A DNA stretch of 43,811 bases from an uncultured Lachnospiraceae bacterium (GTDB lineage: Bacteria; Bacillota; Clostridia; Lachnospirales; Lachnospiraceae), in contig CALWMI010000037.1 of NCBI GenBank assembly GCA_944381745.1, forward strand, positions 1-43,811, read 5' to 3'. The notes below the pieces were generated by a model that searched no databases, was not told the DNA's origin, and saw only the letters and a program-made list of their open reading frames with translations. The position numbers and the translations under genes are program-made. Shown here piece by piece: positions 1 through 43,811 of this stretch (the stretch's first letter is position 1; the number at the start of each line of letters is the position of its first letter).

Positions 1-1
1 G

Positions 2-607
2 AATCCCATCGACGGGCGGACGGAGACGGACGCCGTCGTCTACGAGGATCTGGAGCGGGAGATTTCCCACGGGATCTGCGTCAGCAGCCTGGCTTCCCGG
101 CTGGGGAAGGAGCTGGGACTTTCCCAGGAGGAGCAGCACGACCTGGCGGTGGCAGGCTTCCTTCACGACATCGGCAAGCTGAAGCTGGCCTCCTACCTGT
201 ACGGCCACAGGAAGCCGCTGATGAATGTGGAGCGGATGAAGTATGTCCGCAGCCATGCGCGCAACGGCTACCAGGTGCTGAAGGAGGAAGGCTACAAGGA
301 CGCTATCTGCGAGGCGGTGCTCTACCACCACGAGAACTATGACGGCTCCGGCTACCCGGACAACCTGTGCGGGGAGGAGATCCCTTATATGGCTCGGATC
401 CTGCGGGTCTGCGACGTGTTTGCCGCGCTGACCTCCCAGCGGACCTACCGGGAGGCCTTCGACATGGACACGGCGGCGGAGCTGATGATCGAAGAGGTGA
501 AGAACTTCGACATGGGGATTTTTCTCGCCTTCCAGCGGCTGATCCATGAGGACGGAATTGAACAGATTTTGCATACAAAAATAAAAATACAGGAGGACAC
601 GCTATGA
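2..607 (+). CDS. HD-GYP domain phosphohydrolase, C-terminal part (5' end outside window)
   Basis: The open frame runs in from the left edge, so the N-terminus is missing. The visible ~200 residues hold an HD motif ([10 protein letters not shown]) and the HD-GYP hallmark [12 protein letters not shown], followed by the conserved segment [21 protein letters not shown] proteins are metal-dependent phosphodiesterases, many of which degrade cyclic di-GMP. A receiver or sensor domain would be expected upstream but cannot be seen. The stop overlaps the hisS start in an ATGA arrangement, so the two are probably cotranscribed and translationally coupled. Substrate is not determined by the sequence; the family call is secure. 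Confidence 0.85.
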
Positions 608-1845
608 TTACACAGGCGCCCAGAGGCGTGCAGGACTGGTACGGGGAGTCCATGCACAAACGCCAGGTGGTGGAGAAGATCGCCAGGGATCTGGCCAGGA
701 CATACAATATTACAGAGATCATCACCCCGATGTTCGAGCATACAGTGCTCTTCGCGAGAGGGGTGGGGGAGACGACGGATGGGGTGCAGAAGGAGATGTA
801 TACCTTTGAGGACAAGGGCGGCCGGAGCATCACGCTGAAGCCGGAGGGGACGGCGGGAGTCATGCGGGCTTACCTAGAGCACAACCTGTATGCCCAGCCC
901 GCCCCGGCAAAGTTCTATTATGTGACGCAGGCTTTCCGCTACGAGAAGCCCCAGAGCGGGCGGCTGCGCCAGCACCATCAGTTCGGCGTGGAGTTCGTCG
1001 GCTCCAAGAGCCCGCTGGCGGAGGTGGAGCTCATAAGCCTGGTCACAGAGTTTATCCGCAGGCTGGGCCTTCGGGACGCGAAGCTGCACATTAACAGCAT
1101 CGGCTGCAGGAACTGCCGCAGGACGTACAACGACGCCCTCCTGTCCTACCTGAGGGAGCACGAGGAGGAGCTGTGCCCTACTTGCCGGGAGCGGATGCAG
1201 AAGAACCCGCTGCGGGTTATCGACTGCAAGGTGGAGGGCTGCCGGAAGATTGTGGAGCATGCCCCGCGGACCATCGACTACTTGGACAGCGAGTGCCGGG
1301 AGCATTTTGAGGAGCTCAAGTCCCTGCTGGACGAGCTTGGCATCCCTTACGAGGTGGATACTGGCATCGTGCGCGGCCTGGACTACTACACGAAGACGGT
1401 GTTCGAGTTCGTCAACAGCGAGGGCTTTACCCTGTGCGGCGGCGGGCGCTACGACGGCCTGATCCACGAGATCGACGAGAAGCAGGACATCCCCTCTGTG
1501 GGGTTTGGCATGGGCATCGAGCGCATCCTCTACTTCCTGGAACAGGAAGGGGTGGAGCTTCCGCCGATGGAGAAGCCGGCCCTCTATGTGGGCATCCTGG
1601 GCAAGGAGGCCCGGGCCCGGGCGTACAAGCTGGTGAATGAGATCCGCAGCCATGGGATTATTGTGGAGACAGATTACATGGATCGCAGCGTGAAGGCACA
1701 GATGAAGTATGCCAACAAGATCGGTGCGCGCAAGACGGTGATCATCGGCAGCGACGAGCTGGCCAAGGGCCGCGCCCGTGTGAAGGATATGGAGACAAAG
1801 GAAGAGGTGGAGGCGGCCCTGGACGAGATCGCCGGGCTGTTCTGA
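604..1845 (+). CDS. hisS: Histidyl-tRNA synthetase
   Basis: A class II aminoacyl-tRNA synthetase that charges tRNA-His in the cytoplasm. The 413-residue product has the usual length. Visible motifs are motif 2 ([17 protein letters not shown]), the histidine-binding segments [12 protein letters not shown] and GGGRYDGL, and motif 3 ([10 protein letters not shown]), followed by the C-terminal anticodon-binding domain. A four-cysteine cluster lies around residues 178-204 (CRNC, CPTC, then CKVEGC), as in many Firmicute HisRS. The ATG overlaps the preceding stop by four bases, and a good ribosome binding site (AGGAGG) lies about 10 bases upstream. aspS follows, the common hisS-aspS pair of Firmicutes. 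Confidence 0.97.
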
Positions 1846-1900
1846 CCGGATAGACTGTGTTCCGACCGGATAGACCGTGTTCTGGCCGGATAGACGGAAA
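1841..1900. repeat. 20-bp direct repeat, about 2.7 copies, between hisS and aspS
   Basis: Three consecutive 20-base units start at 1841, 1861 and 1881: TCTGACCGGATAGACTGTGT, a copy differing at two positions, and a third that diverges in its last five bases. The first unit contains the hisS stop codon. The core CCGGATAGAC is identical in all three. The repeat is read through in the frame upstream of aspS but lies before the likely aspS start. No function is evident. Confidence 0.85.
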
Positions 1901-1967
1901 GAGTGAGGGCGGGACTGCCGCGCAGGTGTTGGGCGCGGAGGCCGCCGGAAGTGGAGGAAGAAGAGAA

Positions 1968-3764
1968 ATGGCAGAGTCAATGCGTGGGATGAAGAGAAGC
2001 CACAGGTGCACGGAGGTGACCAGGGCGGATATCGGACAGACCGTCACCGTCATGGGCTGGGTGCAGAAGAGAAGGAACCTGGGCAACCTGATTTTTATCG
2101 ATTTGCGGGATCGCTCCGGCCTTCTGCAGATCGTATTTGACAGCGCCGACGTGGGAGACGCCGGCATGGAGAAGGCGGCCTCCCTCAGGAGCGAGTATGT
2201 GATTGCCGTGTCAGGCATTGTGGAGAAGAGAGGCGGGGCGGTCAATGAGAACCTGGCCACCGGCGAGCTGGAGATCCAGGCAAAGGAGCTCCGGATCCTC
2301 TCCGAGGCACAGACGCCGCCGTTCCCCATCGAGGAGAATATCCAGACGAGGGACGAGCTGCGCCTGAAATACCGGTACCTGGATCTGCGCAGGCCCAACC
2401 TGCAGCGCAACCTGATGCTGCGCAGCCATGTGGCTACTGAGGTGCGCAAGTTCATGGCCCAGGAGGGTTTCCTGGAGATTGAGACGCCTGTGCTGGTGAA
2501 GAGCACGCCTGAGGGGGCGAGGGACTACCTGGTGCCCAGCCGTATCCATCCGGGCAGCTTCTACGCCCTGCCCCAGTCGCCCCAGCTGTTCAAGCAGCTG
2601 CTCATGTGCTCGGGATATGACCGGTATTTCCAGATCGCGAAATGTTTCCGGGATGAGGATCTGCGGGCGGACCGCCAGCCGGAATTTACCCAGATTGATA
2701 TGGAGCTGTCCTTTGTGGACATCGATGATGTGATCGACGTGAACGAGCGCCTGCTGGCCCACATTTTCAAGGAGGCCATCGGCGTGGAGGTGCCGCTCCC
2801 GATTCCGCGGATGACCTGGCAGGAGGCCATGGACCGCTATGGGTCGGACAAGCCGGACACCCGCTTCGGCATGGAGCTGCACGATGTGTCCGAGATTGTG
2901 AAGGACTGCGGCTTCGGGGTGTTCACAGGGGCGCTGGCCGCTGGCGGCAGCGTGCGGGGCATCAACGCCAAGGGACAGGGCGGCATGCCCAGGAAGAAGA
3001 TCGACGCCCTGGTGGAGTTCGCCAAGGGATACGGGGCCAAGGGGCTGGCCTACCTGTGCGTCAACCCGGACGGCAGCTATAAATCCTCCTTCGCAAAATT
3101 CCTGACTGAGGAGGAGCTCCACGCCCTGGTGGAGGCCATGGAGGGAGAGCCGGGCGACCTGCTGCTCTTCGCCGCGGACCGCACAAAGCTTGTGTGGGAG
3201 GTGCTGGGAGCCCTGCGCCTGGAGATCGCCAAGAACCTGGGGCTTCTCAAGAAGGATGAGTACAAGTTCCTGTGGATCACCGAGTTCCCGCTGTTCGAGT
3301 GGTCGGATGAGCAGAACCGGCTGGTGGCCATGCACCACCCGTTCACCATGCCGATGGAGGAGGATCTGGACAGGCTGGACACCGACCCGGCCTCTGTGCG
3401 GGCCAAGGCGTATGACATCACGCTGAACGGCAACGAGATCGGCGGCGGCAGCGTGCGTATTTTCCAGGATGATATCCAGGAGAAAATGTTCGAGATTCTG
3501 GGATTTACGAAGGAGGAGGCGCAGGAGCGCTTCGGCTTCCTGCTGGATGCCTTCAAGTACGGAGTCCCGCCTCACGCAGGCCTGGCCTACGGCCTGGACC
3601 GCCTGATCATGCTCATGGCCCAGGAGGATTCCATCCGCGAGGTCATCGCCTTCCCGAAGGTGAAGGACGCCTCCTGCCTGATGAGCGGGGCGCCGGACGT
3701 GGTGGATGAGAAGCAGCTGGAGGAGCTGTCCATCGCGGTGCGGGCGGAGCAGGAAGAAGCGTAG
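1968..3764 (+). CDS. aspS: Aspartyl-tRNA synthetase, bacterial type
   Basis: Charges tRNA-Asp. With the start at 1968 the protein is 598 residues, the usual size for bacterial AspRS with the GAD insertion domain. It begins with an OB-fold anticodon domain (VMGWVQKRRNLGNLIFIDLRD), followed by motif 2 (FRDEDLRADRQPEFTQID) and motif 3 (GLAYGLDRLIMLM). An open frame continues 37 codons further upstream through the repeat region. The ATG at 1968 is preferred because GGAGGAAG lies at proper distance and because the homologous part begins just after it. Cotranscription with hisS is likely. A strong terminator follows. Confidence 0.96.
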   Translation: MAESMRGMKRSHRCTEVTRADIGQTVTVMGWVQKRRNLGNLIFIDLRDRSGLLQIVFDSADVGDAGMEKAASLRSEYVIAVSGIVEKRGGAVNENLATGELEIQAKELRILSEAQTPPFPIEENIQTRDELRLKYRYLDLRRPNLQRNLMLRSHVATEVRKFMAQEGFLEIETPVLVKSTPEGARDYLVPSRIHPGSFYALPQSPQLFKQLLMCSGYDRYFQIAKCFRDEDLRADRQPEFTQIDMELSFVDIDDVIDVNERLLAHIFKEAIGVEVPLPIPRMTWQEAMDRYGSDKPDTRFGMELHDVSEIVKDCGFGVFTGALAAGGSVRGINAKGQGGMPRKKIDALVEFAKGYGAKGLAYLCVNPDGSYKSSFAKFLTEEELHALVEAMEGEPGDLLLFAADRTKLVWEVLGALRLEIAKNLGLLKKDEYKFLWITEFPLFEWSDEQNRLVAMHHPFTMPMEEDLDRLDTDPASVRAKAYDITLNGNEIGGGSVRIFQDDIQEKMFEILGFTKEEAQERFGFLLDAFKYGVPPHAGLAYGLDRLIMLMAQEDSIREVIAFPKVKDASCLMSGAPDVVDEKQLEELSIAVRAEQEEA

Positions 3765-3785
3765 GGGCAAGGCCCTTGGAAAAAG

Positions 3786-3833
3786 AAATGCCTGTGTGCA
3801 GGGGAGCGGTTTCCCCAGCCCACAGGCATTTTT
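3786..3833 (+). terminator. Rho-independent terminator after aspS
   Basis: Arms AAATGCCTGTG (3786-3796) and CACAGGCATTT (3821-3831) pair, with an inner GGGGA/TCCCC stem, and a T-run follows the 3' arm. It lies 21 bases after the aspS stop. Confidence 0.9.
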
Positions 3834-3840
3834 GGCAATT

Positions 3841-3911
3841 CCCAGACCGGCAGTTCCCAGGCCGGCAGTTCCCAGACCGGCAGTTCTCAGACCGGTATCC
3901 CAGGCTGGTAT
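3841..3911. repeat. Short tandem repeats downstream of aspS (three 15-mers, then two 13-mers)
   Basis: Units CCCAGACCGGCAGTT at 3841, 3856 and 3871 (the middle one differs by one base) are followed by two shortened units, CTCAGACCGGTAT and CCCAGGCTGGTAT. The array lies between the aspS terminator and the 3' end of the convergent lipoprotein gene. It is non-coding as far as can be seen and has the look of slipped-strand expansion. Confidence 0.85.
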
Positions 3912-3958
3912 CCCGGCCGCCGTTTCCTGGATGCTGCGTATCGGGCACACCAGGGAGC

Positions 3959-4951
3959 CTACATCGCGTACAGCGCCACGTGGTTCCCGTCGATGAGCGT
4001 CAGCGTATCGCCGGAATAGCGGAAGGTGAGCTCATAGCTGCGGCCGTCCTCCACCTGGATGGTGACGGTGCCGTCCTCCCGGAACTCATAGGAGGCCTCC
4101 AGGGGCTCGCCCTCGCCGTAGACGATCTGCGGCTCCTCGGCGTCCGGATAGATGCCGGTGATGCCGTCGATGCCGTCATAGCCGGCGACAATCTCCCCGC
4201 CGTGGTGCACATGGCCAGTCTCGGCGTCCCGCACGGTGACGTAGGGCACGTAGGTGACGCTCTCCTCCCCGTAGGACAGGGTGAGCTTCCAGCCGTTCCA
4301 GCTGATGAGATAATCCATCTCCTGCACCTTCGCTGCGCTGTCCTCCTCCTGGGAGTCGTAGAAGCCCACGGCCAGCGTCGTCCCGTTGACGGCGTAGGGG
4401 AGAATGCTGTAGAAGGGCGTGCCATCCTGGTTGCGGTAGGTAAGGTCAGCTAGGTAATAGCCAGCGTTGACAGAGAGGCCGCCCAGGGAATCCACCGGGT
4501 AGCCATTGTCCCCCAGTCCGAAGACCAGCGTGTCGGGAAGGCAGGTGAACTCCTCGATCGCTGGATCGCTGGAGGGGAATTCCGCCGGCACCGTGGAGTC
4601 AGTGGACGCAAGAGGCGTCTCTGTGGTGGAGCCCTCCACGCACCACGTTCCCTTGAGGGATATGGGGTCAATGCAGGCCGGGGTGGATTCGGCGGGGCGG
4701 TACTCCTCCGGAACCCGGCCGCCAGAGGAAAGCTGCGCGATCACCCCCGGGAGCAGGTCGGCGAGCAGCGGAAGCTCCTCGTCCAGGACAGCGTACTGCT
4801 CGTTGGTGACAATGTCCTCCGCAGCGCTGTCTTCCCCGGCAGGATGGGCATCCCCGCCGGAGGCGCCGTCCCCGGAACAGCCGGCAAGCAGAAGCGGGGC
4901 AGCGAGGGCGGCGGCGCAGAGCCGGACAAATAATTTCTTGGAATCGTTCAT
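3959..4951 (-). CDS. Putative lipoprotein of unknown function
   Basis: A 330-residue protein starting MNDSKKLFVRLC with a hydrophobic stretch and a lipobox (LLLAGC, Cys about residue 25). After export it would be lipid-anchored on the outer face of the membrane. The region after the Cys is rich in Gly, Ala, Asp and Ser, a typical tether, and the rest is acidic and beta-rich with no family I recognise. An in-frame start further upstream would put the 15-bp repeat into the protein. The ATG at 4951 is chosen because the signal peptide begins there and AAGGAGAT precedes it. It is convergent with aspS. Function unknown. Confidence 0.8.
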   Translation of the reverse strand: MNDSKKLFVRLCAAALAAPLLLAGCSGDGASGGDAHPAGEDSAAEDIVTNEQYAVLDEELPLLADLLPGVIAQLSSGGRVPEEYRPAESTPACIDPISLKGTWCVEGSTTETPLASTDSTVPAEFPSSDPAIEEFTCLPDTLVFGLGDNGYPVDSLGGLSVNAGYYLADLTYRNQDGTPFYSILPYAVNGTTLAVGFYDSQEEDSAAKVQEMDYLISWNGWKLTLSYGEESVTYVPYVTVRDAETGHVHHGGEIVAGYDGIDGITGIYPDAEEPQIVYGEGEPLEASYEFREDGTVTIQVEDGRSYELTFRYSGDTLTLIDGNHVALYAM

Positions 4952-4960
4952 GTCAGTTGT

Positions 4961-5020
4961 ATCTCCTTGTGTAATATCTCTTTGTGTAATATCTCTTTGC
5001 GTAATATCTCTTTGTGTAAT
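4961..5020 (-). repeat. Four tandem 15-bp repeats carrying ribosome-binding-like sequence, in the lipoprotein leader
   Basis: Plus-strand units ATCTCYTTGYGTAAT occur at 4961, 4976, 4991 and 5006, with a partial copy at 5028-5040. Read on the coding minus strand each unit is ATTACACAAAGAGAT. The copy nearest the start codon and the partial distal copy carry the better Shine-Dalgarno form AAGGAGAT. Copy number could change the leader length or translation of the lipoprotein. Confidence 0.85.
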
Positions 5021-5063
5021 CCGTCGTATCTCCTTGTGCATCCGTGGCAGAGAAGGGCGACAG

Positions 5064-5099
5064 AGAAGGCTTCCGGCCGCAAGAAACCGGAAGCCTTCT
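5064..5099 (-). terminator. Stem-loop, probable terminator of the dhaKL transcript
   Basis: Perfect 13-bp arms AGAAGGCTTCCGG (5064-5076) and CCGGAAGCCTTCT (5087-5099) enclose a 10-base loop, about 35 bases beyond the dhaL stop on the minus strand. No long T-run follows, so intrinsic termination is likely but not certain. It also separates dhaL from the lipoprotein gene. Confidence 0.65.
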
Positions 5100-5132
5100 G
5101 TCACCGTGCAAAGATGCAGTCTGGTTGTGCAG

Positions 5133-5783
5133 TTATTTTGTGATATAGCGGTACAGGCCGAGAATCTTATAGTATCCGGCTGTGGCGCCCTGATCCGGGA
5201 CACCCGCGCTGGCTGCCGCGTGGACGGCGGCTTTGCCGAACACAGGGACCATATCCTTGGTGGCCTCCACGCCAGCCTTGGCAGCCTCCAGTGCCGCAGT
5301 GATCACCTCGTCCAGGGAAGCGCCCGCATTGGCGGCCACAACCTTGGCTGCCGCCTGGGAAGCGGGAAGGATGGCGTCGTAGATTGTGCGCTGCCCAGCC
5401 TGGCATTTCCCGCGCTTCTGGATACCTGCGGCAAAGCCGGCCAGGTAGTCCGCCAGGGCAGCCCCGTCAAGCTCTGTGCGGCCCTTCAGGGCGCGGCCGC
5501 CCTCCATGACGCCTGTGGACATCAGGAAGCCCATGGTGGACGGGACGAGGGAGGACATCTTCATGCCGGCCTTCATCAGCATCTTGCCGATGTCGCCGCC
5601 GGCCCCTGCCGCTTCCCCGCGCATGAGATCCGGGAGGGCAGAGTAGCCCTTGCTCATGGTGAGCCCCAAGTCACCGTCTCCGAGCTTGGCGTCCATCTCG
5701 CAGAGCTCGTCCTTCTTCTCTGTGAATATGCCGCCGACGCTCTCGAACAGCTCGGGGATCTGTTCAAATAAAATTTTATCCAT
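5133..5783 (-). CDS. dhaL: Dihydroxyacetone kinase-like, nucleotide-binding subunit DhaL
   Basis: DhaL is the all-helical subunit that carries the nucleotide and passes phosphate to the ketose bound on DhaK. The acidic metal-binding motif is seen as MDAKLGDGDLGLTMSKGY: the three Asp are kept, but the usual GDGDHG has Leu for His. Later segments SSLVPSTMGFLMSTG and DGAALADYLAGFAAGIQKRGK fit the family. The length (~216 residues) is normal. A start six bases upstream (5789) is possible; 5783 gives better spacing from AAGGAG. It follows dhaK by about 30 bases in one operon. No phosphotransfer subunit DhaM lies nearby, so the phosphate donor is not settled. Confidence 0.88.
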   Translation of the reverse strand: MDKILFEQIPELFESVGGIFTEKKDELCEMDAKLGDGDLGLTMSKGYSALPDLMRGEAAGAGGDIGKMLMKAGMKMSSLVPSTMGFLMSTGVMEGGRALKGRTELDGAALADYLAGFAAGIQKRGKCQAGQRTIYDAILPASQAAAKVVAANAGASLDEVITAALEAAKAGVEATKDMVPVFGKAAVHAAASAGVPDQGATAGYYKILGLYRYITK

Positions 5784-5818
5784 TCTCATACATCTCCTTT
5801 GAAAGTAAGCCGCAGTTG

Positions 5819-6811
5819 TTATTTCTGGCAGATGAAAGGCGTGTTGACCGGATAGTCCATGTAGCCCTTCATCTCATCGTTCATCTTGCAGATCGAGATG
5901 GAAGCCCCTGCCATTTCCATGGAGGTGGCGTACTCGCCGACGATCGTCTTATAAACTTTGATGCCCTTGGAATTCAGGATCTCTGTCACATCGTTGGAAA
6001 GTATGTACAGCTCCTCGATGGAGGTAGCTCCCAGGCCGTTGATCAGGAGGGAAACCTCCTCGCCCTCTGCCACAGGCATGTCGCCCAGCAGGGTGTTCAG
6101 GGACTCCTCTGCGATCTCGCGGGAGGTCTTGAGAGGGCCGTTCCAGATGCCAGGCTCGCCGTGGATGCCCATGCCCATAGCCATCTCGTTCTCGCCCAGC
6201 TCGAAGTTCGGGTGGCCGATCTCCGGGATGATGCAAGGAGTGAGGGCAAAGCCTACGGTGCGGGTGTTGTCCTTGGCGAGCTGGGCTGCCGCCAGTACCT
6301 CATCCAGGCTGCCGCCCTGGTCAGCCTTGGCTCCGGCTGCCTTGTACATGAAATAGATGCCGGCTACGCCGCGGCGGGTGGCCGGATCCTGGTGGGAGTT
6401 CACATCGTCGGCTCCCACGATGCTCTTGCACTGGATGTCGTCCATATCGCACATGTCGGTGGCCATGTCAAAGGTCATGATGTCGCCTGTGTAGTTGCCG
6501 TACAGGTACAGGACGCCTGCGCCGGCCTCCACTTCCTTGGAGATATTGTAGATCTGCTCCGGGGACGGGGACTGGAAGACGCCGCCTACGCCGCAGCCGT
6601 CGATCAGGCCGTCGCCCACATAGCCCAGGAACAGCGGCAGATGGCCGGTGCCCCCGCCCGTGATAATGGCTACCTTGCCGGGCTTCTTCTCCTTCCTGCA
6701 GTAGCAGCGCAGGTCGTCGTTTACATATTTCACCTGGTCGCCGTGGGCGGCATAGATGCCCTTGAGCATTTCGTCTACGTAATTTTCAGGTGCATTGATA
6801 ATCTTCTTCAT
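5819..6811 (-). CDS. dhaK: Dihydroxyacetone kinase-like, substrate-binding subunit DhaK
   Basis: A 330-residue DhaK family protein, which binds short ketoses covalently through a histidine. That His is visible at about residue 217 in GMGIHGEPG, and Asp110 in GNYTGDIMTF matches the conserved catalytic Asp. The glycine-rich motif reads GGGTGHLPLFLGYVG (from residue 52), where classical DhaK has GHEP and a different following segment. This points to a side branch of the family that may use a ketose other than dihydroxyacetone, such as erythrulose. The gene has an excellent promoter and ribosome binding site and leads the operon with dhaL. Context suggests it handles triose or ketose products of the neighbouring sugar pathway. 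Confidence 0.87.
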   Translation of the reverse strand: MKKIINAPENYVDEMLKGIYAAHGDQVKYVNDDLRCYCRKEKKPGKVAIITGGGTGHLPLFLGYVGDGLIDGCGVGGVFQSPSPEQIYNISKEVEAGAGVLYLYGNYTGDIMTFDMATDMCDMDDIQCKSIVGADDVNSHQDPATRRGVAGIYFMYKAAGAKADQGGSLDEVLAAAQLAKDNTRTVGFALTPCIIPEIGHPNFELGENEMAMGMGIHGEPGIWNGPLKTSREIAEESLNTLLGDMPVAEGEEVSLLINGLGATSIEELYILSNDVTEILNSKGIKVYKTIVGEYATSMEMAGASISICKMNDEMKGYMDYPVNTPFICQK

Positions 6812-6889
6812 AAATGTTCTTCCTCCTTATGAATCCTTGTGGATGATCGGTGGCGCACGGCAGCGCGGCGCATACCGGCACTACTTTGC

Positions 6890-6918
6890 ATTATAAGTCC
6901 TTTCTGGGTCAATGTCAA
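6890..6918 (-). promoter_or_regulatory. Consensus sigma-A promoter of dhaKL
   Basis: On the minus strand TTGACA (6918-6913), a 17-base spacer and TATAAT (6895-6890) match the consensus fully. It lies about 80 bases upstream of the dhaK start. Confidence 0.88.
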
Positions 6919-6926
6919 TTATTCGC

Positions 6927-6973
6927 CGACAAATCTGCACGAAAATGTTGCGTTATGTTGCTTTTATTTGTCG
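6927..6973. promoter_or_regulatory. Candidate operator upstream of the dhaKL promoter: inverted and direct repeats
   Basis: CGACAAAT (6927-6934) and ATTTGTCG (6966-6973) form an inverted pair. Between them two 10-base direct units, ATGTTGCGTT (6945) and ATGTTGCTTT (6955), stand in phase with TATTTGTCG (6965). The same kind of 10-base-spaced TGTTG/TTTGT units lies at the mtnK promoter. This is compatible with a DeoR-family site; it is inferred from pattern only. Confidence 0.45.
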
Positions 6974-7034
6974 AATATAGCTAAAAGGCGCAGCTCCATC
7001 GCCGGGCGCCGTCCCCCGCACAGCACAGGACCGT

Positions 7035-7595
7035 TCACGCAGCCCTGGCGGCGGAGCGGCACGGGAAGTAGATGGAGAGCACAAGCGCTGCGATCCAGAG
7101 GAACAGCGCCGGTGTGCTGGGCGTGCGCCCCAGGTATAGGGCGGCGGCGATATAGCAGAGGCAGAGGGCTGTCTCCAGCTCCACCAGCAGGGTCAGAAGC
7201 TTCAGGGGCGTGCCGCTCTGCTTGATGACCCCGCGCTTGACCGACGCGGGAAGCCGCCACATGTCCAAGGGCACAGCCCGGCAGGTGAAGCGGAAGCCCA
7301 CAGCCAGGAGCCAGGAAACTGCCGGCAGCGCAAGATAGAGCATGCTGTCGGAGAATCCAGAGCTTTCCAGGGCTGGGATGGTATCCGCCGTGTAGGCCGC
7401 GTAGGCGGCAAAGGCCGTGAGGCCCAGCTGCACAAGGATGGACAGCAGGGACAGGGCGTGCATGGATGCCGTCATGGGAATGTCGATCAGCTCCCCGTAT
7501 GCCTGGGGGGAGTGGAACAGCTTCTTGGACGTCTGGCTCCGGTGCTGGTAGTAGGTTGTCCGCGTCTTCCTTTTCTTCTTGTTTGCATTGCTCAT
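7035..7595 (-). CDS. Hypothetical four-helix membrane protein
   Basis: A 186-residue protein with a basic N-terminus (MSNANKKKRKTRTTYYQHRS) and four predicted membrane helices, near residues 43-70, 83-106, 130-153 and 158-177. I do not recognise a family. The start at 7595 is chosen because the sequence upstream of it overlaps the transketolase gene and because GAGGCGG precedes it. It follows the transketolase pair by 13 bases on the same strand, so it is probably cotranscribed, but nothing in it indicates a catalytic or transport role. An embedded membrane partner or an unrelated operon passenger are both possible. Confidence 0.65.
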   Translation of the reverse strand: MSNANKKKRKTRTTYYQHRSQTSKKLFHSPQAYGELIDIPMTASMHALSLLSILVQLGLTAFAAYAAYTADTIPALESSGFSDSMLYLALPAVSWLLAVGFRFTCRAVPLDMWRLPASVKRGVIKQSGTPLKLLTLLVELETALCLCYIAAALYLGRTPSTPALFLWIAALVLSIYFPCRSAARAA

Positions 7596-7608
7596 GGGAA
7601 CCGCCTCT

Positions 7609-8595
7609 TTATACTTCCAGGAAATCGACAAAGCGCTCTTCGGCCAGGTCGGCCTCTGTGATGGCAAGGGATTTTCCAGTCAGGTCCTCCACAGCCTGTA
7701 CCAGGTGCATCGCGTCGATGCCGTACTTCTTCATCAGATACATCTTGGAAGCACCGTGGGGATAGCCGGGAAGGGCGATCTTGCGCAGGCGGCAGCCGAT
7801 GCCGTTCTCGGCGATCAGCTCCGACACCGCGCTGGAGAGGCCGCCGATCTCGTACTGGTTCTCGATGGTGATCACCCCGTATTTTGTACGCTTCAGCGCC
7901 TCCAGGATTGTGGGGTCGGTGAAAGGCTTCAGCGTGGACACATGCATGTGCTGGATGGAGAGCCCCTTCTCCTTCAGCGCCTGGGTCGCCCGCATGGCCT
8001 CCTCCGTGCAGATGCTGGAGGAGAGGATGAGGATGTCGTCCCCCTGGCTCAGCACCCGCGCCCGGTTAAACTGCATCGGCTCGCTGGCCGGGAACAGGCG
8101 GGGCACCTCCTTGCGCAGCATGCGGATGAAGACAGGGCCGTTGCATGCCCAGGCAAGATCCAGCACGCCCTCGATCTCTGTTGCATCGCCCACGTCAAAG
8201 ATTGTCATGTTGGGGACCGTGCGCAGCACCCCCACGTCGTTGATGGACTGGTGGGTGACGCCGCCAGGGGTGGTGATGCCAGGCACAAAGCCGACGAACA
8301 CCACGGGCAGGTTCGGGTAGGCGACGCTCATCTCCAGCTGATCCAGGATCCGGCGGTACAGGAATACGGCAAAAGTATGGAGGAAAGGGCGGTACCCCTC
8401 CCTGGCAAGCCCAGCGGCCCAGGAGCACATGTTCTGCTCGGCGATGCCCATGGTCAGGTAGCGGTCCGGATAGGTGGCGCGGAACTGCTTTACCTCGCAG
8501 GAGGATCCCAGGTCCGCAGAGAGCACCAGGACCTCCAGGTGCTTGGCGGCAAAGCGGATCATATTCTTCTCATGTGTGTTGACTTCTATCTTCAT
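7609..8595 (-). CDS. Transketolase, C-terminal subunit (pyrimidine-binding half)
   Basis: A 328-residue protein with the Pyr and C-terminal domains of transketolase. The cofactor-activating glutamate is in TMGIAEQNMCSWAAGLA. Segments VFVGFVPGITTPGGVTHQ and IENQYEIGGLSSAVSELI fit split transketolases. It needs the upstream gene product to make an active thiamin-diphosphate enzyme moving two-carbon ketol units between sugars. Split transketolases occur in central metabolism and in specialised sugar pathways (for example apulose-4-phosphate transketolase). Here the surroundings (DhaK/DhaL, mutarotase, sugar importer) favour a catabolic role, but the actual substrate cannot be read from the sequence. 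Confidence 0.92.
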   Translation of the reverse strand: MKIEVNTHEKNMIRFAAKHLEVLVLSADLGSSCEVKQFRATYPDRYLTMGIAEQNMCSWAAGLAREGYRPFLHTFAVFLYRRILDQLEMSVAYPNLPVVFVGFVPGITTPGGVTHQSINDVGVLRTVPNMTIFDVGDATEIEGVLDLAWACNGPVFIRMLRKEVPRLFPASEPMQFNRARVLSQGDDILILSSSICTEEAMRATQALKEKGLSIQHMHVSTLKPFTDPTILEALKRTKYGVITIENQYEIGGLSSAVSELIAENGIGCRLRKIALPGYPHGASKMYLMKKYGIDAMHLVQAVEDLTGKSLAITEADLAEERFVDFLEV

Positions 8596-8607
8596 TTCCC
8601 GTCCCTC

Positions 8608-9513
8608 CTACATCTCATCATAAATTTTCTGGTATTCCGGCTTCTCCGCCTCAGAAATCCTTACAAAGTGAAGGAAAGGCCATCTCTTCTCCAGGGGAGG
8701 GACGCCGGTGTAGCCCTTGGTGCGGCACAGGACAACGAGAGGCTTGCCCGGGTGCTCCGTGCGGCAGGCGTCTATCACCGCCTGGATATCGTGGCCGTCG
8801 CAGGTGACGCAGGCGGCCCCGAAGGCGCGGAAACGCTCGGCCAGAGGCTCCTCTGTCATCTGGTCCTCGATGGCGCCCTCCACCTGCTGCCCGTTGGCGT
8901 CCACCACCATGACGAAGTTGTCAAGGCGGTAATAGCCTGCGGCCTGGACGCACTCCCATGTCTGGCCCTCCTGGAGCTCCCCGTCCCCCATCAGGCAGTA
9001 GACAAGGCCGGTCTCGCCCTTCATCTTCCTGGCGTGGGCGGTACCAGCGGCGATGGACACCGTAAGGCCCAGGGAGCCGGCGGTGTTCTCAAAGCCGGGA
9101 GAGTGCTCTGCGCCGATCATCTCCATATTCCAGCCGTCCACATTGAACTTCTCCAGGGCGGCGGGGCTGATGCGGCCCACCGCAGCCAGGGCACAGTAGA
9201 TGACCGAGGCGTAGTGGCAGCAGGACACGAAGAAGCGGTCCTTGTCCGGGGCCGGGAGGCCATGGTAGGCGCTTCCCCTCTGGTAATCCATATTGTCCGG
9301 CCCGGGAACACCGGGGAAGGGGATGGCATCCCACTCACCCGCCGATGGGCCGAGGTTGAGTATCTGTGTATACAGTGCGGCGATGATTTCCGCCGAGGAG
9401 CAGGCCTGGGCCAGGTAACAGCCGCCGCTCTGGATGGCGATCCCCAGAATCTGCTTGCGTATCTGGTTGGCAATCTTCTGGGTGTCCGCCAGGGTGTATG
9501 TCGTGCTTTCCAT
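8608..9513 (-). CDS. Transketolase, N-terminal subunit (thiamin diphosphate-binding half)
   Basis: A 301-residue protein with the thiamin-diphosphate motif GDGELQEGQTWE followed by NFVMVVDANGQQVEG, the GDG...N metal and pyrophosphate site of transketolase. The His of HSPGFENTAGSLG lies in the usual active-site loop. The stop is separated from the partner subunit start by 12 bases, so they form one transcription unit. The start codon at 9513 is preceded by GAAAGGAG on the minus strand. Together the two halves make about 630 residues, equal to a one-piece transketolase. Confidence 0.93.
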   Translation of the reverse strand: MESTTYTLADTQKIANQIRKQILGIAIQSGGCYLAQACSSAEIIAALYTQILNLGPSAGEWDAIPFPGVPGPDNMDYQRGSAYHGLPAPDKDRFFVSCCHYASVIYCALAAVGRISPAALEKFNVDGWNMEMIGAEHSPGFENTAGSLGLTVSIAAGTAHARKMKGETGLVYCLMGDGELQEGQTWECVQAAGYYRLDNFVMVVDANGQQVEGAIEDQMTEEPLAERFRAFGAACVTCDGHDIQAVIDACRTEHPGKPLVVLCRTKGYTGVPPLEKRWPFLHFVRISEAEKPEYQKIYDEM

Positions 9514-9555
9514 AAAAAAGGACTCCTTTCTGCAAAAAATCGCTCATTTAGTCAC

Positions 9556-9584
9556 ATTATACCAAATGCCGCGGCAAATGGCCA
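9556..9584 (-). promoter_or_regulatory. Promoter of the transketolase operon with a palindrome in the spacer
   Basis: On the minus strand an extended -10 TGGTATAAT (hexamer at 9561-9556) has a weaker -35 TGGCCA (9584-9579) at 17 bases. Between the hexamers sits a perfect palindrome TGCCGCGGCA (9567-9576), a position where a bound repressor would block RNA polymerase. Confidence 0.6.
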
Positions 9585-9638
9585 GAGGCGGTTTTGGGAT
9601 ATTTTACATGGAAATATCTATGGAAGGACAGGTTTTCG

Positions 9639-9667
9639 TTGAAATTTTTGGAAAGACAGTGTACACT
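9639..9667 (+). promoter_or_regulatory. Promoter of the mutarotase gene
   Basis: TTGAAA (9639-9644), a 17-base spacer and TACACT (9662-9667), about 38 bases before the start codon. It is divergent from the transketolase promoter. Confidence 0.6.
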
Positions 9668-9704
9668 TGAGTCATAAAATGCAAAAAGAAAGGGTGGTTT
9701 TACT

Positions 9705-10142
9705 ATGTTGAAAGGAATTCCTCCGGTACTGTCCCCGGAACTTTTGAAAGTGCTGGCAGAGATGGGGCACGGCGAGACGATCGTCATCGGCGATGCTAAT
9801 TTTGCGGCGGCTTCCATGGCGAAGAACAGCATCCTCGTCCGCTGCGACGGGGTGCGGGCGACGGAGATCATGGACGCGATCCTGACGCTGATGCCGCTGG
9901 ACACGTTTGTGGACGACCCGGTGCTGATCATGGATAAGGAAGCGAAGGACGCGGACCTGGAGTGCCCGGTGTGGGACGAGTTCAAGGCGATCGTGGCCAA
10001 GCATGACGAGAGAGGGGCGGATGCCTGCGGAATGATTTCCAGGGGCAAGTTCTACACGATGGCGAAGAACGCCTACTGCGTCGTAGCTACCACGGAGACG
10101 GCTCTCTATGCCTGCACCATCCTCCAGAAGGGATGCCTGTAA
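9705..10142 (+). CDS. RbsD/FucU family sugar mutarotase
   Basis: A 145-residue protein of the RbsD/FucU fold, which interconverts the anomers of free sugars after uptake. The family signature is seen as AEMGHGETIVIGDANFAAAS near residues 18-37, with the catalytic-type His in GHG. The C-terminal YCVVATTETALYACTILQKG matches the FucU subgroup (fucose-type) better than RbsD. The gene lies directly upstream of the sugar importer and divergent from the transketolases, consistent with preparing an imported reducing sugar for a kinase. AAAGGGTGG precedes the ATG. Its exact sugar is not known. Confidence 0.87.
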   Translation: MLKGIPPVLSPELLKVLAEMGHGETIVIGDANFAAASMAKNSILVRCDGVRATEIMDAILTLMPLDTFVDDPVLIMDKEAKDADLECPVWDEFKAIVAKHDERGADACGMISRGKFYTMAKNAYCVVATTETALYACTILQKGCL

Positions 10143-10194
10143 AACTGTAAAAGTAAAAAAATGTAAAATTCCCAGGAATTTCCCAGTATTTTGG

Positions 10195-10228
10195 ACAGCG
10201 GCCGTCCGTGTGTACGGCCGCTGTTTTG
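10195..10228 (+). terminator. Rho-independent terminator after the mutarotase gene
   Basis: Arms ACAGCGGCCGT (10195-10205) and ACGGCCGCTGT (10214-10224) pair perfectly around an 8-base loop and are followed by TTTTG. An A-rich stretch lies between here and the next promoter. Confidence 0.85.
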
Positions 10229-10299
10229 TCACTATGCATAATGCAAAAGAAGAAAAAACAAAAAAAACAAAAAAATCAAAAAGAACAGGGATATTTCTG

Positions 10300-10328
10300 T
10301 TTACAAATTTGGTGAAAAGTGCTAATAT
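10300..10328 (+). promoter_or_regulatory. Promoter of the sugar importer operon, overlapping a TTTACAAAT element
   Basis: TTTACA (10300-10305), a 17-base spacer and TAATAT (10323-10328) lie about 50 bases before the binding-protein start. The -35 region reads GTTTACAAAT; its complement ATTTGTAAAC nearly equals the repeat unit at the RuBisCO-like gene promoter, so a shared regulator site is plausible. Confidence 0.6.
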
Positions 10329-10380
10329 AGACGTACCGAGGACAAGAACCTTGGGAAAATAAACAAAGGGAGGATGAACA

Positions 10381-11619
10381 ATGAAGAAGAAACTGATTGC
10401 TACTTTACTTGCAGTAGCGATGGTGCTGAGCCTTGTTGCCTGCAGCTCCAGCGATTCCGCTGAGACAGACGCAGACGCAGCAACCGAGGAAGATGCAGCG
10501 GAAGAGGACGCTGCGGCTGAGGACGACGCGGCAGCAGAAGAGGATGCTGCGGCTGGCTCCGTAGAGTCCCCTGTAGCTGGCAAGAAGATCGCTTACATCA
10601 TGCTGATGAGCCCGGCTACCATCTTCAACATGTGGTCCGAGTCCTTCACAGAGACTGCTGAGGCTCTGGGAATGACAGCAGACACCTTCTTCTGCGCAGA
10701 CAATGCAGAGGAGTGGCAGACCCGTATCGAGACATGCGCAGCTGCCGGCTATGACGGACTGATGGTGTCCCACGGCGGACAGGAGTATGCTTGGGAGTTC
10801 CTGAGCGGCATCCTGGAGCAGTATCCGGATCTGAAGATCGTAACCTTCGACACACCTTTCAAGGATGAGAACGGCGAAGTTGCCAAGATCGAAGGCGTAA
10901 CACAGTTCTTCCAGCAGGACGCTGGCTTCGCTGCTGACCTGGTTGAGTACCTGATGGCTCTTCCGGAGAACGCTGAGAAGGTAGAGGCAGGCGAGCCGAT
11001 CAACATCCTGCAGGTACAGCAGGGCGCTGGCTACAACAGCCCGTTCGACCGTCGCCAGACAGGCTATCAGCCTTATGAGGACGAGGGCAAGATCGTTACC
11101 GTTGAGCGTATCGCTCCCACCGACGACCAGAATGCTACCTCCTCCATGCGTGACGTGACAACCGCTACGCTGGCGAAGTACACCGATGATGAGATCGATG
11201 GAATCTGGTGCTGCTACGATGCATATGCACAGGGCGTATACCAGGCTCTGGCTGAGCTTGACCGCGACATCCCGATGGTATCTGTAGATATCTCCAACGA
11301 GGACATTCAGTTCATGCAGGAAGAGGGATCTCAGTGGAAGGCTTGCGCAACCACCAACTGGACATCCAACGGCGAATTCGCTTGCCGTATCCTTGCCCTT
11401 GAGCTGGCTGACCAGTACGAGGACATCGCTGCTGCTTCCTGCTACTATGAGGAGATCGGCGATTGGCTTGAGATTCCGTCCAGCATCATTACCCAGGAGC
11501 AGGTAACCTCTCAGGAGGGCATCACGATTGAGAACGTCGGCGAAGTTGCAGACGAGAGCTACAGCGATGTTTCCTGGATGCCGACCTGCGATTGGATGGT
11601 TGAGCTTCTTGGCCACTAA
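10381..11619 (+). CDS. Sugar ABC transporter substrate-binding lipoprotein
   Basis: A 412-residue type I periplasmic-binding-like protein of the ribose/galactose family. The signal peptide ends in the lipobox SLVAC (Cys21), so it is anchored outside the membrane. Residues 22-56 are a low-complexity Ala/Asp/Glu tether. The binding domain begins at KKIAYIMLMSPATIFNMW and includes YDGLMVSHGG and DDEIDGIWCCYDAYAQGVYQALAE, typical of sugar-binding members. A very good ribosome binding site (GGGAGGATG) precedes the ATG. The genomic setting next to methylthioribose-type kinase and isomerase suggests a free pentose derivative as ligand; this is inference. Confidence 0.93.
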   Translation: MKKKLIATLLAVAMVLSLVACSSSDSAETDADAATEEDAAEEDAAAEDDAAAEEDAAAGSVESPVAGKKIAYIMLMSPATIFNMWSESFTETAEALGMTADTFFCADNAEEWQTRIETCAAAGYDGLMVSHGGQEYAWEFLSGILEQYPDLKIVTFDTPFKDENGEVAKIEGVTQFFQQDAGFAADLVEYLMALPENAEKVEAGEPINILQVQQGAGYNSPFDRRQTGYQPYEDEGKIVTVERIAPTDDQNATSSMRDVTTATLAKYTDDEIDGIWCCYDAYAQGVYQALAELDRDIPMVSVDISNEDIQFMQEEGSQWKACATTNWTSNGEFACRILALELADQYEDIAAASCYYEEIGDWLEIPSSIITQEQVTSQEGITIENVGEVADESYSDVSWMPTCDWMVELLGH

Positions 11620-11673
11620 TCCGTTTTGGATGCGGTTGAATGATTCTGTCATTATTTAAAAAGTTTTAAACTT

Positions 11674-11707
11674 CATGGGACGCTGGGGTTGCACCCGGTG
11701 TCCCATG
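11674..11707 (+). promoter_or_regulatory. Intercistronic stem-loop between binding protein and ATPase
   Basis: CATGGGAC (11674-11681) pairs with GTCCCATG (11700-11707), with further pairing inside. There is no T-run. In ABC import operons such a structure usually stabilises the binding-protein message or partly terminates, so that the binding protein is made in excess. Confidence 0.7.
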
Positions 11708-11753
11708 ATTTCAGATTAACTCAGAAACGAGCGAGAACGGAGTTGTGGAAATT

Positions 11754-13283
11754 ATGGATAAAATTACACTTGGAACCAGAAAAGTTTCCATCGAGTTCCC
11801 CGGCGTGAAGGCACTCTCTGATGTTGATTTCGAGATCAGCACTGGTACGATTCATGCCGTTATGGGTGCTAACGGCGCCGGTAAATCGACCTTGATGAAG
11901 GTTCTTGCCGGATCGAATCCTGGATATACCGGTGACGTATTGTACAATGGGCAGCCTGTGGAAGTCAGGACGCCAATGGCGGCTAAGAAGCTTGGTATCC
12001 AGATTGTGTATCAGGAAGTGGATATGGCTCTCATGCCGAACTTAACCGTAGCGGAAAACGTTATGTTCAACGACATCGTCATGAACATGAAGGGCAAGCT
12101 TTTCGTGGACTACGGAAAGCTGCGCAGGGAAGCGAAGAAAGTGCTGGAGGAGCTGAAGATCAACATCGACGTGCGCCAGATCTGCGGCAAGCTGTCGCTG
12201 GCACAGAAGCAGATGGTGCTGATCGCGCGGGCAATCCAGAACTCCTGTAACTTCCTTATTTTGGACGAGCCCACAGCGCCGCTGTCTGATACCGAGACGG
12301 AGGAGCTGTTCCGGGTTGTCAAACATTTGAGAGAGACGCAGAATATTGCGATCATATTCATCACACACCGTATCCACGAGATCCTGCGCATCTGTGACAG
12401 CTACACAGTGATGCGCAACGGCGAGATCGTAGATACGACCCCTATCACCGAGGCGACGACCTCCAAGGAGATTGTCGAGAAGATGTTAGGACGTTCATTT
12501 GAAGAAAACTTCCCCAAGGAAGTCTGCGAAATCGGCGAGAAGGCACTGGTCATCGAGAACCTCACCGAGCGCGAGGGCCGGGTGAAGGACATCAACATGT
12601 ATGTGCGCAGGGGCGAGATCGTCGGCCTGGCCGGCCTGGTGGGCGGCGGCAAGACGGAGCTGTGCAAGACCATCTTCGGCGCGTACAAGAAAGCGTCCGG
12701 CAAGATCACCATGAACGGCAAGGAACTTCGGATCAAGAAGCCTGCGGACGCGGTGAAGAACCGGCTGGCGCTTGTGCCGGAGGAGCGGCGTAAGGAGGGT
12801 GTCCTGGTGGCAGAGACCGTCACCTTCAACCTGGCGGCGGCCTGTCTGAACCGCTTCTGCCACCTGTCCTTCGTCAATGACGGGGCGGCGGCGAAGAACG
12901 CGGACAAATATGTGAAGGAGCTGGGTGTGAAGACGCCTTCCATCCGGCAGAGAGTCGCTTTCCTCTCCGGAGGAAACCAGCAGAAGGTCGTCGTGGGCAA
13001 GTGGCTGGCGGCAGACTGCGACGTGTACATATTTGACGAGCCGACGAAGGGCGTCGACGTCGGGGCAAAGCAGGAGATCTTCCGCCTGATCAACGATATT
13101 GCCAAGGCGGGCAACTGCGTGATCTATGCGACATGCGAGAACTCGGAGCTTCTGTCCATCACAGACCGCATGTACGTCATGTTTGACGGCAAGATTATGG
13201 CGGAGCTGGAGACGGCGAAGACGGACGAGGCAGAAATTATGCACTATGCGACAGGCGCCACCGAAGCGTACGCCGCAAGCTGA
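11754..13283 (+). CDS. Sugar ABC transporter ATP-binding protein (RbsA/MglA type, two ABC domains)
   Basis: A 509-residue double ABC ATPase that powers uptake of the sugar. The first domain has Walker A GANGAGKST (residues 38-46), a relaxed signature LSLAQKQM and Walker B FLILDEPTAPLS. The second has the degenerate Walker A GLVGGGKTEL but an intact signature LSGGNQQKV and Walker B VYIFDEPTKGVDVG, the normal asymmetry of this family. The start at ATG 11754 is preferred over the GTG nine bases upstream because of spacing from GGAG. It lies between the binding protein and the permease. Confidence 0.95.
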   Translation: MDKITLGTRKVSIEFPGVKALSDVDFEISTGTIHAVMGANGAGKSTLMKVLAGSNPGYTGDVLYNGQPVEVRTPMAAKKLGIQIVYQEVDMALMPNLTVAENVMFNDIVMNMKGKLFVDYGKLRREAKKVLEELKINIDVRQICGKLSLAQKQMVLIARAIQNSCNFLILDEPTAPLSDTETEELFRVVKHLRETQNIAIIFITHRIHEILRICDSYTVMRNGEIVDTTPITEATTSKEIVEKMLGRSFEENFPKEVCEIGEKALVIENLTEREGRVKDINMYVRRGEIVGLAGLVGGGKTELCKTIFGAYKKASGKITMNGKELRIKKPADAVKNRLALVPEERRKEGVLVAETVTFNLAAACLNRFCHLSFVNDGAAAKNADKYVKELGVKTPSIRQRVAFLSGGNQQKVVVGKWLAADCDVYIFDEPTKGVDVGAKQEIFRLINDIAKAGNCVIYATCENSELLSITDRMYVMFDGKIMAELETAKTDEAEIMHYATGATEAYAAS

Positions 13284-13321
13284 TAAAGCGAGACTTTCCA
13301 TAGTACTGGAGGAATTAAAAG

Positions 13322-14323
13322 ATGCAGATAAATAAGAGTAAAGCGAAATTTTTGGTGGACTGGGCTGCCGTCATGGTACTGATTATCTCCGTCATCGTGT
13401 TCACAGCGATGAGAGGGACGGCATTCTTCTCCTTTGCGAACCTGATCAACATCCTGAGAGCCGTGTCTGCGGTGACCATCTTCGCCCTGGCGGCGACGGT
13501 GTCCATGGCGCCGGACGGCTTCGATATGGCGGCTGGAACGCTGGGTTCCTTCTGCGCGTATGTGTTCGCATCCCTGTTCCTGTGGTTCGCGATGCCCCTG
13601 TGGCTGTCCGTTTTCCTGACCATCATCTTTGCGATGATCATGTACCTGCTGAACATGTTCCTGATCCTTGTCTGCAAGGTTCCGGACATGCTTGCTACCT
13701 GCGCCTTGCAGTTTGTCCATCAGGGATTGGGACTTGCCTACACGGGCGGCGGCGCGATTTCCGCAGGCATGAGCACGGCAGCCTGGGCGGAGGCCCTGAA
13801 GGGCGGAGACAACACCCCGCTGCGCAGCGGCTGGACAGAGGCTTCCCAGAATATCGGTAAATCCCCGTACATCATCATCATCATGCTGATCTGCGTGGCG
13901 ATCTGCTTCGTCCTTCTGGAGAGGACGAAATACGGGCGCTACCTGTACGCTATGGGCGGCAACAAGACAGCAGCGAAGCTGTCCGGTATCGACGTGAAGA
14001 AGATGCGTTTCATGGCAGGTATGTTTGCCGCAGCATTCATCGCCGTAGGCGGTATCGTGGTCTGCTCCCGTAACTCGGCGGCGCAGGTCAACGGCTCTGA
14101 CAGCTACCTGATGAACTCCCTGGCAGCCGTATTCATCGGCCGTTCCGTAGGAGGAAGGGAGAAATACAATGCGATAGGAACGGTGATCGGGGCAATCCTG
14201 ATCACGACGCTGGAAAATGGTATGACAATGTGCGGTGTGCCTTACTACATACTGCCGGCTATGAAGGGCGCGGTTCTCTGCCTGGCTCTCGTTGCGGCAT
14301 ACATTACAACCAAGGAGGATTAA
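13322..14323 (+). CDS. Sugar ABC transporter permease (RbsC type)
   Basis: A 333-residue integral membrane protein of the ribose-type permease family, forming the channel as a homodimer. Hydrophobic helices occupy most of the length. Conserved-looking segments are TVSMAPDGFDMAAGTLGSF near residue 60 and ERTKYGRYLYAMGGNKTAAKLSGIDV, the cytoplasmic loop that contacts the ATPase. TGGAGGAA precedes the start by the normal distance. It is the last gene of the importer operon, followed by a clear terminator. Confidence 0.94.
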   Translation: MQINKSKAKFLVDWAAVMVLIISVIVFTAMRGTAFFSFANLINILRAVSAVTIFALAATVSMAPDGFDMAAGTLGSFCAYVFASLFLWFAMPLWLSVFLTIIFAMIMYLLNMFLILVCKVPDMLATCALQFVHQGLGLAYTGGGAISAGMSTAAWAEALKGGDNTPLRSGWTEASQNIGKSPYIIIIMLICVAICFVLLERTKYGRYLYAMGGNKTAAKLSGIDVKKMRFMAGMFAAAFIAVGGIVVCSRNSAAQVNGSDSYLMNSLAAVFIGRSVGGREKYNAIGTVIGAILITTLENGMTMCGVPYYILPAMKGAVLCLALVAAYITTKED

Positions 14324-14374
14324 TCCGGATATTGTCGCTGCCTCTCATTGCAGGCAAAGACAGAAGAGGAATGG

Positions 14375-14411
14375 AACAGGGCGCTGTGAGGATTTGCAGC
14401 GCCCTGTTTTG
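14375..14411 (+). terminator. Rho-independent terminator after the importer operon
   Basis: AACAGGGCGCTG (14375-14386) pairs perfectly with CAGCGCCCTGTT (14397-14408), followed by TT. The 345 bases from 14324 to 14668 hold this terminator, the operator-like repeats and the promoter of mtnK and otherwise nothing I can identify. Confidence 0.88.
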
Positions 14412-14520
14412 AATCATACACCTGGCAAGCAGCCATCACATCTGCGCGAATGGGCATTTGCAGGGTGAAGAAGATGGAGATTTCCGCTTTTTTGAATTAG
14501 CACGTAATTTCAAGTTGTTT

Positions 14521-14550
14521 TTTGTTGCTATTTGTTGACTTTTGACCGGT
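14521..14550. promoter_or_regulatory. Candidate operator: three 10-bp direct units overlapping the mtnK promoter
   Basis: TTTGTTGCTA (14521), TTTGTTGACT (14531) and TTTGACCGGT (14541) stand head to tail with exact 10-base spacing, on one face of the helix, and cover the -35 element. Comparable units occur upstream of dhaK and at the RuBisCO-like gene promoter. A DeoR-family repressor gene is 2.6 kb downstream. The role is inferred. Confidence 0.5.
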
Positions 14551-14563
14551 TCTGTTTTACAAT
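14535..14563 (+). promoter_or_regulatory. Promoter of mtnK-mtnA
   Basis: TTGACT (14535-14540), a 17-base spacer and TACAAT (14558-14563). The transcript would have a leader of about 100 bases. Confidence 0.8.
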
Positions 14564-14668
14564 GAATTTACAATAGATGGAAGAGGACAAAGTTCCTGCG
14601 CCAGTGTAAAGACAGGCCGGGCGAGCCGGGGATAGCATGAAATATTAAAGATATGGAGGTAAGGAACT

Positions 14669-15886
14669 ATGGCGAACTTTGACACTTATTTTCTGATGAA
14701 AGAGAACGACGCAATCGAGTATGCGAAGGCGAAGGTCCCTCAGAAGAACTGGGACGAGGCCACGATGGAGTGCAAGGAGATTGGCGACGGCAACCTGAAC
14801 TATGTGTTCAAGGTGAAGGACGCCAAGGGCAACAGCGTCATCGTGAAGCAGGCCGGCATCGAGCTGCGCATCTCTAAGGATATGAAGATTGACACAGACA
14901 GGAACCGCGTGGAGTCCGAGATCCTGCTTCTGTACGGCAAGCTGGCTCCCGGGCTGGTGCCGGAGATTTATGACTATGACACCGTGATGTGCGCCTGCTG
15001 TATGGAGGATCTGTCTGACCACGAGGTGATGCGCGGAGCGATGATCGAGCACAATATCTTCCCGAAATTTGCGGATCAGATTTCCACCTACATGGCAAGG
15101 GTACTGATGGGAACCACGGATGTGGTGATGGACCATCAGGAGAAGAAGAAGCTGCAGAAGAAGTTTATCACCCCGGACCTGTGTGATATCACAGAGCAGC
15201 TGGTTTATACAGAGCCCTACAACGACGAGAGGGGCCGCAACAACGTCTACGCCCCCAACGCGGAGTTCGTGAAGGAGAAGCTCTATGACGACGAGGAGCT
15301 CCACCTGGAAGTGGCTAAGCTGAAGATGGACTTTATGACCAGGGCGCAGTCCCTGATCCACGGCGACCTGCACACCGGCTCGATCTTCATCAACGAGGAC
15401 AGCACGATTGTGTTCGACCCGGAGTTCTGTATGTACGGCCCGATGGGATATGATATCGGCAACGTCATCGCCAACATGATCTTTGCATGGTGCAATGGCG
15501 ATGTGGCGGGAGCAGATGAGTTCTGCAAGTGGGCAGAGTCCGTCATCAAGGATGTGGTCAACATGACGATGGAGAAGATGGACCAGTACTATGACGAGCA
15601 TGTGACGGATACGATGTGCAAGAGCAAGGGCTTCAAGGAGTGGTACATGAAGTCTATCCTGGCGGATACCTCCGCTGTCACCGGCCTGGAGCTTATCCGC
15701 AGGACGGTGGGTATGGCCAACGTCAAGGACATTACCTCCATCGCCGATGAGAAGGCCCGCACCCGCGCAGAGCGCATCTGCATCACTGCAGCCATTGATT
15801 TTATCAAGAACCGCAGCGAGAAGAAGTGCGGCAACTGCTTCCTGAACACGCTGAAGGATGCTGTGGAGGCAGTGGACGCCCAGTAA
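14669..15886 (+). CDS. mtnK: S-methyl-5-thioribose kinase (possibly 5-deoxyribose kinase)
   Basis: A 405-residue kinase of the choline-kinase/APH fold that phosphorylates C1 of 5-methylthioribose. MtnK features are all visible: nucleotide loop EIGDGNLNYVFKV (from residue 37), catalytic SLIHGDLHTGSIF (HGDLHTG at 231-237) and metal-binding FDPEFCMYGPMGYDIGN (DPEF at 250-253). Length is typical. The usual methionine-salvage genes downstream of MtnA (mtnB, C, D or mtnW, X) are absent, and a microcompartment operon follows instead. The physiological sugar may therefore be 5-deoxyribose or both, since related kinases accept it in the DHAP shunt. It has a strong ribosome binding site (GGAGG) and is cotranscribed with mtnA. 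Confidence 0.92.
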   Translation: MANFDTYFLMKENDAIEYAKAKVPQKNWDEATMECKEIGDGNLNYVFKVKDAKGNSVIVKQAGIELRISKDMKIDTDRNRVESEILLLYGKLAPGLVPEIYDYDTVMCACCMEDLSDHEVMRGAMIEHNIFPKFADQISTYMARVLMGTTDVVMDHQEKKKLQKKFITPDLCDITEQLVYTEPYNDERGRNNVYAPNAEFVKEKLYDDEELHLEVAKLKMDFMTRAQSLIHGDLHTGSIFINEDSTIVFDPEFCMYGPMGYDIGNVIANMIFAWCNGDVAGADEFCKWAESVIKDVVNMTMEKMDQYYDEHVTDTMCKSKGFKEWYMKSILADTSAVTGLELIRRTVGMANVKDITSIADEKARTRAERICITAAIDFIKNRSEKKCGNCFLNTLKDAVEAVDAQ

Positions 15887-15963
15887 GCGTCCCGGCCTGT
15901 GTGCCGCAGCGGCGGCGGAGGCGCCGCAGGTTTTCAACATGCAGAAAGGAGAGGAAATCTGTA

Positions 15964-17073
15964 ATGGAAAATGCATTGAATCTGGACACCGTTGTTCTCG
16001 CAGAGAACGAGGAGGATATGATTATTCTTGACCAGACCCTGCTGCCCAATGAGACGAAGTACCTGACTCTCAACAAGGCGGAGGACATCTGGGAGGCAAT
16101 CTACAAGCTTCGCGTCAGAGGGGCGCCGGCCATCGGCGTGGCGGGGGCGTATGGATATTACGTGCTGGCCCGCCAGTTTGACACGGAGGATATGGACGAG
16201 TTTGTGAAGAAGTGCACGGAGATGATGGAGTACCTGAACTCCTCCCGCCCCACAGCGGTGAACCTGAGCTGGGCGCTGAACCGTATGCACGAAGTTCTCC
16301 TGAGCGAGAAGGAAGGCAAGACCGTGGCGCAGATGAAGGAGCGCCTGAAGGAGGAGGCCAACGCTGTCCGCGAGGAGGATATACAGATCAGCCGGAATAT
16401 CGGGGCCTATGGATATGAGCTCCTGAAGGCTATGGGAGACGAGGTGGGCATCATGACCCACTGCAACGCTGGAACCCTGGCTACCGCCAAGTACGGCACT
16501 GCCCTGGCGCCGGTGTACATCGCCCTGGAGAACGGCTGGGATCCGAAGAAGATCCATGTGTACTGCGACGAGACAAGGCCGCTGCTGCAGGGGGCCAGGC
16601 TGTCCGCCTATGAGATGCAGGCGGCGGGTGTGGACACCTACGTGCAGTGCGACAACATGGCCTCCTACACGATGAAGTCCGGCAAGATCGGCATCATCTT
16701 CGTGGGCTGCGACCGCGTGGCTGCCAACGGGGATTTCGCCAACAAGATCGGCACCAGCGGGGTGGCGATTATCGCTAAGCATTACGGGATCCCGTTCTAT
16801 GTGTGCGCACCGTCTTCCACCATCGACATGACCATGGAGTCGGGGGATGAGATCCATATCGAGCAGCGCAAGCCGGAGGAGGTCACCGAGATGTGGTATA
16901 AGGAGCGCATGGCTCCGGAGGGAGTCGGCGTCGTGAACCCGGCGTTCGACGTGACAGACCACAGCCTGGTGACAGGAATCATCACGGAGAAGGGCATCGC
17001 CTATGCGCCGTTCAAGGAGTCCTTCGAGAAGATGGGGATCAAGCCTGTCACAAAATATGTAGATAAGAAGTAA
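15964..17073 (+). CDS. mtnA: S-methyl-5-thioribose-1-phosphate isomerase (possibly 5-deoxyribose-1-phosphate isomerase)
   Basis: A 369-residue aldose-1-phosphate isomerase of the eIF2B-like family, converting methylthioribose-1-phosphate to methylthioribulose-1-phosphate. Key segments: RGAPAIGVAGAYGYY near residue 52, THCNAGTLAT with catalytic Cys167, DETRPLLQGARLSAYE, and GCDRVAANGDFANKIGT with catalytic Asp250. The open frame extends 46 codons upstream into mtnK, but the ATG at 15964 is preceded by AAAGGAGAGG and starts the homologous sequence. It lies 77 bases after mtnK. A long hairpin follows the stop. Confidence 0.94.
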   Translation: MENALNLDTVVLAENEEDMIILDQTLLPNETKYLTLNKAEDIWEAIYKLRVRGAPAIGVAGAYGYYVLARQFDTEDMDEFVKKCTEMMEYLNSSRPTAVNLSWALNRMHEVLLSEKEGKTVAQMKERLKEEANAVREEDIQISRNIGAYGYELLKAMGDEVGIMTHCNAGTLATAKYGTALAPVYIALENGWDPKKIHVYCDETRPLLQGARLSAYEMQAAGVDTYVQCDNMASYTMKSGKIGIIFVGCDRVAANGDFANKIGTSGVAIIAKHYGIPFYVCAPSSTIDMTMESGDEIHIEQRKPEEVTEMWYKERMAPEGVGVVNPAFDVTDHSLVTGIITEKGIAYAPFKESFEKMGIKPVTKYVDKK

Positions 17074-17102
17074 GCGAAAAGAGATAAAAAGGCCAAGGCA
17101 AA

Positions 17103-17142
17103 GGCCAGCCGGATCCCCGCAGTTTGCCGGGGGCGGCTGGCC
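17103..17142. terminator. Long hairpin between the convergent mtnA and deoR ends
   Basis: GGCCAGCCG (17103-17111) pairs with CGGCTGGCC (17134-17142), with an inner CCCC/GGGG stem. On the minus strand T-runs occur 3' of the hairpin, so it best serves as terminator of the deoR transcript. It may also stop mtnA transcripts. Confidence 0.65.
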
Positions 17143-17160
17143 GGAGGGCCTGGCAGTATT

Positions 17161-17913
17161 TTAGAAAAATTGGATATGATGTTCGGTCAGATAGTCTACC
17201 CAGTCTGAGGGAAAGTCCCGGTCCATGACGATGCCGTCCACAGCAGTCAGCGGCGCGATATGGGAGAAGGACACATTGTTCAGTTTCGAATGGTCTACCA
17301 CCAGATATTTCCGGCGGGCATGTTCCAGCGCCGTCTGGTGCAGCCGGGCGCGGCCGTCGCTGGTGTCGGTGATGCCGTAGCGCAGATGTACGCTCCGGCA
17401 GGAAATGATCGCCTTGTCCACGTAGTAGCGTTCCAGAGTCTTGATGGCGCCGTCGCCAATAAAATCCTTGTTTTTCGGAGAAAATTCTCCGCCGACCACA
17501 TGAAGCTTGATCGTGTCGGAGGCACAGAGGATATTTGCGATCTCCAGCGAGGAAGTCAGGACGGTGAGCTTCCGGTGGGCGATGAGCCGGGCGATGGACC
17601 AGCAGGTGGTGGAGCCGTCCAGGTAGATGTAATCCCCAGACTGGATGAGAGAATCGCATTTCTGCGCGATCCGCTCTTTCTCCGGTATCTTTAAGACCTG
17701 CCTTGTGCCGACATCGATATCGTTCTGGACGCCGTCCAATATATAAGCGCCGCCGTGGGTGCGGATCAACTCTCCATTCTGTTCCATTTCCCGCAGGTCG
17801 CGCCGGATGGTTTCCTTCGTGACGTTCAGCTGCGCGGCAAGCTCCGTGATCCTGACGCTCTTGTGCTCCTGCAGGCTCTCGCGGATGGCTGCCTTTCGTG
17901 CAATGGCTAACAT
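17161..17913 (-). CDS. DeoR family transcriptional regulator
   Basis: A 250-residue repressor. The N-terminal winged helix-turn-helix is seen in VRITELAAQLNVTKETIRRD and LREMEQNGELIRTHGGAYI (residues 20-57). The C-terminal phosphosugar-sensing domain has YLDGSTTCWSIARLI and VGGEFSPKNKDFIGDGAI. Such proteins usually leave DNA when they bind a sugar phosphate. The gene is divergent from the microcompartment operon and convergent with mtnA, sitting in the middle of the putative regulon. A good candidate ligand is the 1-phosphate made by MtnK or MtnA. AAGGAGGAAT precedes the start. Confidence 0.92.
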   Translation of the reverse strand: MLAIARKAAIRESLQEHKSVRITELAAQLNVTKETIRRDLREMEQNGELIRTHGGAYILDGVQNDIDVGTRQVLKIPEKERIAQKCDSLIQSGDYIYLDGSTTCWSIARLIAHRKLTVLTSSLEIANILCASDTIKLHVVGGEFSPKNKDFIGDGAIKTLERYYVDKAIISCRSVHLRYGITDTSDGRARLHQTALEHARRKYLVVDHSKLNNVSFSHIAPLTAVDGIVMDRDFPSDWVDYLTEHHIQFF

Positions 17914-17946
17914 ATTAGAGATTCCTCCTTGTTTTTTACTTCTTTC

Positions 17947-17975
17947 AGCATAGCATAAATGGGAGAAAATTGCAA
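17947..17975 (-). promoter_or_regulatory. Promoter of deoR
   Basis: On the minus strand TTGCAA (17975-17970), 17 bases and TATGCT (17952-17947). The palindromic TTGCAA is shared with the promoter running the other way, so one bound protein could control both directions. Confidence 0.5.
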
Positions 17976-17998
17976 TTTTTGTAAATTATTTGTAAAAC
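17970..17998 (+). promoter_or_regulatory. Promoter and repeat element of the microcompartment operon
   Basis: TTGCAA (17970-17975), 17 bases and TAAAAC (17993-17998) precede the RuBisCO-like gene. TTTGTAAA occurs twice with 11-base spacing (17978 and 17989) within the spacer and -10, the likely operator. The hexamers are weak, so the call is moderate. Confidence 0.5.
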
Positions 17999-18024
17999 AT
18001 CATCAATTCAGGGGGATAAGGGAA

Positions 18025-19194
18025 ATGAAATTTAAAGGCTATACGGATGAGCGGCTCTATTCGCTGGTGAGAGACCGGTTCACCGTAGATTATTGGATAA
18101 GAGGGGACGAACAGACGGCTCTTGACGCCGCGAAAAATATATGTGTGGAGCAGACGGTGGAGTTCCCAGCGGCCCACATCGAGTGCGATGGGATCCAGAA
18201 GGAGATCATCGGCCGCCTGGAGGCGTTTGTGCCGTCGGGGGAAGGGTATCTGGCCACGGTCAGCTATTCCGACCAGTGCGCGACGGAGGAATTCTCCCAG
18301 TTTTTCAATGTGGTGTTCGGCAATTCCAGCCTGCTGCCGGGAATCGTTGTGGAGGATATCCGGCTGTCGGAGGAGATGCTGGAGTGGTTCCCGGGGCCCA
18401 AATACGGGGCGGATGCCATCCGCAGGAAGCTGGGCGTGTACGGGAGGCCGCTTACCTTCACCGCCCTCAAGCCCATGGGGCTGCCGACGGAGGCGCTGGC
18501 GGACGAGGCTTACCAGTGCGCCCTGGGCGGGATCGATTTGATTAAGGACGACCACGGGCTGATGAATCAGCCGTTTTCAGAATATAAGAGCAGGGTCAAA
18601 GCAGTGTGCGAGGCAGTGCGCAGAGGAAATGAGGAGGGGGGCGGCCATACGATGTACATCCCCAACCTCTCCGGCAGCACCTTCGAGATTATGGACCGCG
18701 TGAAGTACGCCGAGGAATGCGGGGCGGAGGGCATTATGCTGGCCCCCGGCCTGGTAGGCTACGACACGATGCAGTATGTCGCCTCCCACACGGCGCTGTC
18801 TGTGACGGCGCATCCGGCCATGGCTGGCTGTTTCCTGGACAAGGGAGCGGGAGGCTTTGCCTGCGGGCTGATTATGGGGCTTTTGCCCCGTATCTGCGGA
18901 GCAGATTTCACCGTATTCCCCAACTATGGCGGACGCTTTTCCCTGACAGAGCAGCAGTGCCGCGATATTGTGGAGGGGTGTACGAGGAAATACGGCAGCA
19001 TGCCGTCCACGGTGCCGTGCCCGTCCGGAGGGATGACCTTCGGCAAGCTGAGTGCGATGAAGCAATTCTACGGCGGCGACGTGGCCTTCCTGATGGGAGG
19101 CGGGCTGTTTACCCACAGCCCGGATCTGGCGGAGAACTGCCGCATATTTAGAAGCAACCTGGAACAGCAGCAAAGCAACCAAGAAAAGAGGTAA
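18025..19194 (+). CDS. RuBisCO-like protein (form IV type)
   Basis: A 389-residue member of the RuBisCO large-chain superfamily. The enolising Lys is at residue 149 (TALKPMG) and the metal site reads GGIDLIKDDHG, with K174, D175 and D176 kept but His177 where true RuBisCO has Glu. H263 is followed by Pro (TAHPAMAG) instead of Arg, and no loop-6 lysine is seen, so carbon fixation is excluded. In Rhodospirillum rubrum a RuBisCO-like protein isomerises methylthioribulose-1-phosphate to 1-methylthioxylulose-5-phosphate. With mtnK and mtnA next door that class of reaction is likely here. The start at 18025 is chosen on homology and a GGGGAT/AGGG site; an upstream in-frame start gives an implausible 22-residue leader. 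First gene of the BMC operon. Confidence 0.9.
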   Translation: MKFKGYTDERLYSLVRDRFTVDYWIRGDEQTALDAAKNICVEQTVEFPAAHIECDGIQKEIIGRLEAFVPSGEGYLATVSYSDQCATEEFSQFFNVVFGNSSLLPGIVVEDIRLSEEMLEWFPGPKYGADAIRRKLGVYGRPLTFTALKPMGLPTEALADEAYQCALGGIDLIKDDHGLMNQPFSEYKSRVKAVCEAVRRGNEEGGGHTMYIPNLSGSTFEIMDRVKYAEECGAEGIMLAPGLVGYDTMQYVASHTALSVTAHPAMAGCFLDKGAGGFACGLIMGLLPRICGADFTVFPNYGGRFSLTEQQCRDIVEGCTRKYGSMPSTVPCPSGGMTFGKLSAMKQFYGGDVAFLMGGGLFTHSPDLAENCRIFRSNLEQQQSNQEKR

Positions 19195-19198
19195 GAAG

Positions 19199-20107
19199 AT
19201 GAGTTATCAGTACGATAACAAGTACCCCAGCGATTTCGAGGTCAAGCGGGATATCGTGGAGATCGGGCGCAGGATGTACGCCAGGAATTTTGTGGCGGCC
19301 AACGACGGCAATATCAGCGCCAAGGTCAGCGACAACACGATCTGGTGTACGCCCACAGGCGTATCCAAGGGCTATATGACCGAGGACATGCTGGTACTGA
19401 TGGATTTGGACGGGAACGTCCTGAAGGGGAATCTCAAGCCATCCACTGAGATCAAAATGCATCTTCGGGTCTACAGGGAAAATCCTGAGGTCAACGCGGT
19501 GGTACACGCGCATCCGCCTGCAGCCACATCCTACGCGATTGCGGGCCTGCCGCTGAACCACGCGATTATGACGGAGGCAGTGATGGGGATCGGGGAAATC
19601 CCGCTGGCGCCCTACGCGATGCCGGGTACGGAGGAGGTTCCCAACTCGATTGCACCCTTCGTGAAGACCCACAACGCCTGCCTGCTGGCAAACCACGGAG
19701 CCCTCACCTGGGGGCGGGATGCCATGGAGGCGTGGTTCCGGATGGAGTCGGTGGAGCATTTTGCCCTGGTGAACATGTACACCAACGGCCTCATCGGCCA
19801 TGCGAACGAGCTCACCTGCGATCAGGTGGACAGGCTGATCGAGAGGAGGACGAACAGCGGCATCTCCACGGGCGGACGCCCGCTCTGCCGCAACTGCGGC
19901 GCGGACGGGGTGCCTGCCTGCGTGGCTGGGAAGTGCAGCAGCGGCTGCCAGTCTTCTGGCGGAGCTTCTGCCTGCGGCACATCCACCTGCGGCACATCCA
20001 GCTGCGGCACGTCTTCCTGCTCCTGCAGCGAGGAGGACAAGCAGGACGCGCAGATGGTAGCGCAGATTGTCCAGCAGATACTTGCCAAGAACGGCTACGG
20101 CAGATGA
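19199..20107 (+). CDS. Class II aldolase with Cys-rich linker and C-terminal encapsulation helix
   Basis: A 302-residue protein: a zinc-dependent class II aldolase domain (about 1-215) plus a tail. Zinc ligands are H103 and H105 (VVHAHPPAATS) and H166 (ANHGALTWG); E84 (PSTEIKMH) is the catalytic acid. Relatives split fuculose-, rhamnulose- or 5-deoxyribulose-1-phosphate into DHAP and an aldehyde. Residues 230-276 hold ten cysteines among Gly, Ser and Thr, with CGTSx repeated. The last about 22 residues (EEDKQDAQMVAQIVQQILAK) form an amphipathic helix like those that target cargo into microcompartments. It follows the RuBisCO-like gene by four bases. The likely substrate is methylthioribulose- or 5-deoxyribulose-1-phosphate. 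Confidence 0.9.
   Translation: MSYQYDNKYPSDFEVKRDIVEIGRRMYARNFVAANDGNISAKVSDNTIWCTPTGVSKGYMTEDMLVLMDLDGNVLKGNLKPSTEIKMHLRVYRENPEVNAVVHAHPPAATSYAIAGLPLNHAIMTEAVMGIGEIPLAPYAMPGTEEVPNSIAPFVKTHNACLLANHGALTWGRDAMEAWFRMESVEHFALVNMYTNGLIGHANELTCDQVDRLIERRTNSGISTGGRPLCRNCGADGVPACVAGKCSSGCQSSGGASACGTSTCGTSSCGTSSCSCSEEDKQDAQMVAQIVQQILAKNGYGR
19973..20017 (+). repeat. In-frame 15-bp tandem repeat in the aldolase linker
   Basis: Three 15-base units beginning TGCGGCAC encode CGTST, CGTSS and CGTSS. They make the most regular part of the cysteine-rich linker, and copy number may vary between strains. Confidence 0.8.
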
Positions 20108-20147
20108 GCCGCGCCGTCTGTGGGAACAGAAAGCAGGTGATGTGAAG

Positions 20148-21224
20148 TTGAAGATTGATAAGTCCGAGATCCGGCGTACCGTCCTAACGGAACTGGCTCG
20201 TCAGGGGTTGAGCAGGTTCGTTCCAGTGGGGATATCGGCTCGGCACGTCCATCTTACAGAGGCAGACATTGAGGCTTTGTTCGGAAAAGGCTACAAGCTG
20301 AATCCCATCAGGCCCCTGTCGCAGCCGGGACAGTTCGCCGCGAGAGAGCAGGTGACGGTCATCGGCCCAAGAGGACGGTTGGAACATGTGAGGGTCTTAG
20401 GGCCAGCCAGGAAGGAGAGCCAGGTGGAGATTTCCATCTCCGATTCCTTCGTGCTGGGGGCGAAAAATTGCCCGGTGCGGCTGTCAGGCGACCTGGAGGG
20501 AACCATGGGCGTGAAGCTTTTGGGGCCGGAAGGGCAGGTGGAGCTCAAAAAAGGGCTCATCGTGGCAGCCAGGCATCTGCATATGAACGAGGAACAGGCG
20601 AAAGCCTTCGGCATCCATGACCGGCAGGTGATCGCAGTGAAGGTGACCGGCGACCGGCCTTGCCTTCTGGAAAATGTGATCTGCCGGACAGGCAGCGGCC
20701 ACGAGCTGGAGCTGCATCTGGATACGGATGAGGCCAATGCCTGCGCCCTTGGAAGCGGCGATCTTGTGGAGATTGTGCCTTCCGGGGAAGCGGGGTGCGC
20801 TCCCTGCGGCGGGCAGCGGGATAGGATTCCCGGACAGGCGTCCGTCCAGGGACAGGCAGGAGGCACAGGAGGGCAGGCGGGAGAGACATGGAAGCCCGCA
20901 GGCGCTCAGGCTCTTGCACCGGCCAGGCTGGAGCGCAATATCGCCCCGTCCATGAGAGAGGGCAACGCCCCGATCCCAGAGGTGTGGAGAGAGCCGACGC
21001 CGGCGCAGAAGTATGAATTCCGCCCGGTGGAGTGCACAAGACAGGTGGTCGAGGTGCCGGAGGAGGAGATCCTGGAGTTGGTGACCGAGAGGGATATCAA
21101 CGACGCCTACCGGGACAACAAGACCCAGATCTACTGTGAGAAGAAGGCTTTGATCACCCCGTCGGCGAAAGACCGCGCGGTGGCGGCCGGAATCAAGATT
21201 ATCCGGATGAAAGGGAGGGATTAG
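20148..21224 (+). CDS. pduL: PduL-type phosphotransacylase with a C-terminal extension
   Basis: Converts acyl-CoA and phosphate to acyl-phosphate and CoA inside the shell, recycling CoA. The two PduL half-domains are plain: GISARHVHLTEADIEALFG (H33, H35) and VAARHLHMNEEQAKAFGI (H143, H145), with HLDTDEANAC near residue 190. The core ends near residue 210, the normal PduL length. A further ~148 residues follow: a Gly/Gln-rich linker and a compact end with ALITPSAKDRAVAAGIKI, a motif that resembles the C-terminus of PduM and the N-terminus of EutT/EutQ as I remember them. The start is uncertain: TTG 20148 (spacing from AGGTGA) or GTG 20142. Confidence 0.87.
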   Translation: MKIDKSEIRRTVLTELARQGLSRFVPVGISARHVHLTEADIEALFGKGYKLNPIRPLSQPGQFAAREQVTVIGPRGRLEHVRVLGPARKESQVEISISDSFVLGAKNCPVRLSGDLEGTMGVKLLGPEGQVELKKGLIVAARHLHMNEEQAKAFGIHDRQVIAVKVTGDRPCLLENVICRTGSGHELELHLDTDEANACALGSGDLVEIVPSGEAGCAPCGGQRDRIPGQASVQGQAGGTGGQAGETWKPAGAQALAPARLERNIAPSMREGNAPIPEVWREPTPAQKYEFRPVECTRQVVEVPEEEILELVTERDINDAYRDNKTQIYCEKKALITPSAKDRAVAAGIKIIRMKGRD

Positions 21225-21228
21225 CCGT

Positions 21229-21549
21229 ATGCAGATTGCGAGAGTCGTTGGGACAGTGGTGAGTACGAGCAAATCCGAGAAGCTTACAGGGCTTAAGATG
21301 CTGCTTGTCAAGCCGATAGACCTGGAGACCTTTCAGGAGAAGGGAAATATTTTGGTGGCGTTCGACGCGGTGGGCGCAGGAGAGGGAGAAGTGGTCATGA
21401 TCGTATCCGGCTCCTCCTCACGCCAGACGGCGCTGACCGAGAACAAACCGTCCGATACGGCGATTATCGCCATTATCGATTATATTGACTTGTATAATAA
21501 ACGCATATTCAGCAAAGAAAAAGAAGAGAGTAAGAAGGTGGATAGTTAA
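21229..21549 (+). CDS. BMC-P (EutN/CcmL family) shell vertex protein, first copy
   Basis: A 106-residue pentamer-forming protein that closes shell vertices. The family start MQIARVVGTVVSTSK and the end IIAIIDYIDL are clear. The C-terminus carries an extra charged tail (KEKEESKKVDS). AGGGAGGG precedes the ATG, and the stop overlaps the aldehyde dehydrogenase start by one base (TAATG), giving translational coupling. Confidence 0.93.
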   Translation: MQIARVVGTVVSTSKSEKLTGLKMLLVKPIDLETFQEKGNILVAFDAVGAGEGEVVMIVSGSSSRQTALTENKPSDTAIIAIIDYIDLYNKRIFSKEKEESKKVDS

Positions 21550-22964
21550 TGCTTACGAAGGAGCAAATTGAGCAGATCGTCGAGATGACCGTCGCTCAGA
21601 TGAACAGCCAGGCTAAAGCCACCGCAGGGAACACGCAGGCGTCCGGCAACGGATGGATGTTTGACCGGGCCGAGGACTGCATCAAGGCGGCCGGCGTCGC
21701 CCAGAAGCAGCTGGTGGCCATGTCCATGGAGGCGAGGGAGTCGCTCATCCGCGCCATGCGCAAGGCCGCGGTGGACAACGCCGAGAGGCTGGCGCAGATG
21801 GCTCACGACGAGACAGGCTACGGCAAGGTTCCGGACAAAATCCAGAAGATCCTGCTGGTGGCCAACAAGACGCCTGGCACAGAGGATATTGTGCCGCGGG
21901 TATTCACCGGCGACAAGGGGATGACCCTGGTGGAGCAGGCGCCGTTCGGCGTCATCGGTTCCATCACCCCTTCCACCAATCCGCCGGGAACCGTCATCAA
22001 CAACTCCATCAGCATGATCGCAGGCGGGAACGCCGTGGTGTTCAACCCGCATCCGTCGGCCAAGAAGTGCTGCCAGGAGACGATGCGGATCCTCAACGAC
22101 GCGATTGTGGCGGCGGGAGGGCCGGTGGGCCTGATCTGCTGTCCCACAAACCCCAGCCTGGAGACGAGCGATGTGATTATGAACCATCCGGATATCAAGC
22201 TTTTGTCTGTCACCGGCGGCGAGGCCGTGGTAAGCGTGGCGATGAAGACTGGCAAGAAATGCATCTCCGCAGGGCCGGGCAACCCGCCGGTCATCGTGGA
22301 TGAGACGGCGCTGATACCCAAGGCGGCGAAGGATATCGTGGACGGCGCGTCCTTTGACAACAATGTGCTCTGCGTCGCAGAGAAGGAGTGCTTCGCCGTC
22401 AACACTGTGTTCGACCAGCTGATGTCCGAGATGCAGAAGAACGGCGCTTGGCTGGTGAAGGGCGAGGACATCGACAAGATCGTGCGCACGGTGCTGATCA
22501 ACAAGGATGGCAAATATGTGATCAACCGGAAATTTGTCGGCCATGACGCGACCTACATCATGGATCAGTCGGGCGTGTCCTACTCGGGCAATCCCCGCCT
22601 GGTGATCGCGGAGGTTCCGAGGGAGCATCCCTTCGTGGTGGTGGAAATGCTGATGCCGGTGCTGGGCTGCGTGCGCTGCCAGGATGTGGATCAGGCGATC
22701 GACTGGGCTGTGTGGGCGGAGAGAGGCTGCTGGCACTCCGCGCTGATGCACTCCACAAACTACCTGAACATGACCAAGGCTGCCAGGGCTCTGAACACCA
22801 CCATCTTTGTGAAGAACGGCCCGTCCACCGCAGGCGTGGGATTCAACGGGGAAGGCTATGCGACCTTGACCATCGCCACTCCCACCGGGGAGGGGCTGAC
22901 GTCGGCGAGAAGCTTTACGAGGGCGCGCAGGTGCGTGCTGGAAGACGGCTTCCGCATCATTTAA
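21549..22964 (+). CDS. CoA-acylating aldehyde dehydrogenase (PduP/EutE family), microcompartment cargo
   Basis: Oxidises the aldehyde made by the aldolase to acyl-CoA with NAD. The 471 residues include the cofactor region SITPSTNPPGTVINNS and the catalytic Cys275 in SFDNNVLCVAEKE. The N-terminus MLTKEQIEQIVEMTVAQMNS forms a short amphipathic helix, followed by a flexible stretch (about 21-34), as in PduP targeting peptides, so it is very probably encapsulated. No alcohol dehydrogenase is encoded in the operon, so the NADH formed must be reoxidised another way, possibly by the next gene product. Confidence 0.94.
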   Translation: MLTKEQIEQIVEMTVAQMNSQAKATAGNTQASGNGWMFDRAEDCIKAAGVAQKQLVAMSMEARESLIRAMRKAAVDNAERLAQMAHDETGYGKVPDKIQKILLVANKTPGTEDIVPRVFTGDKGMTLVEQAPFGVIGSITPSTNPPGTVINNSISMIAGGNAVVFNPHPSAKKCCQETMRILNDAIVAAGGPVGLICCPTNPSLETSDVIMNHPDIKLLSVTGGEAVVSVAMKTGKKCISAGPGNPPVIVDETALIPKAAKDIVDGASFDNNVLCVAEKECFAVNTVFDQLMSEMQKNGAWLVKGEDIDKIVRTVLINKDGKYVINRKFVGHDATYIMDQSGVSYSGNPRLVIAEVPREHPFVVVEMLMPVLGCVRCQDVDQAIDWAVWAERGCWHSALMHSTNYLNMTKAARALNTTIFVKNGPSTAGVGFNGEGYATLTIATPTGEGLTSARSFTRARRCVLEDGFRII

Positions 22965-22970
22965 CGGCCT

Positions 22971-24269
22971 ATGGGACTGGTGGAGCAGATTCGGGATGCC
23001 GGTGTTGTGGGTGCAGGCGGCGCCGGATTTCCAACCGATCGAAAACTGAACTGCAAAGCAGAAATATTTATTGTAAACGGTATTGAGTGCGAGCCGCTGC
23101 TGCGCACGGACCGCCATGTGATGGAACAGTACGCGCCGGAGATTGTGAAGACGGTGCGGGCCATCCGGGACAGCCTGGGAGCGAAGCGGGCGGTGATCGC
23201 CTTGAAGGAGCACTATGACAAGGCAGTGGAGGCGCTGCGGGCAGCCGTGAAGGGGACAAAGGTGGAGCTTTATCTGTCCGAGTCCTTCTACCCGGCGGGA
23301 GACGAGCAGAACCTGGTGTACTGCGTGACCGGAAGGGTGGTACCCACAGGAGGCATCCCGCTGGATGTGGGCTGTGTGGTCAGCAACGTGAGTACGGTGC
23401 TGAATATCGCCCATGCCATGAACGGGCAGCCGGTCACCGAGAAGATGGTGACGGTGGCCGGGAGCGTGGCGAAGCCGGTGACGGTAACCTGCCCAATCGG
23501 GACGCCGCTGTCCCGCCTTCTGGAGGCGGCCGGCGGGCCGGTGGGGGACTGTACCTATATCGTGGGCGGGCCTCTGATGGGCAAGGTGACGGACGACCTG
23601 TCTGAGCCGGTGACCAAGACCACAGGAGGGCTTCTGGCTATCCCCAAGGGACATCCGATCCTGGCGAAGAAGGTGGCAGGGGCGCGGGACGCCATGCTGG
23701 CAAGGGCTGTGTGCAGCCAGTGCTCCATGTGCACCCAGATGTGCCCGAGAAACGCCATGGGGCTGAATGTGCAGCCGCACAAGGCCATGCGGGCGCTGGC
23801 CTCCGGGAACGAGAGCCTGCTGGGGGATGTGAACGGCATTTTCTCCTGCTGCGACTGCGGCGTTTGCACCTACTTTGCCTGCAACTTCGGGCTGAAGCCC
23901 AGCAAGGCGATGCAGCAGGCCAAGGCAAAGCTGGCGGCCCAGGGGATCAAGCCGGTGAAGGAAGTCAAGTATGAGCCGGAGCGGGGAATTGACAACAAGC
24001 GGGTCCCCACAGAGCGGCTTCTGCTGCGGCTGGATTTGAAGAAGTACGACAAGGATGCGCCGATGGGAGGCTTCGTGGACTGCGCGGATGTGCGGATCCC
24101 GCTGAAGATGCATATCGGCGGGCCGGACGAGCCGGTGGTGGCTGCCGGGCAGCATGTGTCCAAGGGACAGCTGATCGCCAGGCCGTCGGGGATGGGAGCG
24201 AATATCCACGCGTCCATTGACGGCACCGTCTCGGCGGTGACAGAAGAATTCATAGAGATAAGGAAGTGA
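22971..24269 (+). CDS. pduS: PduS-like (RnfC-family) iron-sulfur flavoprotein
   Basis: A 432-residue relative of RnfC and PduS. The N-terminal nucleotide/flavin motif VVGAGGAGFPTDRKL is at residues 12-26. Two iron-sulfur motifs follow: CSQCSMCTQMCP (C248, C251, C254, C258) and CCDCGVCTYFAC (C293-C304). PduS in propanediol microcompartments is an NADH-linked flavoprotein that reduces cobalamin. No cobalamin enzyme is encoded here, so a role in NADH oxidation and electron export through the shell is more likely. The ATG lies six bases after the dehydrogenase stop with no clear Shine-Dalgarno site, suggesting coupling. Confidence 0.92.
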   Translation: MGLVEQIRDAGVVGAGGAGFPTDRKLNCKAEIFIVNGIECEPLLRTDRHVMEQYAPEIVKTVRAIRDSLGAKRAVIALKEHYDKAVEALRAAVKGTKVELYLSESFYPAGDEQNLVYCVTGRVVPTGGIPLDVGCVVSNVSTVLNIAHAMNGQPVTEKMVTVAGSVAKPVTVTCPIGTPLSRLLEAAGGPVGDCTYIVGGPLMGKVTDDLSEPVTKTTGGLLAIPKGHPILAKKVAGARDAMLARAVCSQCSMCTQMCPRNAMGLNVQPHKAMRALASGNESLLGDVNGIFSCCDCGVCTYFACNFGLKPSKAMQQAKAKLAAQGIKPVKEVKYEPERGIDNKRVPTERLLLRLDLKKYDKDAPMGGFVDCADVRIPLKMHIGGPDEPVVAAGQHVSKGQLIARPSGMGANIHASIDGTVSAVTEEFIEIRK

Positions 24270-24273
24270 GACG

Positions 24274-24819
24274 ATGGGTGCCATTGGTATGAATGAAGTG
24301 ATGAGTATACCCGCAGGTATCCAGGCTTGCGATGCCATGCTGAAGGCGGCGGAGGTAGAGCTTATCAGCGCAGGCTGCGTCTGCGCAGGAAAATATTATA
24401 TCGTCGTTGCCGGAGAGGTTGCCGCTGTGCGTTCTTCGATCGAAGCCGGGAGAGAGGTGGCGGAGAGCCTGCTCATCGACAGCATGGTGATCCCGAACGT
24501 GGATCCCCAGGTGGCGCCGGCCATCAGCGCATGCACGATGGTGGACCGCCTGCAGGCGCTGGGGATTATGGAGACCTACTCCCTGTGCGCGGCGGTGCAG
24601 GCCGCAGATGCGGCGGCCAAGGCGGCGGAGGTAGAGCTCCTGGAGGTGCGCTTAGGGCGCGGCCTGGGAGGCAAATCTTTTATCCTGCTGACCGGGGAGG
24701 TGGCTGCGGTGCAGTCCTCCATCAAGGCGGCAGAGGCGCTGGAGGAGACGAAGGGGCTGATGGCGAAGAGCGCCGTGATCCCGTCCCCCCATCCGGACAT
24801 GCTGAAGGCCATCGGCTGA
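24274..24819 (+). CDS. BMC-T (tandem BMC domain) shell protein, PduT-like
   Basis: A 181-residue shell protein with two BMC domains (about 5-90 and 93-178), forming pseudohexameric trimers. The first domain has GCVCAGKYYIVVAGEVAAV: Cys37 takes the place of the PduT cysteine that binds a [4Fe-4S] cluster in the central pore. The second domain reads RGLGGKSFILLTGEVAAV. Directly downstream of the PduS-like gene, it fits an electron-transfer pair. AGGAAGTGAG precedes the start; the stop is followed by a 145-base gap with a promoter. Confidence 0.92.
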   Translation: MGAIGMNEVMSIPAGIQACDAMLKAAEVELISAGCVCAGKYYIVVAGEVAAVRSSIEAGREVAESLLIDSMVIPNVDPQVAPAISACTMVDRLQALGIMETYSLCAAVQAADAAAKAAEVELLEVRLGRGLGGKSFILLTGEVAAVQSSIKAAEALEETKGLMAKSAVIPSPHPDMLKAIG

Positions 24820-24828
24820 GGCAGCGGA

Positions 24829-24857
24829 TTGACAAAAAGCGGAAAATGCCGCACAAT
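24829..24857 (+). promoter_or_regulatory. Internal promoter before the BMC-H gene
   Basis: TTGACA (24829-24834), 17 bases and CACAAT (24852-24857), in the only sizeable gap of the BMC operon. A small GGGCATAATGCCC palindrome (about 24865-24877) follows. It would give extra message for the most abundant shell protein. Confidence 0.55.
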
Positions 24858-24964
24858 AGTGGCAGGGCATAATGCCCGGGCAGAATCCGAGATAGAACAG
24901 TAACTGGAACAACACAGAGCTTTGATAGTTTTAAGTGAAAAATAATCATACGGAGGGAATAATA

Positions 24965-25255
24965 ATGAAAGAAGCATTAGGAATGATCGAGACTCGCGGA
25001 CTGATTGGATCCATCGAGGCGGCAGATGCCATGGTAAAGGCTGCAAACGTAAGGCTGATCGGCAAGGTGCAGATCGGTTCTGGACTGGTAACGGTGATGG
25101 TGCGCGGAGACGTAGGCGCTGTGAAGGCAGCTGTGGACGCAGGCGCAGCGGCTGCAAAGCGTGTCGGCGAGCTGTACGGCGTACATGTCATCCCTCGTCC
25201 GCACTCTGACGTGGAGTACATCCTTCCCAGCATCGACCGCGGCGAAGAGGAGTAA
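24965..25255 (+). CDS. BMC-H major shell protein (PduA/EutM type)
   Basis: A 96-residue hexamer-forming shell protein, [20 protein letters not shown] at the start and [20 protein letters not shown] in the core. The pore loop reads KVQIGSGL. It is the only single-domain BMC protein in the window, so it should form most of the facets. An in-frame start lies ten codons upstream, but ATG 24965 is preceded by CGGAGGGA at ideal distance and begins the conserved sequence. Confidence 0.95.
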
Positions 25256-25258
25256 CCC

Positions 25259-25525
25259 ATGTATACTGGCGTAGTGGCCGGCTCAGTGGTTGCAACCGTG
25301 AAGGATCCGGCGCTGGAGGGAGTCCCGCTGCTCCTCGTCCGCAAGATTGAGGACGGCAGAGAGGGAGATCTGATCATTGCGGCGGACCAGACCCGCCAGG
25401 CGGGGATGGGCGATTATATCTACATGATCGGCTCCAAGGAGGCGGCCAGGATTTTCCGCAGGGGGAACATACCGGTGGACGTGGCCATCGTCGGGTTTAT
25501 TGACACTTACAACGAGGAAATTTGA
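25259..25525 (+). CDS. BMC-P (EutN/CcmL family) shell vertex protein, second copy
   Basis: An 88-residue pentameric vertex protein: MYTGVVAGSVVATVKDPALEG at the start, a central RQAGMGDYIYMIGSKEAAR and the ending VAIVGFIDTYN are typical. It begins three bases after the BMC-H stop and is clearly coupled. It differs strongly from the first and third copies. Confidence 0.93.
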   Translation: MYTGVVAGSVVATVKDPALEGVPLLLVRKIEDGREGDLIIAADQTRQAGMGDYIYMIGSKEAARIFRRGNIPVDVAIVGFIDTYNEEI

Positions 25526-25542
25526 GAGAGGAGGGACTGGGG

Positions 25543-25851
25543 ATGCGTCTGGCAAAGGTTGTGGGAAATGTGATATCCACCGTCAAGGACGACGGGTATT
25601 ACGGATATAAGCTGATGCTTGTGGAGTATTTTGACCCGGAGACCGGCGCTCCCCAGGGCCCCCGGATGATTGCCTTTGACTGTGCGGACTCCGGGGTCGG
25701 GGATACGGTGATCGTGAACACGGATGGCGGCGCAGGCAACATGCTGTTCGACGACGAGTACGCCATCTTTGACCTGGTGATCTGCGGAGTGGTGGACAAT
25801 TATACGGTAGACGGAGAGACCCATGTGATACATGGGGCGGCGGAGAGCTGA
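25543..25851 (+). CDS. BMC-P (EutN/CcmL family) shell vertex protein, third copy
   Basis: A 102-residue vertex protein with MRLAKVVGNVISTVKDDGYYG, then a central ADSGVGDTVIVNTDGGAGNM and the ending DLVICGVVDNYTVDG. The ATG at 25543 is chosen over a TTG seven codons upstream, since GAGAGGAGGGA fits it. Three distinct BMC-P paralogs in one locus suggests mixed or specialised vertices. Confidence 0.93.
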   Translation: MRLAKVVGNVISTVKDDGYYGYKLMLVEYFDPETGAPQGPRMIAFDCADSGVGDTVIVNTDGGAGNMLFDDEYAIFDLVICGVVDNYTVDGETHVIHGAAES

Positions 25852-25886
25852 GAAGCGGAAGCTTAAGCGGCAGGAGGAGGCTGTAT

Positions 25887-26399
25887 ATGGAGCAGGGAGC
25901 ACAGGGCTCGATCGGGCCCAAGGACATCGCCGGTCAGCTGGCGGGTATCTATGAAGACTTTACGGAGGCTGTCCAGGCGCTGGGCGGCAAGGGGAAGAAG
26001 CGCTCCGGCAAGCTTGTCTCCAGCATGGCCAAGTGGGTCGGCGGAAGCCATGTGGTGACTGACCGGGAGCAGCTCTGCCAGAAGTTCCTGGCGGATGTGC
26101 AGAAACAGCTGGAGCTCTTGACGCTGTCCCTGGAGATCGCCACGGAGGAGGAAGCGGCGGAAGCCTGCGGCATCGCGGCGGATATCCTGACCGCGCCCAG
26201 GCCGTCCCAGTCCAATTCTACCACGGATCTCATGAAGCGGGCGATGATCGGCCAGGTCATGCCGTTCCTGAAGTACGTGAAGAGGGAGCAGCTGCAGGCA
26301 ATCCGGGACCGGTTGGACGGCGCCTATACGCGCTGGGCGATCCTGCCGGTGGAGAAAGAAGTGAAGAAGGAGCTGGACCGCCTGATCGGCCAGGATTAG
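25887..26399 (+). CDS. Hypothetical helical protein at the end of the BMC operon
   Basis: A 170-residue, mostly helical, charged protein that I do not recognise. It starts MEQGAQGSIGPKDIAGQL and contains a basic segment GGKGKKRSGK (about 33-42), a Leu-rich helix (FLADVQKQLELLTLSLEIA) and a charged C-terminal helix (VEKEVKKELDRLIGQ). GGCAGGAGGAGG gives it a strong ribosome binding site, 35 bases after the last shell gene. There are no membrane helices or signal peptide, so it is cytoplasmic or in the shell lumen. Position suggests a microcompartment assembly or cargo-adaptor role, which is a guess. Its stop overlaps the convergent gene by four bases. Confidence 0.7.
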   Translation: MEQGAQGSIGPKDIAGQLAGIYEDFTEAVQALGGKGKKRSGKLVSSMAKWVGGSHVVTDREQLCQKFLADVQKQLELLTLSLEIATEEEAAEACGIAADILTAPRPSQSNSTTDLMKRAMIGQVMPFLKYVKREQLQAIRDRLDGAYTRWAILPVEKEVKKELDRLIGQD

Positions 26400-26692
26400 C
26401 CCAGGAGATAGAAGGCGTATACGGCCAGCACGATCTGGATGATGAGAACAAGCGGCATCCCAATGGTAAATTTCAGGTGCCTCGTCTTGTGGCGGAAGGC
26501 CGCCATTCCCAAAATAGAACCTACAGACCCGCCCAGAATGGCAGCGAGGAAGAGCGTGCGCTCAGGAATCCGCCATTTTCCACGGCGGGCTTTTTGTTTG
26601 TCCGCGCCCATGAGGGCGAAAGCCACCAGGTTTATGAGGGCGAGATAGAGAAGCAGCAGCCGGACGGCAGCGGCAGGCAGGGCAGACAGCAT
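26396..26692 (-). CDS. DUF1294 family membrane protein
   Basis: A 98-residue protein with the DUF1294 pattern: a first helix ending in LINLVAFALMGADKQKARRGKWRIPE, then a short Gly-rich helix (LFLAAILGGSVGSILGMAAFRHKTRH) and a last membrane helix (PLVLIIQIVLAVYAFYL). Function unknown. Convergent with, and overlapping by four bases, the end of the BMC operon, and divergent from glyA. AAGGAGGATC precedes the start on the minus strand. Confidence 0.9.
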   Translation of the reverse strand: MLSALPAAAVRLLLLYLALINLVAFALMGADKQKARRGKWRIPERTLFLAAILGGSVGSILGMAAFRHKTRHLKFTIGMPLVLIIQIVLAVYAFYLLG

Positions 26693-26717
26693 AGGGATCC
26701 TCCTTTTCCAAAAGCTC

Positions 26718-26747
26718 TTTACTATTTCCTCTGCGGAATGCTATAAT
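26718..26747 (+). promoter_or_regulatory. Promoter of glyA
   Basis: TTTACT (26718-26723), 18 bases and TATAAT (26742-26747), about 45 bases before the start codon. Confidence 0.75.
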
Positions 26748-26793
26748 GATATCAATATTTCGGTAAAATTTCAACACGGAGGGATTGTGGACA

Positions 26794-28032
26794 ATGTACA
26801 GTTTTGAGGAGATTGTAAAGACAGACCCCGAAGTCGCCCAGGCGATTGACCACGAGCTGAAGCGGCAGAACAGCCATATCGAGCTGATTGCCTCTGAGAA
26901 CTGGGTCAGCAAGGCCGTGATGGCGGCGATGGGGAGCCCGATGACCAATAAGTATGCGGAAGGGTATCCGGGCAAGCGCTATTACGGCGGCTGCGAGAAT
27001 ATGGATATCGTGGAGAACCTGGCCATCGAGCGGGCGAAGAAGCTTTTTGGCTGCGACTATGCCAACGTGCAGCCCCATTCGGGCGCGCAGGCCAACATGG
27101 CGTGCTTCTTCGCGATGATGGAGCCGGGAGATACCTTCATGGGCATGAGCCTCGACCATGGCGGCCATCTGTCCCACGGAAGCCCGGTGAACATGTCCGG
27201 GAAGTATTTCCATGTGGTGCCCTACGGAGTGAATGACGAGGGCTTCATCGACTACGACGAGGTGCTGCGCATCGCCAAGGAGTGCAGGCCGAAGCTGATC
27301 GTGGCGGGAGCCAGCGCCTATGCCCGGACGATTGATTTCAAGAGGTTCCGGGAGATCTGCGACGAGGTGGGAGCCTACCTGATGGCAGATATCGCCCACA
27401 TCGCGGGGCCGGTGGCGGCAGGGCTGCATCCAAGCCCCTTCCCGTATGCGGACGTGGTGACCACCACGACCCACAAGACTCTGCGCGGGCCCAGGGGCGG
27501 CGTCATCCTGGCCAACGAGGAGGCGGCGAAGAAGTTCAATTTCAACAAGGCGGTGTTCCCGGGCATCCAGGGCGGCCCGCTGATGCATGTCATCGCTGCC
27601 AAGGCCGTCTGCCTGAAGGAGGCGCTGGATCCGTCGTTCAGAGTGTACCAGGAGCAGGTGCTGAAGAATGCCAAGGCTCTGGCCTCCGGCCTGATGAGCC
27701 GGGGCGTGCGCATCGTCTCCGGCGGCACGGACAACCATCTGATGCTGGTGGATCTGACAAGCGTGGGCATCACCGGCAAGGCGGCGGAGAAGCTTCTGGA
27801 CCGGGCGAACATCACCTGCAATAAGAACACGATCCCCAATGATCCCCAGTCCCCGTTTGTCACAAGCGGGCTGCGGCTCGGCTCCCCGGCAGTGACCTCC
27901 CGGGGGCTGAAGGAAGACGATATGGACCGGATCGCAGAGGCGATCGCCCTGATGCTCAAGGATGCGGATGCCAACGAGGAGCAGGCGAGAGCCATCGTGC
28001 GGGAGATCACAGAGAAATATCCGCTGATCTAA
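26794..28032 (+). CDS. glyA: Serine hydroxymethyltransferase
   Basis: The pyridoxal-phosphate enzyme that converts serine and tetrahydrofolate to glycine and methylene-tetrahydrofolate. The 412 residues show [33 protein letters not shown] in pieces, [14 protein letters not shown] and the PLP lysine K228 in [17 protein letters not shown] 26794 is chosen over a GTG three codons upstream because CGGAGGG lies about ten bases before it. Single-gene transcription unit with its own promoter and terminator. Confidence 0.97.
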
Positions 28033-28064
28033 GTGTTGGCGTATAAGGTATAGAGGCTGAAAGG

Positions 28065-28110
28065 AAATCCCTTTGTCTGTGCAGGCTGTGCCAGGACAAA
28101 GGGATTTTTT
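28065..28110 (+). terminator. Rho-independent terminator after glyA
   Basis: AAATCCCTTTGTC (28065-28077) pairs perfectly with GACAAAGGGATTT (28095-28107) and is followed by further Ts. Confidence 0.93.
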
Positions 28111-28125
28111 GACGCGGATGTGGGA

Positions 28126-29421
28126 TTAGATACAAAATGCGGCGTAGAGGGGGACCGTCTTTTTATTGTCCTGAAAGCCGAAGTTTTTGGCAGAGAGCTT
28201 GATGGCGTAGGCGGGCTTGTAGGTGTCCATATAGACCTTTAAGCTCTTTGCCTTGGTGTTGTCAGCGGACTTTACTTCGACGGGGATAAGCTGGCCATCA
28301 CGCTGAATGACAAAATCGATTTCGGCTCCGCGCTCAGACTCCCAATAGTAGGTCTTATATCCGCTAATGGCAAGCTGCACATCCACATAGTTTTCAGCCA
28401 TACCGCCCTTAAAGTCATTCAGCTCCTCGACCATATAGAGGACATCATTTGCCGCCAAGTCTTTTTTTGCACAGAGCAGCCCTAAGTCGGAAACATAAAT
28501 CTTGAACGCATCCATATCACGGTAATTCTCCAAAGGCTTCTTGATTTGCCCCACCTTATATACCTGCGAAACGATGCCAGAAAGACAGAGCCATTCGATG
28601 GCGTTTTCAAACTCGGAAGCCCTGCCGCCTTTCTTTATTAGTTTATACTGGAAACGGGTATTTTTTTTTGAGAGCTGTACCGTAATGTTGTCATAGACAA
28701 GCCTTGTTTTCTTGATTTCGTTTACATTGTTGTATTTGCTCATGTCGTTCAGATAGCTTGCAAGTATGGTATCCTGCGTGTGGCGCACAAGGATATAATC
28801 CTGTGTCTCTTTAAACTGCAAGACGCATTCAGGCATGCCGCCTACAACGAGATATTGCCTGTAAAGCCGCATTGCCGCATCGTGCAGGGCAGACGGCATT
28901 GGCGTATTGGTTTCAAAGCATTTTTTTATTTGCGCTACAAGAGCGTCCTCACCTAAAGCCAACATAAATTCCTCCATATCCATCGGAGACAGCGTTTTCA
29001 TATCGGCCTTACCAACAGGGAAAGAGAATTTCGCCCTGCCTACCGCCACGCCCAGCAAACTGCCGAGAGCTGCGATATGATAGTCTGGAGCGTCCTCACA
29101 AAAATATTTCAGGGAAGTCAAAGCCCGCTCGCAAAGCTGCACTTCGTCAAATACGATCAGCGTCTTATCCTTTACAATCGTCTGGCCTGCGATGTGTGAT
29201 AAAAGGGGTATCAGATAATCGGGACTGATATTTTCCTCAAAGGTTTCGTTCAGCTTTGGATTTGTTTCAAAATTGAAATAGGCCACATTTTCATAATGGG
29301 AGCGCCCAAACTCTAAAATCGAGTAGGTTTTTCCGACCTGTCTTGCCCCCTGTAAAATCAGGGGCTTGCGGTATTTGTTTTCTTTCCATGCCTCCAAGAA
29401 GCCCATAATCTTTCTATACAT
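28126..29421 (-). CDS. AAA_14 / DUF4143 family ATPase
   Basis: A 431-residue stand-alone ATPase. Walker A is GARQVGKT (residues 25-32) and Walker B TLIVFDEVQ (about 86-94). The C-terminal DUF4143 part holds ESERGAEIDFVIQRDGQLIPVEVKSA, a restriction-endonuclease-like E...D...ExK pattern. These proteins are common, often horizontally exchanged, in anaerobes and of unclear role. Base composition and codon use are clearly more AT-rich than in the neighbouring genes (for example many A/T-ending codons and poly-T tracts), a sign of recent acquisition. AAGGAGGG precedes the start. No integrase or transposase is next to it. Confidence 0.9.
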   Translation of the reverse strand: MYRKIMGFLEAWKENKYRKPLILQGARQVGKTYSILEFGRSHYENVAYFNFETNPKLNETFEENISPDYLIPLLSHIAGQTIVKDKTLIVFDEVQLCERALTSLKYFCEDAPDYHIAALGSLLGVAVGRAKFSFPVGKADMKTLSPMDMEEFMLALGEDALVAQIKKCFETNTPMPSALHDAAMRLYRQYLVVGGMPECVLQFKETQDYILVRHTQDTILASYLNDMSKYNNVNEIKKTRLVYDNITVQLSKKNTRFQYKLIKKGGRASEFENAIEWLCLSGIVSQVYKVGQIKKPLENYRDMDAFKIYVSDLGLLCAKKDLAANDVLYMVEELNDFKGGMAENYVDVQLAISGYKTYYWESERGAEIDFVIQRDGQLIPVEVKSADNTKAKSLKVYMDTYKPAYAIKLSAKNFGFQDNKKTVPLYAAFCI

Positions 29422-29459
29422 AACATAGCACCCTCCTTATTGTTCTATCATAATGCATA

Positions 29460-29512
29460 TTCATGTAAATATCAATAAATTTTAAACGATTTTAGACATT
29501 AAATTACATGAA
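29460..29512. promoter_or_regulatory. Inverted repeat upstream of the DUF4143 ATPase gene
   Basis: Perfect arms TTCATGTAA (29460-29468) and TTACATGAA (29504-29512) are 35 bases apart in AT-rich DNA, 39 bases upstream of the ATPase start. It could be a regulator site or the remains of an insertion end. Confidence 0.4.
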
Positions 29513-29666
29513 TTTTCTATTAAATCTATCAAAATTCGACATGAATAATGCCCGCGGGCAGGAGAGCACTGTCCTCGCCATATGGCTCTGCAAAAGGCCG
29601 CCCACATCGCAGTAAGAAATTTGTAAGAAAACATTTCGCAAACAATCCCCTCCCAGAAAGCAATCT

Positions 29667-29700
29667 ATGATATAATAGCCGCAGGCGGCAATTATATCAT
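29667..29700 (+). promoter_or_regulatory. Palindromic hairpin containing an extended -10 element, before the ABC operon
   Basis: ATGATATAAT (29667-29676) and ATTATATCAT (29691-29700) are perfect inverted arms, with a second GCCGC/GCGGC stem inside. The left arm contains TGATATAAT, an extended -10, so the palindrome overlaps the start of transcription of the operon that begins at 29774. No good -35 is present. Confidence 0.55.
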
Positions 29701-29773
29701 TTGCGCAAACCGGTCTGTGCGTTCACTGCACACGGACAGGCAATGATACCCGCGGGATGAGGAGGGCATTTGG

Positions 29774-30493
29774 ATGGCTGGAAAAGAAAAGAGGCCGATA
29801 ATTGAGACCAGGAAGCTGTACAAGGTGTATTCCCTGGGGGAGAACCGGGTGTTTGCCCTGAACGGGGTAGATTTGTCCATCCGGGAGGGAGAGTTCTGTT
29901 CCATCGTGGGAACCTCCGGTTCCGGGAAGTCCACGCTCCTAAATATGCTGGCGGGGCTGGAGAAGCCGACGAAGGGGGAGATTGTCATCGGCGGCTCCCA
30001 CATCGAGAAGATGACGGAGAACCAGCTGGTGAAATTCCGCAGGGAGAACGTGGGATTCATCTTCCAGTCCTTCAACCTGCTGGGCACGCTGAATTCGGTG
30101 GAGAATGTGGCCCTGCCCCTGACGTTCCGGGGAGTGAAGAAGGAGATCCGCAACAAGAAGGCGGAGGAGATGCTGAAGCTGGTGGGGCTGTCAAAGCAGA
30201 TGAAGAACAAGCCCACCCAGATGTCCGGCGGGCAGCAGCAGCGGGTGGGGGTGGCCCGGGCGCTGGTGATGGACCCGAAGATCATCTTTGCGGACGAGCC
30301 CACGGGGAACCTGGATTCCCACACCTCTGCGGAGGTGATGGAGCTGATGCGCAGGGTCGTGAAGGAGCAGCACAAGACGCTGGTGATGGTCACCCACGAC
30401 AACCATCTGGCTGGCTTTGCAGACCGGATCTTCCACATCATCGACGGGAAGATCGTTAAGATAGAGGAGCGAGAAAACTACAGGGAGGAATAA
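29774..30493 (+). CDS. ABC transporter ATP-binding protein (MacB/LolD type)
   Basis: A 239-residue ATPase with Walker A GTSGSGKST (about 50-58), signature MSGGQQQRVG and Walker B IIFADEPTGNLDSHTS, the form typical of MacB/LolD-family systems that work mechanically on envelope substrates. It has a GAGGAGGG ribosome binding site. It is the first gene of a three-gene unit with an exported protein and a MacB-type permease. Confidence 0.95.
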   Translation: MAGKEKRPIIETRKLYKVYSLGENRVFALNGVDLSIREGEFCSIVGTSGSGKSTLLNMLAGLEKPTKGEIVIGGSHIEKMTENQLVKFRRENVGFIFQSFNLLGTLNSVENVALPLTFRGVKKEIRNKKAEEMLKLVGLSKQMKNKPTQMSGGQQQRVGVARALVMDPKIIFADEPTGNLDSHTSAEVMELMRRVVKEQHKTLVMVTHDNHLAGFADRIFHIIDGKIVKIEERENYREE

Positions 30494-30498
30494 ATGGC

Positions 30499-32529
30499 AT
30501 GAAGGGGTTTAAGAGAGCAGTAATCGGAGCAGCGGTGATGGCAGTGTGTATGTCTGGCTTGCAGCCGGGCAGCCAGGTGAGGGCGTCGAGCCTGACCGCA
30601 GGGGGCGCCGACTTGGAGGTGGGCGTGGGCGATGTGGAGACGGTCGACCAGGCCCGGGAGCGGGTGAAGCTGGAGATCCAGGATTACTGCGAGCGGCAGA
30701 AGGGGATGACCGAGGACAAAGCCACACAGGATAAGCTGGATGAGATCTGCAAGAAATATACAGATATGGCAGCCAGCCGTTACTCCAAGGATGGACTGAA
30801 GCAGCTGGGCAAGGACGCCAAGGCCAAGATGGACGAGGCGTTGGCCGCCTGGCAGCAGACCCAGGGCGGCGCAGGCGGCTCCGGAAGCGGGGACGGCAGC
30901 ACCGGCGGGGACGGAGGCTCCGGGCAGACCGGTGATTATACTGAGGAGAGCGCTATTAAGGCCATCGAGGACTATGCGGCCATCGTGCTCCAGGACTGCT
31001 ATGACCGGGATGCGGTGGAGGAGATCAAGAACTATGCCATCCAGGAGATCAACAACCGGGCGGGCTCCTGGACATCCAGCGGCCTCGCTGAGTTTGTGAG
31101 CAAGACGAAGGCCAGGATGGAGGCCTACGACTACGCCAACTACACAGAGCCGGAGGAGGAGCCGGAGCTTCCGGCCCCCACAGACTATGTGCAGGTGGGG
31201 GGCAACTGGGTGACGCCGGTGGCCACCTACGGCCAGCGGGTGAGCGTGGTGCTCCCCATCGTGAATATGGCCAAGGAGGACGCCTACGATGTGATTGTGA
31301 CCCCAGTGCTGGATGCAGACCCGGAGGTGTGGCCGTTTGACATCGAGCAGTCGTCCTACACGGTGAAGCTGGACTGCCTGGCCGGGGAGAATGTGAACCC
31401 GGACGCGATGGCCAGGCGCCAGGAGATCACCTGGAATTTCCGGACGAGGGAGGATGTGACCTCGGGCTACAAGAAGATCGGTTTCCTGGTGCAGTACACC
31501 AATTCCGCCGGGGAGAAGGTCAACACGACGCTGTCCACCTACGTGGAGGCCGTGGGCGCGCCGGGCTCCGGCAAAGGGGACGCCACCTCCACGCCCCGTC
31601 TCATTGTGACCGGCTTCGAGACAAACCCGGCGGAGGTGCAGGCTGGGGATGAGTTCAACCTGGTGATCCACATGAAGAACACGTCCAAGCGCACGGATGT
31701 GTCCAACGTGGAGTTCACGCTGAAGGCAGCCACGGAAGGGACGGATGAGAACGCAGTCTACGAGGCGTTCCTGCCGGTGGCGGGCTCCAACACGGTCTTT
31801 GTGGACAATATCCCCAAGGACGGCACAACGGATATCAGCATCGACCTGAAGGCGAAGGCTGACCTGGCCCAGAAGCCTTACGTGATGAATATCTCCATGA
31901 AATACGAGGACGAGAACCTCAAGGAATTTACCGCAGATTCCAGCGTATCCATCCCGGTACACCAGGAGGCGCGTTTTGAGATCAGCGAGCCGGACGTGAT
32001 GCCCAACGCCATCGACGTGGGCAGCGAGTCCAATATTATGTTCAGCATCTACAACACAGGCAAGACGACGCTGTACAATGTGTCTGTCCGCTTCGAGGGG
32101 GACAGCATCTCCGGCGGCGAAGCCTTTGTGGGCAACATCTCCCCGGGCGGGACAGGCCAGGTGGATACCATGGTCATGGGCCAGGCTCCCACGATGGACG
32201 ACGGCCTGGTGAAGGCGGTTATCAGCTACGAGGACAACGAGACGAACAAGAGCGAGACGGGGAAGGAATTTACGCTGTATGTGTCCGAGCCGGTGTATGA
32301 CGATATCTACATGGATTATATGCCAATGGAGGAGGAGACGCAGAGCGGCCCGCCGGCCTGGGCTGTCGTACTGATCGTCCTGGTGCTGCTGGCGGCAGCT
32401 ATCACGGCGGCGGTGGTGATCCGCAGGAAGAAGAAGGCCAAGGCCGCAGCCCTGCTGGAGGAATCCCTGGTGGACGAAGCACTGGGCGGGGAGGAAGAAC
32501 CGAAGACGGACGAGGATAAAGGAGAATGA
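30499..32529 (+). CDS. Exported, membrane-anchored accessory protein of the ABC system
   Basis: A 676-residue protein with an N-terminal signal peptide (about 1-31). The extracytoplasmic part holds two related helical segments (about 42-116 and 145-210) separated by a Gly/Ser linker, then several beta-rich repeats like CARDB/S-layer-type domains (for example DEFNLVIHMKNTSKRTDVSNV and SNIMFSIYNTGKTTLYNVSV). A single C-terminal helix (WAVVLIVLVLLAAAITAAVV) precedes a short Lys/Arg-rich cytoplasmic tail. The gene is fused by spacing (5 and 1 bases) between the ATPase and the permease, so it probably acts as the extracellular partner. Its substrate is unknown. Confidence 0.85.
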   Translation: MKGFKRAVIGAAVMAVCMSGLQPGSQVRASSLTAGGADLEVGVGDVETVDQARERVKLEIQDYCERQKGMTEDKATQDKLDEICKKYTDMAASRYSKDGLKQLGKDAKAKMDEALAAWQQTQGGAGGSGSGDGSTGGDGGSGQTGDYTEESAIKAIEDYAAIVLQDCYDRDAVEEIKNYAIQEINNRAGSWTSSGLAEFVSKTKARMEAYDYANYTEPEEEPELPAPTDYVQVGGNWVTPVATYGQRVSVVLPIVNMAKEDAYDVIVTPVLDADPEVWPFDIEQSSYTVKLDCLAGENVNPDAMARRQEITWNFRTREDVTSGYKKIGFLVQYTNSAGEKVNTTLSTYVEAVGAPGSGKGDATSTPRLIVTGFETNPAEVQAGDEFNLVIHMKNTSKRTDVSNVEFTLKAATEGTDENAVYEAFLPVAGSNTVFVDNIPKDGTTDISIDLKAKADLAQKPYVMNISMKYEDENLKEFTADSSVSIPVHQEARFEISEPDVMPNAIDVGSESNIMFSIYNTGKTTLYNVSVRFEGDSISGGEAFVGNISPGGTGQVDTMVMGQAPTMDDGLVKAVISYEDNETNKSETGKEFTLYVSEPVYDDIYMDYMPMEEETQSGPPAWAVVLIVLVLLAAAITAAVVIRRKKKAKAAALLEESLVDEALGGEEEPKTDEDKGE

Positions 32530-32530
32530 G

Positions 32531-33940
32531 ATGAAGTTTTTTGACTTGCTGTCCATGAGCGTGAGCAATCTCTGGAGACGGAAGCTCCGCACTTTCCTGA
32601 CGGTTCTCGGCGTGGTCATCGGCACAGCCTCCATCGTGGTGATGGTATCCATCGGCATCGGGATGAACCGGAGCATGATGCAGCAGATCGACGAGTATGG
32701 AGGGCTGACCACCATCAATGTGTACTCCGGCGACTCCTACTACGGCGGCGGGATGGCAGTGGCGGTGTCAGAATCGGGCAGCTCCTCCGGCTCCCAGACG
32801 GAGCCAGTGCGGCTGAACGACGAGATGCTGCAGGTGCTCTCCGGGCTTGAGCATGTGGAATCCGTCACGCCGATCCTGTCGGTGGACTGCCTGGCCAAGT
32901 CGGGGAAGTACATGGCCAATCTGTCCGTGCGGGGAATCCCGGCGGAACTGCTGGCGCAGATGAACAATATGGAGGTGGGGCAGGGTACGCTGCCCATGCC
33001 GGGGGACAAGGAACTGAAGTTTTTCTACGGCAACACCGTGATCACAGACTTTTATATCGAGAAGACTTACCAGTACTATTGGGAGACAGGCGTGATACCG
33101 GAGATCGATTTCATGGAAGATCCCATGTACATTATTTTTGATATGGACGCCTACTATGCATCCCAGTACCCAAGCGGAGACGGGACGGTTACGCCACCCC
33201 CGAAGAAATATATGGTTGAGGCCTGCGGCGTGATGGCAGGGGACGTGGAGTATTACGGGGCGAACAGCAGCTACGTGTTCTGCGACCTGGAGCTTTTGAA
33301 GGAGCAGCTGCAGAGGGTGTTCAAGAACAAGGCGATACCGGGGCAGCCCACCACGGCCACCGGCAAGCCGTACAAGGAGATCTATTACAACCAGGTGGAC
33401 GTCAAGGTGGACGACATGGACTATATGAAAGATGTGCAGACCCAGATTCAGAACCTGGGGCTGTCCGCCAGCAGCAATGCGGAGTGGATTGAATCCCAGC
33501 AGGAATCCTCCAACAACCTGCAGATGGCGCTGGGCGGCATCGGGGCGGTGTCCCTGTTCGTGGCTGCCATCGGCATCGCCAACACGATGATGATGTCCAT
33601 CTATGAGCGGACGAAGGAGATCGGCATTATCAAGGTGCTGGGCTGCGACATGAGAAATATCCGCAGCATGTTCCTGATGGAGGCTGGCTTTATCGGCTTT
33701 GTGGGAGGCACGGTGGGCATCCTGCTAAGCTACGGCATCTCCTTCCTGGTCAATTACGTGGCGTCCGGCCAGATGGGGATGGCCATGGGGACAGGAGGAG
33801 CGGCGGAAATTTCCTATATCCCGCTGTGGATGCCGCCGGTGGCGATTGGGTTTGCCATCCTGGTGGGAATGCTGGCGGGCTTCTTCCCGGCCCTGCGGGC
33901 GATGAAGCTGAGCCCCCTGGCCGCGATCCGCAATGAGTAG
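32531..33940 (+). CDS. MacB-like ABC transporter permease
   Basis: A 469-residue permease with the MacB layout: an N-terminal helix (LRTFLTVLGVVIGTASIVVMVSIGIG), a large extracytoplasmic domain of about 270 residues and three C-terminal helices including ALGGIGAVSLFVAAIGIANTM and MYERTKEIGIIKVLGC in nearby form. The short ribosome site AGGAGA overlaps the end of the accessory gene. With the ATPase it forms a mechanotransmission-type ABC complex. It could be an exporter of peptides or antibiotics or an envelope-remodelling system. Confidence 0.93.
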   Translation: MKFFDLLSMSVSNLWRRKLRTFLTVLGVVIGTASIVVMVSIGIGMNRSMMQQIDEYGGLTTINVYSGDSYYGGGMAVAVSESGSSSGSQTEPVRLNDEMLQVLSGLEHVESVTPILSVDCLAKSGKYMANLSVRGIPAELLAQMNNMEVGQGTLPMPGDKELKFFYGNTVITDFYIEKTYQYYWETGVIPEIDFMEDPMYIIFDMDAYYASQYPSGDGTVTPPPKKYMVEACGVMAGDVEYYGANSSYVFCDLELLKEQLQRVFKNKAIPGQPTTATGKPYKEIYYNQVDVKVDDMDYMKDVQTQIQNLGLSASSNAEWIESQQESSNNLQMALGGIGAVSLFVAAIGIANTMMMSIYERTKEIGIIKVLGCDMRNIRSMFLMEAGFIGFVGGTVGILLSYGISFLVNYVASGQMGMAMGTGGAAEISYIPLWMPPVAIGFAILVGMLAGFFPALRAMKLSPLAAIRNE

Positions 33941-33955
33941 AGAAGAGGGATCGAT

Positions 33956-34780
33956 ATGGATGTTGTGGAATGGGTGCTGACAATTGCGATTTTGGCGGCG
34001 CTGTACGTATATATGACAGCGCCGAAGCTTGGAAGGAGGGGCCGGCTTCCCGGGGACGGGAAGAAGGCCTGCTTCTTTGCCCACCGGGGGCTTCACGACC
34101 AGGAGCGCGGCATACCGGAGAATTCCCTGGGGGCTTTTGAGCGGGCGGCGGCCCGGGGATACGGGATGGAGCTGGACGTGCGCCTGACCAAGGATCAGGT
34201 TCCGGTGGTCTTCCATGACAGCACGCTGGAGAGGATGTGCGGGATTGACAGGCGGCTGGAGGACTGCACTTGGGAGGAACTGCAGGCATACCGGCTCCAG
34301 GGCACAGAGTACGGCATCCCCTCGTTGGAGCAGGTGCTGGCGGCTGTCCGGGGGAGGACGCCGCTGCTGGTGGAGCTGAAGATGGATGGCAGCGACGCCA
34401 GCGTGTGCATCCATGCAGACCGGCTGCTGCAGAAGTACCAGGGGCCGTATATGGTGGAGTCCTTCCACCCCTTCGCCCTCTACTGGTACCGCCACAACCG
34501 CCCGGAGGTGCTGCGGGGGCAGCTGTCCTCCGATTTCCGGAGGGACAGGAGCCTGCGGCTTATGGCGCCGCATTTCGCAGGCAGGCATCTGCTGTTCAAT
34601 TTTTTTGCGAAGCCGGATTTCATCGCCTACGACTGTGAGGCCAGGAAGGGCTTGTCCCTGTTCCTCTGCCGCAAAGTTTTTAGAGCGCCGGTGGCGGCCT
34701 GGACGGTACGCTCAGAGGAGCAGCTTTTCCGGGCGCAGAGGGATTGCCAGATGTATATTTTCGAGAGGTTTTGCCCGTAG
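33956..34780 (+). CDS. Glycerophosphodiester phosphodiesterase family protein
   Basis: A 274-residue protein with an N-terminal membrane anchor (about 4-21) and a GDPD domain: AHRGLHDQ, then ENSLGAFERAAARGYGMELDVRLTKD and VVFHDSTLERM. The metal ligands (Glu and Asp of ELDV, His of HRG and FHD) are present. It would release glycerol-3-phosphate from glycerophosphodiesters or from lipoteichoic acid at the membrane. It follows the ABC permease by 15 bases and may share its transcript. The unit ends in a strong terminator. Confidence 0.92.
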   Translation: MDVVEWVLTIAILAALYVYMTAPKLGRRGRLPGDGKKACFFAHRGLHDQERGIPENSLGAFERAAARGYGMELDVRLTKDQVPVVFHDSTLERMCGIDRRLEDCTWEELQAYRLQGTEYGIPSLEQVLAAVRGRTPLLVELKMDGSDASVCIHADRLLQKYQGPYMVESFHPFALYWYRHNRPEVLRGQLSSDFRRDRSLRLMAPHFAGRHLLFNFFAKPDFIAYDCEARKGLSLFLCRKVFRAPVAAWTVRSEEQLFRAQRDCQMYIFERFCP

Positions 34781-34872
34781 GGGGCAGGCGAAGACGAGAG
34801 AGCAGCGCGCCAAGAGACGAGAGAGCGGCGCGCCGGGAGGCAGAGAAGCGGCGCGGGCTCTGGGAAGAGAGA

Positions 34873-34919
34873 AGAGCTGCCGGGATGGGAAGGTGTCCCA
34901 ATCCTGGCAGCTCTCTTTT
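34873..34919 (+). terminator. Rho-independent terminator after the phosphodiesterase gene
   Basis: AGAGCTGCCGGGATGGGA (34873-34890) pairs with the segment 34896-34914 (one G-T pair, one bulge-free turn AGGTG), followed by CTTTTC. Upstream, at about 34793-34860, are imperfect repeats of a purine-rich GAGAGAGC-GCGCGCC unit. Confidence 0.88.
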
Positions 34920-34952
34920 CTTCTGTGGTTAGAACGATGCGGCCGCAGGAGG

Positions 34953-35588
34953 TCAATAGCCCAGCTCCTCCCCTACGAGGATCACTTTGATGCGCCCCGG
35001 AATTCCGGAGCGGCGGGTCATGACGAACTGACTGCAGATGCAGTCGGGGGAGAAGCAGTTCTCGCAGCGGCCGGTGACGGCGCAGGGCGTGTTCTTGTTC
35101 AGCCTGGTGGTGTTGGGCGGCGTCGCAATGTCCCGCACCCGCTTGAAGCCGGAGGGGACGTCGGAGACGACCTTGTTCATGCCGGCCAGGATGAGCACGT
35201 TGGAGGGCCCATAGCAGAGAAAGGCCACGCGGTTGCCGCGGCCGTCAATGTTGATCAGCTCCCCGTCCATGGTGATGGCGTTGGTGCTCATGAGGAAATA
35301 GTCGGAACAGACAACCTCGGCGTAGAGCTTCTTCATCTCCTCCGGCGTCTTCGCCCGGTCGCGGTCGATGATCTGGTAGGGGCCGCTCTTGACGGCTGCC
35401 ATGAGGCCGCTGTCGATGAGGGACATGGAGCCTCCCCAGGCGATGCTGGAGCCCTCCGGCATCAGCGAGAGCGCCTTCTGGACGGCGGAGGCGCTGTCCG
35501 GGCAGTAGTAGCCCTCCATCTGCCTTTTGGCCAGGTTCTTGATGATGGTTGCGGCTGTCTTTTCATAAGAAAGTTGTTTCGGTGTCAT
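34953..35588 (-). CDS. LUD domain protein (LutC/DUF162-like)
   Basis: A 211-residue LUD-family protein. The family is associated with lactate utilisation and binds a sugar-phosphate-like or redox ligand. Visible features are GYYCPDSASAVQKALSL, SIAWGGSMSLIDSGL, VVCSDYFLMSTNAITMDGELINIDG and a C-terminal cysteine cluster TGRCENCFSPDCICSQF. The cluster could bind iron-sulfur or zinc and is typical of the clostridial members. It stands alone on the minus strand. AAGGAGGT precedes the start. Function not further defined. Confidence 0.88.
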   Translation of the reverse strand: MTPKQLSYEKTAATIIKNLAKRQMEGYYCPDSASAVQKALSLMPEGSSIAWGGSMSLIDSGLMAAVKSGPYQIIDRDRAKTPEEMKKLYAEVVCSDYFLMSTNAITMDGELINIDGRGNRVAFLCYGPSNVLILAGMNKVVSDVPSGFKRVRDIATPPNTTRLNKNTPCAVTGRCENCFSPDCICSQFVMTRRSGIPGRIKVILVGEELGY

Positions 35589-35879
35589 GCAGGCAAATAC
35601 CTCCTTCTAAAAGTTTTACGGTTAATCTCAGTATAGCAGGGAGGAAAAAAATCCACAATAGAACAATCGCGGGTGATTGTCGGGCGATTTACTTTTCCAG
35701 CGTTTTCCTGTAAAATGGAGGGAGATTTCAGGCGGAGGCAGGCGGGATCACCCGGCGGAAGCCGCCGGGAGTATGGACAAGGACAGAGGGCGCCGGTGGA
35801 CAAGAGGGACGGGATTGTCCCCTGTACACCGACGCTGCACCTAAGTGAACAGAAAGAGAGTGGGAACAGGAGGAGCATC

Positions 35880-37688
35880 ATGGCAGGAATATTACCGAGG
35901 AGAGAAGAGACAGACAAGAGGTATCAGTGGAATATAGAGGATCTGTATGCGGATGACAGCCAGTGGGAGGAGGAGTACCGCAGGCTCGAGGGGATGATCC
36001 CGGAGCTGGAGGCCTACAGAGGGCGGCTGGGGGAGAGCGCCGCCGTCCTCCTGGAGCTGCTGCGCAGGCAGGACGAGGTGAACCAGCTGGCGGAGCGGGT
36101 GTATGTCTACGCCAACCAGAGGCTCCATGAGAACACAGGCAACGGGACGTACCAGGGGCTGGCCGGGAGGGCGCAGGCCCTGCTGGTGCGCCTGTCGGCC
36201 GCTGCCGCCTACATTGTGCCGGAGCTATTGTCCCTGGAGGAGGGGCAGGTGGAGAGGTTCCTGGGGGAGGAGCCGGGGCTTGCCCTGTACAGCCATTATC
36301 TGGGCGAGGTGATGCGCAGAAAGGAGCACACGCTGAGCCCGCAGCTGGAGCAGCTGCTGGCGGAGACGGAGGAGATGGCCCAGGGGCCGTCGGATATTTT
36401 CTCCATGTTCAACAACGCGGATGTGAAATTCCCCTCCATCTGGGGGGAGGACGGGGAGCCGATCGAGGTGACCCATGGAAGCTATATCTCCCTGCTGGAG
36501 AACCCGGACCGGGAGATCCGCCGGGCGGCGTTTGCTTCCCTCTATGAGACTTACGGGAAATTCCGCAATACCCTGGCGGCAGCCTACAAGGCCAACGTGA
36601 CCCAGGCTGTCTTCTATGCCCGGGCGCGGGGGTACCGCAGCTCCCTGGAGGCGGCGCTGTATGAGAGCGCCATCCCGGTGAAGGTGTATGACAACCTGAT
36701 CGGGACTGTGCGGGAGTTCCTGCCGCTGCTCCACCGCTATGTGAGGCTGCGCAGAAGGCTGCTGGGCGTGGAGGAGCTTCACATGTACGACCTGTATGTG
36801 CCGGTGGTTCCCGGGGTGGACATGAAGATCCCCTTTGCCCAGGCCAAGGAGATGGTGCAGGAGGGGCTGGCCCCGATGGGGGAGGAATACCTGGGGCATC
36901 TGCGGGAAGGCATGGAGGGAGGCTGGATCGACGTCTATGAGAACCAGGGGAAGCGCAGCGGCGCTTACTCCTGGGGCGCTTACGGGACGCATCCCTACGT
37001 GCTCATGAATTACCACGACAACCTGAACAATGTGTTTACGCTGGCCCATGAGATGGGGCACGCCCTCCACTCCTATTATTCCGATCACGCCCAGCCCTAT
37101 GTCTATGCCGGGTACAAGATTTTCGTGGCGGAGGTGGCGTCCACCTGCAATGAGTCGCTGCTGATCCACTCGCTGATCGGAAAGGCCAGGGATGTGAAGG
37201 AGAAGGCCTATCTGATCAACTATTTCCTGGAGCAGTTCCGGGGGACGGTGTTCCGGCAGACCATGTTTGCAGAGTTTGAAAAGCAGACCCATGAGATGGC
37301 CGAGAGGGGAGAGCAGCTGACCGCGGATGCCCTGTGCAGCCTTTACTACCGCCTGAATCAGGAGTATTTCGGGGAGGATATCTGTGTCGATCCGGAGATT
37401 GAGGTGGAGTGGGCCAGGATCCCCCATTTCTATACGCCCTTCTATGTCTACCAGTACGCCACGGGATTTTCGGCGGCGATTGCCCTGTCAGGCCGCATCC
37501 TGCGGGAGGGCGCGCCGGCTGTGGAAGACTACAAGTGCTTCCTCAGGGGCGGGAGCAGCGCCTATCCGCTGGAGCTGCTGCGCATGGCAGGCGTGGATAT
37601 GGAGGATTCGAAGCCGGTTCGGGAGGCGCTGCGCGTATTCGGGGACTATTTGCAGCAGCTGGAAGAATTGGAAACAGAAAACGCTTGA
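35880..37688 (+). CDS. pepF: Oligoendopeptidase F (M3 family zinc peptidase)
   Basis: A cytoplasmic metallopeptidase cutting short peptides. The 602-residue product has the PepF layout: RREETDKRYQWNIEDLYADD at the start, an N-terminal helical lobe, and the zinc site AHEMGHALHSYYSDH with H390, E391 and H394 and the third ligand in FVAEVASTCNE. An in-frame extension of 69 codons upstream exists, but ATG 35880 has AGGAGG at the right distance and starts the conserved part. Confidence 0.95.
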   Translation: MAGILPRREETDKRYQWNIEDLYADDSQWEEEYRRLEGMIPELEAYRGRLGESAAVLLELLRRQDEVNQLAERVYVYANQRLHENTGNGTYQGLAGRAQALLVRLSAAAAYIVPELLSLEEGQVERFLGEEPGLALYSHYLGEVMRRKEHTLSPQLEQLLAETEEMAQGPSDIFSMFNNADVKFPSIWGEDGEPIEVTHGSYISLLENPDREIRRAAFASLYETYGKFRNTLAAAYKANVTQAVFYARARGYRSSLEAALYESAIPVKVYDNLIGTVREFLPLLHRYVRLRRRLLGVEELHMYDLYVPVVPGVDMKIPFAQAKEMVQEGLAPMGEEYLGHLREGMEGGWIDVYENQGKRSGAYSWGAYGTHPYVLMNYHDNLNNVFTLAHEMGHALHSYYSDHAQPYVYAGYKIFVAEVASTCNESLLIHSLIGKARDVKEKAYLINYFLEQFRGTVFRQTMFAEFEKQTHEMAERGEQLTADALCSLYYRLNQEYFGEDICVDPEIEVEWARIPHFYTPFYVYQYATGFSAAIALSGRILREGAPAVEDYKCFLRGGSSAYPLELLRMAGVDMEDSKPVREALRVFGDYLQQLEELETENA

Positions 37689-37843
37689 CGAAAGTTTGTG
37701 AATGAGATTTAATAATATCGTAAGAAAGATGTAACAATTTTTTGCGCGAAACAAAAGATAGGGTATCGTATAATTCCAGTATCCTATGTTTTACCAGAGG
37801 AGAACTCCCTGCGGGGAGGATCAAGACAGGGGCGGTGAGAGTT

Positions 37844-38608
37844 ATGACACCTTTTGAGGCGATATTTAATAGAAAATCGGTAAGGCACTACCGGAGGGAG
37901 GAGGTTCCCGCCAGCGTCCTGGATAAGATCCAGGATTTTGACGGGGAGCTTCTGCCCATGTTCCCCTATGTGAAGACGGCGACCAAGGTATTCCGGGAGG
38001 AGGAGTTCGGCAGGAAGGAGCTGATGCTCCAGGTGAAGGCTCCCTATTACCTGGCCATCTATGCCCAGGAGCTGGAGGGCTATCAGGAGAACGCCGGCAA
38101 CATGATGCAGCAGATCTCCCTCTATCTGCACAGCAAGGGGATCGGCAGCTGTTTCCTCGGCCTTCTGAGGCCGCCGAAGGGCGCGCCTTGCCCGGAGGGG
38201 ATGAAGTTCATCATCATGCTTGCCTTCGGCTATCCGAAGGAGGAGCTGAACCGGGACGCCAGCCGGGCCAACCGGCTGCCGCTGGAGAAGCTGTGCGTCT
38301 ATAAGCAGGAGCCGATGAAGGCCACGGGACAGCTCCTGGAGGCGGCGCGGCTGGCGCCCTCCAGCGTCAACGCCCAGCCGTGGAAGTTTGTCGTGTACCG
38401 GAACCGGATCCACATCTTTGTGTCCGAGAAGCAGTCGCTGCGGCCGGTGGCCAGGTGGAACGGCGTCAACATGGGCATCATGATGGCCAATATCCTGATG
38501 ACGGCGGAGGAATACTGGATCGACGTGGCGATGACCCGCTCGGAGAACCTGGCGGAGAAGGCTATCCCCCACTACTCCTACACGGGGAGCGTGCTGGTGA
38601 AGCCTTAA
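37844..38608 (+). CDS. Nitroreductase family protein
   Basis: A 254-residue FMN-type nitroreductase of the larger, two-lobe subgroup (TM nitroreductase). It begins MTPFEAIFNRKSVRHYRRE, with the flavin-binding Arg-Ser/Arg pattern, and has EAARLAPSSVNAQPWKFVVY and later ILMTAEEYWIDVAM. Electron donor and substrate are unknown. ATG 37844 is chosen over an in-frame codon 34 residues earlier, where the sequence is unlike the family. A TATAAT lies at 37769-37774 upstream without a clear -35. Confidence 0.88.
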   Translation: MTPFEAIFNRKSVRHYRREEVPASVLDKIQDFDGELLPMFPYVKTATKVFREEEFGRKELMLQVKAPYYLAIYAQELEGYQENAGNMMQQISLYLHSKGIGSCFLGLLRPPKGAPCPEGMKFIIMLAFGYPKEELNRDASRANRLPLEKLCVYKQEPMKATGQLLEAARLAPSSVNAQPWKFVVYRNRIHIFVSEKQSLRPVARWNGVNMGIMMANILMTAEEYWIDVAMTRSENLAEKAIPHYSYTGSVLVKP

Positions 38609-38721
38609 GGGATGGCACGCATAGGGGAGCCCGGACCTGGGCGGCTGCGGACGGCAGCTGCGCTCGGGGCATGGCTCTCCGGAAGGATTTCGGAGAATTT
38701 CGGAGAATTTAAAAAAATTCC

Positions 38722-38750
38722 TTGACAAACGCTGGGGAATCTTGTATAGT
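38722..38750 (+). promoter_or_regulatory. Promoter of tRNA-Gly
   Basis: TTGACA (38722-38727), 17 bases and TATAGT (38745-38750), 32 bases before the mature tRNA. It is one of the best promoters in the window. The rest of 38609-38721 shows nothing but a TTTCGGAGAA repeat. Confidence 0.88.
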
Positions 38751-38782
38751 AAATAGTGCGTCAGGCGAAAGCCGGTGCACAT

Positions 38783-38855
38783 GCGATAGTAGTACAGTTG
38801 GTAGTACGCCACCTTGCCAAGGTGGAGGTCGCGGGTTCGAGTCCCGTCTGTCGCT
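38783..38855 (+). tRNA. tRNA-Gly (anticodon GCC)
   Basis: A full cloverleaf folds. The acceptor arm is GCGATAG (38783-38789) with CTGTCGC (38848-38854), with one G-U pair. The D stem is GTAC/GTAC and the anticodon stem CCACC/GGTGG. The 7-base loop TTGCCAA puts GCC at 38816-38818, and the T arm is GCGGG-TTCGAGT-CCCGT. The discriminator base is T. No CCA is encoded, and a run of Ts follows. Confidence 0.96.
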
Positions 38856-38894
38856 CTTTTTTTATGCCCGGATATTGTGCCGGGCGTGCTGCGG

Positions 38895-38933
38895 GGCGGC
38901 GCAGGATACCTATTTTCGGTGTCCTGCGCCGCC
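38895..38933. repeat. Strong 16-bp hairpin downstream of tRNA-Gly
   Basis: GGCGGCGCAGGATACC (38895-38910) and GGTGTCCTGCGCCGCC (38918-38933) pair with a single G-U, around the loop TATTTTC. There is no T-run after it. It may be a processing signal, a terminator back-up or a palindromic repeat element. The rest of 38856-39056 holds nothing else except the symporter ribosome binding site. Confidence 0.75.
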
Positions 38934-39056
38934 GCCGTATGTACGGAAAAGTGTTTCCCCGGGCCGCTGCAGCCATATTTGCCCTTGTCATATCCCATGT
39001 CTTTTCCTATAATGAAATGGTTAAGATGTCAAGATTTCGTATAGGAGGTTTCCCCG

Positions 39057-40412
39057 ATGCCAAATGAAAATAGATCCCAGGGCGCCAGCGCCCGCAAAAC
39101 ACACAAGAACGGAAGCTTTTCCAGCTCCTTCGGCTTTGTCCTGGCCTGCGTGGGCTCGGCGGTGGGACTGGGGAATATCTGGATGTTCCCCTACCGGCTG
39201 GGACAGTATGGGGGCGCGGCCTTCCTCATCCCGTATCTGCTCTTCATCCTGCTGTTCGGCTTCTGCGGGCTGGCGGCGGAGTTCGCAGCGGGACGCCTCT
39301 CCCAGACGGGCACCCTGGGCACCTACCGCTACTGCTTTGCTTCCCGGGGATGGGATACGGCAGGGAAAATCATAGGCTGGATCCCCCTGATCGGTTCCCT
39401 GGGCATCGCCATCGGCTATGCGGTGATCATAGGCTGGGTGCTGCGCTCTTTCGCCGGCTCTGTCACCGGCCGGATGCTGTCCATGGATGCCTCCCAGTTC
39501 TACCAGGAGGCGGCGGTGGATTTCGGAAATATCCCTTGGCACGCGGCAGTGATCGGCGTCACCATCCTGGTGCTTTTTGCCGGAGCGGCGGCGATGATCG
39601 AGAAGGCCAATAAGATCATGATGCCCATCTTCTACATCCTGTTTGCCATTGTGGCCGTGCGGGGGTTTTTCCTGCCGGGAGCTTGGGAGGGCTACCGCTT
39701 TCTCTTTGTCCCCGACTGGTCGGCGCTGGCGCAGGTGGACACCTGGGTTATGGCCATGGGACAGGCGTTCTTCTCCCTGTCCATCACCGGCTCCGGTATG
39801 ATCGTCTACGGCTCCTACCTGGGCAAGGGGGAGAATATCCCCAAGGCATCCCTGCAGACGGCGGGCTATGACACGATTGCCGCCATGCTCTCCGCCCTGG
39901 CGGTTATGCCCGCGGTGTTCGCCTTCGGCATCGAGCCGGGCTCGGGCCCGTCCCTGCTGTTCATCACGATCCCGCGGATTTTCAGCCAGATGCCCTTCGG
40001 GCGCTTTTTCTCGGCCATCTTCTTCCTGTCCGTGGCCTTCGCGGGGATCACCTCCCTCTTCAACATGTTCGAGGCGGTGATCGAGAGCTGGCAGCATCGC
40101 TTCCGCCTGTCCAGGAGGGCCGCCGTCCTTCTGTGCGGGGCGATGGCCATGGGCGTGGGGCTCTTCATCGAGTCGGAGGCCAGCGTTGGGGCTTGGATGG
40201 ATTTCATCACCATCTATGTGGTTCCCTTCGGGGCGATGCTGGGGGCTATCACCATCTACTACGTGCTGGGCTACGGCACGATTGAGGCGGAGCTCCTGGC
40301 CGGGCGGCAGAAGCCCCTCCCCCGGATTTACCGGTTTGTGGCAAAATATGTGTATGTGATTTTGACCGTTGTGGTGTTTATCCTGGGGATTGTATACCAC
40401 GGGATTGGGTGA
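39057..40412 (+). CDS. Sodium:neurotransmitter symporter family transporter
   Basis: A 451-residue membrane protein of the NSS/SNF family, which imports amino acids or related amines with sodium. The family signature is seen as FVLACVGSAVGLGNIWMFPYR (first helix) and YGGAAFLIPYLLFILLFG; about 11-12 helices follow. The helix-six region reads FFSLSITGSGMIVYGSYL. ATAGGAGGT precedes the ATG. The substrate cannot be predicted. Confidence 0.95.
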   Translation: MPNENRSQGASARKTHKNGSFSSSFGFVLACVGSAVGLGNIWMFPYRLGQYGGAAFLIPYLLFILLFGFCGLAAEFAAGRLSQTGTLGTYRYCFASRGWDTAGKIIGWIPLIGSLGIAIGYAVIIGWVLRSFAGSVTGRMLSMDASQFYQEAAVDFGNIPWHAAVIGVTILVLFAGAAAMIEKANKIMMPIFYILFAIVAVRGFFLPGAWEGYRFLFVPDWSALAQVDTWVMAMGQAFFSLSITGSGMIVYGSYLGKGENIPKASLQTAGYDTIAAMLSALAVMPAVFAFGIEPGSGPSLLFITIPRIFSQMPFGRFFSAIFFLSVAFAGITSLFNMFEAVIESWQHRFRLSRRAAVLLCGAMAMGVGLFIESEASVGAWMDFITIYVVPFGAMLGAITIYYVLGYGTIEAELLAGRQKPLPRIYRFVAKYVYVILTVVVFILGIVYHGIG

Positions 40413-40427
40413 GACCCGGCGGGCCTG

Positions 40428-40446
40428 CCCAGGATGGCATCCTGGG
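40428..40446 (+). terminator. Hairpin after the symporter gene, possible terminator
   Basis: CCCAGGAT (40428-40435) and ATCCTGGG (40439-40446) pair around GGC. GCATCCTGGGAAA then repeats at 40450. A short T-run (GTTTT) is 20 bases further on, so the termination role is probable rather than certain. Confidence 0.55.
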
Positions 40447-40470
40447 AAAGCATCCTGGGAAAGGGGCGTT

Positions 40471-40500
40471 TTGACAGGAGCGCGGGGAGTATACTATAAT
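40471..40500 (+). promoter_or_regulatory. Promoter of the D,D-carboxypeptidase gene
   Basis: TTGACA (40471-40476), 18 bases and TATAAT (40495-40500). The leader is about 145 bases and contains a GC-rich palindrome (GGCCGGCCGGCC and GCCGGCC near 40590-40615) which may fold near the ribosome binding site. Confidence 0.82.
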
Positions 40501-40649
40501 AGGATGGATAAAGGGCGGGGAGCCTGGAAGGCTTCCCAGAAAGAAATGGAAGTGCTGTGCGGAACATCATGAAGATAAGCAGGAGAACGGCCGGCCGGCC
40601 TGGCTGCCGGCCAGGGCATCACAATCTGCATAAGGATAGGAAGGCGTGC

Positions 40650-42200
40650 ATGCGCCGTGCCGGCTTGCTGCTGGCGGCGGCAGTGCTGTGGCTGGCAAGT
40701 GCGGCGCAGGCGCTGGCCGCCGCGAATCCCATCGGGGATGAAGCCGCCCGGCGGGCGATCGCTGTGGAGAGCAACGAGACGGAGGGCTGGCCCCAGGGGC
40801 CGGTGGTGTCCGCCCAGTCTGCCGTGGTCATGGAAGTGTCCTCGGGGGCGGTGCTCTATGAGAAAAATGCCCACGATCCCCTCTATCCCGCCAGTATCAC
40901 GAAGATTCTCACGACGCTTGTGGTGCTGGAAAATTCCAGCATGGACGAGACGGTCACCTTCTCCCATGACTCCCTTTTTTCCCTGGATCCGGGGAGCAGC
41001 ATTATCGGGGGCGTCAACGAGGGCGACCAGATGAGCATGAAGGACGTCCTCTATGGGATTATGATCTGTTCCGGGAACGAGGCGGCCTACGCGGCGGCGG
41101 AGCATGTGGGCGGGACGGTGGAGCATTTCACGGAGATGATGAACGAGCGGGCCAGGCAGATCGGCTGTACGGACTCCAACTTCTGCAATCCCCACGGCCT
41201 GCCGGACGACAGCCATGTGACCTCGGCCATGGACATGGCGCTGATCACCAGGGAGGCGCTGGAAAATTCCTCCTTCTACACCATCGCCACCACCAGGAGG
41301 TATGAGTTCCCTCCCACCTCCTCCGGGGAGCAGAGGCTCCGCCTGAACCACCATCAGATGATGGAGGGGATGGAGTACGAGTACGAGGGCTGCCTGGGAG
41401 GCAAGACCGGCTATACCAGCAAGGCGGGGAGCACGCTGGTGACTTTTGCCCAGAGGGACGGGATGACCCTAGTCTGCGTGGTGATGAACGAGGATTCCCC
41501 GGCGCAGTATACGGACACAGCCGCCCTGCTGGACTACGGGTTTTCCAACTTCCGGAAGACAGATATGAGCTCCTACGGGACAGGGCAGGAGGAGGGCACA
41601 GACAGCTTTTTCCTGCAGGAGATTGAGGAGCACGCCGCCCAGATGGGCATTTCCACGAAGCGCACCGGGACGGCGGTCATCCCGGATAACGTGGGGGAGA
41701 ATATGCTGGAGGGGGAGGTCGTCTCGGAGGAGGACGGGCTCATTGTCACAGATTTCTACTACCATGGGAAGTATGTGGGAGAGTCCTCCATGGAGCTGGT
41801 GACGCAGGAGGGGCAGGCTGCGGGACGGATCTTCGGAAGCGGGGGGCAGGAGGACGGCGGCTACAACATCCTGACCCAGACCGAGACAACCTTCTTTTTT
41901 ATCAATGTGAAGTATGTGGCGGCGGGGCTGGCGGCCCTGGCGGTGGCTGCAGGGCTTGTGGCCCTGAAGGTCCGAAGCGGCGCGAGGAGGCGCAGGATCA
42001 AGCGGCTGGCCCGGGGAGGAGCCCGGGATATGCAGGACATGCTCATGATAGAGCGCCCCGCCAGGAGAAGGCGGGGCCGGAGGAGAAAGCCGATGCTGTT
42101 GGGCGGGCTGGGCTCCCTGGGGAAGGGAGGCACAGGCCGTGGCAGGAAGAGCGGGCGCACAGACAGGAGAGGTGGAAAGAAATGGCGATACAGACGCTGA
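40650..42200 (+). CDS. D-alanyl-D-alanine carboxypeptidase with C-terminal membrane helix and basic tail
   Basis: A penicillin-binding protein 5/DacF-type enzyme that trims the last D-Ala of peptidoglycan stem peptides. The 516 residues begin with a signal peptide (MRRAGLLLAAAVLWLASAAQ). Active-site motifs are S82-I-T-K85, S141-G-N143 and K252-T-G254. A C-terminal helix (about 415-437) is followed by a ~75-residue, highly Arg/Lys-rich tail on the cytoplasmic side, unusual compared with the short amphipathic anchor of DacA/DacF. The start at 40650 is chosen from the signal peptide and AGGAAGG; an in-frame upstream extension is unlikely. Confidence 0.93.
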   Translation: MRRAGLLLAAAVLWLASAAQALAAANPIGDEAARRAIAVESNETEGWPQGPVVSAQSAVVMEVSSGAVLYEKNAHDPLYPASITKILTTLVVLENSSMDETVTFSHDSLFSLDPGSSIIGGVNEGDQMSMKDVLYGIMICSGNEAAYAAAEHVGGTVEHFTEMMNERARQIGCTDSNFCNPHGLPDDSHVTSAMDMALITREALENSSFYTIATTRRYEFPPTSSGEQRLRLNHHQMMEGMEYEYEGCLGGKTGYTSKAGSTLVTFAQRDGMTLVCVVMNEDSPAQYTDTAALLDYGFSNFRKTDMSSYGTGQEEGTDSFFLQEIEEHAAQMGISTKRTGTAVIPDNVGENMLEGEVVSEEDGLIVTDFYYHGKYVGESSMELVTQEGQAAGRIFGSGGQEDGGYNILTQTETTFFFINVKYVAAGLAALAVAAGLVALKVRSGARRRRIKRLARGGARDMQDMLMIERPARRRRGRRRKPMLLGGLGSLGKGGTGRGRKSGRTDRRGGKKWRYRR

Positions 42201-43105
42201 TCGATTTGTTTATCCAGATTTTTATCATGATCGGGGTGGGATATTTCCTGCGGCGCAGGGGCGTGGTGGATAGCCAGATCAAGTCGGGCATCAACAAGCT
42301 GCTGCTGCAGGTCGTCCTGCCCTTCAATATTCTGGCGTCGGCCAACCGCGCCTATTCGGCGGAGGTATCCCAAAGCCTGCTGGTCACCGCCGTTTTTTCC
42401 GCCGTCTACTATCTGGCGTCCATCCTGGGCGGCATCCTGATCGGGCGGGCGGTCAGGCTTGAGGGCTCCCGCCGCAAGGTGTTCGTGACGATGACGGCCT
42501 TTGCCAACGTGGGCTTCCTGGGGCTTCCCCTGACGGAGGCGCTGTTCGGCGGGGAGGGCGTGCTGATCGCAGTCATCTACAATTTGTTTTACAACGTGCT
42601 GTTTTACACCTTCGCCGTCAACTATCTGGGGAAGGAAGGGCGGGTCAGCATATGGGAGGTGCTGAAAAACCCGGTGGCGGTTGTGTCGCTGGCTGCGGTG
42701 GTGATCTATCTGTCGCCGTTTCGGTTCCCGGAGGCAGTGGCTGGGGCCTTTTCCTCCATCGGCGCGGCGATGACGCCCCTCTCTATGATTACGGTGGGCT
42801 GCAGCCTGGCAGAGGTGGACGTCCTCCAGGTGGTGAGGAACAAGTACGCCTACCTGGTGTCCGCCCTGCGGCTGGCGGTGTACCCGCTGGCGGCCTTCGC
42901 GGTGCTGCGGCTGTTCCAGGTGGAGGGGCTTACGGCGGCGGTCTGCGTCATGCTGACCGGTATGCCTTCCGCCACCACCAATGTCATAGCGTCTGAGCAG
43001 TACGGGTGTGCGCCGGAGTTCGCGACGGAGGCGGTGGTGCAGGGCATGATCTTTATGATTGTGACGCTGCCGCTGTTGATGATGCTGGTGGGCAATTGGG
43101 TATAG
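42182..43105 (+). CDS. AEC family transporter (auxin efflux carrier-like)
   Basis: A 307-residue protein with about ten membrane helices, including IQIFIMIGVGYFLRRRGVVD at the start, FANVGFLGLPLTEALFG and the C-terminal TGMPSATTNVIASEQYG. Bacterial AEC proteins export or import small carboxylates such as malate or malonate; the substrate here is unknown. Its ATG overlaps the end of the carboxypeptidase gene by 19 bases, so coupled translation is likely. AGAGGTGG is the ribosome site. Confidence 0.93.
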   Translation: MAIQTLIDLFIQIFIMIGVGYFLRRRGVVDSQIKSGINKLLLQVVLPFNILASANRAYSAEVSQSLLVTAVFSAVYYLASILGGILIGRAVRLEGSRRKVFVTMTAFANVGFLGLPLTEALFGGEGVLIAVIYNLFYNVLFYTFAVNYLGKEGRVSIWEVLKNPVAVVSLAAVVIYLSPFRFPEAVAGAFSSIGAAMTPLSMITVGCSLAEVDVLQVVRNKYAYLVSALRLAVYPLAAFAVLRLFQVEGLTAAVCVMLTGMPSATTNVIASEQYGCAPEFATEAVVQGMIFMIVTLPLLMMLVGNWV

Positions 43106-43131
43106 AGAGAGGATAGGCAGGAGGAGAGACG

Positions 43132-43811
43132 ATGAGCAGGGCAGATGAGATTTTTATCGCGATGTGCAGGGATATACTGGAGAACGGCACGAGCACCGAG
43201 GGGGAGAAGGTGCGGCCGAAATGGCCGGACGGCAGCAGTGCCTACACGATCAAGAAGTTCGGGGTGGTGAACCGCTATGACCTGTCGGAGGAATTCCCGA
43301 TCCTGACGCTGCGCCCGACGGCGCTCAAGAGCGCCACGGACGAGATGCTCTGGATCTGGCAGAAGAAGTCCAACAATATCCATGACCTGAACAGCCATGT
43401 GTGGGACGCCTGGGCGGACGAGAACGGCTCCATCGGAAAGGCCTACGGTTACCAGCTGGGAGTGAAGCACCACTACCCCCAGGGGGATATGGACCAGGTG
43501 GACAAGGTCCTGTGGGATTTGAAGCACGACCCGGGGTCCCGGCGCATCCTCACCAACCTCTATAACCACCACGATTTAAGCGAGATGGCCCTGTATCCCT
43601 GCGCCTATTCCATGACCTTCAATGTGAGCGGGAACACTCTCAACGGCATTCTGAACCAGCGTTCCCAGGATATGCTCACCGCCAACGGCTGGAACGTGAT
43701 GCAGTACGCGGTGCTTCTGCACATGATGGCCCAGGTGTCCGGCCTGGAAGCGGGGGAGCTGGTCCATGTCATTGCGGATGCCCATATTTACGACCGGCAT
43801 GTGCCGGTGGT
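43132..43811 (+). CDS. thyA: Thymidylate synthase, N-terminal 226 residues (cut by window end)
   Basis: Makes dTMP from dUMP using methylene-tetrahydrofolate. The visible part includes FPILTLRPTALKSATDEMLWIWQ, the nucleophile in MALYPCAYSM and the dUMP-binding NQRSQDM plus ADAHIYDRH. The catalytic region reads PCA where the E. coli type has PCH, and QRSQD with NGWNV instead of QRSCD with GLPFN. The Arg, Ser, Asp and Asn that bind dUMP are kept. The ATG follows GAGGAGAG and the gene lies 27 bases after the AEC gene. The frame is open to the edge of the window. Confidence 0.95.
   Translation, partial: MSRADEIFIAMCRDILENGTSTEGEKVRPKWPDGSSAYTIKKFGVVNRYDLSEEFPILTLRPTALKSATDEMLWIWQKKSNNIHDLNSHVWDAWADENGSIGKAYGYQLGVKHHYPQGDMDQVDKVLWDLKHDPGSRRILTNLYNHHDLSEMALYPCAYSMTFNVSGNTLNGILNQRSQDMLTANGWNVMQYAVLLHMMAQVSGLEAGELVHVIADAHIYDRHVPV

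Follow-up and report, generated by a model that had tools for sequence, protein, structure and literature searches.

A microcompartment locus of an uncultured Lachnospiraceae bacterium that probably degrades 5-deoxyribose-type sugars

Which substrate is consumed by a bacterial microcompartment (BMC) whose genes stand next to mtnK and mtnA? The question is raised by a 43,811-nucleotide stretch of contig CALWMI010000037.1 from an uncultured Lachnospiraceae bacterium, referred to here as the window. The chemistry of the dihydroxyacetone phosphate (DHAP) shunt has been described (PMC6079011, PMC10986504), and our literature search found no paper linking BMCs to 5-deoxyribose or methylthioribose. 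For E. coli carrying the DHAP shunt, fermentation of 5-deoxyribose is described as impossible, which is attributed to ATP and redox limits (PMC10986504).

We propose, with a probability of about two thirds, that the locus codes for a microcompartment in which 5-deoxypentoses are catabolised, with 5-deoxyribose as the likeliest substrate and 5-methylthioribose as a possible further one. The best reading of its genes is an encapsulated DHAP shunt that would yield DHAP and acetyl-phosphate; shell-enclosed oxidation to acetyl-phosphate could plausibly bypass limits of the E. coli type. Waste sugars of the 5-deoxyribose type are probably broken down here in a protein-shelled compartment, which, if true, would show what a puzzling group of bacterial organelles is for.

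Gene content and proposed pathway

An earlier note on this DNA had named mtnK, mtnA, a class II aldolase (Ald), a CoA-acylating aldehyde dehydrogenase (AldDH), PduL, a PduS-like protein and shell genes, and family models confirmed all of them (Table 1). As it had also stated, no diol dehydratase, glycyl-radical enzyme or ethanolamine lyase was detected among the scanned proteins of 5133-26399. The unit extends further left than 14669, with DhaL/DhaK (5133-6811), a split transketolase (7609-9513), a mutarotase and an importer (10381-14323), and is interrupted by a minus-strand DeoR gene (17161-17913). The earlier note had overlooked these features, i.e. DhaK/DhaL, split transketolase, FucU-type mutarotase, sugar importer and DeoR split, as well as a RuBisCO-like protein (RLP).

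Table 1. Features of the locus, with positions in the window
Feature	Position	Strand	Evidence
DhaL-like subunit, DAK2 domain	5133..5789	-	PF02734 119 bits; TIGR02365 94 bits < cut-off 138
DhaK-like ketose kinase subunit, Dak1 domain	5819..6811	-	PF02733 374 bits; TIGR02363 355 < cut-off 406
Split transketolase, C-terminal half (TKc)	7609..8595	-	PF02779/PF02780
Split transketolase, N-terminal half (TKn)	8608..9513	-	PF00456 75 bits; active-site changes
FucU/RbsD-type sugar mutarotase	9705..10142	+	PF05025 138 bits; fucose mutarotase model 95 < cut-off 141
Importer sugar-binding protein	10381..11619	+	PF13407 53 bits
Sugar ABC transporter ATPase, RbsA/AraG type	11745..13283	+	NCBIfam AraG 479 bits < cut-off 689
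Sugar ABC transporter permease, RbsC type	13322..14323	+	ribose permease model 125 bits < cut-off 398
Candidate promoter TTGACT-17-TACAAT, before mtnK	14535..14563	+	by-eye reading of sequence
MtnK-like 5-methylthioribose/5-deoxyribose kinase	14669..15886	+	TIGR01767 385 bits > cut-off 275
MtnA-like aldose-1-phosphate to ketose-1-phosphate isomerase	15964..17073	+	TIGR00512 420 bits > cut-off 279; span approximate (chosen start; frame opens at 15826)
DeoR-family regulator	17161..17913	-	PF00455 + PF08220
RuBisCO-like protein (RLP)	18025..19194	+	PF00016 106 bits
Class II aldolase (Ald), Cys-rich linker and putative C-terminal encapsulation segment	19199..20107	+	PF00596 184 bits
PduL phosphotransacylase, start codon uncertain	20148..21224	+	PF06130 245 bits; PRK15070 255 > cut-off 209
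EutN/CcmL-type vertex protein 1	21229..21549	+	CcmL model 96 bits < cut-off 125
CoA-acylating aldehyde dehydrogenase, PduP type (AldDH)	21549..22964	+	PRK15398 645 bits > cut-off 403
PduS/RnfC-like flavin and Fe-S protein	22971..24269	+	TIGR01945 270 bits > cut-off 246; PF01512, PF13375
BMC-T shell protein, two BMC domains	24274..24819	+	PF00936 twice
BMC-H shell protein, EutM-like	24962..25255	+	PF00936 100 bits; PRK15474 134, cut-off 133
EutN/CcmL-type vertex protein 2	25259..25525	+	CcmL model 43 bits, < cut-off
EutN/CcmL-type vertex protein 3	25546..25851	+	PF03319 64 bits
All-helical conserved protein, function unassigned	25887..26399	+	no family; predicted model pLDDT 80

BMC-H, BMC-T and EutN-type genes share one locus with AldDH and PduL, the combination of a catabolic BMC, and the three BMC-domain (PF00936) matches of the host genome all lie within it. 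The last protein (25887-26399) has no PDB match at E<=0.001.

An RbsABC-type transporter would import the sugar and the FucU/RbsD-like protein would balance its anomers. Judged by family membership, MtnK would form the 1-phosphate and MtnA 5-X-ribulose-1-phosphate, which the class II aldolase, presumably tail-anchored in the shell, would cleave to DHAP and X-acetaldehyde, i.e. acetaldehyde when the sugar is 5-deoxyribose. The PduP-type AldDH and PduL would carry the aldehyde via acyl-CoA to acyl-phosphate, ATP would come from the acetate kinase encoded elsewhere (there is one in the host genome), and PduS may carry electrons across the shell.

Recurrence of the gene set and the aldolase tail

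Conserved mtnK-mtnA-BMC neighbourhoods, for which the earlier note had suggested searching genomes, do exist: the set recurs in 14 loci of the window's type with RLP (T1: the window, L028-L033, L036, L038, L061, L076/L140, L096, L141 and L142, from Clostridia MAGs and one Treponema MAG, collected largely with RLP as bait) and in nine simpler loci without RLP (T2: L143-L150, L152). MtnK, MtnA, Ald, PduL, PduS, BMC-T and BMC-H are each present in 14/14 T1 loci. All nine T2 loci have MtnA, Ald, AldDH and BMC-H, and eight have MtnK (the L149 contig starts inside mtnA). Since it recurs in many genomes, the gene set is more than a chance association. Other features vary. Of the 14 T1 loci, six encode the protein seen at 25887-26399. 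The promoter hexamers and their spacer of 17 also precede mtnK in L028 and L029, and the pattern was not seen in the examined stretches of L030, L031, L033 and L061. A DhaL-like gene adjoins the locus in L030, L033, L080, L141 and L142; a DhaK-like gene occurs in these and in L144, L145 and L152.

In BMC loci the aldolase has a C-terminal tail, which is amphipathic in 22/23 and missing from five non-BMC relatives (L151, L153-L156). The hydrophobic moment of the last 26 residues is 0.36-0.75 in these 22; L149 stands apart with 0.23, and the five non-BMC aldolases have 0.23-0.34. The tail of the window is not exceptional in this respect: when its last 26 residues were shuffled 500 times, 71 of the products had a moment as high; the corresponding counts are 0-179 across T1 and 2-27 across T2 except for L149 (473). 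Aldolases of three further BMC stretches (L157-L159) are tailed as well, and the N-termini of AldDH and PduL appear encapsulation-like by eye. The tail may hold the aldolase in the shell.

The aldolase profile matched the fuculose aldolase 4c24 with 124 bits, the DrdA structure 6btd with 116 and the fuculose aldolases 1dzw/1fua with about 95; because 4c24 scores above 6btd, the sequence fails to single out 5-deoxyribulose-1-phosphate. A DrdA-type role is supported by linkage to MtnA and left undecided by sequence. In the aldolase tree neither T1 nor T2 forms one clade, and the non-BMC, MtnK/MtnA-linked aldolase of L156 groups on long branches with fucose-type BMC aldolases.

The RuBisCO-like protein and the split transketolase

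The earlier note had found no methionine-salvage genes after mtnA. This needs qualifying because the RLP is an MtnW homologue, albeit far below both curated MtnW cut-offs (198 vs 409; 161 vs 514), and these scores place it outside the models of that methionine salvage enolase. Its best solved relative is 3qfw (242 bits; the next has 149), which we take to be R. palustris RLP1; the structure listing gives no organism. The RLP carries a KDDHG motif, and its ends resemble those of non-BMC homologues.

TKc of the window is 93% identical to its counterpart at the same position in L029. In the RLP-linked transketolases examined (E. coli numbering), H26 is replaced by Y, H100 by M, H461 by F and D469 by G, and H261 has no aligned residue; E411, H473, R520 and S385 are retained. 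The window has N at R358. Absence of the conserved active-site residues H26, H100, H261, H461 and D469 sets these proteins apart from canonical transketolases.

The RLP-transketolase module is common in anaerobes without a BMC and looks like an undescribed second branch, which in this lineage would probably be cytosolic. The RLP would convert 5-X-ribulose-1-phosphate to 1-X-xylulose-5-phosphate, from which the divergent transketolase would remove C2, leaving glyceraldehyde-3-phosphate. It is possible, and we put it forward only tentatively, that the two constitute a salvage route, so far undescribed, that is independent of oxygen and widespread among anaerobes, releases glyceraldehyde-3-phosphate and a two-carbon TPP adduct, and has been joined to the encapsulated DHAP shunt in some Clostridia and a Treponema. 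The transketolase would then be 1-deoxyketose-specific, and the adduct would give acetaldehyde (X = H) or acetyl and methanethiol (X = SCH3). If so, a microcompartment system would be tied to a RuBisCO-family protein, yet be no carboxysome. The module is compact and open to testing, and it may represent a new branch in the anaerobic salvage of SAM by-products.

RLP, transketolase and DhaK/DhaL are superfluous for a plain DHAP shunt and count against our best reading. The earlier note's proposal, an encapsulated MtnK-MtnA-aldolase pathway whose aldehyde would be oxidised to acyl-phosphate, is incomplete without them; its core is supported by the recurrence with shell genes, the aldolase tails, the lack of a fucose or rhamnose isomerase match and an acetaldehyde dehydrogenase that twice stands in for AldDH.

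Candidate substrates and comparison with known systems

L031 (genome G080) and L033 are both without a PduP-type AldDH and have an acetaldehyde dehydrogenase nearby (TIGR02518, 719 and 703, above the equivalog cut-off of 620); the remaining Aldedh matches in G080 are two pieces at a single place (54 and 29 bits). The replacement favours acetaldehyde, hence 5-deoxyribose over methylthioribose. No AldDH is visible in L032 either, a short contig. The two PNP_UDP_1 proteins of the host (MAG 94.9% complete) resemble DeoD and, below cut-off, uridine phosphorylase, not MtnN, which weighs against our reading: an external source or a different route would have to supply the sugar.

That 5-methylthioribose is instead the physiological substrate, with methylthioacetaldehyde confined in the BMC and methanethiol freed by the RLP-transketolase branch for anaerobic sulfur salvage, seems unlikely given the plain C2 aldehyde to which the dehydrogenase replacement points. 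By eye, moreover, no methanethiol-assimilation gene was noticed among the neighbours of the C. ljungdahlii module (L045). The methionine at the position of E. coli TktA H100 would suit this sugar, and beta-elimination from a TPP adduct has a precedent in phosphoketolase. According to PMC10986504, the E. coli DHAP-shunt enzymes MtnK/MtnA accept both sugars; the DeepYkr RLP1 of R. palustris is described as isomerising 5-methylthioribulose-1-phosphate (PMC5893883). Ribose or ribose-1-phosphate (X = OH), which would supply the shell with glycolaldehyde besides DHAP, is very improbable: the same replacement speaks against it, the transketolase is missing several of the polar side chains found in canonical active sites, and ribose has a simpler route via ribokinase. 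In its favour are the RbsABC-like importer, the membership of FucU in the RbsD family, a match of 106 bits to the haloarchaeal ribulose-1-phosphate aldolase model (cut-off 300) and an entry among the references of PMC10986504 that assigns methionine-salvage enzymes of B. subtilis a role with ribose.

Quite unlikely, too, is a fucose/rhamnose metabolosome (PVM, PVM-like or GRM5) whose aldolase makes lactaldehyde, the MtnK/MtnA homologues being bystanders or acting on other sugars. Class II aldolase, AldDH and DeoR are common to these BMCs, and PduS to GRM5 (PMC4207490); the locus also has a FucU-type mutarotase, and its aldolase profile matches structures of fuculose aldolases no worse than that of DrdA. 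However, models of fucose and rhamnose isomerase (PF07881, PF06134; each matched in 3/14 control genomes) found no match in the host MAG, and the scanned locus proteins include neither a glycyl-radical enzyme nor the propanediol dehydratase of GRM5. MtnK and MtnA accompany the aldolase throughout T1 and T2 (MtnK being out of view in L149). L157-L159, with aldolases 43-49% identical, show no MtnK/MtnA, and in L158 there is a protein of 841 aa whose C-terminus resembles that of glycyl-radical enzymes. The markers of SPU BMCs, a DeoC-type aldolase (PF01791) and RpiB (PF02502) (PMC8217296), had no match among the locus proteins searched with Pfam.

In the 2014 description of the 'CoAT BMC' of Clostridium indolis, a key enzyme is stated to be missing and no substrate is named (PMC4149025). 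Aldolase, PduP, shell proteins, PduL and EutN are shared with this BMC; T2 loci have its gene order, L144 following its list in order, with mtnK and mtnA upstream, outside the tabulated stretch (PMC4149025). MtnK, MtnA and an importer, all present in the window, do not appear in the published table, and where the window has PduS, BMC-T and three EutN genes, the CoAT BMC has a CoA-transferase pair, an NAD(FAD)-dependent dehydrogenase and Fe-ADH (PMC4149025). By tblastn, the CoA-transferase pair, the CoA-disulfide-reductase-like protein and Fe-ADH had no match next to the locus of the window. All four CoAT proteins matched in L143, L144, L145, L146, L150 and L152; some of them matched in L148 and L149, where the stretch or the contig ends, and they were not in view in L147.

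With the DHAP shunt for 5-deoxyribose disposal (drdK-drdI-drdA; mtnK-mtnA-ald2) the locus shares clustered kinase, isomerase and class II aldolase genes and, as in some bacteria, a sugar importer (PMC6079011, PMC10986504), and its kinase and isomerase both exceed the curated MtnK and MtnA cut-offs. It differs in its tailed aldolase, whose gene stands among those for shell proteins, AldDH and PduL, and in the added RLP, split transketolase and DhaK/DhaL. The RLP may be linked to the DeepYkr RLPs of the MTA-isoprenoid shunt through 3qfw, its best solved relative, and like them it would act after MtnA; unlike them, it has a split transketolase as its partner and, in this lineage, a BMC as well.

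The microcompartment locus and its relatives

We read the locus as an encapsulated salvage of 5-deoxypentoses, in which 5-deoxyribose-type sugars would be converted along the DHAP shunt to DHAP and acetyl-phosphate; from sequence comparisons, we put this main reading at roughly two chances in three. The window is contig G000:C37 of an assembly of 2.35 Mb (114 contigs, 94.9% complete). Profile searches confirmed the genes named in the earlier note, i.e. MtnK, MtnA, a class II aldolase (Ald), PduL, a PduP-type CoA-acylating aldehyde dehydrogenase (AldDH), a PduS/RnfC-like protein and the shell genes of a bacterial microcompartment (BMC). The shell set comprises BMC-T, BMC-H and three EutN-type proteins, and all three BMC-domain matches of the whole genome fall in this locus. 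The earlier gene list overlooked a RuBisCO-like protein (RLP) and the left half of the unit, which carries a FucU/RbsD mutarotase and an RbsABC-type importer. A split transketolase (TKn, TKc), a small membrane protein and DhaK/DhaL are encoded there on the opposite strand.

Features of the locus and sites of a candidate regulatory box
Feature	Position	Strand	Remark
Small membrane protein	7035-7625	-	between transketolase and DhaK
Box, first site	14555-14573	+	upstream of mtnK
MtnK	14669-15886		exceeds curated equivalog cut-off
MtnA	about 15964-17073		exceeds curated equivalog cut-off
Box, second site	17979-17997	-	deoR-RLP intergenic stretch
RLP	18025-19194		immediately upstream of Ald; absent from the earlier note

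Related loci were collected with the RLP as bait. Among 200 genomes of the family, the RLP search (E <= 0.001) found 15 with a match; identity was >=42% in four, own genome included. A non-exhaustive scan of genome_contigs (84,980 species), using two peptide patterns from a four-RLP alignment, yielded 70 RLP loci. Mapping the window proteins onto these revealed shell genes in 11 (L028-L033, L036, L038, L061, L076, L096); the contig of L034 stops directly after Ald, before any shell gene. Adding the window and L141 and L142, two loci of Parasporobacterium located through their genomes, gives a set of 14 loci of the window type (T1). Their hosts are MAGs labelled as Lachnospiraceae, Oscillospiraceae and relatives, Parasporobacterium and, in one case, Treponema. 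All 14 carry MtnK, MtnA, Ald, PduL, PduS, BMC-T and BMC-H, whereas FucU occurs in eight and a 170-aa helical protein in six; as the bait, the RLP is not an independent count. The BMC stretches of L141 and L142 are without RLP, and the same genomes hold RLP and transketolase on other contigs (L035, L089). In the Treponema locus the Ald gene stands upstream of the importer genes, as seen in L140, which covers more of the L076 contig. That L076 lacked Ald and that transketolase alone made the aldehyde was considered and dropped, once a genome search and the longer contig stretch showed Ald. Both transketolase halves of this locus lie in one 659-aa open frame (L076:8003-9979).

The 170-aa protein had no family match and no structural relative in Foldseek, and the small membrane protein matched no Pfam family; matches to the latter adjoin DhaK in L033, L141 and L142. 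DhaK is in view in 5/14 T1 loci (window, L030, L033, L141, L142), in three of nine simpler BMC loci (L144, L145, L152) and in the non-BMC locus L080, with flanks of differing length. A plain DHAP shunt has no need of a ketose kinase, and a role of DhaK on 5-deoxyribulose is only a guess. Rfam and tRNA scans of the window gave nothing beyond one tRNA-Gly, and a repeat search gave nothing informative.

The window has two near-identical copies of a 19-base box. Its pattern was derived post hoc from these same two sites, and at the first of them it overlaps the -10 box of a promoter. With up to three mismatches it was found in 0/13 other T1 loci and once, at three mismatches, in L144; a relaxed search in six loci did not find it in relatives. 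For these reasons (pattern from its own two sites, -10 overlap, none in 13 other T1 loci) we do not claim a shared operator.

The aldolase, its tail and the sugar

A search for Ald in 392 genomes of the order gave matches in 90 at E <= 1e-50, own genome included, and stretches were fetched from 17 others. Nine of these are simpler, RLP-free BMC loci (T2; L143-L150, L152), all with MtnA, Ald, AldDH and BMC-H. MtnK is found in 8/9 (the L149 contig begins inside mtnA), the importer ABC subunit in seven (L143 and L149 start too far downstream to show it), PduL in seven (not seen in L147, which is cut, or L149) and a vertex-protein match in six (not in L147-L149). No RLP or transketolase match was obtained in the nine stretches, and in 392 genomes of the order the RLP was matched twice at E <= 1e-55, in the window genome and in G253. 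The remaining eight stretches comprise L155 and L156 (importer, MtnK, MtnA and Ald, no shell matches), L153 and L154 (MtnA and Ald only), L151 (no partner genes within 15.8 kb) and L157-L159, BMC stretches with Alds 43-49% identical and no MtnK/MtnA; L158 encodes an 841-aa protein with a glycyl-radical-like C-terminus. A PF01547 solute-binding-protein-like gene adjoins Ald/MtnA clusters with and without BMC (L144:13778-14893, L155 near 1798, L156 near 8250). By eye the L144 protein has no obvious signal peptide and may therefore bind sugar inside the cell.

In BMC loci, Ald continues beyond its catalytic domain into an amphipathic C-terminal segment. Measured as the highest 16-residue hydrophobic moment within the last 26 residues, the tail reaches 0.36-0.75 in 22/23 BMC Alds. 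The corresponding range is 0.23-0.34 for five Alds from outside BMC loci (L151, L153-L156), which terminate shortly past the common GGxP motif. One BMC Ald, that of L149, falls out of line (0.23): its frame, possibly broken, has a tail but no amphipathic end. Among 500 shuffles per tail, values as high were reached 71 times for the window, 0-179 times for T1 and 2-27 times for T2, except L149 (473). For T1 the moment by itself is therefore weak evidence; the presence of a tail is the clearer difference between BMC and non-BMC Alds. The fucose-type controls L157-L159 have such tails too (3/3). RLP and transketolase ends resemble those of non-BMC homologues, and both proteins are therefore probably cytosolic. 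The tail shuffles and an asparagine at transketolase position R358 of the window weigh slightly against both encapsulated salvage and the RLP-transketolase reading discussed below.

As to the sugar, both 5-deoxyribose and methylthioribose are reported substrates of the E. coli DHAP-shunt enzymes MtnK and MtnA (PMC10986504). Three T1 loci are without PduP-type AldDH: L031 (genome G080), L032 (a short contig) and L033. A few kb from L031, EutA, EutB, EutC, EutL, EutT and EutS matches (L098:2595-10579, G080; EutA and EutT under their cut-offs) accompany an acetaldehyde dehydrogenase scoring 719 bits against TIGR02518 (cut-off 620). Otherwise G080 has Aldedh matches only as two fragments at a single site (54 and 29 bits). 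The arrangement suggests two BMC pathways sharing one acetaldehyde dehydrogenase in G080. In L033 a TIGR02518 protein (703 bits) follows the vertex proteins, together with EutJ. We take this substitution to favour acetaldehyde as the product, and with it 5-deoxyribose. Aldolase sequence does not single out this sugar, since in the family profile the fuculose aldolase 4c24 scores slightly above 6btd, a structure code that appears in the DrdA paper (PMC6079011). The aldolase tree also counts against 5-deoxyribose, as L156 groups with fucose-type Alds, on long branches; this tree was computed without E. coli FucA and AraD (branch length 10 in the first tree), L032 and L151, and in both trees L034 is labelled T1 although its contig stops before the shell. 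Fucose and rhamnose isomerases had no match in the host genome. The host PNP_UDP_1 proteins are one DeoD-like and one uridine-phosphorylase-like protein, the latter under its cut-off; MtnN was not found among them, and import is therefore the likely sugar source.

The RLP and the split transketolase

The best solved relative of the RLP is 3qfw (242 bits, next 149), which we take to be R. palustris RLP1. An assignment as MtnW was rejected, as the RLP scores far under the MtnW cut-offs. KDDHG is found in 69/74 RLP frames and KDDE in 0/74, same-genome copies included. The RLP1 of the DeepYkr group converts 5-methylthioribulose-1-phosphate to 1-methylthio-xylulose-5-phosphate and 1-methylthio-ribulose-5-phosphate (PMC5893883). 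Of the 70 RLP loci, 40 match both transketolase halves and two match a single half; many others are short contigs. Carriers include Clostridium ljungdahlii, C. drakei, heliobacteria and Anaerosolibacter. Eight loci combine MtnK and MtnA with RLP and show no shell matches (L045, L046, L050, L075, L080, L088, L094, L095).

Fourteen hand-chosen RLP-linked transketolases were aligned with E. coli TktA and with Dxs. H26 is replaced by Y and H100 by M in 13/13 with the residue visible, no residue aligns at H261, and H461 is F and D469 is G in 14/14; E411, S385, H473 and R520 are kept in all. Position H66 has H or Q; at R358 five proteins, the window's among them, have N, and the rest R or K. Dxs is also without H100, H261 and H461, and keeps H26 and D469. 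In transketolase, H100 and H473 act at the donor C1 hydroxyl and R358 at the phosphate. H26 and H261 hydrogen-bond docked aldehydes, and D469 points into the active site (PMC5073344). The loss of polar groups would fit a donor without a C1 hydroxyl, such as the proposed RLP product; asparagine at R358 is some evidence against a conventional phosphate site. That RLP and split transketolase form an undescribed salvage branch is a tentative reading, to which we give rather less than even odds. Of the papers listed on RLP with transketolase and methionine salvage, none has a title or abstract describing such a pathway.

In L091 and L077, RLP-transketolase clusters that gave no shell matches, MtnA is accompanied by two genes of nucleoside phosphorylase type and by an ABC importer of the nucleoside type (gene names assigned by eye); the set looks suited to the uptake of intact 5'-deoxynucleosides. 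RLPs of this family also occur on Planctomycetaceae MAG contigs (L051, L054, L055, L060, L063, L066, L068-L070, L072, L073, L079), most of them short, with no transketolase match in view.

Relation to described microcompartments

The shell, the core enzymes and the chemistry of the DHAP shunt are known. Their union, and the attachment of RLP and transketolase, are not in the literature searched: among the records searched we found no proposal of a BMC for methylthioribose, 5-deoxyribose or the DHAP shunt, or tied to an RLP, and the searched portions of the main texts of three BMC catalogues (PMC8217296, PMC4207490, PMC8156839) lack the terms methylthioribose, methylthio and MtnA. In Acetobacterium woodii, a methylthioribose kinase gene beside the pdu cluster was called unrelated to BMC function (PMC7593272).

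Among the closest described arrangements is the 'CoAT BMC' of Clostridium indolis, whose published table starts at deoR (PMC4149025). In its T2 relatives MtnK, MtnA and, where in view, the importer lie upstream, in L143-L146 and L152 across a divergent deoR; in L147-L150 there is no DeoR match between MtnA and Ald. In L144, Ald and AldDH are followed by four genes placed where shell genes would stand, by PduL and by a vertex protein. Next come a solute-binding-like protein, a flavoprotein resembling CoA-disulfide reductase, a pair of proteins and an Fe-ADH. The two proteins occupy the published CoA-transferase positions (name from the paper; NCBIfam, no match at 1e-10), and the gene order of L144 is that of Table 11 of the C. 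indolis genome paper (PMC4149025).
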